Shown: positions 1 through 33,900 of the stretch, in pieces
Layout of the letters: every line of letters begins with the position of its first letter
Position numbering within the stretch: position 1 is the stretch's first letter
Made by a program: the position numbers and the translations under genes
Origin: Candidatus Thermoplasmatota archaeon
GTDB taxonomy: Archaea; Thermoplasmatota; E2; DHVEG-1
Length of the DNA: 33,900 bases
Assembly: GCA_038884455.1 (NCBI GenBank)
Contig: JAWABU010000018.1
Location: 1-33,900, forward strand
Direction: 5' to 3'
Notes under the pieces: model-generated
Seen by the model: only the letters and a program-made list of their open reading frames with translations
Database searches by the model: none
What the model was told of the DNA's origin: nothing

Positions 1-112
1 AAGACGTTTTGGCGGTCTGGTGAGACAGAAACGAGAAGATCGACGAGAAATAGCATTATTTTCTACCGCATTCTTTCACAATATTTTTATCACAAGAATA
101 CGCCCGGATTAA
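1..112 (+). CDS. Possible C-terminal end of a truncated gene
   Basis: The frame starting at base 2 is open from the window edge to a TAA at 110-112. It gives about 36 residues, beginning RRFGGLVRQKREDRREIALF and ending in ITRIRPD. The mix of charged and hydrophobic residues looks more protein-like than the competing open frame from base 1, which runs to 213. I do not recognise the family, and a fragment this short could be open by chance. No gene is visible from 113 to 346. Confidence 0.3.
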   Translation, partial: RRFGGLVRQKREDRREIALFSTAFFHNIFITRIRPD

Positions 113-306
113 TTCTGTCCCAATGTCTGATTAAACGCAAACATTTATCAAAAAACAAAAATCTGCACACATCAGGAGTATTTTTCTCATCAGTTTTTAT
201 GAATGTTCTTATTTGACCAGATATCGTTTGCTCCCACTACATTTTTGATATCAAGATCAGAAAAAAGCCAAGTATCAATCTCTAAATACATTGAGAAATA
301 GATAGA

Positions 307-340
307 TTTTTTATACCAATACAATATCTGCTTATATAAG
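307..340 (+). promoter_or_regulatory. TATA-like boxes before the Lys/Glu-rich gene
   Basis: Two AT boxes lie before the GTG at 347: TTTTTATACC near 307-316 and the palindrome CTTATATAAG at 331-340. The first is spaced to give a short leader to the GTG. The second would start transcription inside the predicted coding region, which would favour the internal ATG at 458. Assigned by eye only. Confidence 0.3.
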
Positions 341-346
341 GCGAGA

Positions 347-1012
347 GTGAGTAAAATATCCGAAAACGATCAAAATCAGGAAGAAAGAATCACATCGGTA
401 AAATCACATGAGGATATTTTAAAACTTTTCAAAGAGATCGAAGAAATCGAAACACGGATGAAAACACCACTAGTTATCGAGGATATTGAAGAAGCACAGC
501 CTGATGTCACTATTTCTCCAAATCTTGAACTCATTGAAATCCAACCAGAGGAAACCGAACCAAATACGCAGCAGATACCAGTTGGTTCGAAAATTTCAAA
601 GAGAAAAAGCGTACCAAAATTTTTTTTCAAAAAGAAAAAACAACCAGAGGATACAGAAGATATCAAAAAAACCAAATTTTTGAAATTTTGGAAAAAAGAT
701 ACAGAAAAAGAACTTCATCCTACGTTTACATTAAAAATAGATTCAGAAGGAAACTTGATTGGTCTTAATATTAAAAAACCAAAACCACCTCGTGAAAAGA
801 AACAACGATTCCGGTTCCTTCATCGGAAACATGAAAAACCTGATACACAAACTCCTTCGACTGAAACAGAAAAACCTTCTTCTGAGCATGGTTTGAAAGG
901 AAAAATGAAAAGAATTATCCAACGAGTTATACCAAAAAGAAAAACGAAAAAAGAAGGAACCTCAAAACTTGCAGTCTTCGGTAAAGTGAAAAAAATTATC
1001 AAAAGAAAGTAG
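347..1012 (+). CDS. Lysine/glutamate-rich, probably disordered protein of unknown function
   Basis: This 221-residue protein matches no family I recognise. It has no signal peptide and no membrane helix. Residues 1-60 are acidic and helix-prone (ILKLFKEIEEIETR). The rest is very basic, with repeated KKKK, RKRK and KPKPP runs interrupted by E/T/P-rich stretches, for example PDTQTPSTETEKPSSE. The C-terminus ends in KKIIKRK. This composition suggests a disordered or nucleic-acid-associated protein, but that is inference. The start is uncertain: the GTG at 347 has only a weak GCGAG upstream, and the next in-frame ATG is at 458 (residue 38). The gene stands alone, with the following gene carrying its own TATA box. 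Confidence 0.6.
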   Translation: MSKISENDQNQEERITSVKSHEDILKLFKEIEEIETRMKTPLVIEDIEEAQPDVTISPNLELIEIQPEETEPNTQQIPVGSKISKRKSVPKFFFKKKKQPEDTEDIKKTKFLKFWKKDTEKELHPTFTLKIDSEGNLIGLNIKKPKPPREKKQRFRFLHRKHEKPDTQTPSTETEKPSSEHGLKGKMKRIIQRVIPKRKTKKEGTSKLAVFGKVKKIIKRK

Positions 1013-1037
1013 CAAGAGATATTTATTAGATGATAAC

Positions 1038-1050
1038 AATATTTAAATAG
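1038..1050 (+). promoter_or_regulatory. TATA box for the small secreted protein
   Basis: AATATTTAAATAG lies about 50 bases before the ATG at 1097, putting the expected transcription start near 1070. A G-tract (GGGGG, 1083-1087) is suitably placed as ribosome binding site for that ATG. Confidence 0.45.
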
Positions 1051-1096
1051 AAGGGGCGACTAATATAATACTATCCGGTCTTGGGGGTTTATAGCT

Positions 1097-1753
1097 ATGA
1101 GCAACAAACTACAGATGATTATTTTTACGATGTTTATCATATTTTTGTTTTATTCACCAGCTTTTGCTCACCCGGTTTCTGAGAAGCGTTCTATGTCAGA
1201 ACAAAAAACATCTTTCAATACCAAGTATATTTCTACTAGTTTTGAATCATTGACAATTGAAGGATACATTTCTATTCTTAAAGAATATCTTGAAAACGTA
1301 TCGGTTTCACCCTCTATAAAGCAGCAACTCTACAGATCTATTGAATTAGGACTTGCTGAGATGAAATACCTTAATATACAGCCAGAACAAACACTTAAGG
1401 AAGTCCAAGATTACTACCCAACAGGAATACGAGGGCCTTTTCAACGAGATCATATATTTCTTATGAATTTTTATCCAGATGTTGTTTCTATCAATGTTCT
1501 TTTCCCAACCTACAAGATAAATATTACTCATGAGAATGAAACATCAGATACCACTCAGGTATTAGAAATCTTTGTTAAACTAGTTCCTCTTTTTGATTCA
1601 GTACAAACGCAGAATCGGATTTTTATCAGGAAATTATATCAAAAGACATCCCCGATATGGCCTGCTATAGGGGGAAGAATTCTTGATAATGATACAACAG
1701 TTTTTATTCTCGCTTTTGGTTTAAAGATTGATTGGAAAATGCGGTTCTTCTAA
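1097..1753 (+). CDS. Secreted protein of unknown function
   Basis: A 218-residue protein with a clear N-terminal signal peptide. The hydrophobic core MIIFTMFIIFLFYSPAFA is followed by a likely cleavage site AFA|HP near residue 25. The mature part is mixed alpha/beta, has no cysteines forming an obvious pattern, and matches no domain I know. It lacks the PKD and propeller repeats found later in the window. The start is supported by the TATA box near 1040 and a G-rich ribosome binding site 10 bases upstream. Its stop is only 2 bases from the stop of the convergent winged-helix gene. Function not assigned. Confidence 0.65.
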   Translation: MSNKLQMIIFTMFIIFLFYSPAFAHPVSEKRSMSEQKTSFNTKYISTSFESLTIEGYISILKEYLENVSVSPSIKQQLYRSIELGLAEMKYLNIQPEQTLKEVQDYYPTGIRGPFQRDHIFLMNFYPDVVSINVLFPTYKINITHENETSDTTQVLEIFVKLVPLFDSVQTQNRIFIRKLYQKTSPIWPAIGGRILDNDTTVFILAFGLKIDWKMRFF

Positions 1754-1755
1754 GG

Positions 1756-2172
1756 TCATTCTTTTAACCAGAACCGAATTCGCTGCTCGCCATTCCGTTC
1801 AATAACCGTACTTTCAATTTTTCCCTCTCGTGCAAGCCATCCAATCGCAGTGATAACCTCTCGTCTATTAAGCTGAGTTAATCGCATGATTGAAGGTAAA
1901 CTAATTTCGCCCCATGCATCAAGAACTTGAAATATTTTTCCGGCATCTGAACCAACCTTGGATGTTAAATTTGTCTCAGAGAGATTCAACGTAGCGTCAT
2001 GCCGAGCAATTTTGTTTTCTCGTGCAAGCCATCCAATTGCACAATCAAGTTCATCTTGTTTTAATCCAGATTTTTCAAGAAGGATCGGTTCTTCAAGCGG
2101 CCCATCAACAAATAACTGCCGCCAGATTTTTCCTGCGTTTTCACCAATAAGTGTCGATATATTTTGATCCAT
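1756..2172 (-). CDS. Tandem winged-helix protein (DUF2582-like)
   Basis: A 138-residue protein made of two copies of the same roughly 60-residue winged-helix unit. Copy 1 (about residues 7-57) has ENAGKIWRQL and AIGWLARENKI. Copy 2 (about 75-128) has SDAGKIFQVL and AIGWLAREGKI. This spacing, with AGK(I/V)(W/F)..L at the start and A(I/L)GWLARE at the end, is that of the archaeal/bacterial winged-helix family known as DUF2582 (pfam10771). That family is usually a single copy, so this is an internal duplication. The proteins are presumed to bind DNA, but targets are unknown. The gene is divergent from the carbonic-anhydrase-like gene and shares a 118-base promoter region with it. GGGGAT about 12 bases upstream may serve as ribosome binding site. 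Confidence 0.8.
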   Translation of the reverse strand: MDQNISTLIGENAGKIWRQLFVDGPLEEPILLEKSGLKQDELDCAIGWLARENKIARHDATLNLSETNLTSKVGSDAGKIFQVLDAWGEISLPSIMRLTQLNRREVITAIGWLAREGKIESTVIERNGEQRIRFWLKE

Positions 2173-2290
2173 AAACCAACATCCCCAAAATAACGGTATG
2201 CAGTAGGTTATTAAAAAATATTATGTTGTATCGATAGACCTGCAAAAGTATATGATTTAGTAAATCTTTCCAGATGTTGGTGATACATCT

Positions 2291-2791
2291 ATGATTAAGA
2301 TTCATGAAACAGCATACATTGCCCCTTCAGCAGTCATCATTGGTACGGTTACAATAGGAAAATATTGCAGTGTTTTTCCAAATGCAGTACTTCGAGGAGA
2401 CGAAAATTATATTTCTATTGACGATGGCTCGAATATTCAGGATTGTTGTGTTTTGCATGTCGACACAAAACATAGTCTCGAAATTGGAAAAAATGTAACT
2501 ATCGGCCATGGTGCTGTTATCCATGGCGCCAACATAGATGATACTTGCCTTATCGGCATTCATGCAACTGTACTCAACGGTGCTACAATACGTAAAGGAT
2601 CTATCATAGGTGCAGGAGCTGTTGTCACAGAAAATATGGATGTTCCTGAGAATAGTTTAGTTCTTGGAGTTCCTGGAAAAATAATAAAACAAGATGAAAA
2701 ATACATTCTGTTAAATGAAGAAAATGCACAGATTTATCAACGTCTTGCTCGAAACCATAAACAAGGTATGTATGATCGGTATCAAAAATAA
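2291..2791 (+). CDS. Gamma-class carbonic anhydrase-like protein (left-handed beta-helix)
   Basis: A 166-residue hexapeptide-repeat protein of the gamma-carbonic anhydrase / YrdA-CaiE-PaaY group. The repeats (IGKYCSVFPNAVLRGD, IGKNVTIGHGAVIHG, IGIHATVLNGATIRKG, IGAGAVVTENMDVP) form the left-handed beta-helix, and a C-terminal helix follows from about residue 140. The three metal-binding histidines are visible at H56 (VLHVD), H73 and H78 (GHGAVIHG), with the family's 5-residue spacing between the last two. The long proton-shuttle loop of the methanogen enzyme Cam is not evident, so CO2 hydration activity is likely but not certain. GGTGAT about 9 bases before the ATG serves as ribosome binding site. 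It precedes the thiolase operon in the same direction, with a 113-base gap. Confidence 0.85.
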   Translation: MIKIHETAYIAPSAVIIGTVTIGKYCSVFPNAVLRGDENYISIDDGSNIQDCCVLHVDTKHSLEIGKNVTIGHGAVIHGANIDDTCLIGIHATVLNGATIRKGSIIGAGAVVTENMDVPENSLVLGVPGKIIKQDEKYILLNEENAQIYQRLARNHKQGMYDRYQK

Positions 2792-2838
2792 CGTCGTACA
2801 TTTTTACTGTTGTGTTGAACAATACGATTTTTTGGAAA

Positions 2839-2850
2839 CAAATTTAAAGT
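2839..2850 (+). promoter_or_regulatory. TATA box for the thiolase operon
   Basis: CAAATTTAAAGT, preceded by GGAAA (a purine-rich BRE-like stretch), lies about 60 bases before the chosen thiolase ATG at 2905. It predicts a transcript start near 2871 and a short leader carrying GGTGGAGG. Confidence 0.4.
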
Positions 2851-2904
2851 CGCTACCAATTGCATTGTAGTACTTTTAAAATTCAACGGTGGAGGCAAAA
2901 ATAT

Positions 2905-4086
2905 ATGCATGAAGTTGTAATTGTATCTGCAGTTCGTACTGCTCAAGGTAAATTCGATGGGGCATTACGGAGTTTTTCTGCACCAGAACTCGGTGGTATT
3001 GTCCTCAAAGAAGCAGTCAAACGTGCACAGATTCAACCAGAGGATGTCGATGAAGTTATCATGGGTAATGTTGTTTCAGCAGGCCTTCATCAAAATGTTG
3101 CCCGGCAGGCAGCTATCGCTGCTGGAATACCATATACGGTTGGAGCATTCCATGTTGACAAAGTATGTGGTTCATCACTGAAATCAGTAATCTTAGCTGC
3201 ACAAGCGGTTAAATGCGGTGATGCAGAATGTATTGCTGCAGGGGGCATGGAAAGTATGACCAATTGTCCCTACCTCCTTGATAAAGCACGTTTTGGGTAT
3301 CGACTTTTTGATGGGAAGCTTATTGATGCAATGGTCAATGATGGTTTATGGGATGTATATAATAACTTTCACATGGGCATGACTGGAGAAATTATCGCTG
3401 AAAAATATCACATTTCACGAAAAGAATGCGATCAGTTTGCAGTATCAAGTCATCAAAAAGCAGCTCATGCAACAAGAACAGGTAAATTTAAAGATGAAAT
3501 ACTCCCTATTGAAATAAAACAAAAAAACGGAGAATCTTTTGTCTTTTCAGCGGATGAAGGCATTCGATCAAATTCAACCATTGAAGGTCTTGAAAAATTA
3601 AAACCGGTTTTTAAAGAAAACGGTGTCATCACTGCAGGTAATGCATCGCAGATTTCTGACGGAGCCTCTGCAGTTGTCGTTATGAATAAAAAGAAAGCAG
3701 AAAAACTTGGCATCCAACCACTCGCATCTATCCTAGACTATAATACTATGGGTGTAAAACCAGAGTATGTCATGGAAGCACCAATCCCTGGAGTGCAAAA
3801 TCTTCTAAAAAAGATGGATCTTACGATCGATGATATCGATCTTATAGAACATAATGAGGCTTTTTCTTCTGCATCGATTGCCGTTATGCGCGAGTTGCAC
3901 ATACCTGAAAAAAAATTTAATGTTCATGGTGGTGCTATAGCACTCGGTCATCCGATTGGAAGCAGTGGATCTCGTATTTTAGTGACCTTGTTGCATGCCC
4001 TACATCACTATAAAAAACAGAGAGGACTTGCAACTATTTGTCTTGGTGGTGGGCATGCTGTTTCAATGGTTATCGAACGGAGGTAA
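2905..4086 (+). CDS. thlA: Acetyl-CoA C-acetyltransferase (thiolase)
   Basis: This biosynthetic/degradative thiolase condenses two acetyl-CoA to acetoacetyl-CoA, or cleaves the latter. The protein is 393 residues, the usual family length. The nucleophilic cysteine is C88 in [10 protein letters not shown]. The histidine of [17 protein letters not shown] and the second cysteine in [13 protein letters not shown] complete the active site, and [11 protein letters not shown] is the expected NEAF loop. The open frame extends upstream to 2860, but the ATG at 2905 is preferred: it begins with the family's [12 protein letters not shown] and has GGTGGAGG 9 bases before it. It is first in a three-gene operon. 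The next gene's ribosome binding site, GGAGGT, overlaps this stop codon, so translation is probably coupled. Confidence 0.93.
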
Positions 4087-4091
4087 TCAAG

Positions 4092-4952
4092 ATGGTAATC
4101 AAAAAAATTGGTGTTGTTGGCGCAGGTACTATGGGCCATGGGATAGCACTTGTCGCAGCACAAAGTAACTATCATGTTCTCATGTATGATCTCAAAGAAG
4201 AATATGTTATAAACGGTTTTAAAAAAATTGAAAATTTCCTCAACAAAAGCATTGAAAAAGGAAAACTAACGCAAGCAGGAAAACAAGAAATTCTACAGAG
4301 AATAACACGAACAACTACTCTTGATGATTTTAAAGATGTTGACGTTGTTATAGAAGCTATCGCTGAAAATATACAAGCAAAAAAAGAGGTTTTTAAAAAA
4401 CTTGACATGATTTGTAAAAAAGAAACAATTTTTGCGTCAACAACGTCAACGATACCAATTACTGATCTTGCGTCAGCAACACAACGCTCTGAGCGGTTTA
4501 TCGGAATGCATTTTATGAATCCAGTTCCGCTCATGAAACCAATAGAGGTTATACGAGGTCTTCGCACATCTCAACAAACCGCAACTACGATTCATGACAT
4601 TGCAGTACAAATGGGAAAAACGCCAGTTGAAGTCAACGACAGCCCTGGTTTTGTATCAACACGAGTGCTCTTTGCTATGATTAATGAGGCGATATTTTGT
4701 CTGTATGATGGTACAGGATCCGCTGAAGCTATTGATACCATTATGAAACTTAGTTTTAACCATCCGATGGGGCCATTAGAACTTGCTGATCTGATTGGTC
4801 TTGATGTATCATTAAACATTCTCAATATCTTATACGAAGGTTTTAATGATCCTAAATATCGTCCATGTCCTCTGTTGAAAAAAATGGTTCAAGCAGGATT
4901 TCTTGGTCGAAAAACTGGAAAAGGATTTTATGAGTATCCAACCATGAGGTGA
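4092..4952 (+). CDS. hbd: 3-hydroxybutyryl-CoA dehydrogenase
   Basis: This enzyme oxidises (S)-3-hydroxybutyryl-CoA to acetoacetyl-CoA with NAD(P). The 286-residue protein begins with a Rossmann fold ([16 protein letters not shown], GxGxxG at residues 9-14). The C-terminal helical domain contains [17 protein letters not shown] and the closing [12 protein letters not shown]. The catalytic histidine is H140 in GMHFMNPVP, with E152 in KPIEVI and the asparagine of VNDSPGF following. The common ASNTS stretch reads ASTTS here, a conservative oddity. The ATG at 4092 is chosen over the longer frame from 4038 because it starts the Rossmann strand and has GGAGGTAA just upstream, overlapping the thiolase stop. 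The downstream crotonase starts 3 bases after the stop, with GAGGTGA as its binding site. Confidence 0.93.
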
Positions 4953-4955
4953 ACG

Positions 4956-5735
4956 ATGTCTTTTAAGAATATTATCATCCAAAAACAGAATACGATTGCT
5001 CTTCTAACAATCAACCGACCTTCAGTCTACAACGCTTTAGATAGAGAAACACTCATCGAATGTGAACGAGCGTGCGATGATTTTGAACATGACCAAACAA
5101 TAAAAGTTGTTATTATTACCGGTCAGGGAAAATCATTCATTGCTGGCGCCGATATTAAACACATGAAAAACATGACTTCTTTAGAAGCACAAGAATTTGC
5201 TGAACTCGGTCAACAACTTCTTTTTAAAATTGAACATTCACGAGTACCCTACATTGCTGCAGTCAATGGTTATGCACTTGGTGGAGGATGTGAACTTCTG
5301 ATGGCTTGTGATATTGTGATTGCGGCAAAAACCGCCAAAATCGGACAACCAGAAATCAACCTTGGAATCCATCCTGGTTTTGGAGGAACTCAGAGATTAC
5401 CGCGACGTTGTGGAATATCTAAAGCAAAAGAACTCCTTTTAACTGGTGATGTGATCTCAGCAGACGAGGCATTCGAAATCGGTTTAGTGAATAAAGTTGT
5501 CGATGATGACCAATTAATGAACGAAGTTAACATCCTCGCTGAAAAAATATCATTAAAATCCCCTCTACAACTACGTTTTATTAAAGAGTTGGTCAATAAA
5601 GGAGTTAACCTTGATCTGTCACATGCGTGTGCATTAGAACGTGCTTCTTTTTCAGTATGCTTTTCGACGAATGATCAAAAAGAAGGGATGACTGCATTTC
5701 TTGAAAAACGAAAGCCCCAATTTCAAGGAAAATAA
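4956..5735 (+). CDS. crt: Enoyl-CoA hydratase (crotonase family)
   Basis: A 259-residue enoyl-CoA hydratase, likely hydrating crotonyl-CoA to 3-hydroxybutyryl-CoA in step with its operon partners. The oxyanion-hole segments are IAGADIKHM (about 62-70) and NGYALGGGCEL (104-114). Both catalytic glutamates are present, E113 (GGGCEL) and E133 (GQPEINLGIHPGFGGTQ), with the 20-residue separation seen in rat crotonase. The C-terminal helices end with FLEKRKPQF, as is usual. It is third in the thiolase-HBD-crotonase operon. It is followed by a short CTTTTTT tract near 5754-5760 before the convergent adenosyltransferase. Confidence 0.92.
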   Translation: MSFKNIIIQKQNTIALLTINRPSVYNALDRETLIECERACDDFEHDQTIKVVIITGQGKSFIAGADIKHMKNMTSLEAQEFAELGQQLLFKIEHSRVPYIAAVNGYALGGGCELLMACDIVIAAKTAKIGQPEINLGIHPGFGGTQRLPRRCGISKAKELLLTGDVISADEAFEIGLVNKVVDDDQLMNEVNILAEKISLKSPLQLRFIKELVNKGVNLDLSHACALERASFSVCFSTNDQKEGMTAFLEKRKPQFQGK

Positions 5736-5753
5736 CCTAAAACGTCACCATCT

Positions 5754-5760
5754 CTTTTTT
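5754..5760 (+). terminator. T-tract after the thiolase-hbd-crotonase operon
   Basis: CTTTTTT lies about 20 bases past the crotonase stop in the convergent gap. Archaeal transcription often ends at such T-runs. No stem is needed or seen. Confidence 0.3.
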
Positions 5761-5819
5761 ACCAGCCGCAACAATTTATCAGTGATGATTATTGTTTAGA
5801 TAGTGCTTTCATTGAAATG

Positions 5820-6344
5820 TTACCACTCCATTCCTCCGCGACCCAGACATCCTTTGGTATAGGGATGTTTAATATCTAGAATCTCACTGACCATATCAGC
5901 AAGGTGAATCAGTTCTGGTGGTGCGTATCGTCCTGTCAATATCAACTCCACCTGGTTAGGTTTATCTTTACATACCTGGATCACATCATCAAGTGATAGT
6001 AGATTGAACCAAAGTGCAACAGTAATTTCATCGAGAATAACAACATCATAGTTCCCTTTTTGAAGAATTTCTCGCGCAAATAGTAATCCTTTTTGAGCGA
6101 GATCAATATCGATTTGTTCGGGTTTTTCTTTTGAGACAAATTCATTCCGACCAAATTGATGATATGTAAATGTTGCAAATTTCTCAAGTGCATACAGTTC
6201 ACTGTATTTTTTTCCTTTCATGAATTGAATCAGACAAACCGTGAATCCATGACCAAGAGCACGTAAACCAAGTCCTAAAGCAGCGGTTGTTTTTCCTTGC
6301 CCGTCTCCTGTGTAAATTCTAATATATCCCTTTGGTAAGGACAT
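5820..6344 (-). CDS. cobO: Cob(I)yrinic acid a,c-diamide / cob(I)alamin adenosyltransferase
   Basis: This 174-residue CobA/CobO/BtuR-type ATP:corrinoid adenosyltransferase transfers the 5'-deoxyadenosyl group of ATP to Co(I) corrinoids to make coenzyme B12. The Walker A loop is GDGQGKTT at residues 13-20, with the family's usual GLGLRALGHG after it. VVILDEITVAL is the Walker B-like region, HPYTKGCLGRGGMEW the typical end, and the length is normal. The gene is convergent with crotonase. A TATA-like ATACATATAA (reverse strand, about 6374-6385) lies about 35 bases before the ATG with no clear ribosome binding site, so the message may be nearly leaderless. It would supply adenosylcobalamin, for example to an acyl-CoA mutase, but none is in this window. 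Confidence 0.92.
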   Translation of the reverse strand: MSLPKGYIRIYTGDGQGKTTAALGLGLRALGHGFTVCLIQFMKGKKYSELYALEKFATFTYHQFGRNEFVSKEKPEQIDIDLAQKGLLFAREILQKGNYDVVILDEITVALWFNLLSLDDVIQVCKDKPNQVELILTGRYAPPELIHLADMVSEILDIKHPYTKGCLGRGGMEW

Positions 6345-6702
6345 GGAACATCAAAGAGTACATCAATATGTCAATTATATGTATTTGTACCTACGAGAAA
6401 AAGAGAATGATACTTCTATCCTCCATCCTCAACTGATGACACATTCCTATCAATAGTCTTAACAACAGTATACATCTCTCATAATACCTTCATTCCTCTA
6501 ACGAATCAACAGTATGCGATGTCCCTCTGGGAGATAGATTTCCCCCTCCGACGTAGTATTCATCAATAATAGCAGTTTATTGCCCCTATATTCATCAGAA
6601 GGTTAACAACCATAAAAAAAACAAAAAGATATGCGAAACCACGAGTTTATCAAGATATAAAAATATCACGATACAAAGTATTCTAGAAAGATAGAAACCT
6701 TT
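6345..6702. other. Gene-free gap with divergent promoters
   Basis: This 358-base gap separates the adenosyltransferase (minus) and acyl-CoA dehydrogenase (plus). Apart from the promoter at each end, the middle (about 6420-6600) is pyrimidine-rich, with several CCTC and CCCCCTCC runs. I see no frame, RNA gene or convincing hairpin in it. Confidence 0.5.
6654..6667 (+). promoter_or_regulatory. TATA box for the acyl-CoA dehydrogenase gene
   Basis: GATATAAAAATATC lies about 45 bases before the ATG at 6703, giving a predicted start near 6686. There is no strong ribosome binding site between them (only AGAAAG). Confidence 0.45.
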
Positions 6703-7869
6703 ATGTTTGATAATTTTATTTCAACCCCCATGCAACTCGAACTTACAGAGCAACAAAAGATGATTAAAAACATGGTTAGAGACTTTGCTGAGAAAGAAAT
6801 AGCACCTCACGCGAAAGAATTAGACAAAAAAGAAGAATACCCCTCAGCAATATTAAAAAAAATGGCAGAACTTGGTCTTTTAGGAGTTTTTATCCCAACA
6901 GAATATAGCGGTGCTGGATTAAATGCACTAAGTTATGCTATAATAATTGAAGAAATATCACGAAAATGCGCAGCAACCGGTGTTATTACCTCAGTTCATA
7001 ATTCACTTGCAGCATCACCAATTATTCACTATGGAACTGAAGAACAAAAAAAGAAATATTTACCGCTCCTCGCAAAAGGAGAAAAAATTGGAGCGTTTGC
7101 AGGAACTGAACCAAATGCCGGATCAGATCTTGGTGCAATGCAGACCACCGCAGTCCGCAAAGGTGATCATTACATCATCAATGGCCAAAAAACATTCATC
7201 ACAAGTGGACCAAAAGCAGGTATTATCATCGTCTTTGCAGTTACTGATAAAACAGCAGGTACAAAAGGTATCAGCGCATTTATTGTTGAAAATACCATGA
7301 AAGGATTTAAGGTCGGTAACACCTTTCAAAAACTTGGAATAAACGCATCATTAACATCTGAACTTATTTTTGAGAATATGCATGTGCCCAAAGAAAATCT
7401 CCTCGGCAAAGAAGGCGAAGGATTCAAAATCGCATTAAGTACGCTTGACGGAGGTCGTATCGGTATTGCATCTCAGGCGGTTGGTATCGCTCAAGCTGCA
7501 CTTGATGAAAGCATCGAGTATGCAAAACAGCGACAACAATTCGGTAAACCCCTTGCGCAGTTCCAAGCAATTCAATGGATGATTGCAGACATGGCAACCC
7601 GAATTGAAGCTGCCCGATACCTTGTGTACAGTGCTGCATACAAAAAAGATAAAGGTGAACGGTATTCAAAAGAAGCTGCCATGGCAAAACTGTTTGCATC
7701 AGAAACAGCAGTGGATGCAGTGATCAAAGCAGTACAAATCCACGGTGGGTATGGATACACAAAAGAGTATACTGTTGAACGATTGTTTAGAGATGCAAAA
7801 ATAACTGAAATCTATGAAGGAACATCAGAAGTTCAACGAATGGTTATTGCCTCAAATATCCTTAAATAA
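6703..7869 (+). CDS. Short-chain acyl-CoA dehydrogenase (butyryl-CoA dehydrogenase-like)
   Basis: An FAD enzyme that introduces the 2,3 double bond into a short acyl-CoA and passes electrons to ETF. The 388 residues cover the N-terminal helical domain (LTEQQKMIKNMVRDFAEKEI), the FAD-binding beta domain (FAGTEPNAGSDLGAM, ITSGPKAG) and the C-terminal helical domain. The catalytic base is E372 in IYEGTSEVQRMV, the position used by short-chain dehydrogenases. QIHGGYGYTKEY is the FAD/partner-contact motif. The start could be the ATG at 6703 or the one at 6730 (MQLELTEQQ, closer to the usual family N-terminus). Neither has a good ribosome binding site. The ETF genes follow after 172 bases, consistent with a butyryl-CoA/crotonyl-CoA step. 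Exact chain length is inferred from the neighbourhood. Confidence 0.92.
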   Translation: MFDNFISTPMQLELTEQQKMIKNMVRDFAEKEIAPHAKELDKKEEYPSAILKKMAELGLLGVFIPTEYSGAGLNALSYAIIIEEISRKCAATGVITSVHNSLAASPIIHYGTEEQKKKYLPLLAKGEKIGAFAGTEPNAGSDLGAMQTTAVRKGDHYIINGQKTFITSGPKAGIIIVFAVTDKTAGTKGISAFIVENTMKGFKVGNTFQKLGINASLTSELIFENMHVPKENLLGKEGEGFKIALSTLDGGRIGIASQAVGIAQAALDESIEYAKQRQQFGKPLAQFQAIQWMIADMATRIEAARYLVYSAAYKKDKGERYSKEAAMAKLFASETAVDAVIKAVQIHGGYGYTKEYTVERLFRDAKITEIYEGTSEVQRMVIASNILK

Positions 7870-8003
7870 CTTTAGGTATTTACTTTTGAGATATTCAAAA
7901 GTATTCAAAAATTGATTCGCAGTGTTCTACGTTGTGATTTGATACAGCATACTAATACATCGTATCCAATTCACCTAAAAAAGGATAAAACAAAAAAAAA
8001 CAC

Positions 8004-8015
8004 TTCCTGCAGGAA
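8004..8015. promoter_or_regulatory. Perfect 12-base palindrome upstream of etfB
   Basis: TTCCTGCAGGAA is self-complementary and lies between the acyl-CoA dehydrogenase and etfB, 12 bases before the AAAGGAGGAT ribosome binding site (8025-8034). It could be an operator for a dimeric regulator or chance. Only one copy was noticed. Confidence 0.3.
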
Positions 8016-8041
8016 AAACAAACAAAAGGAGGATATGAACT

Positions 8042-8806
8042 ATGATCACGATCGTTTGTGCAAAGCAAGTTGTTGATGTTTCAGAGATAAAAATTGATCC
8101 TCATACTAAAAAACCGATATTGCAAGGATTATCAAAAAAAATTAGCGATATCGATAAAAATGCTCTTGAGGAAGCAATTAAAATTAAAGAAAAAAATGGT
8201 GGAAAAATAATCGTACTTTGTGTTGGTTCACCAGATGCAAAAGAACGGCTAAAAGAACTGCTTGCTATGGGTGCTGATGAAGCTGTTTTAATTCCATTTG
8301 AAGAAACCTTTGATTATCACATGGTTGCGCAGCTTCTTGCAGGAGCAGTAAAAAAACTTGGTTCTTTTGATTTGATCCTCTGTGGGGAAGCATCAATAGA
8401 TTTGTTTTCAGGACAAATAGGACCACGGTTAGCTGGAATTCTCAATATTCCACAGATTACCTATGCCCAAAAAATCACCACTGAAAAAAACAAAGTAACT
8501 GCTGAACGCAATATGGGAGAAAACATTGTTATCACCGAATCTTCATATCCTGTGGTTATAACAGTAACAAAAGAAATTAACACACCGCGGTTACCGAGTC
8601 TTATGCAGATTTTGGGTTCTGCACAGAAACCGATTCATGAATGGAATCCTCAGTCACTACTCCAAGAAAAACCGGTATTAACCACTAAAGTTGTTGAACT
8701 TTCAGGAATCTCTATGCATCGAAAGAATATCATCTTTAAAGATGACCTTGATCAATCCGTCCACAAGCTTGTTGACTGTCTGATCCATGAAGGAGTGCTG
8801 AGGTGA
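8042..8806 (+). CDS. etfB: Electron transfer flavoprotein beta subunit
   Basis: The small ETF subunit (254 residues) binds AMP or a second FAD and pairs with EtfA to carry electrons from acyl-CoA dehydrogenases. It opens with ITIVCAKQVVDVSEIKID. The conserved region near 110-130 reads LILCGEASIDLFSGQIGPRLA. The signature later in the protein is TVTKEINTPRLPSLMQI. The recognition loop and C-terminal arm that contact the dehydrogenase lie at about 190-240. AGGAGGAT 7 bases before the ATG is a strong ribosome binding site. The stop overlaps the GAGGTGA binding site of etfA, so the two are probably co-translated. Whether this ETF is bifurcating cannot be decided by eye. Confidence 0.92.
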   Translation: MITIVCAKQVVDVSEIKIDPHTKKPILQGLSKKISDIDKNALEEAIKIKEKNGGKIIVLCVGSPDAKERLKELLAMGADEAVLIPFEETFDYHMVAQLLAGAVKKLGSFDLILCGEASIDLFSGQIGPRLAGILNIPQITYAQKITTEKNKVTAERNMGENIVITESSYPVVITVTKEINTPRLPSLMQILGSAQKPIHEWNPQSLLQEKPVLTTKVVELSGISMHRKNIIFKDDLDQSVHKLVDCLIHEGVLR

Positions 8807-8813
8807 ATTCCCT

Positions 8814-9770
8814 ATGGTATTAGTATACAGTGACGATCATACAATGATGCTTGAACTGCTCGGAAAAGCATCTGAACTCGCACAAATTCTTCACAAAAAA
8901 GTCTACGCAGTACTTATTGGTAAACGCAATGAACACCATGCTGATACCTATGGTAAACATGGTGCTGATAAGATACTTCTTGTAGATTCACCTCTTGATA
9001 CTTTTAAAGCTGAAGAATACACAGAGATCCTTGAACACATCATCCGAGAACATGAAATAGAACTAGTTATGATCGGATCAAACAAAAACGGAAAAGAACT
9101 AGCACCTCGTCTCGCAGCAAAACTGAATACCGGATGTGTCACAGATTGCACAAATATATCAGTGAACAATGGAAAGATAACAGTGCAACGAACTATTTAT
9201 AGTGGAAATGCAGTGGCAGTTGAAGAATTCATGAAAACACCAGCTCTAGTTACCATCCCGCCAAAAACTTTTACGATACAAGCAAAAAATCCAAAACATC
9301 AGAGTGAACTGTTGAAAAAATCTATCTCAATTCAACCCTCGTCATCAAAAATTCTGAATATACAAGCAACAAAAACTGAAGGTGTTTCAGTTGAAGATGC
9401 AGATATTATTGTTTCATGTGGACGCGGGATAAAAAAGAAAGAAGATATCCAACTCATCAACGAACTCGCAGAAACATTAAAAGGAAAAACAATTGGCTGC
9501 TCCCGACCAATCGCTGCTGATTTAAAATGGTTATCTGAAGATCACTGGATTGGTTTGTCAGGACATAAAGTAAAACCAAAATTATATATTGCAACCGGTA
9601 TCTCTGGTCAAATTCAACATATTGCAGGTATGCGAGATTCTGGTATTGTTGTTGCTATCAATAAAGATCCCGAGGCTTTAATTTTTAGATCAGCGGATTA
9701 TGGAATTGTTGGTGATCTGTACGAAGTTATACCAAAGCTTACTCAAGCGATTAAAGAGAAAATGAAATAA
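8814..9770 (+). CDS. etfA: Electron transfer flavoprotein alpha subunit
   Basis: The large ETF subunit (318 residues) holds the electron-carrying FAD. The N-terminal alpha/beta domain runs to about 185. The C-terminal FAD domain has the expected order: IIVSCGRGIKKKEDI, GCSRPIAAD, GLSGHKVKPKLYIATGISG, QHIAGMRDSGIVVAINKDP, and GIVGDLYEVIPKL at the end. All are characteristic of functional EtfA. The GAGGTGA of its binding site includes the TGA stop of etfB (spacing 8). It lies in the same transcript direction as the acyl-CoA dehydrogenase and the downstream DUF6125-like gene, which starts 13 bases after it. Confidence 0.93.
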   Translation: MVLVYSDDHTMMLELLGKASELAQILHKKVYAVLIGKRNEHHADTYGKHGADKILLVDSPLDTFKAEEYTEILEHIIREHEIELVMIGSNKNGKELAPRLAAKLNTGCVTDCTNISVNNGKITVQRTIYSGNAVAVEEFMKTPALVTIPPKTFTIQAKNPKHQSELLKKSISIQPSSSKILNIQATKTEGVSVEDADIIVSCGRGIKKKEDIQLINELAETLKGKTIGCSRPIAADLKWLSEDHWIGLSGHKVKPKLYIATGISGQIQHIAGMRDSGIVVAINKDPEALIFRSADYGIVGDLYEVIPKLTQAIKEKMK

Positions 9771-9783
9771 ATACCCAAAAAAT

Positions 9784-10305
9784 ATGACGAGAAAAAACGA
9801 TGTAAAGAAACTCTTGGATATCCCAAACGAAAAAATCCCTGATTTTATTTTTTTACATCTGAGAAACCTATGGGCAGTAGATGGACTATACTATCTCGGT
9901 ATCGAAGAAAAATGGGGAACAGCCGAGGCGACAACAATTGACGAGCATGTCTGGAAAGTTATGGGAAAAATAGAAGCGCGAAAACTCAAAGAATTTTTCC
10001 ACCTTCAAGGATCTGATGTGAAATCAATGATGCATGCATTACAGTATTCTAGTTGGGCATTAGATCTAGAAGACAAAGAAATTATCATCGAGGAAAATAG
10101 AGCAGTTATTCGAAATACGTACTGTCGTGTACAGACGACTCGTTTAAAAAAAGGATTATCTGAATTTGCATGTAAACCGGTACGACTCGGTTTTCTGAAA
10201 GCATTTGCTGCCGAATTTAATCCAAATATCAAAGTTACCTGCACGATATGTCCACCAGACATTCACCCTCAGAATTTGTGGTGTGAATGGGAGTTTCGCC
10301 TTTAA
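9784..10305 (+). CDS. DUF6125-like protein (ATC-hydrolase-like fold?)
   Basis: A 173-residue soluble protein. It opens with a helical part containing FIFLHLRNLWAVDGLYYLGIEEKWG. The C-terminal half carries several cysteines: TYCRVQTTR, FACKPVRL, TCTICPPDIHP and LWCEWEF. That layout resembles the archaeal DUF6125 family, distantly like L-2-amino-thiazoline-4-carboxylate hydrolase-type proteins. The assignment is from memory of the pattern and is tentative. Its role is unknown, though the cysteines could bind a metal or cofactor. It begins 13 bases after etfA and is followed after 50 bases by the AbfD/HpaB-family gene. It is therefore probably co-transcribed with both and may assist or regulate that pathway. 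No ribosome binding site is visible before its ATG. Confidence 0.7.
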   Translation: MTRKNDVKKLLDIPNEKIPDFIFLHLRNLWAVDGLYYLGIEEKWGTAEATTIDEHVWKVMGKIEARKLKEFFHLQGSDVKSMMHALQYSSWALDLEDKEIIIEENRAVIRNTYCRVQTTRLKKGLSEFACKPVRLGFLKAFAAEFNPNIKVTCTICPPDIHPQNLWCEWEFRL

Positions 10306-10355
10306 AAATAACTATATGAAGTATCGTTATTGCTAATATCTGGAGAAAAGAAGCT

Positions 10356-11813
10356 ATGAAAACGGGAGAAGAGTATAAAGAAACGTTACGGTCGATGCGA
10401 CCGAATATATATAAGTTTGGTGAGCTGATTACTGATGTTACCACACATCCTGCGACGAAACGAACAATTGAGGGGCATGCCCAAATTTTTGATGCCCAAC
10501 ATAAACCTGAATATCAGGATATTCTGACAAAAAAATCTTCATTGATCAACGAACGGATTTCTCGATATTTATCGATCGTTGAAACTGCGGATGATATGTA
10601 TGCAAATGTTCGAATGAAACGGCTGATGTTTAACTTAACAGGTACATGTACCGGAGGTCGTTGTGTTGGTTTTACTGCAATCAACGCCATGTGGGCAGCA
10701 ACATATGATCTTGATTTAGAATTTCACACAGAGTATCATAAACGATTAAAAAAATGGCTTATCGATGCACAGAAACGAGATATCACAGTGTCTGGTGCAT
10801 TAACTGATCCAAAAGGAGATCGATCAAAATCTCCATCACAGCAACATGATCCAGATATGAATCTGCATATCGTCGAAGAAAAAAAAGATGGAATCATTGT
10901 TCGCGGAGCAAAAGTGATGATCTGTGGTGTTGCAGCTTCAAATGAAATTTTTGTCATGCCTGGAGCAGGATATAAAGAAGAGGACAAAGCCTATGCAATT
11001 TCTTTTGTAATTCCAAGAGATTGCAAGAATTTGACAATTATCGAAACTCGACGGCCAAGTGATACCCGTGAACAAGAATGCGGGTTTGATATCCCTGTAG
11101 ATATCGGAGGAATTACGCAGGCGTATCTTTTATTTGATGATGTATTTGTGCCAAAAGAACGTATTTTTATGTGCCAAGAATATCCATATTCATCAAAAGC
11201 AGTGGTACATTTCATCGCAATGTACCGAGCGGCGATCGGTGGCTGCGTTGCTGGTCAGGGTGATGTTATGATCGGTGCTGCTGCATTAATCGCTCGTGCT
11301 AATGGATTATCAGAAAAAGTTTTTCGAGATAAGATAACCCAGATGAGTATCAACAACGAAACAACATTTGGTATGGGAATTGCTGCATCTGCATTAGGAA
11401 CACGACATCCCTCAGGTGTCTGGTTTCCTCATACTCTTCTTTCAAATGTCAATAAAGTCCATGTCGCTACCTTACCCTATGAAACAAAACGCCTCGTTCA
11501 GGAAATCGCCGGTGGTATCGGAGAAACCGGATGTCTTCCATCATGTCAAGATATTCATGATCCCAAGTATGGAACCTTATTACAAAAATATTTAAAGGCA
11601 TCTTGTTCAGGAGAGACCCGTGCGAAAATCAGCCGTCTTATTGAATGGCTAACCATTGGTGCTGGTGTTCCTGGATGTATGCATGGAGGAGGATCTCCGG
11701 CTAGCGCAAAATTGATTATCAACGCACAAACCGATATCCAACACTATATTGCATTGGCGAAACGACTTGCACACATTACCGAAGACATTCAAGTAGAACA
11801 GAAAAAGAAATAA
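10356..11813 (+). CDS. 4-hydroxybutyryl-CoA dehydratase / HpaB-family flavoprotein, atypical active site
   Basis: A 485-residue member of the flavoprotein family that contains 4-hydroxyphenylacetate 3-hydroxylase (HpaB) and 4-hydroxybutyryl-CoA dehydratase (AbfD). The FAD-contact region at about 145-160 reads GALTDPKGDRSKSP. The C-terminal domain has GGCVAGQGDVMIGAAALIA (295-313) and CMHGGGSPASAKLII (441-455). AbfD of Clostridium aminobutyricum binds a 4Fe-4S cluster through C99, C103, H292 and C299. Here C98, C103 (CTGGRC) and C297 are present, but the residue 7 before C297 is Y290, not His. Residues corresponding to Y296 and K300 are Ile and Val. The family is sure; 4-hydroxybutyryl-CoA dehydration is not. 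It follows etfBA and the DUF6125-like gene, with GGAG as binding site 11 bases before the ATG. Confidence 0.85.
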   Translation: MKTGEEYKETLRSMRPNIYKFGELITDVTTHPATKRTIEGHAQIFDAQHKPEYQDILTKKSSLINERISRYLSIVETADDMYANVRMKRLMFNLTGTCTGGRCVGFTAINAMWAATYDLDLEFHTEYHKRLKKWLIDAQKRDITVSGALTDPKGDRSKSPSQQHDPDMNLHIVEEKKDGIIVRGAKVMICGVAASNEIFVMPGAGYKEEDKAYAISFVIPRDCKNLTIIETRRPSDTREQECGFDIPVDIGGITQAYLLFDDVFVPKERIFMCQEYPYSSKAVVHFIAMYRAAIGGCVAGQGDVMIGAAALIARANGLSEKVFRDKITQMSINNETTFGMGIAASALGTRHPSGVWFPHTLLSNVNKVHVATLPYETKRLVQEIAGGIGETGCLPSCQDIHDPKYGTLLQKYLKASCSGETRAKISRLIEWLTIGAGVPGCMHGGGSPASAKLIINAQTDIQHYIALAKRLAHITEDIQVEQKKK

Positions 11814-11952
11814 CGTAGTATGTCTAAGAAATTTGTCTTTTTGCCATGTCAACTTAAAGAATTTGAGCAGAACATCTCCACCGGGAGATAAACCTCATAA
11901 CTATGTTGTTACGTTCATGATCTTTGCTAGTTTTATAGAAACTTTTTTAAAG

Positions 11953-11972
11953 CAATACTTGTACCAGTATTG
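11953..11972. repeat. Inverted repeat CAATACT-N6-AGTATTG
   Basis: A perfect 7-base inverted repeat with a 6-base spacer (TGTACC). A third half-site-like CAATACG follows at once (11974-11980). It lies about 145 bases upstream of the TATA box of the PKD-protein gene. It could be an operator or an RNA hairpin. Confidence 0.4.
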
Positions 11973-12010
11973 TCAATACGTATGTGGGGAGAACAATTTT
12001 CAGGCAAGAA

Positions 12011-12040
12011 TTGTACAGAACCATGGTATGAACTGTACAA
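12011..12040. promoter_or_regulatory. Inverted repeat TTGTACAG-N14-CTGTACAA
   Basis: A perfect 8-base inverted repeat around a 14-base centre that itself contains the palindrome ACCATGGT. It sits about 77 bases upstream of the TATA box at 12117, a plausible position for an activator or repressor site. Confidence 0.4.
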
Positions 12041-12116
12041 CATCACCTAAATATAATCTCCGACAAAAAGGAGATTATGACGGAGCTTAAGTGGTATGGT
12101 ACATCAAGGCAAAAGG

Positions 12117-12125
12117 TATATAAAG
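12117..12125 (+). promoter_or_regulatory. TATA box for the PKD-protein gene
   Basis: TATATAAAG about 57 bases before the ATG at 12182 predicts a start near 12147. It lies downstream of the alternative ATG at 12077, which argues against that longer start. TTGGGGGAAAATAAG gives the ribosome binding site. Confidence 0.5.
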
Positions 12126-12181
12126 TTATAAAGATAGATATATATAATGATTTGAATAAATATATGTTGGGGGAAAATAAG

Positions 12182-14362
12182 ATGGGTGACACCGCACATC
12201 TATATAAAATAAGAAATTTTATATCTCATACAACAAAACTTACCACTTTCTTTTTAATAGCACTCTTCTTTTGTAACATCTTGATACCCTCGGTAGCTGC
12301 ACTAGCATTTCATCAAGCTCAAAAAGCTCCAGCCGCCTCTTCAATATATACCGGAACGGGGATGCAGCCACCAATAGCACGTATCATCGTTACACCAGGA
12401 ACGCAAGGATCCATTAATCAACTTTTTACCTTTGATGCATCAACATCAACCCAAGGATATGTACTGCACAATAATCTTTTAACCAGTGAATCACTCAATA
12501 ATCATGTCAGTTATTCACGACCTATTCAATCACTTCAACAGATGTCAATCCCACTCGCACACGATATTGTATTGAACATGCCTCATGATATTTTCTCTAT
12601 TGAGCAGAAAAACAGTGATGAAACCATCGCTGAAAAAACAGAGTTTACCAAAAAAACACCATCATCATTTGACGAAACACAATCATCAATAAATCAAGAA
12701 AATAGTATCAACCCCGTAGTTGCATCAACGAACGAACAAAACCAAGAAACTCTCCAAAGATTAGAGCCAGAAAACACAAATAACCACGTATCTACCGAAC
12801 CACTTCTTGGAGAATCACCCTCGCAAGAATCTGACGAAATCGAAGAATCAACACCGCAAGAATCATACCCAACGCAACTAGAAACACCACCTGAAACAGG
12901 ACAACTCTCAGACGAACAACTAGACATCATCGCGCCTGAACCAGAACAAAATCCTGCAGAAAACCAGCCACCTCAATCAACCTCAGCAAACATCTACCAT
13001 TGGGATTTCGGCGATGGAACAACCGCAACGGGAATGATTGTCACCCATCAATATACTGACTATGGATACTATACTGTTCTGTTAACCTTTACCGACGTAA
13101 ATGGATTAACCGATACCGAAACTGTTCTCATAACAATTATGCCTGAAAAACCAACACTTTTCGGTACATTTACTGATCATGGTTTCAAACTCTACTGGGA
13201 TGAAAATTCGGCAGAAAACCTCTATTATAATATTTACAAAGATTCAACCTACATCGGTTATACCACGGGAACACAGTTTTATATAACAACCATAGACAAT
13301 GCTTTCTATCAAATAACCGCCGCTGTGGAATGCTCAGATGGTACACTTGAAAGTGAAAAATCGAATGGAATCCACGTAACCATGCAGAGAACTCTTTTTT
13401 CACCGGTTGCTATTATCTCAGAATCATCAACCTTTGGATTCCAAGGAAAACCCATACTTTTTGATGGGTCAGAGAGTTATTCTCCAAATGGAGAAATAAT
13501 AAGATATCAATGGATGTTTGGAGATGGAACCACAGGTTTCGGAAAATATCTTTATCACACGTATTCCAAAAAAGGAAACTACACTGTTTCTTTAACTGTT
13601 ACTGATGAGTATAATCAAACCGATACAACAAGTATTTTGATACTCGTAGTAAAACCAAATATTCCCCCAATTGCACTATTTACTGCCGAACCGATTCATG
13701 CAACCGCTGGAGAGGATATCACTTTTGATGCAAGTGCAAGTTTCGATCCTGATGGAACAATCATATCATGGATGTGGGATTTTGGAGATACCACAACAGG
13801 ATCTGGAAAAAAGATTAATCATAGTTATTCCACAGCTGGAAATTATATTGTAACACTGACTGTGATGGATAATGATAAATCAGCTCATTCAAACACGACC
13901 CTCATCATTGTTACTGATGCGAAAAATACAAACAATCCAGAAGTAAGTATTAAAAATCCAAAACCAGGATCATATATTCTAACTATAAGAGCACCAAATT
14001 CTGCAGGTTTGGTCAGCTACAGTATTGACTGGGGTGTCCAAGGACTAAATCCAAAAAGAACACCTTTTTTTGATCCAGAAACACAAGTGTCAGCATCGTA
14101 TACGTATACACAATCAGGAACCTATCATATTACAGTTATTGCATATGATGAAAACCATCAAGCATCGTTACCAACAACAATCGAAATAATCGTTAATCTA
14201 GAAGAAAATCAAAATCATCAGCAAGCAATGGCAACAAACGTTGACATCGAAGATACAGTCCAAGGAAATGTTTCTATATCGATAGTTATTGTATTTGGAG
14301 TAGTTGCAGTAAGCCTTACAATACTCTCTGTTTTCCGACAGAAAAAAAAGAATAAGTTATAA
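12182..14362 (+). CDS. Membrane-anchored surface protein with PKD domains
   Basis: A 726-residue exported protein. An N-terminal signal/anchor (about 15-40, TTFFLIALFFCNILIPSVAA) is followed by a PKD domain whose first strands (FTFDASTST, about 83-91) are parted from the rest (YHWDFGDGTTATG, from about 271) by some 175 residues of E/Q/N/S/T/P-rich low-complexity sequence. Next come an FN3-like domain (about 320-400), PKD domains near 405-495 (MFGDGTTGFG) and 495-580 (WDFGDTTTGSG), and an Ig-like domain to about 680. A C-terminal membrane helix (VSISIVIVFGVVAVSLTILSV) ends in the cytosolic tail RQKKKNKL. It should display an extended adhesive or scaffold stalk outside the cell. It lacks the shared C-terminal domain of the other secreted proteins. 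The ATG at 12182 is chosen for its promoter and G-rich binding site. Confidence 0.85.
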   Translation: MGDTAHLYKIRNFISHTTKLTTFFLIALFFCNILIPSVAALAFHQAQKAPAASSIYTGTGMQPPIARIIVTPGTQGSINQLFTFDASTSTQGYVLHNNLLTSESLNNHVSYSRPIQSLQQMSIPLAHDIVLNMPHDIFSIEQKNSDETIAEKTEFTKKTPSSFDETQSSINQENSINPVVASTNEQNQETLQRLEPENTNNHVSTEPLLGESPSQESDEIEESTPQESYPTQLETPPETGQLSDEQLDIIAPEPEQNPAENQPPQSTSANIYHWDFGDGTTATGMIVTHQYTDYGYYTVLLTFTDVNGLTDTETVLITIMPEKPTLFGTFTDHGFKLYWDENSAENLYYNIYKDSTYIGYTTGTQFYITTIDNAFYQITAAVECSDGTLESEKSNGIHVTMQRTLFSPVAIISESSTFGFQGKPILFDGSESYSPNGEIIRYQWMFGDGTTGFGKYLYHTYSKKGNYTVSLTVTDEYNQTDTTSILILVVKPNIPPIALFTAEPIHATAGEDITFDASASFDPDGTIISWMWDFGDTTTGSGKKINHSYSTAGNYIVTLTVMDNDKSAHSNTTLIIVTDAKNTNNPEVSIKNPKPGSYILTIRAPNSAGLVSYSIDWGVQGLNPKRTPFFDPETQVSASYTYTQSGTYHITVIAYDENHQASLPTTIEIIVNLEENQNHQQAMATNVDIEDTVQGNVSISIVIVFGVVAVSLTILSVFRQKKKNKL

Positions 14363-14424
14363 CTTATTTTTATTATGTTATGTTCAAAAAATTAATTCTT
14401 AGTGTATAAAATCATACTACAATT

Positions 14425-15195
14425 TTACCTGTCATTATCATCGTTCAATTTACCCTTGTGCGTAATTTGGAAACCATCCCAAACATCTAAAAATTTCTCC
14501 ATTATCAAATGAAATCTGTATTTTTTTAAAAAAGCAATGATAGTAGGCTCATCGACTAAAGAATACCCTTTGCTTGTCAATGTTGGAGTTGAAATAATAT
14601 TTGCATGAACTAACTTATTTAAATGATATGAAAGAAGTTGTGCAGAAATATTAAGATGTTGCTGAAGCTCGTTATATTTTGCACTTCGATGGATCAATAG
14701 ATATATCACAATTTTCATCGGTATTTTTTGTCGGAGTAAAGAAATCAGCATTCTTTCTTGTTTATTGACGCCAGTGTCAGAAATATAATAATATTTTAAA
14801 TAATTATTTTCATCTCGAATAGAATAGATCATTTTCGCTTTTTCCATATATCTTAAATGATAATCTGCTAAAGAAACCCGAATATTCAATATTTCTGCGA
14901 TTCTACTGAGATGTAATCCTGGATTTTCATTAATGAGAGTATAAATCTGATTTCGAATATCGCCGGTTCTTCTATATTGTATTCCCTGTTCTCTTTTTGT
15001 TGCATAATATTTTTTATATCCTGCTTCATCAACTCCTTTAATTTCATTAATTTCTTCTAATATCTGTGTATGATGCTCAATAATAGGAACGCTTAGACCG
15101 GTCAATTCAGCGATTTTGTGAAGATATATCCCAGGATTTCTAATGATTAGATTAAATATCTTTTTTTGGATTTCATGTTCATATTGGTTTGTCAT
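14425..15195 (-). CDS. Transcription regulator with three winged-helix domains
   Basis: A 256-residue cytosolic protein built of three consecutive ArsR/MarR-like winged-helix units. Unit 1 (about 5-70) has NPGIYLHKIAELTGLS. Unit 2 (about 80-145) has NPGLHLSRIAEILNIR. Unit 3 (about 150-225) has IHRSAKYNELQQHLNIS and LLSYHLNKLVHANII. Each shows a recognition helix followed by a wing (KYYATKR, LKYYYIS, SKGYSL). Multi-winged-helix regulators of this kind are common in archaea and are presumed repressors or activators. The ATG overlaps the stop region of the small membrane protein upstream (4-base gap), and both follow the PQQ propeller gene. The three probably form one transcript, and the regulator may control the surface-protein locus. 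That role is inference. Confidence 0.85.
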   Translation of the reverse strand: MTNQYEHEIQKKIFNLIIRNPGIYLHKIAELTGLSVPIIEHHTQILEEINEIKGVDEAGYKKYYATKREQGIQYRRTGDIRNQIYTLINENPGLHLSRIAEILNIRVSLADYHLRYMEKAKMIYSIRDENNYLKYYYISDTGVNKQERMLISLLRQKIPMKIVIYLLIHRSAKYNELQQHLNISAQLLSYHLNKLVHANIISTPTLTSKGYSLVDEPTIIAFLKKYRFHLIMEKFLDVWDGFQITHKGKLNDDNDR

Positions 15196-15199
15196 AAGA

Positions 15200-15469
15200 T
15201 TATCTCTTTAACGTAGCTAGAAATAAAAGTAATAAAACACAAAGATCAAGCAAGCCATTATCGAAATACGGTTCAATTATTGAAAAAATTAAAATGTTAA
15301 AATAACGGAATGTTACTATTATTCCTTTTATTAAAAATATAAAAAAAACACCAGAAATAAATAATAATTTTTCATTTCTATATTTTCGAAAACAAACTAC
15401 AGAAAGAGCTAATAAACCTATAGAAAAGGTCGTAATACATGCTCCTAAAATCAAATTTGTAAAATCCAT
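15200..15469 (-). CDS. Small membrane protein with three helices
   Basis: An 89-residue, very hydrophobic protein with three predicted membrane helices: LILGACITTFSIGLLALSVV (about 6-25), LFISGVFFIFLIKGIIVTF (about 35-53) and a C-terminal LLDLCVLLLLFLATLK (about 73-88). A basic loop FRKYRNEK joins the first two. Similar small proteins (for instance DUF7521-type) occur beside winged-helix regulators in other archaea, but my identification is tentative. GAGGAGAGG lies 6 bases before the ATG. It is followed after only 4 bases by the triple winged-helix regulator, so the two may work as a pair, with the membrane protein sensing or holding the regulator. Confidence 0.7.
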   Translation of the reverse strand: MDFTNLILGACITTFSIGLLALSVVCFRKYRNEKLLFISGVFFIFLIKGIIVTFRYFNILIFSIIEPYFDNGLLDLCVLLLLFLATLKR

Positions 15470-15510
15470 TTTTTCCTCTCCTCATTTTTTATATAACATA
15501 ATTGTAAGTA

Positions 15511-18135
15511 TCATTTGTTTTTTCTCCTTTTGTGTAAAATATAAAATAATGGTGGATAATGTAGGTACAAACTCGGGACAATAAATATGATTATACATAT
15601 TATACTTAGGATAGTATAAATCAAAATCGCAATCGGCGTCGTTAGTAAATTTATAACTTTTTTAAGGACAATAGTATGTTCACTAAAATTGGGTATAAAA
15701 ATCAATACATGGATTTTTTTATCAGAATCTTGCGTAATATAATATTTTGGATTGTTTTCATGAATATCTGTATTTAAAAGATCAGTTATATTATTCGCAA
15801 TAGTTAGTATTTTTTGATTGTCATATTCGACACTTATTTCTTCATGGGAGCCTACAATAGTTTCTTGATTTAGAATTATAACCAGAATACTACTTTGTGT
15901 TTGTTCGCTACTAATATTCAATGAAATTTGTTTTTGTTGTTCATTATAGATGATAGATCCAATGGACAAATCAGTATACGTCAATTTTTCATAATAAATT
16001 GATTCTTCTGTTTGATTAAAAATTATTTCTCCGCCTATTTTTCCTTCAAGTATTGCATTATTGATATATTCTCTGATCAAACTATTCGGTTGGACAGAAG
16101 AATCAATTCTTTTTAGGAAAAAATCAAGTTGAACAGCGGTATTTTTATAGATATCAATGGTTTGTGTCTGTGGATAATATCCGATTTTAGATACTTGAAT
16201 ATGATAACTTCCTTCAAAAAGTGGTTTACTATTATACAGACCATCTTTTGAAATAGTACACTCTCTCTCAATATTGTTGCCAATGTTATAATTAATACAA
16301 ATTGTTACATTTTGCAATATGTTATGATCTTCATCGTAGATTATCCCAAAAACCCATCCATGATTTTTTGCACTATCGTCTTGATTTAAAATCGATATTA
16401 TTTTTGTAATTGATGGATAGTTTTCATACGTTACTACTAATGGAAAAACAGTATTTCTAGTAACATACGGAGCTGAAATAATAATTGTTCCAAATATATC
16501 TGTTTTGTAGGTTTTTCGTAAAAAAGTAACTGAAGCTTGATCAACTGGTTTTCCGTCAACAAGGACAGTTACAGTAAAATTTTCCCCTTCTACTATTTCA
16601 GACGGACATTCAACTAGTAATGAAGATATCGACTGATTAATAACCTGCAGAAAAGGTAAGGACCAATCACTTTCTGCATTATATATATCTCTTGCTCTGA
16701 TTTGGACTGTATGAATCCCTGAGGTTTTCCAAGAATAACTTTGTTGTACTGAAAAATTTGATTGATACGGGCCGAACCATTCGGTAATAACCGTATCGAA
16801 CTTCCATTGATACCACAGTAGATCTCCATCAGGATCATCAGTCTTTGAAGTAAAAATATAATTTTTATGTATTTCTCCAAAGGTTGTTCCAATCGGTTTT
16901 ATCGGCTGTATAGGGGCATTATTTTCACCAAATCCGATAACAATTTTATTGTTTGTTGCAACCCAAATTTTTCCATTCGAAACAATAGGTTGTCCATTTG
17001 CTGTGTACTCTCCAGTACTCGCTTGCCAAATAACAGAAGAAGTGCCATTGTCATTTCCAAGTGCATCAAAACAATAAAACTTTCGTGGTTTTACGGAAAC
17101 ATACACTTTAGAATCTGCAACAATGGGAGAAGCAGATGCCCATGTTGTCGTACCAGAAAATGTATAATCCCAACATACCTTTAATTCCCCTTGAGTAGCA
17201 TTGAAGGTCAAACAATAGATTTTATTTTGACTCGAATAAGATGTTCCAAAGTAAATATTCCCATAAGCAGCAGTGATATCTGTGAGAGCACTCACTGGGT
17301 GAATCTGATACTCAGCAATCAAAGTTGTTGTGCCGTCGCCATTGCCTTCTGCATCGAGACAAATTAACGATGAAACACAGCCAACATAAACTCTATTATC
17401 AACAACAGTACATGCTGTTGCTCGTGGTGATCCTTCTATTAGATATCTCCATTTTTTTTCACCGGTATCTCGATCAAGGCAATAAATAAAGGAAGTGCTC
17501 TGAAAAGCTCCTAACAAAGAGTTACTTGCTGAAAAATATATCTTGTCGTTTTGGCATGCAGCAGCAGTAAAAATAGTTTCATTTGCTGTGAACGACCAAA
17601 TCAACGTACCATTCTCATCGATACAATACATCTTTTTATCGGTCGAACCAACAAAAATTTTTCCATGATCTACCGTTGGTGATGCTTTGATAGTATTACC
17701 AGTTTCTATTGTCCATTTGACAGAACCAGTTTCAGTATCGAAACATAGAAGTTTTGAACCAGATCCAACATAAAGTTGATTATTATTCACAGCAGGAGTT
17801 CCATAGATTAAACCATAACTCTCTTGTAAATTTTTTTTCCAAAACACTGAGCCATTGTATGCATTGATACAGTAAAGTGATCCATCGGAGAAACCAACGA
17901 ATAGCTTTCCATTAAAAAAAACAGGATATCCGGCAGCTTCACCTTGATTTTCACTATCTACTTGTTTTATTAGAAATGTCTTATTTGTAATTGGTGCAGA
18001 TGTTGGAGAGAAACTTGTGTTTATTTCATTATATCCATATTGAGGCCAATTAGCGACAATTGCTGTCGAACAGAATGACAAGAAACAAAAAATCACCAAT
18101 GCATATGTACATAATTTTGATACCTCTTTATTCAT
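15511..18135 (-). CDS. Membrane-anchored PQQ-type beta-propeller protein
   Basis: An 874-residue exported protein. A signal peptide (about 8-28, YALVIFCFLSFCSTAIVA) leads into a PQQ-like beta-propeller (about 30-405). Its blades repeat (K/R)(L/I)(Y/F)VG...K.(Y/L)C.D, several with DxxGNGDGT loops (DAEGNGDGTTTL). A PKD-like domain follows (about 410-500, DPDGDLLWYQWKF), then an Ig-like domain (about 505-580), a carboxypeptidase-regulatory-like domain (about 590-680, GSYHIQVSKIGYYPQ) and a unique region. A C-terminal membrane helix (about 830-855) ends in the basic tail HKRRKNK. The propeller is probably structural or binding, because no PQQ-enzyme catalytic motif is evident. It starts the minus-strand operon with the small membrane protein and the regulator. 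It lacks the shared C-terminal domain. Confidence 0.88.
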   Translation of the reverse strand: MNKEVSKLCTYALVIFCFLSFCSTAIVANWPQYGYNEINTSFSPTSAPITNKTFLIKQVDSENQGEAAGYPVFFNGKLFVGFSDGSLYCINAYNGSVFWKKNLQESYGLIYGTPAVNNNQLYVGSGSKLLCFDTETGSVKWTIETGNTIKASPTVDHGKIFVGSTDKKMYCIDENGTLIWSFTANETIFTAAACQNDKIYFSASNSLLGAFQSTSFIYCLDRDTGEKKWRYLIEGSPRATACTVVDNRVYVGCVSSLICLDAEGNGDGTTTLIAEYQIHPVSALTDITAAYGNIYFGTSYSSQNKIYCLTFNATQGELKVCWDYTFSGTTTWASASPIVADSKVYVSVKPRKFYCFDALGNDNGTSSVIWQASTGEYTANGQPIVSNGKIWVATNNKIVIGFGENNAPIQPIKPIGTTFGEIHKNYIFTSKTDDPDGDLLWYQWKFDTVITEWFGPYQSNFSVQQSYSWKTSGIHTVQIRARDIYNAESDWSLPFLQVINQSISSLLVECPSEIVEGENFTVTVLVDGKPVDQASVTFLRKTYKTDIFGTIIISAPYVTRNTVFPLVVTYENYPSITKIISILNQDDSAKNHGWVFGIIYDEDHNILQNVTICINYNIGNNIERECTISKDGLYNSKPLFEGSYHIQVSKIGYYPQTQTIDIYKNTAVQLDFFLKRIDSSVQPNSLIREYINNAILEGKIGGEIIFNQTEESIYYEKLTYTDLSIGSIIYNEQQKQISLNISSEQTQSSILVIILNQETIVGSHEEISVEYDNQKILTIANNITDLLNTDIHENNPKYYITQDSDKKIHVLIFIPNFSEHTIVLKKVINLLTTPIAILIYTILSIICIIIFIVPSLYLHYPPLFYILHKRRKNK

Positions 18136-18241
18136 ATACCCATCCAGTCCTAATTACATAAATGATATCATAAATCCTATATTCAAATTTTTTGTTTAGA
18201 AAAAATATGCGATAATAAAAATACCTGATTCTAAGTAAAAT

Positions 18242-18287
18242 ACTCTTACAAAAACTCAAAACAATTTTCAATAAAATATTAATATTG
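18242..18287 (+). repeat. Promoter-region repeat, copy 1
   Basis: About 46 bases that recur at 19267-19311. The first 21 are identical (CTCTTACAAAAACTCAAAAC is the core). The rest is similar, with CAATAAA and an AT-rich TATA-like stretch. It lies about 100-140 bases before the ATG of the small secreted protein at 18385. Confidence 0.7.
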
Positions 18288-18384
18288 TTTGAATCCAACT
18301 TATGTATGAAAAATAGGGTGATCTTTTTTATCATCTTATTTTTCCCCCAATTTCCCCATCTTGTATATGTCAAAAAGGAGGTAT

Positions 18385-18723
18385 ATGATGAAAGAAGTCA
18401 GATTTGGAAAAAAGCTGATATTTATATTATTGCCGGCAATAGTTTTTTTGACCTGTTTTGTTTCTTACGAAGTCAAAGCAGGTATCGGTGAAGATGGGCG
18501 TTCTGTATTTGATGGTGATTGGTATGATGTTTGGCCATACCCTGCAGGTACAATTCAAATCGGAGCGTTCTATACAACTGGAGGATGGACACTTAAAGAC
18601 GGAGAGTGGACATACCTACCAGCAGGTGTTTATCGTATTTACAAAACCATAGTCAGCTTTCCAGATAGCATTCTTGATGATTATCCTCCGATTATTATCG
18701 TCTTTCAAGAGATACCTGTTTAA
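18385..18723 (+). CDS. Small secreted protein, Trp/Tyr-rich
   Basis: A 112-residue protein with a clear signal peptide (KLIFILLPAIVFLTCFVSYEVKA, cleavage near residue 30). The mature part is about 80 residues, rich in aromatic residues (DGDWYDVWPYPAGTIQ, TTGGWTLKDGEWTYLPAG), and looks like a compact all-beta domain. I do not recognise the family. The open frame extends to 18361, but AAAAAGGAGGT (18372-18382) directly precedes the ATG pair at 18385/18388, so the protein starts there (MMKEVRFGKK). It sits downstream of a repeat shared with the promoter of the PQQ propeller gene at 19385, hinting at common control. The next small secreted protein follows after 100 bases. Confidence 0.75.
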   Translation: MMKEVRFGKKLIFILLPAIVFLTCFVSYEVKAGIGEDGRSVFDGDWYDVWPYPAGTIQIGAFYTTGGWTLKDGEWTYLPAGVYRIYKTIVSFPDSILDDYPPIIIVFQEIPV

Positions 18724-18823
18724 GTAGAAAGTCTGAAGAATAATAAAGATTAATATTGCATGTCCTAGTAAGGATATTTCCCAAAAGAGTTTATCCTTTA
18801 AAAAAACTAAAAAGGTGTTGAAA

Positions 18824-19150
18824 ATGAAAAAGATAGGAAAAATGTTTAGTATTTGGGCTAGTGTTTGTCTTATAGTTATAGCAATACTACCCATGGTATC
18901 ATCAGATAATCATCACGCAGGAGATAATGCTAATAATTTAGATGAACTTAAAAAAGCAGCAAGAGAAATAAAACTAGTAAAAGATCCATTATGTGGTTTT
19001 CTTAGAGTATATCTTAACATGAAGAAAATGTCAGATCCAACCTTCACATTTGAAGACTATTTTGAAGAATTTATAAAACCTCGATTGGAAGAAATGAAAC
19101 TTGATATCAACAATGATCGGATAGAGATTATTCCTATATATTTAGATTAG
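18824..19150 (+). CDS. Small secreted protein of unknown function
   Basis: A 108-residue protein with a signal peptide (MFSIWASVCLIVIAILPMVSS, cleavage near residue 30). A histidine/asparagine-rich linker (DNHHAGDNANN) and an alpha-helical, charged mature domain (LDELKKAAREIKLVKD ... FEEFIKPRLEEMKLD) follow. No known family is recognised. The frame opens at GTG 18815, but the ATG at 18824 has AAAGGTG 7 bases before it and begins the signal peptide directly. Together with the gene at 18385 it forms a small secreted pair ahead of the large propeller operon. A T-rich tract follows its stop. Confidence 0.7.
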   Translation: MKKIGKMFSIWASVCLIVIAILPMVSSDNHHAGDNANNLDELKKAAREIKLVKDPLCGFLRVYLNMKKMSDPTFTFEDYFEEFIKPRLEEMKLDINNDRIEIIPIYLD

Positions 19151-19213
19151 AAGTAAAATAGAGTAACTACACTCAGCGATATACGTCTAAGAGTTCTAAT
19201 TTTATTTATTAAT

Positions 19214-19223
19214 TATTTTTTTC
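19214..19223 (+). terminator. T-rich tract after the small secreted pair
   Basis: ATTTTTTTCA follows an AT-rich stretch about 65 bases after the stop at 19150 and before the next promoter-region repeat. It is consistent with an archaeal T-tract terminator. Confidence 0.3.
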
Positions 19224-19266
19224 ATTAATGTATATAATTTTTAATTTCTGGTCATACACATAAAAA

Positions 19267-19311
19267 ACTCTTACAAAAACTCAAAACTTTTTCAATAAAG
19301 TTTATGTATTG
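19267..19311 (+). repeat. Promoter-region repeat, copy 2
   Basis: Second copy of the block at 18242-18287, with the same 21-base core and a similar AT-rich tail ending TATTG. It lies about 75-115 bases before the ATG at 19385, the same orientation and similar distance as copy 1 to its gene. It probably includes the promoter. Confidence 0.7.
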
Positions 19312-19384
19312 CGGCAGAACTTTTATTAATCAAGTTATTAAAAAAATAAACAAAAAATAAAAAAAATTAGGGGGAAAAAGCAAA

Positions 19385-21829
19385 ATGAACAAAAAATATG
19401 TAACTATCTTAGTCATAGTGCTAACGCTGGTGATATCTAATTTTATAGTACAATCAGTAACAGATTCAGTAAATGATGGCTCTGAAGCCACTAAAAATAC
19501 AGATTGGTGGTTCATGTTTCAACATGACTTACAACACACGGGTTCTTCAACATCTCATGCCCCAGAAACAAATAATTTAAAATGGACGTATCTAACTAAT
19601 GATATCATTAGTTCTTCTTCTCCGATCATTGTTAATAATAAAGTATATATTGGTTCAAGAGATAAAAAAGTATATTGTTTAGATGCAGAAGGTTGTTGGA
19701 ATGGTACCACGAATGTGATCTGGAGTTATACCACCGGCGGTACGATAAATTCAACACCTGCATTTGCTGATGGAAGAATTTATATAGGATCTAATGATAA
19801 AAAAGTTTATTGTCTAGATGCAAATGGCAATGGTGACGGTACAACAAATGTCATCTGGACCTTTGAAGATTCGTTTGGATTTGAATCATCTCCAGCGGTA
19901 AACGATGGCAAAGTCTACATTGCTTCAAAAAGTAAATATGTTTATTGTCTTGATTCTTTAGGTAACAACGATGGTACGACGAATCGTATATGGTCCTACG
20001 AAACAGGAGATATAATTACTTCATCTCCCGCAATCTTCAACGGAAAACTCTACATCGGATCAAAAGATAAAAAGATATATTGTCTTGATGCAAATGGCAA
20101 TGGCGACGGCACAACAAACCTCATATGGTCCTACACCACAGGAGGCGCAATCAGTTCGTCTCCGGCAATTGTTAACGGAAAACTCTACATCGGATCAAAC
20201 GATAAAAAGATATATTGTCTTGATGCAAATGGCAATGGCGACGGCACAACAAACCTCATATGGTCCTACACCACAGGAGGTGCGATCAGTTCCTCGCCCG
20301 CAGTAGCAAGCGAAAAAGTATACATTGGTTCACAGGATAGAAAAGTATATTGTCTTGATGCGAATGGCAATGGCGACGGCACAACAAACCTCATATGGTC
20401 CTACGCCACTGGAGGTGTGATCAGTTCCTCGCCCGCAGTAGCAAGCGAAAAAGTATACATTGGGACACAACTGAAACAAATATTGTGCTTTGATGCAAAT
20501 GGCAATGGCGACGGCACAACAAACCTCATATGGTCCTACACCACAGGAGGCGCAATCAGTTCGTCTCCGGCAATTGTTAACGGAAAACTCTACATCGGAT
20601 CAAACGATAAAAAACTATATTGTTTCGAAACTCCAAGACCATCTCAGCCGATCATTTCTGGAAATCATGATTGGAAACCAAATCAGATCGTTTTTATTGA
20701 AGTTCGATCGACTGATTCAGATAATCGTCCGATTCGATATGGAATTAATTGGACTGGACAAGATATAACATGGTCATCATATTATCCTTCAAACACAACC
20801 CAAATATTTACCCACGTGTATACAACTTGGGGGGTCTATACTGTTGCAGTGATAGCAGAAAACAACGTTGGTGCAAAAAGCCCATGGTCATATCATACGA
20901 TCTATGTGAACAATTCAAAGCCAACAGATCCTGTTGTTACTGGTCCCACTGAAGGATGGTTATATATATCATACAATTTCACTGCAGAATCTACTGATGA
21001 CGATGGCGAGAGCCTATATTATTATTGGGATTGGAATAATGATGGTATATGGGAGGATTATGGACCGTCAGTATCCCATGCATGGACACAACCAGGAATG
21101 CGTACTTTTAAAGTTTGGGCTTATGATGGACAAGAGTTTAGTAATAAAACTACATCATCTATACTCATCAGAAATCATATACCTGAAAAACCTACACTTA
21201 CCGGACCGACAGAAGGAATCACAGGTGTATCATATACCTTTTTTGTAAATACAACTGATGAAGATGGAAATTACGTTAAATATGGATTTGATTGGAATGG
21301 TGATGATCAAATTGATCAGTGGACTGTGACATCTGTAGATCCAACGGTACCGTATCCAGTACCTCATATTTTTACTGAACCAGGAACGTATACGATTAAG
21401 GCAAAAGCAAAGGATGAGTGGAATACCAGTGATTGGTCAAACACCCTGATTATAACTATTAAAACACCAGCGAATCTTTCAGTTATAAAGATCGGTGGTG
21501 GTGGATTGTTTGGTCAAGGTATATTTAACAACATTGGCATTAAACGAATTCAAGCAACTATTGTCAATACAGGACAAACAAGTGCATATAATGTTACATG
21601 GAATATCACACTTTCTGGTGGAAATACGGGAGCATATATCTTTGCTGGAGAATTTGCCCAAGGATTTATTCCTCAAATTGAAGGAGAACAATCAGTGATT
21701 ATTATTGATAAACCAGTACGCGGTATCGGTACAGTCGACATCATTATTACTATTAAAGCAGAGTTGATGCCTGATATTGTTGTAACAAAAAAAGCACGTC
21801 TCTTCTTTGGGCTAATCTTCGTTCAGTAA
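19385..21829 (+). CDS. Secreted PQQ-type beta-propeller protein with calcium-loop blades
   Basis: An 814-residue exported protein with a signal peptide at about 1-25. The N-terminal motif WWFMFQHDLQHTGSS leads into a beta-propeller to about residue 415. Its blades repeat every 45 residues with the core VYCLDANGNGDGTTN...IWSY, and the DxNxNxDG stretch resembles a calcium-binding loop. Three PKD/Ig-like domains follow (about 420-510, 512-600, 602-695). The shared C-terminal domain spans about 697-814 (VNTGQTSAYNVTWNITLSGG). Likely role: large surface or extracellular binding protein. No enzyme motif is seen. GGGGGAAAAAG before the ATG acts as binding site. It is first of four same-strand genes with gaps of 27 bases, under 20 bases and an overlap. 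Confidence 0.88.
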   Translation: MNKKYVTILVIVLTLVISNFIVQSVTDSVNDGSEATKNTDWWFMFQHDLQHTGSSTSHAPETNNLKWTYLTNDIISSSSPIIVNNKVYIGSRDKKVYCLDAEGCWNGTTNVIWSYTTGGTINSTPAFADGRIYIGSNDKKVYCLDANGNGDGTTNVIWTFEDSFGFESSPAVNDGKVYIASKSKYVYCLDSLGNNDGTTNRIWSYETGDIITSSPAIFNGKLYIGSKDKKIYCLDANGNGDGTTNLIWSYTTGGAISSSPAIVNGKLYIGSNDKKIYCLDANGNGDGTTNLIWSYTTGGAISSSPAVASEKVYIGSQDRKVYCLDANGNGDGTTNLIWSYATGGVISSSPAVASEKVYIGTQLKQILCFDANGNGDGTTNLIWSYTTGGAISSSPAIVNGKLYIGSNDKKLYCFETPRPSQPIISGNHDWKPNQIVFIEVRSTDSDNRPIRYGINWTGQDITWSSYYPSNTTQIFTHVYTTWGVYTVAVIAENNVGAKSPWSYHTIYVNNSKPTDPVVTGPTEGWLYISYNFTAESTDDDGESLYYYWDWNNDGIWEDYGPSVSHAWTQPGMRTFKVWAYDGQEFSNKTTSSILIRNHIPEKPTLTGPTEGITGVSYTFFVNTTDEDGNYVKYGFDWNGDDQIDQWTVTSVDPTVPYPVPHIFTEPGTYTIKAKAKDEWNTSDWSNTLIITIKTPANLSVIKIGGGGLFGQGIFNNIGIKRIQATIVNTGQTSAYNVTWNITLSGGNTGAYIFAGEFAQGFIPQIEGEQSVIIIDKPVRGIGTVDIIITIKAELMPDIVVTKKARLFFGLIFVQ
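19676..20635 (+). repeat. 135-base tandem repeat encoding propeller blades
   Basis: The Cys codon of the YCLDA core recurs at exactly 135-base steps: 19676, 19811, 19946, 20081, 20216, 20351, 20486 and 20621, eight positions in all. The copies from about 20041 to 20620 are nearly identical at DNA level (for example GGCAATGGCGACGGCACAAC in four of them), while the first three have diverged. This points to recent internal duplication or gene conversion in the middle of the gene. Confidence 0.92.
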
Positions 21830-21856
21830 TGATGATGGAACAGAAGGTGAACAGAG

Positions 21857-24247
21857 ATGGGAAAAAAAAAAGTATTAATGATAGTAGCAATTATGCTTTG
21901 TACCAGTATACTCTTGTGTCCCAGCGGGTACAGTGCAAACAGAAATGCGATTACTGAAACAAACCACCATCAAGACTTTGATGTCCTGCGAAGTGGAATA
22001 CAGCCAACTCCGTACTATTTCCCATTTTCTAATAAAAATGTACAACCAGCGTATACCCAAACCTCTTCTTTTAATTTTCCACAATACGAGTTTATCCAAA
22101 ACCCAACACCGGTGCTAAAATCATTTTATGATTATATGCCTGGTAGTTATTCATCAAATTCTATTTGTCTTCAAAAGATGAACGGTGGGGGTCAATATTT
22201 GACGTTTCATGCGCAGCCAACGAAAACGATCGAACGGCGACAATACTATGCGTATGTAAATAGCTCATATGGAATCATCAATGGGACCATAACAACATAT
22301 ACAAAACGACAAGGATATGGCTCACTTGCTATTCATCCATCGACAGGTAACCCGATTGTCAGTTGGCATGAATCACCTGAGTATACAACAGCGATCACCT
22401 ATGATAATTTTAATGCAGGAAATATCCCAGGGTCATGGATGAATCCTGTAACTATCCCGTTGTCAGATTCCATGCATTATATCTGGCCATCGATGTATAT
22501 CGGTCCATCCCCCTTAGGAACACAGTATGTTCGTGTGTATCAAATAACAAATAATGAAGTGAACATCCCCGGTGAGCTTCCCTGCGAAGATGTTCGAATT
22601 ATGTATACCGATGTACTGAATACTCATGATGCTGACCTGACCAGCCTTTTAAATCAAACATCATGGACAACTACAACTGTATTTACCGAGTGGCGTGCCA
22701 AAGCATGTCGACCATTCCAAGCGTTTGCCATTGATTACACACATCCTGGAAAAGTAGCATTCATTGGCTGGGCTTCATGGTTAAAAGGAGACATGGGAGA
22801 TATGCCAGTGAATGAAGGAGCATTTGTGTGGGAATCATTTGACTATGGTGAAACCTGGAACATCGCCAATTTGTATGATGATGGCCCAGGACAACCATTA
22901 TATCAAGTTCAAAATCCAGGATTTCCAGAAGCACCAGCATTCCTTGATGTAACTATTGCTGGGTTTCATAATACTGCTCTGTATGATGCAGAGGGAAATC
23001 TCCATATGCCCTATCTGCAACAATACAGCTGGAGTAACGGCGTCTCAACATTTTATCTTCCCTATTTCCTTCCACAAGCTGAAATGGTATGGAATGGAAC
23101 TAGTTTCAGTTTTCGGGAGGTACCACAACTTCCTGGTTACGATAGTCATTCTGGTCATACTGTACCATGGATCGATAGTAATAATCTGTTCCCAGTTATT
23201 GGATGGAGTACCTATCCAGCAAGCGATGCTGGAATATTTCATGAAAACATCCAAAAACAAGCAATAAATCGTGAAAAAAATTGGATGGTACAAATGTGGG
23301 TTGATGGCACCTATCATCAACTCGGAACCGATGGAAATCCACAATATAGCAAGTATAAGAAACATCCGCTAATTTACATTAGTGTTTCTCCAGACAATGG
23401 AAATTCTTGGTTTGACCCAATACCACTTACAGACGTTAACAGTCAACTGTTTGATTTCTCAGATCAAATAACTGTTTATCCTTATTTATGTCCTGATATC
23501 GTCGATCTTGGTAACGATTGGGGTCAAATCTTTCTGTACTATTTTGATGACAATGATTTTGGATCATACATCCAGAGTAGCGGTCCAAACACTGGGGGAT
23601 ACCTAATGTATTGTTCAATAAAAATTAAGTTTCCAAAGCCCGGTGATATGGACATCAATGCAAATGGACCGTATGCTGGATATATCGGTGATGAAATAAA
23701 CATGTTTGGATCTGCAAGCGGAGGAAAACCACCATATGTATGGCATTGGGATTTTGGAGACGGACAGACTGCAGCAGTACAGAATCCTAAACATTCCTAT
23801 AACGAACGAGGTACATATACCGTTAGATTAACAGTTACCGACAGCTCTAACCCACCAAATATCAAAAATGATACAACAGTTGCTACAATTCAAAATCGAT
23901 TCACGATCCAAATCAAAAAAGGACTGGGGCTTAAGGTGTTTGTTAATAATACTGGTGATAAAGATCTTACAAATATCTCATGGTCAATCAAAGTGAACGG
24001 CAGATTTGTATTTCCCAAAGAAAAAAAAGGAATATTATCTAAGTTACTCGTAGGTGAAGGAAAAACAGTACAAATGCTCATTCTTGGTTTTGGACCTATC
24101 GGAATTACTGTTCGGATAGATAAAGAGAACATGTCAGAACCAGCACTTCTAGTATTATTCTATGTCATCGATACAAAGCTGAATGAATCAAAAACAACAG
24201 TAACTAATTTATACGATTATAAAAAGAATATTGAAGAAAAGAAATAG
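21857..24247 (+). CDS. Secreted sialidase-like (Asp-box) propeller protein with PKD domain
   Basis: A 796-residue exported protein: signal peptide about 5-26 (MIVAIMLCTSILLCPSGYSA), then a large region to about 590 resembling an Asp-box (BNR) beta-propeller. Two Asp-box motifs are visible, SFDYGETW and SPDNGNSWF. The region is rich in W, Y and P, as in exo-sialidase-like folds, but sialidase active-site arginines cannot be assigned by eye, so enzymatic activity is open. A PKD domain follows (about 596-675, WHWDFGDGQTAAVQNPKHSY). The shared C-terminal domain begins near 681 (VNNTGDKDLTNISWSI) and is followed here by an extra charged tail. GGTGA before the ATG serves as binding site. It starts 27 bases after the previous stop, in the same operon. 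Confidence 0.85.
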   Translation: MGKKKVLMIVAIMLCTSILLCPSGYSANRNAITETNHHQDFDVLRSGIQPTPYYFPFSNKNVQPAYTQTSSFNFPQYEFIQNPTPVLKSFYDYMPGSYSSNSICLQKMNGGGQYLTFHAQPTKTIERRQYYAYVNSSYGIINGTITTYTKRQGYGSLAIHPSTGNPIVSWHESPEYTTAITYDNFNAGNIPGSWMNPVTIPLSDSMHYIWPSMYIGPSPLGTQYVRVYQITNNEVNIPGELPCEDVRIMYTDVLNTHDADLTSLLNQTSWTTTTVFTEWRAKACRPFQAFAIDYTHPGKVAFIGWASWLKGDMGDMPVNEGAFVWESFDYGETWNIANLYDDGPGQPLYQVQNPGFPEAPAFLDVTIAGFHNTALYDAEGNLHMPYLQQYSWSNGVSTFYLPYFLPQAEMVWNGTSFSFREVPQLPGYDSHSGHTVPWIDSNNLFPVIGWSTYPASDAGIFHENIQKQAINREKNWMVQMWVDGTYHQLGTDGNPQYSKYKKHPLIYISVSPDNGNSWFDPIPLTDVNSQLFDFSDQITVYPYLCPDIVDLGNDWGQIFLYYFDDNDFGSYIQSSGPNTGGYLMYCSIKIKFPKPGDMDINANGPYAGYIGDEINMFGSASGGKPPYVWHWDFGDGQTAAVQNPKHSYNERGTYTVRLTVTDSSNPPNIKNDTTVATIQNRFTIQIKKGLGLKVFVNNTGDKDLTNISWSIKVNGRFVFPKEKKGILSKLLVGEGKTVQMLILGFGPIGITVRIDKENMSEPALLVLFYVIDTKLNESKTTVTNLYDYKKNIEEKK

Positions 24248-24252
24248 AATGC

Positions 24253-24260
24253 GAGGTGAT
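24253..24260 (+). promoter_or_regulatory. Strong ribosome binding site without an ATG downstream
   Basis: GAGGTGAT is a full match to the archaeal 16S 3' end. The only in-frame codons at proper spacing are ATT, ATT and ATA (24259-24267). The ATA at 24265 sits where an ATG would be expected and is followed by AAG AAA, a usual signal-peptide start. Confidence 0.55.
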
Positions 24261-26175
24261 TATTATAAAGAAATGTGTTTTGATAATAAGTAGCTTGTTG
24301 TTCTTTGCAGCGTTAAACTCTGTAACCTTGTCAACGAAAATTACAGCGCTGCCCGAGACAGTATCTTTAGATCAAGAATCATCAAATATAGATTGGTGGC
24401 CCATGTTTCACCATGATGCACGCCATACCGGAAGTTCACAATCCAACGCTCCAAACACGAATCATTCGATATGGAAACTATCTCTTGAAAAAGAAATTAC
24501 TTCAGCGATCACGATTTTTGAAAATAAAATCTACTTGGGATCAGTAGACAAAAAAGTATATTGCATTGATGCTCTCGGTGACGGCAGTGGGGCAACAAAG
24601 ATTATTTGGACTTTTTTAACCAACGGAATTATACGATCGACGCCAGCAATTGCTAACGGAAAACTGTATGTCGGCTCCGAGGATAAATATCTATACTGTC
24701 TTGATGCAACAGGAAACGACAACGGAACCACAACACTTTTCTGGAAGTATCAATGTGGGGACAGTATCGTTTCCTCACCAGTGGTCACAGATAGATTTGT
24801 TTTTATTGGATCATCAGATAAAAAAATATACTGTTTTAATGCAACAACCGGCGATATTGTATGGAGTTACCAAACAGGTGGAAATATTAAGTCATCACCA
24901 GCTGTTGATAATGATCGTTTAATCGTTTTAGCAGACAATAAACGATTGTTTTGTTTTGATGCTGATCCTTCAGACGGAATTGATGAAGGAGTTGATGATC
25001 CCGATAATGCATCATATGATCTTATTTGGAGAAAAACACTGAGTGTAACCATTTTTTCTGCAGAACCATCACCGATTATTTATAATGAAAAAATATATCT
25101 TGGAACTGGATTTCGATTGTTTTCATTTGATCTACAAACAGGAAATATCCTCTGGCAGGTCACTGATTTACCAATCACCATAACACGAACCCCGACAATC
25201 TACCAGAATAGATTATATGTTACAACATTTTCTGATAAAAATCAGACACTTTGTTTTGATTCAGATCCTTTTGATGATGGTATCGATGAGGGAATACCTG
25301 ATCCGGAAGAATGCGAATACGATCTTATCTGGATTTATGATACTCAAACTGGAAATACCGTCATGTCATCTCCCATTAGTGCAGATGGTAAAATATATTT
25401 TGGTTCCAGAGATTCTTTTATGTATTGTTTGAACGCATCAGACAAGTCTTTAATTTGGAAATATAAAACAAAAGATCCAATTGAAACATCATCTCCAGCA
25501 ATTGCACAAAAAGTACTGGTTTTTAGTTCAAATACTACTCTTTATTGTTTTGCAGATAACAGCCCCCCATACAAGCCCCAAACACCAGGAGGACCAACTA
25601 TAGGTTTTACGAATTATGAGTATCAATACACCGCGAGTACTGAAGATCCTGATCATGATCAACTTTGGTATAATTTTTCATGGGGTGACGGTACCTCCAG
25701 TGGTTGGATTGGCCCTGTTGCTCAAAACACACCGATCTCAGCAACTCATTCTTGGAAAAATCCTGGAACATTCTATGTACGGGCAAAAGCAAAAGATCAA
25801 TATGAAACAAGTCAGAGCTCTGAACGGTTAAAAGTAATCATTGTAGATCCTCCGAATTTAAACATTGATTCAGTTACTGGCGGTAAAGGTGTTTCAATAA
25901 ACATCAATAACACAGGTAATGGCCCTGCTACTAATGTAACAGTCTCCATCCATATAACCGGGGGTGTTTTTGTTTACCCAAGAAATACCTCAATATTTTT
26001 GAATATGATTGGATCGCATGAAGAAATAGATGTCATAGTATCAATCTTTGGGTTTGGCTTAGGATTATGTACACCATTACCGATCATAACTATAACGGTA
26101 ACTTGTGATCAAGGAATCACGACTAATAAAACAGTAAATGCGCAGATATTATTCAATACAGTTCGTATAAAATGA
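24256..26175 (+). CDS. Secreted PQQ-type beta-propeller protein
   Basis: An exported protein of about 636-639 residues. The signal peptide (KKCVLIISSLLFFAALNS) leads into the motif WWPMFHHDARHTGSSQS, shared with the propeller at 19385. A PQQ-like propeller runs to about 435, with blade loops such as DATGNDNGTTTLFWKY. Two longer acidic inserts in the propeller (near 240 and 345, DSDPFDDGIDEGIPDPEE) replace the short calcium-like loop. A PKD-like domain (about 440-530) and the shared C-terminal domain (about 534-639, INNTGNGPATNVTVSI, ending LFNTVRIK) follow. The start is uncertain: GTG at 24256 lies inside the ribosome binding site, and the best-placed codon is ATA at 24265. Its stop overlaps the next gene's ATG (ATGA), so translation is coupled. 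Confidence 0.85.
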   Translation: MIIIKKCVLIISSLLFFAALNSVTLSTKITALPETVSLDQESSNIDWWPMFHHDARHTGSSQSNAPNTNHSIWKLSLEKEITSAITIFENKIYLGSVDKKVYCIDALGDGSGATKIIWTFLTNGIIRSTPAIANGKLYVGSEDKYLYCLDATGNDNGTTTLFWKYQCGDSIVSSPVVTDRFVFIGSSDKKIYCFNATTGDIVWSYQTGGNIKSSPAVDNDRLIVLADNKRLFCFDADPSDGIDEGVDDPDNASYDLIWRKTLSVTIFSAEPSPIIYNEKIYLGTGFRLFSFDLQTGNILWQVTDLPITITRTPTIYQNRLYVTTFSDKNQTLCFDSDPFDDGIDEGIPDPEECEYDLIWIYDTQTGNTVMSSPISADGKIYFGSRDSFMYCLNASDKSLIWKYKTKDPIETSSPAIAQKVLVFSSNTTLYCFADNSPPYKPQTPGGPTIGFTNYEYQYTASTEDPDHDQLWYNFSWGDGTSSGWIGPVAQNTPISATHSWKNPGTFYVRAKAKDQYETSQSSERLKVIIVDPPNLNIDSVTGGKGVSININNTGNGPATNVTVSIHITGGVFVYPRNTSIFLNMIGSHEEIDVIVSIFGFGLGLCTPLPIITITVTCDQGITTNKTVNAQILFNTVRIK

Positions 26176-27866
26176 ATATGAGACTCTCAAAACGTTCTAG
26201 AATCCGTTCGGAAACAAAACTCAGGTCATACCAAACATTAAAAGTATTTTTCATAATTTCATTACTTACTCTAATAAGTATTCATTCCTGTGAAGTTTTA
26301 ATAACTATACAAGGTCAATTATGTACTCTAGAATCACTAAGCAGCAAACAACAAGATCTTATCTATGAATCAACAAGTAATCAATGTTATTATCTACGTG
26401 ATGATGATCCTATTCCCGGTCAACATTCCCGGCTCGATTTTGGCCTCCTATTACAACAACCCCCTGAGACAAACGAGCGAACTGAATGTCATACATTTAT
26501 AATCTTTAAATTCACAGAAAATGAGACACATCAACCAACAACCATATCAAATATATATTACCATATCTGGCAACATAAACCTGATGAATGGTCATATAAG
26601 CTTTTCGGCCTGGGATATAGTACCTTACCAAGCTTTGATACATCGATGAATGAATCAATCGGTATTAATACCGACAAGTACCATTGTATGTTTCGTAACT
26701 ATCGTCTCATCACAGCACTACAATATACTAATTCTACGATAGCTCAATTCTCAAACGATACTATCTACAACTTTTTTCTCAAAATGGTAGGTATCGGGCC
26801 GAAAATCATTTGTTACCCAGATCAGTATTCATTCGTAATCTTCAACGTAGATAATAACGAAACACTCAGATTACTTGATTCAGATTCAGACAGACTCAAT
26901 GATTATGAAGAATTATTTGTTTATTGTACTAATCCATATGACTTAGATACCGACAATGATAGTGCAACCGACTATGAAGAAGTACAAGCAAATACTCATG
27001 GATTTATAAACAGCAATCCAAATAACCCAACAGATACAACTCTGTTTCGGCTCATTAATGTTACTGTTGAAACGAGCACGATGGGATACTGCGGAAGGAA
27101 TCTTGAATTCTATGGATATGCATCCGGAGGAATATCATCAGAATATCGCTGGTTGTGGGATTTCGGCGATGGAACCACATCAAATCAACAAAATCCAATT
27201 CATTGTTATTTAAACCCTGGAAATTATACAGTAAGACTCCTCGTTCGAGATCTTGTTGGAAATCAAGGAAACGATACTGCAGTTATAATAATATATCGTC
27301 AGTTGACAGTTACTGCAGGTGGTCCATATACTGGTATTGTTACCATGCCAATTGAGCTACATGGATCTGTAACTGGAGGGAAACCTCCATATGCGTATCA
27401 GTGGGATTTCGGCGATGGAACCACATCAATTGAAGAAAAACCAACACCCCGCTACTCAAAGAGCGGAACATACACAATCCTCTTTACAGTTACAGATTCT
27501 GGAGACCAACAACAGATATGCACGAATTATACATCTATCACTATAGATGATCATCCATTACGATTCCAGATCAAACCAAGAGGTTTTGGAATAACCCTAT
27601 TATGTTATAATATTGGATCCTGGAATCTCACGCATATTACTTGTACCATAGCGGTTAATAATGGTTTTATTTATCCAAAAGAGTGTCACAAAAGTTTTAA
27701 CCTTACTAGAAATACTTCAATAAAAATAGTACTACCAATTCTTGGTTTAGGAAAATTTGATGCAGTAGTTACTATAACACATGAAAAAATTCCTAGCGTA
27801 CAATATTTTCTTAAAGGATACTGCTGTCTTTTTATAACAAGAAATCTAACCATAACATCCACATAA
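26172..27866 (+). CDS. Secreted PKD protein with calcium-binding-type repeats
   Basis: A 564-residue exported protein with a hydrophobic signal or anchor at about 22-45 (VFFIISLLTLISIHSCEVLI). A unique beta-rich domain runs to about 230. An acidic stretch near 235-270 (DSDSDRLNDYEELF, DLDTDNDSATDYEE) looks like thrombospondin-type-3 calcium loops. Two PKD domains follow (about 295-375 and 380-455, each with WDFGDGTTS). The shared C-terminal domain starts near 462 (IKPRGFGITLLCYNIG) and is more diverged than the others, with extra cysteines. It is last of the four-gene plus-strand operon. Its ATG overlaps the stop of the propeller gene. The two PKD copies share a long identical DNA stretch (27157-27185 and 27401-27429), suggesting recent exchange. 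Confidence 0.82.
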   Translation: MNMRLSKRSRIRSETKLRSYQTLKVFFIISLLTLISIHSCEVLITIQGQLCTLESLSSKQQDLIYESTSNQCYYLRDDDPIPGQHSRLDFGLLLQQPPETNERTECHTFIIFKFTENETHQPTTISNIYYHIWQHKPDEWSYKLFGLGYSTLPSFDTSMNESIGINTDKYHCMFRNYRLITALQYTNSTIAQFSNDTIYNFFLKMVGIGPKIICYPDQYSFVIFNVDNNETLRLLDSDSDRLNDYEELFVYCTNPYDLDTDNDSATDYEEVQANTHGFINSNPNNPTDTTLFRLINVTVETSTMGYCGRNLEFYGYASGGISSEYRWLWDFGDGTTSNQQNPIHCYLNPGNYTVRLLVRDLVGNQGNDTAVIIIYRQLTVTAGGPYTGIVTMPIELHGSVTGGKPPYAYQWDFGDGTTSIEEKPTPRYSKSGTYTILFTVTDSGDQQQICTNYTSITIDDHPLRFQIKPRGFGITLLCYNIGSWNLTHITCTIAVNNGFIYPKECHKSFNLTRNTSIKIVLPILGLGKFDAVVTITHEKIPSVQYFLKGYCCLFITRNLTITST

Positions 27867-27904
27867 CATAGAGAACAATAATGAAACTAAGAGGCGCTAA
27901 CGGG

Positions 27905-27926
27905 AAGGTGCGCAGAACCTTTTTTA
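27905..27926 (+). terminator. Hairpin followed by T-run
   Basis: AAGGT-GCGCAGA-ACCTT (27905-27921) runs directly into TTTTT. It can end the plus-strand operon and may also be part of the IS200-like element's end. The two uses cannot be separated by eye. Confidence 0.4.
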
Positions 27927-27968
27927 CACCTACGATCCTTGTCAAGATCTAACGAGCGTTGCCGCATC

Positions 27969-28406
27969 TCACTCGGCGGCGAACCCGGGTAACTTTTGCT
28001 GCCGATCATCAAAGACGTGTACCCCATGTCGCTGTTGTTGACTCCGCCAATAGTTAATCGACTTTTCCAAATCGATCAGTCCCGTGGACTCGTGGTGTTC
28101 GTAGCCGCTCCAGAAGCTGCCACGTGGGTAACGCTTACGGAATCCAGGGTGCGCCTCAAACATTTTTCTTGATGTGTAGGACTTGAGGATGATTTCAGCG
28201 TTTTGAATGGAGTGCTGTTTTGGAATGTTTACTTGAAAGTGAATATGATCCTCACTGAAACCGAATTCGCCGTACTGAAAGCCAAGATGTTCCAAGTCGT
28301 GGAACGCTTTGGTGCAAGTATCGATGTGGCTTTGTTTTCTGAAGTTACGGTATCTTTTATGTGTTGAAAACATCATGGTGACCCAGTTGTTTCGTGTGTC
28401 ATGCAT
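27969..28406 (-). CDS. tnpA: IS200/IS605-family Y1 transposase TnpA
   Basis: This is a single-strand transposase of the HUH/Y1 type. From the chosen ATG it has 145 residues, the usual size. The HUH pair is in FSEDHIHFQVNIP, the conserved SYTSRKMFEAHP and GSFWSGYEHHESTG follow, and the nucleophilic tyrosine is in SINYWRSQQ. The frame is open upstream to 28550. I chose 28406 because family members begin near HDTRNNWVTMMFSTHKRYR and because the likely left-end hairpin (28458-28503) lies in the extra upstream part. It seems intact. The stop codon falls inside a GCCGC/GCGGC hairpin. It separates two surface-protein operons, and its base composition differs from theirs, consistent with recent arrival. 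Confidence 0.85.
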   Translation of the reverse strand: MHDTRNNWVTMMFSTHKRYRNFRKQSHIDTCTKAFHDLEHLGFQYGEFGFSEDHIHFQVNIPKQHSIQNAEIILKSYTSRKMFEAHPGFRKRYPRGSFWSGYEHHESTGLIDLEKSINYWRSQQQRHGVHVFDDRQQKLPGFAAE

Positions 28407-28457
28407 TGGCTTTTTATAACTACTGCTACTTATATTTTCCCTACAGAATTTTTCTCC

Positions 28458-28503
28458 TGTCGCACCTTTCATAGACAGGCGAACACGTCTGCCGCGTGCG
28501 ACA
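28458..28503. repeat. Nested hairpin upstream of tnpA (probable IS end)
   Basis: The outer stem TGTCGCAC/GTGCGACA is a perfect 8 bases. The inner stem CAGGCG/CGTCTG has an AACA loop and one G-T pair. Its position just before the transposase start fits the left-end imperfect palindrome that TnpA enzymes bind. Confidence 0.55.
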
Positions 28504-28626
28504 AAAAACAGATACGGTTTAACTGGAGAAAAAGAGATGCGGCTTTTCATCTGCGGGTTCTACGCTGTCGCTCCGAACTATGCAGTATCCTCAGCCGCAG
28601 TTAATGAGAGGAAAATTTAAATATTT

Positions 28627-31377
28627 TTATTCAAGAATTATTGTTTTGAATTTAATTTTTACATTAACCTCCTTTTCAATTTCAATATTTTGATCACATA
28701 AAATTTTTATTCGTATTTTTGGTAACGGTTTGATTAATATACCAAAACCAATTCCAAAGACATTGACATTAATATTTTCTGTTTCACCAATAGATAATTT
28801 ACTGATTTTGTCATTTACTTTACGAGGGGTAACATATAATCCTCCGATGATTTCAATATTATATGAAATATTTGTTGCAATATTATCGCCTGTATTTGTT
28901 ATGGAAACTGTAAATCCTGTTCCGCCTTCAAATGAAATCTCAAATGCAGGTTGATGACTAAGTATCGTAATAGTTAAAGCTGGGGACCAGTCACTTTGTG
29001 CTTGGCGGGTATCTTTTGCTTTAACTTTCACTTCGTAGGTACCAGCATTATTCCAACTATGGGTTGAATAATTATTTGAAATCCAACCACTAAAAGTACC
29101 ATCTGCAAATGAGAAATTATAAAGTACTTGATCACCATCAGGATCAGTAACTGCTGCAGTGGTGAAAGTATATGCAATTTTTACTTCACCATTTGTTGGT
29201 CCTATTGGTACTGAAGGGGTAGGCGGGGGTAAATTTTCATTTCCTGTAATAATTACAGTTAGGGGATCCGACTCAACACTTAGAACATCATGAGTATCTT
29301 TTGCAGATACTTTGATATCATATGTTCCTGCAGCGATCCACTGATGGCTTACACTTGCATGAGCATTTTGAGCAAATGGACCTATCCATCCACTAAAAGT
29401 GTTATCTCCGAAACTAAAATTATACCAAAGTTGATCATCAGAATTTGGATCAGTTGTTTTTGTTGAGTAAGAATATTCTATATGTGTTAATCCCGCATTT
29501 GGACCTGTTGGTGTTTGCGGTTTATTTGGTGGAATAAGATCATCGGCTATTGCAAGTGTAGGATCACCAAACATCTCATACATCTCTATTGTTTTCAAAT
29601 CAGCAGCTGGATCTGACATACCATTATTGATATAACTAGTAAGTGCTTTACTCCAAACCTGTCCAATTGTAGTGGTCTGTTTTTCTTTGTATGCATTAAA
29701 CACATTTAGACATAAAAGAGTGTCATATCCATTGAGATCTTCTGGTCCAACCATACCAAACGATATTGCTGTTGGAGCAAAGGAAACGATACCGCCGCCA
29801 TTTGGATTTTTTACAAACCGCCATCCGAAACAATTGTCAACTGAAAATTTTCCTACAGAACATGCACTGACAATAACAATTGGTAATTTATTTCCATTTG
29901 TTAAACTTGCAACATTTGCTGAGGTATATGCACCTTGACTGAGTGGTGTTGGTATCCAAAAGCGACTGTTATTATGAGGATGAGTTGACCATAATTGCTC
30001 ACTTCCATGTCCTGAGAAAAAAACAAATCCTGATCCTTGGTTAAGTGAATTTGTGATTTCTTGAACACCTGTCATTGGATAGGTACTGCTAAGTCGTGCA
30101 TTTGTATCCCAGATTTTATCTGATGTAAAATCAGTCATTATCTGAAGAGCAGCTTTGTTGGCTTCTTCTCCTTCATTCCATCCCCATATATCTTCAGGAA
30201 CATCTGGGGGACAAAACGAATCGCCACCGATGACTATCATTTTTTTGAACCACGACTGTTTATATGCTTTTGCTGTTTCATATTGTATAATTTTATTCAC
30301 ACAATCTGTTACTTCGGATTGTTGAACACATGCAAGTCTTCCTATTGCAATATCTGGGTAAAGATCAATCTCATCGGTGTCATGAGTACTGCCCCAATCG
30401 TATTCACCAAAAACACTGTTGTTATTAGTATCCCAAGAAGAAAAACCGTTGGTGTTATTATAAATATCTGCATAATACACATCGGTATATATAATTTCAT
30501 TTTGATATGGATCTGCACCTTCAACATGAATATGTGATCGTCGAGCAGGTACTTGATTGATTCCTCCGACTAAAAGAACATCAGTTGTACCCCAATTTTC
30601 TATTGAATTTTTTATGAAATATTTAATTTTTTCTTGATTGTCACGACCTTGTACCTGGAAATAATCACCATTGTAGATTTCATTAAGGGTGATGATTTTT
30701 GTCGGAATGTTCCGTACAGTTGTTTTATGATTTAATAATGGTGTTAATGCACTAATAAATGCATCTGGAGAGATGATGATGAATTTATACTCTGGTTCTG
30801 TCGGTCGAGGTTGTGTTTTTGGAAGGAGATAATTAACATTAATTTCAATGGATTGTGCATAATTGATCGTATTCGTTTCAGGTGTATATTGTATTGGAAA
30901 GAGCTGTATACTCAGGATCATTCGCCGTTGATTATTTTCATCAAGCCCCATACCGAGATGATATTTAAACCAGGTCTTGATTGTTTGAGGTGTATCGAAT
31001 TGGGCATGTGTCGAAAATGTTCCATCTTTTGCTATAGGATAGGATGCAACAGGTAATTTATGAGAAAGTTGTCGTGAATGTACATTGTTTGGCGTGCAAG
31101 TAACATCTGTTATTACCGTTCCAACTGGAAAAGTAAATGTCTCTACCTTCATAGGTACTTGATAAAAACCAGGTTTGCTGAAAATTGTATTTGTTCCATC
31201 GAGATCAAGAGTTACAGTTTTGGATTGTGTAGTAATAGCTAAATTTGAAAAAACACAGGTTCGATGCTCAGAATCGTTCAAAGTAGTTAATTGCCGAGCA
31301 AGTCCGACTCCAGAGGATAAAATAAATCCGATGATTATTAAAGGTATTATTTTATTTAAATTGTTTCTTTTATTCAT
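28627..31377 (-). CDS. Secreted gingipain-type (C25) cysteine peptidase with PKD domains
   Basis: A 916-residue exported protein. After the signal peptide (about 10-28, IIPLIIIGFILSSGVGLA) comes a propeptide-like region, then a C25 peptidase domain at about 195-615. The expected catalytic dyad is visible: H457 in FFSGHGSEQ and C506 in VSACSVGKF. GDPTLAIAD closes the domain, as in this family. Two PKD-like domains follow (about 617-710 and 715-803, DPDGDQVLYNF). The shared C-terminal domain (about 809-916, ITNTGDNIATNISYNI) ends the protein. It is second in a minus-strand operon, 15 bases after its partner's stop, with GGAAGTGAT as binding site. C25 members include secreted proteases and the PorU sortase of the type IX system, so processing of neighbouring surface proteins is possible but inferred. 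Confidence 0.9.
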   Translation of the reverse strand: MNKRNNLNKIIPLIIIGFILSSGVGLARQLTTLNDSEHRTCVFSNLAITTQSKTVTLDLDGTNTIFSKPGFYQVPMKVETFTFPVGTVITDVTCTPNNVHSRQLSHKLPVASYPIAKDGTFSTHAQFDTPQTIKTWFKYHLGMGLDENNQRRMILSIQLFPIQYTPETNTINYAQSIEINVNYLLPKTQPRPTEPEYKFIIISPDAFISALTPLLNHKTTVRNIPTKIITLNEIYNGDYFQVQGRDNQEKIKYFIKNSIENWGTTDVLLVGGINQVPARRSHIHVEGADPYQNEIIYTDVYYADIYNNTNGFSSWDTNNNSVFGEYDWGSTHDTDEIDLYPDIAIGRLACVQQSEVTDCVNKIIQYETAKAYKQSWFKKMIVIGGDSFCPPDVPEDIWGWNEGEEANKAALQIMTDFTSDKIWDTNARLSSTYPMTGVQEITNSLNQGSGFVFFSGHGSEQLWSTHPHNNSRFWIPTPLSQGAYTSANVASLTNGNKLPIVIVSACSVGKFSVDNCFGWRFVKNPNGGGIVSFAPTAISFGMVGPEDLNGYDTLLCLNVFNAYKEKQTTTIGQVWSKALTSYINNGMSDPAADLKTIEMYEMFGDPTLAIADDLIPPNKPQTPTGPNAGLTHIEYSYSTKTTDPNSDDQLWYNFSFGDNTFSGWIGPFAQNAHASVSHQWIAAGTYDIKVSAKDTHDVLSVESDPLTVIITGNENLPPPTPSVPIGPTNGEVKIAYTFTTAAVTDPDGDQVLYNFSFADGTFSGWISNNYSTHSWNNAGTYEVKVKAKDTRQAQSDWSPALTITILSHQPAFEISFEGGTGFTVSITNTGDNIATNISYNIEIIGGLYVTPRKVNDKISKLSIGETENINVNVFGIGFGILIKPLPKIRIKILCDQNIEIEKEVNVKIKFKTIILE

Positions 31378-31392
31378 TTTTTATCACTTCCT

Positions 31393-33435
31393 TCAAACAA
31401 CTCCTAATATAATGACATATTTTCCTAAAACAAGGCCAACAGCCTTTTTAGAAAGAGTATCTACATTAATAGAGATGTCAATTTTGCCGAGACCTCGTAT
31501 TTGTGGATCGGTTTTTACAATTATTTCACTATAAGGATCTAAACTTGGTATACTTTCACTTTTTGAAGAGGCTATATTTTTAAAAATTCCTCCTGTGACA
31601 TCAATACTCCAATTAATATTGTATACTGCATCGCTACCACTATTTTCAATAATTACACTAACTGTATTAATGCCCCCATTGATTTCTTTTATTTTGAGCT
31701 TTTGAACCGGTGGATTTGAATTTGTCACATACACAATTTGGACTGGAGACCATTCACTGATTGCACCATAGTGATCTTTTGATCGTACATGAACTGAATA
31801 TATTCCTTCGGTTGGCCATAAATTGGTTGTTTGAATGACTTGGCCTGAAGCTATCTCAGAGGTCCAATCTCCTATTTGATTTCCCCAGTCCCATTGATAT
31901 GCTACAGCATCTCCATTAGGATCATTTGATTTTGTTGAATATGTATATATTTGACCAACGATCCCTTGTGTTGGTCCATTTGGTTTTTCTGGAGTTGTTG
32001 GCGGATCGTTGACAAGTACAGAAAGCGGTTCAGATAAACTACTGTAAAAACTATTATCTCTTACTTGTAGTGTTACAGAATAAATTCCTCCTGTTTGCCA
32101 GGTATATATCATTTGTGCTAATTTTCCTGATGCAACTGGTCCGATTTCAATATGGTCAGAACCAAAAGACCAGAGATACCATAAATGATGTTTTTGTGGG
32201 TGGATAAAAGTTGATGAGTATACTCCCACTTGTCCTGTGCGCAGTGTAGCAGGCCCTAAAAATAAAGGTTTTATCGGGGAATCAATTTTTATTAGCCATA
32301 TGTCTCCTGCGAGTCCCGTTGAAAAAGTTGTACCAATTGCACAATAACCATCCAGTGTTTGGATTATATCAAAACCATAATCGTCTGACATTTCCCCACC
32401 AAAAACCATGCTATATTCTTCAGATCCAAGTATATCTGTCTTTACAATCCAAAATTGATTTAATCCAGTAGTGTTTGATCCTTTTACACCAATTAATAGA
32501 AAATCACCTTCAACCGTTTGTTTAATATTGTAAAATTCACTATTTATCTCATCTTCACCGAATATTTTTTCAAATTGTTTTTCTCCATTTCGTTCAATTT
32601 TTATAAAAATTCCTTTATAATAATTATTTATTTTTGTAGTTCCAGCAATTGCATATCCTCCATCTTGTGTGATCTGAATTGATCTACCTATATCATAATT
32701 ATCATTTCCGTATGTTTTGCTTATTTGAACAGAACCCTGTTCATCGGTTTTTAAAAACCATATCTCTCCTAAACGTATTGGGGAGAATAATTCTCCAACA
32801 ATTATATATCCATTATCTGAAGTTTGTTTTACATCATAGCCAATATCAAGATCAGTTGATCCATAAAATTTGTTCCATTTTCGATTTCCATTTGCATCAA
32901 GTTTAAGAAGGAAAGCATCATTTGTACCAGTTGAATAACCTGTAACAATGAAACCTCTATCATAGGTTTGTTGAAGTGAGCGTCCATCATCATATCCTGA
33001 TAAATCATAAGTTTTGAAAAATAAGGTTTCTCCATTATTATTTATTTTTAAAAATAAGACATCACCATTAACATTACCATAAGATGTTGTTGAACCGATA
33101 ATTGCATAATTTTGGTCTATTGTTTCGATTACAGCATATGCATAGTCTTCATTAGGACCACCAAAGGTTGTATTCCATTGTTCATTTCCATTATGATCTG
33201 TTTTAATTATAATAATATCAGTATCGCCTACATTTGTTGATGTTGTAGTACCAACAAGGACATATCCACCATCAGTTGCTTGTATAATTGAATAACCAAC
33301 ATCAGATCCCGTCCCTCCAAAATTTTTTTCCCAGAGAATATTATTTGTTGGTGTTGGTTGTCTGGTTGCTGGTAGACTAGATATTGTCGATAATAACATG
33401 TTTATTAAAATTATTCCAATACATAGTTTTTTCAT
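31393..33435 (-). CDS. Secreted seven-repeat beta-propeller protein
   Basis: A 680-residue exported protein with a signal peptide at about 1-22 (LCIGIILINMLLSTISS). Seven repeats of about 50 residues (35-390) follow the pattern (D/Y)G.SI.QT.DGGY...G(T/S)T, then D.....K.(D/N)..G. Examples are GYSIIQATDGGYVLVG and GRSIQITQDGGYAIAG. Seven copies suggest a seven-bladed propeller. Two PKD/Ig-like domains (about 395-480 and 485-572, DPNGDAVAYQWDWGN) precede the shared C-terminal domain (about 578-680, IENSGSDAVYNINWSI). No catalytic motif is seen, so a binding or structural surface role is likely. GAGGTGA 5 bases before the ATG is a strong binding site. The C25 peptidase gene follows 15 bases after the stop, so the two are probably made together. 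Confidence 0.87.
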   Translation of the reverse strand: MKKLCIGIILINMLLSTISSLPATRQPTPTNNILWEKNFGGTGSDVGYSIIQATDGGYVLVGTTTSTNVGDTDIIIIKTDHNGNEQWNTTFGGPNEDYAYAVIETIDQNYAIIGSTTSYGNVNGDVLFLKINNNGETLFFKTYDLSGYDDGRSLQQTYDRGFIVTGYSTGTNDAFLLKLDANGNRKWNKFYGSTDLDIGYDVKQTSDNGYIIVGELFSPIRLGEIWFLKTDEQGSVQISKTYGNDNYDIGRSIQITQDGGYAIAGTTKINNYYKGIFIKIERNGEKQFEKIFGEDEINSEFYNIKQTVEGDFLLIGVKGSNTTGLNQFWIVKTDILGSEEYSMVFGGEMSDDYGFDIIQTLDGYCAIGTTFSTGLAGDIWLIKIDSPIKPLFLGPATLRTGQVGVYSSTFIHPQKHHLWYLWSFGSDHIEIGPVASGKLAQMIYTWQTGGIYSVTLQVRDNSFYSSLSEPLSVLVNDPPTTPEKPNGPTQGIVGQIYTYSTKSNDPNGDAVAYQWDWGNQIGDWTSEIASGQVIQTTNLWPTEGIYSVHVRSKDHYGAISEWSPVQIVYVTNSNPPVQKLKIKEINGGINTVSVIIENSGSDAVYNINWSIDVTGGIFKNIASSKSESIPSLDPYSEIIVKTDPQIRGLGKIDISINVDTLSKKAVGLVLGKYVIILGVV

Positions 33436-33831
33436 TTTTTCACCTCAATTTAAAATAGATATTATTTTATTTAAATTTTTAAATATAAATTATTTATTTT
33501 AATTACATCAAATAATTTGAAAAGTATCAAACGACGATAAATTCTATTGTTAATCTGTTATAATCTTAGTAGCTTACACTTTTTCTTGAACTAGCAGTAA
33601 AACATTAGGCTGGGATTTCCAAATGAGTGATTCTTCTATATAAAACCATATGATCTAAGTTAAAAGTAGGGGGACATGCATTTTCATGCCTACCAAGATC
33701 CTTGCAACAGAGACTTGGCAGGATGGGAAAATGCAAGAAGGGGATGTACTTCAACAAATAAAAAACTATAGGTAGAAAAGGCTTCATCCCGAAATAGATA
33801 ATTAAGGAAGAAACATTCATTTTTTCATTGG
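33436..33831. other. Gene-poor region with one long imperfect hairpin
   Basis: The first 100 bases are very AT-rich and include the promoter region of the minus-strand operon. Beyond about 33540 the composition changes. A large imperfect inverted repeat lies at 33678-33736. A 79-codon minus frame there has no recognisable features and is not called. Confidence 0.45.
33678..33736. repeat. Imperfect inverted repeat
   Basis: TGCATTTTC (33678-33686) pairs with GAAAATGCA (33728-33736). Further in, CTACCAAG (33691-33698) pairs with CTTGGCAG (33715-33722) with one mismatch, leaving a loop of 16 bases. It could be a structured RNA, a terminator-like element or part of a mobile element's end. Confidence 0.5.
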
Positions 33832-33900
33832 ATGGGACGCGCAAAGAAAAGGATTAATCCAACAGTTGCGAACCATGTGAACCGCAATTTCACCGCCGAT
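33832..33900 (+). CDS. Possible IS3-type transposase fragment, cut by the window end
   Basis: The last 69 bases encode 23 residues, MGRAKKRINPTVANHVNRNF plus TAD. The stretch resembles the part of IS3-family OrfB just before the DDE integrase core, where a pattern like (V)A.N.(L/V)NR.F.A. leads into the W..DITY motif. The frame is open only from a TAA at about 33799, so the front of a normal OrfB is missing and this may be a remnant. Local G+C is higher than upstream. The call rests on a short match and could be wrong. Confidence 0.35.
   Translation, partial: MGRAKKRINPTVANHVNRNFTAD

Follow-up and report, generated by a model that had tools for sequence, protein, structure and literature searches.

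A Tyr290/Val298 clade of AbfD relatives with a replaced active site and a possible electronic link to ETF

The stretch of DNA analysed here (the window; 33,900 nucleotides of a Candidatus Thermoplasmatota contig) encodes a 485-amino-acid relative of the 4-hydroxybutyryl-CoA dehydratase AbfD in which the radical-forming residues and the His ligand of AbfD were all replaced and the three cluster cysteines were kept. The protein belongs to a widespread, apparently previously undescribed clade marked by Tyr290 and Val298. Our leading reading, drawn from sequence and held tentatively, is that it may be an acyl-CoA enzyme with FAD and [4Fe-4S] that has given up generating a radical by itself and instead trades electrons with the electron-transfer flavoprotein (ETF).

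The gene is complete, with an ATG start and a GGAG motif about 10 nt 5' of it, and its product carries the two Pfam domains HpaB_N and HpaB. Searched with phmmer against solved chains, the protein matched C. aminobutyricum AbfD (1U8V) over its full length (E 2e-100; 38% identity), followed by the N. maritimus enzyme (6VJR; 7e-95) and, much more weakly, HpaB (2e-31). When the AlphaFold2 model (mean pLDDT 91.9) was overlaid on the AbfD crystal structure, as had been proposed with the original prediction, the folds agreed closely (TM 0.94, rmsd 1.7 to 1U8V).

Residue equivalences were taken from the phmmer alignment and from a MAFFT alignment with 1U8V and 6VJR. Both placed C98, C103 and C297 at C99, C103 and C299 of AbfD, just as the hand count of the original prediction had done, and both bore out its proposed replacements of ligand H292 by Y290, of Y296 by I294 and of K300 by V298, along with the CX4C spacing of the first cysteine pair (CTGGRC) as against CX3C (CFQRC) in AbfD. 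That count had been open to correction by a His falling at the ligand position once the proteins were properly aligned; Tyr290 was found there instead. Several further changes had been missed: E257 was replaced by Q255, T190 by C190 and Q101 by Gly; the Glu455 segment was shortened, leaving Gly440 at the E455 column; and C393 and C441 were present as new invariant cysteines. R90 and an AbfD-type TDPKGDR segment were retained. Among the marks of EC 4.2.1.120, the protein thus has the fold, the homology and the three cysteines, and lacks the His ligand and Y296, E455, T190 and E257. On substrate binding, AbfD reportedly forms a flavin semiquinone via these last four residues, and single changes at any of them or at the ligands are said to abolish or nearly abolish its activity. 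Features and coordinates are collected in Table 1.

Table 1. Positions in the window of the AbfD relative, its altered residues and the genes upstream
Feature	Positions	Strand	Basis
Thiolase, 3-hydroxybutyryl-CoA dehydrogenase and enoyl-CoA hydratase genes, upstream	2860..5735	+	C4 acyl-CoA context, outside the conserved linkage
Short-chain (butyryl-type) acyl-CoA dehydrogenase	6703..7869	+	PF00441; nearest solved chain 5ol2_C
EtfB, degenerate b-FAD motif DLFSGQIGP	8042..8806	+	PF01012
EtfA, only one found in own genome	8814..9770	+	PF01012/PF00766
DUF6125 protein	9784..10305	+	PF19620, E 3.5e-32; five invariant Cys in Thermoplasmatota operons
AbfD-family protein, Tyr290/Val298 clade, 485 aa	10356..11813	+	Pfam; 1U8V, E 2e-100; model TM 0.94
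C98 and C103, CX4C pair CTGGRC, presumed cluster ligands	10647..10664	+	Alignment to C99/C103; 69/69 in clade
C190 at T190 place	10923..10925	+	Clade 62 Cys, 7 Ala; Thr in 48/48 canonical
Q255 at E257 place	11118..11120	+	68/69 in clade
Y290-R-A-A-I294-G-G-C297-V298 (His292 to Tyr, Y296 to Ile, K300 to Val, Cys ligand kept)	11223..11249	+	Alignments
C393, new, in a two-residue stretch that AbfD lacks	11532..11534	+	69/69 in clade; column gapped in canonical and type 2
G440-C441 at E455-S456 columns; preceding segment 4 residues shorter	11673..11678	+	Alignments

The replacements characterize a whole clade. Among 68 distinct full-length relatives, a His at the 290 place was found only in one (locus L099), which is a canonical enzyme (41% identity). 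Tyr290, Val298, C98, C103, C297 and C393 were present in all 69 aligned clade members and C441 in all 68 scored. H292, Y296, K300, E257, T190 and E455 were present in 48 of 48 canonical enzymes in the combined alignment, a set chosen partly on H292, Y296, E257 and E455, so that the counts at those columns describe the group and are no test of it. With the trait columns removed, the clade formed a single branch with 100/100 support and a stem of 0.83, within the FeS-retaining part of the family. It kept 51 of the 77 columns invariant among canonical enzymes and had lost 21. Of 11 known AbfD active-site positions, a list drawn up after the replacements had been seen, 7 were lost.

Contig scans returned close homologues labelled Thermoplasmatota, Bathyarchaeota, Zixibacteria, Dehalococcoidia, Aquificota, Deferribacteres, Acidobacteria, Dethiobacter and others, the labels being those of metagenome-assembled genomes (MAGs), of which some contigs are possibly misbinned. 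One AbfD-family member was found in the archaeon's own genome. Canonical and Tyr-type copies occurred together in several genomes rich in family members (Dethiobacter, 10 among the matches listed; Dehalococcoidia, 6-7), and because the two share genomes the Tyr type looks like an extra function rather than a substitute for the canonical enzyme. We found no description of the clade in the open-licence PMC literature, which is not proof of novelty.

Other irregularities in the family were observed along the way. One Dethiobacter MAG (G066; loci L100, L120, L160, L161, L170, L172, L174 and L175) had 10 AbfD-family matches among those listed, an unusual expansion. Broken or split gene copies, with internal stops or in two frames, were present in related genomes, on G010:C78, G001:C1 and G003:C17, perhaps through real decay or assembly error; the copy in G010 accompanied a canonical AbfD, L099, in which one stop was counted too. 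Variants at L104, L123, L161, L162, L165 and L127 had CIYRC with Ser190, Thr257, His292, Cys296 and Lys300, and those at L106 and L169 had CX4C with Gln at the His292 place; judging from such residues, the AbfD family holds several undescribed active-site types.

The AbfD relative is the last gene of a run comprising acyl-CoA dehydrogenase, EtfB, EtfA, a DUF6125 protein and the AbfD relative itself, with gaps of 172, 7, 13 and 50 nt. Two acyl-CoA dehydrogenases were found in the own genome. In related genera an AMP-forming acyl-CoA ligase followed the acyl-CoA dehydrogenase; methylmalonyl-CoA mutase, also a neighbour there, was not found in the own genome. Several bacteria had the order dehydrogenase, EtfB, EtfA, sometimes a Usp and a membrane protein, AbfD relative and PaaK-like CoA ligase. 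Among loci with 2.5 kb or more of sequence on each side, ETF lay within 5 kb of 10 of 17 Tyr-type genes and of 0 of 21 other family genes (Fisher p 4e-5, overstated as the rows are related). In Zixibacteria and some other clade lineages, no ETF adjoined the gene. The adjacent EtfA genes did not form one group: those of Thermoplasmatota, mixed bacteria and Dehalococcoidia stood apart and forced at least 3 label changes, which may be gains or losses, one of the non-adjacent rows (L216) lying at a contig end and perhaps adjacent in reality. More than one origin of the linkage is likely. In one bacterial locus (L044), EtfA and the AbfD relative were joined in-frame as a single 887-amino-acid open frame; a second such fusion was not found in 98 genomes drawn as relatives of that locus.

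The DUF6125 protein, which was not named in the open-licence PMC papers searched, may assist the operon by binding a metal or a ligand: C114, C130, C153, C156 and C167 were invariant in 28 sequences, and its AlphaFold2 model (pLDDT 91.4) bore a weak likeness to the TRAPP/MopR-type aromatic-sensor fold (best E 3e-3). Among solved structures, the dehydrogenase, EtfA and EtfB of the run come nearest to the Bcd-EtfAB, CarCDE and Ldh-EtfAB complexes, none of which, to our knowledge, has an AbfD-like subunit. The b-FAD motif of bifurcating EtfB is DGDTAQVGP (PMC9232219). Compared with those complexes, the EtfB of the window has a degenerate motif, and Dehalococcoidia EtfB was a closer match. A bifurcating ETF in the archaeal operon is thus doubtful, even though the nearest solved proteins are bifurcating.

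Elsewhere in the window, positions 15511-33435 hold, on both strands, a series of large PKD and PQQ/beta-propeller proteins that are predicted to be secreted. A peptidase family C25 (gingipain-like) protein with PKD domains (28627-31377, minus strand) fits protein-degrading sediment archaea, and an IS200-like (Y1_Tnp) transposase gene lies at 27969-28550 (minus strand).

The retention of all three cysteine ligands makes an altered FeS cluster likely, and a reaction on acyl-CoA that differs from that of AbfD is plausible from the residues replaced. As we reconstruct it, the protein would bind FAD together with a [4Fe-4S] cluster whose ligands are C98, C103 and C297, the fourth iron being held by Tyr290 or by a new cysteine (C393 or C441), or left as an open site. 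Because the residues thought to give AbfD its own flavin radical are gone, the flavin would take electrons from ETF or give them up to it, the cluster perhaps acting as a relay (or Lewis acid), and the enzyme would act as an ETF-linked acyl-CoA oxidoreductase or as an ETF-primed radical enzyme. Its substrate would be the acyl-CoA handled by the neighbouring dehydrogenase, made in relatives by the adjoining AMP-forming CoA ligase; in the source archaeon, a short-chain acyl-CoA is our best guess. Of the readings that cover the ETF linkage too, entry or exit of electrons through ETF is the simplest. In its favour we counted a residue pattern shared by all 69 clade members and reversed in the 48 canonical enzymes, the fully supported branch, the coexisting copies, the skewed linkage counts, the separate EtfA groups, the L044 fusion, and the failure to find in the own genome either a SucD-type aldehyde dehydrogenase or a 4-hydroxybutyrate-type CoA-transferase. 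Against it stand the lineages with no adjoining ETF, the fact that the fusion is a single case, and the possibility that ETF serves the dehydrogenase only. Still more tentatively, the clade might constitute a new enzyme class, an AbfD scaffold turned into an ETF-driven FAD/[4Fe-4S] acyl-CoA oxidoreductase or radical enzyme, in which a Tyr- or Cys-ligated or site-open cluster would replace the His-ligated one and radical generation would be external instead of substrate-induced.

The strongest competitor, which we nonetheless consider unlikely, is an acyl-CoA lyase or isomerase without redox chemistry, one that, for instance, converts 3-enoyl-CoA to 2-enoyl-CoA or eliminates some other leaving group. 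It would supply the acyl-CoA dehydrogenase, and ETF would work for the dehydrogenase alone. AbfD itself also has vinylacetyl-CoA isomerase activity, for which the structure record 6VJR is named, and a shared pathway would produce the linkage to the dehydrogenase; however, H292, E455 and E257, the candidate bases, have all been lost, and the protein found fused to the AbfD relative is EtfA rather than the dehydrogenase. Loss of the catalytic residues, retention of the FeS cysteines and the EtfA fusion would also suit a non-catalytic electron carrier or structural partner of the dehydrogenase/ETF complex, but strong conservation across phyla, which extends to active-site positions with new invariant residues, favours catalysis and makes such a role improbable.

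It is more doubtful again that the protein has remained a 4-hydroxybutyryl-CoA dehydratase in spite of a rearranged active site, crotonyl-CoA being made or used beside thiolase, 3-hydroxybutyryl-CoA dehydrogenase, crotonase and butyryl-CoA dehydrogenase. The fold, the three cysteines and the C4 acyl-CoA genes upstream in the window agree with such a role, but the thiolase-crotonase set did not adjoin the AbfD relative in related genomes, H292, Y296, K300, E257, T190 and E455 were replaced clade-wide, and the Tyr type was kept even in genomes with a canonical copy. Nor did the searches reveal a SucD-type route to 4-hydroxybutyrate: PF00171 (the aldehyde dehydrogenases, SucD included) had no match in the own genome (97.9% complete) or in SG8-52-3, while a control matched in 14 of 14 genomes. 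Two Fe-ADH matches were found in the search. The sole CoA-transferase match in the own genome was CitF, not a 4-hydroxybutyrate-type enzyme, and on these gene searches a 4-hydroxybutyrate route there is unsupported. The CitF-type citrate lyase alpha gene (G000:C16, locus L196) lies beside a likely citrate synthase or citryl-CoA lyase gene, here in an archaeon.

The original prediction had allowed for either an altered FeS cluster or a divergent type 2 form, and only the former is supported. Second family members were found in Thermoproteota genomes that also carry a canonical copy with 44% identity; we take these second members to be the Sulfolobales (crenarchaeal) type 2 enzymes. Like the Tyr type, these putative type 2 proteins are a second divergent form within the same family, but their residue pattern is the opposite: all three cluster cysteines are absent (IFNISQA, C299Y), while H292, E257 and T190 are kept. 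In the tree, a placement that the original prediction had called for, they branched apart from the Tyr-type clade with strong support. HpaB-type flavin monooxygenases share the fold family (TM ~0.85) and the Pfam domains with our protein at an identity of ~21%; unlike it, the solved HpaB sequence has no cluster cysteines, and the NCBIfam HpaB cut-offs were missed by far (158.8 against 480.2 bits; 97.9 against 885.2). A crenarchaeal type 2 dehydratase or HpaB-type monooxygenase is hence scarcely credible.

The published inference of a 4-hydroxybutyrate cycle in SG8-52-3 used a candidate dehydratase. The only AbfD-family match in that genome, on the contig at locus L019, is Tyr-type, and the dehydratase evidence for the cycle should therefore be reconsidered; genes of the clade should not serve as a marker of CO2 fixation. 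If the protein does exchange electrons with ETF, the clade would be a natural experiment in which a flavin/FeS radical enzyme gave up its internal source of radicals for an outside one, and it would allow direct tests of what the His ligand and the Tyr relay do.
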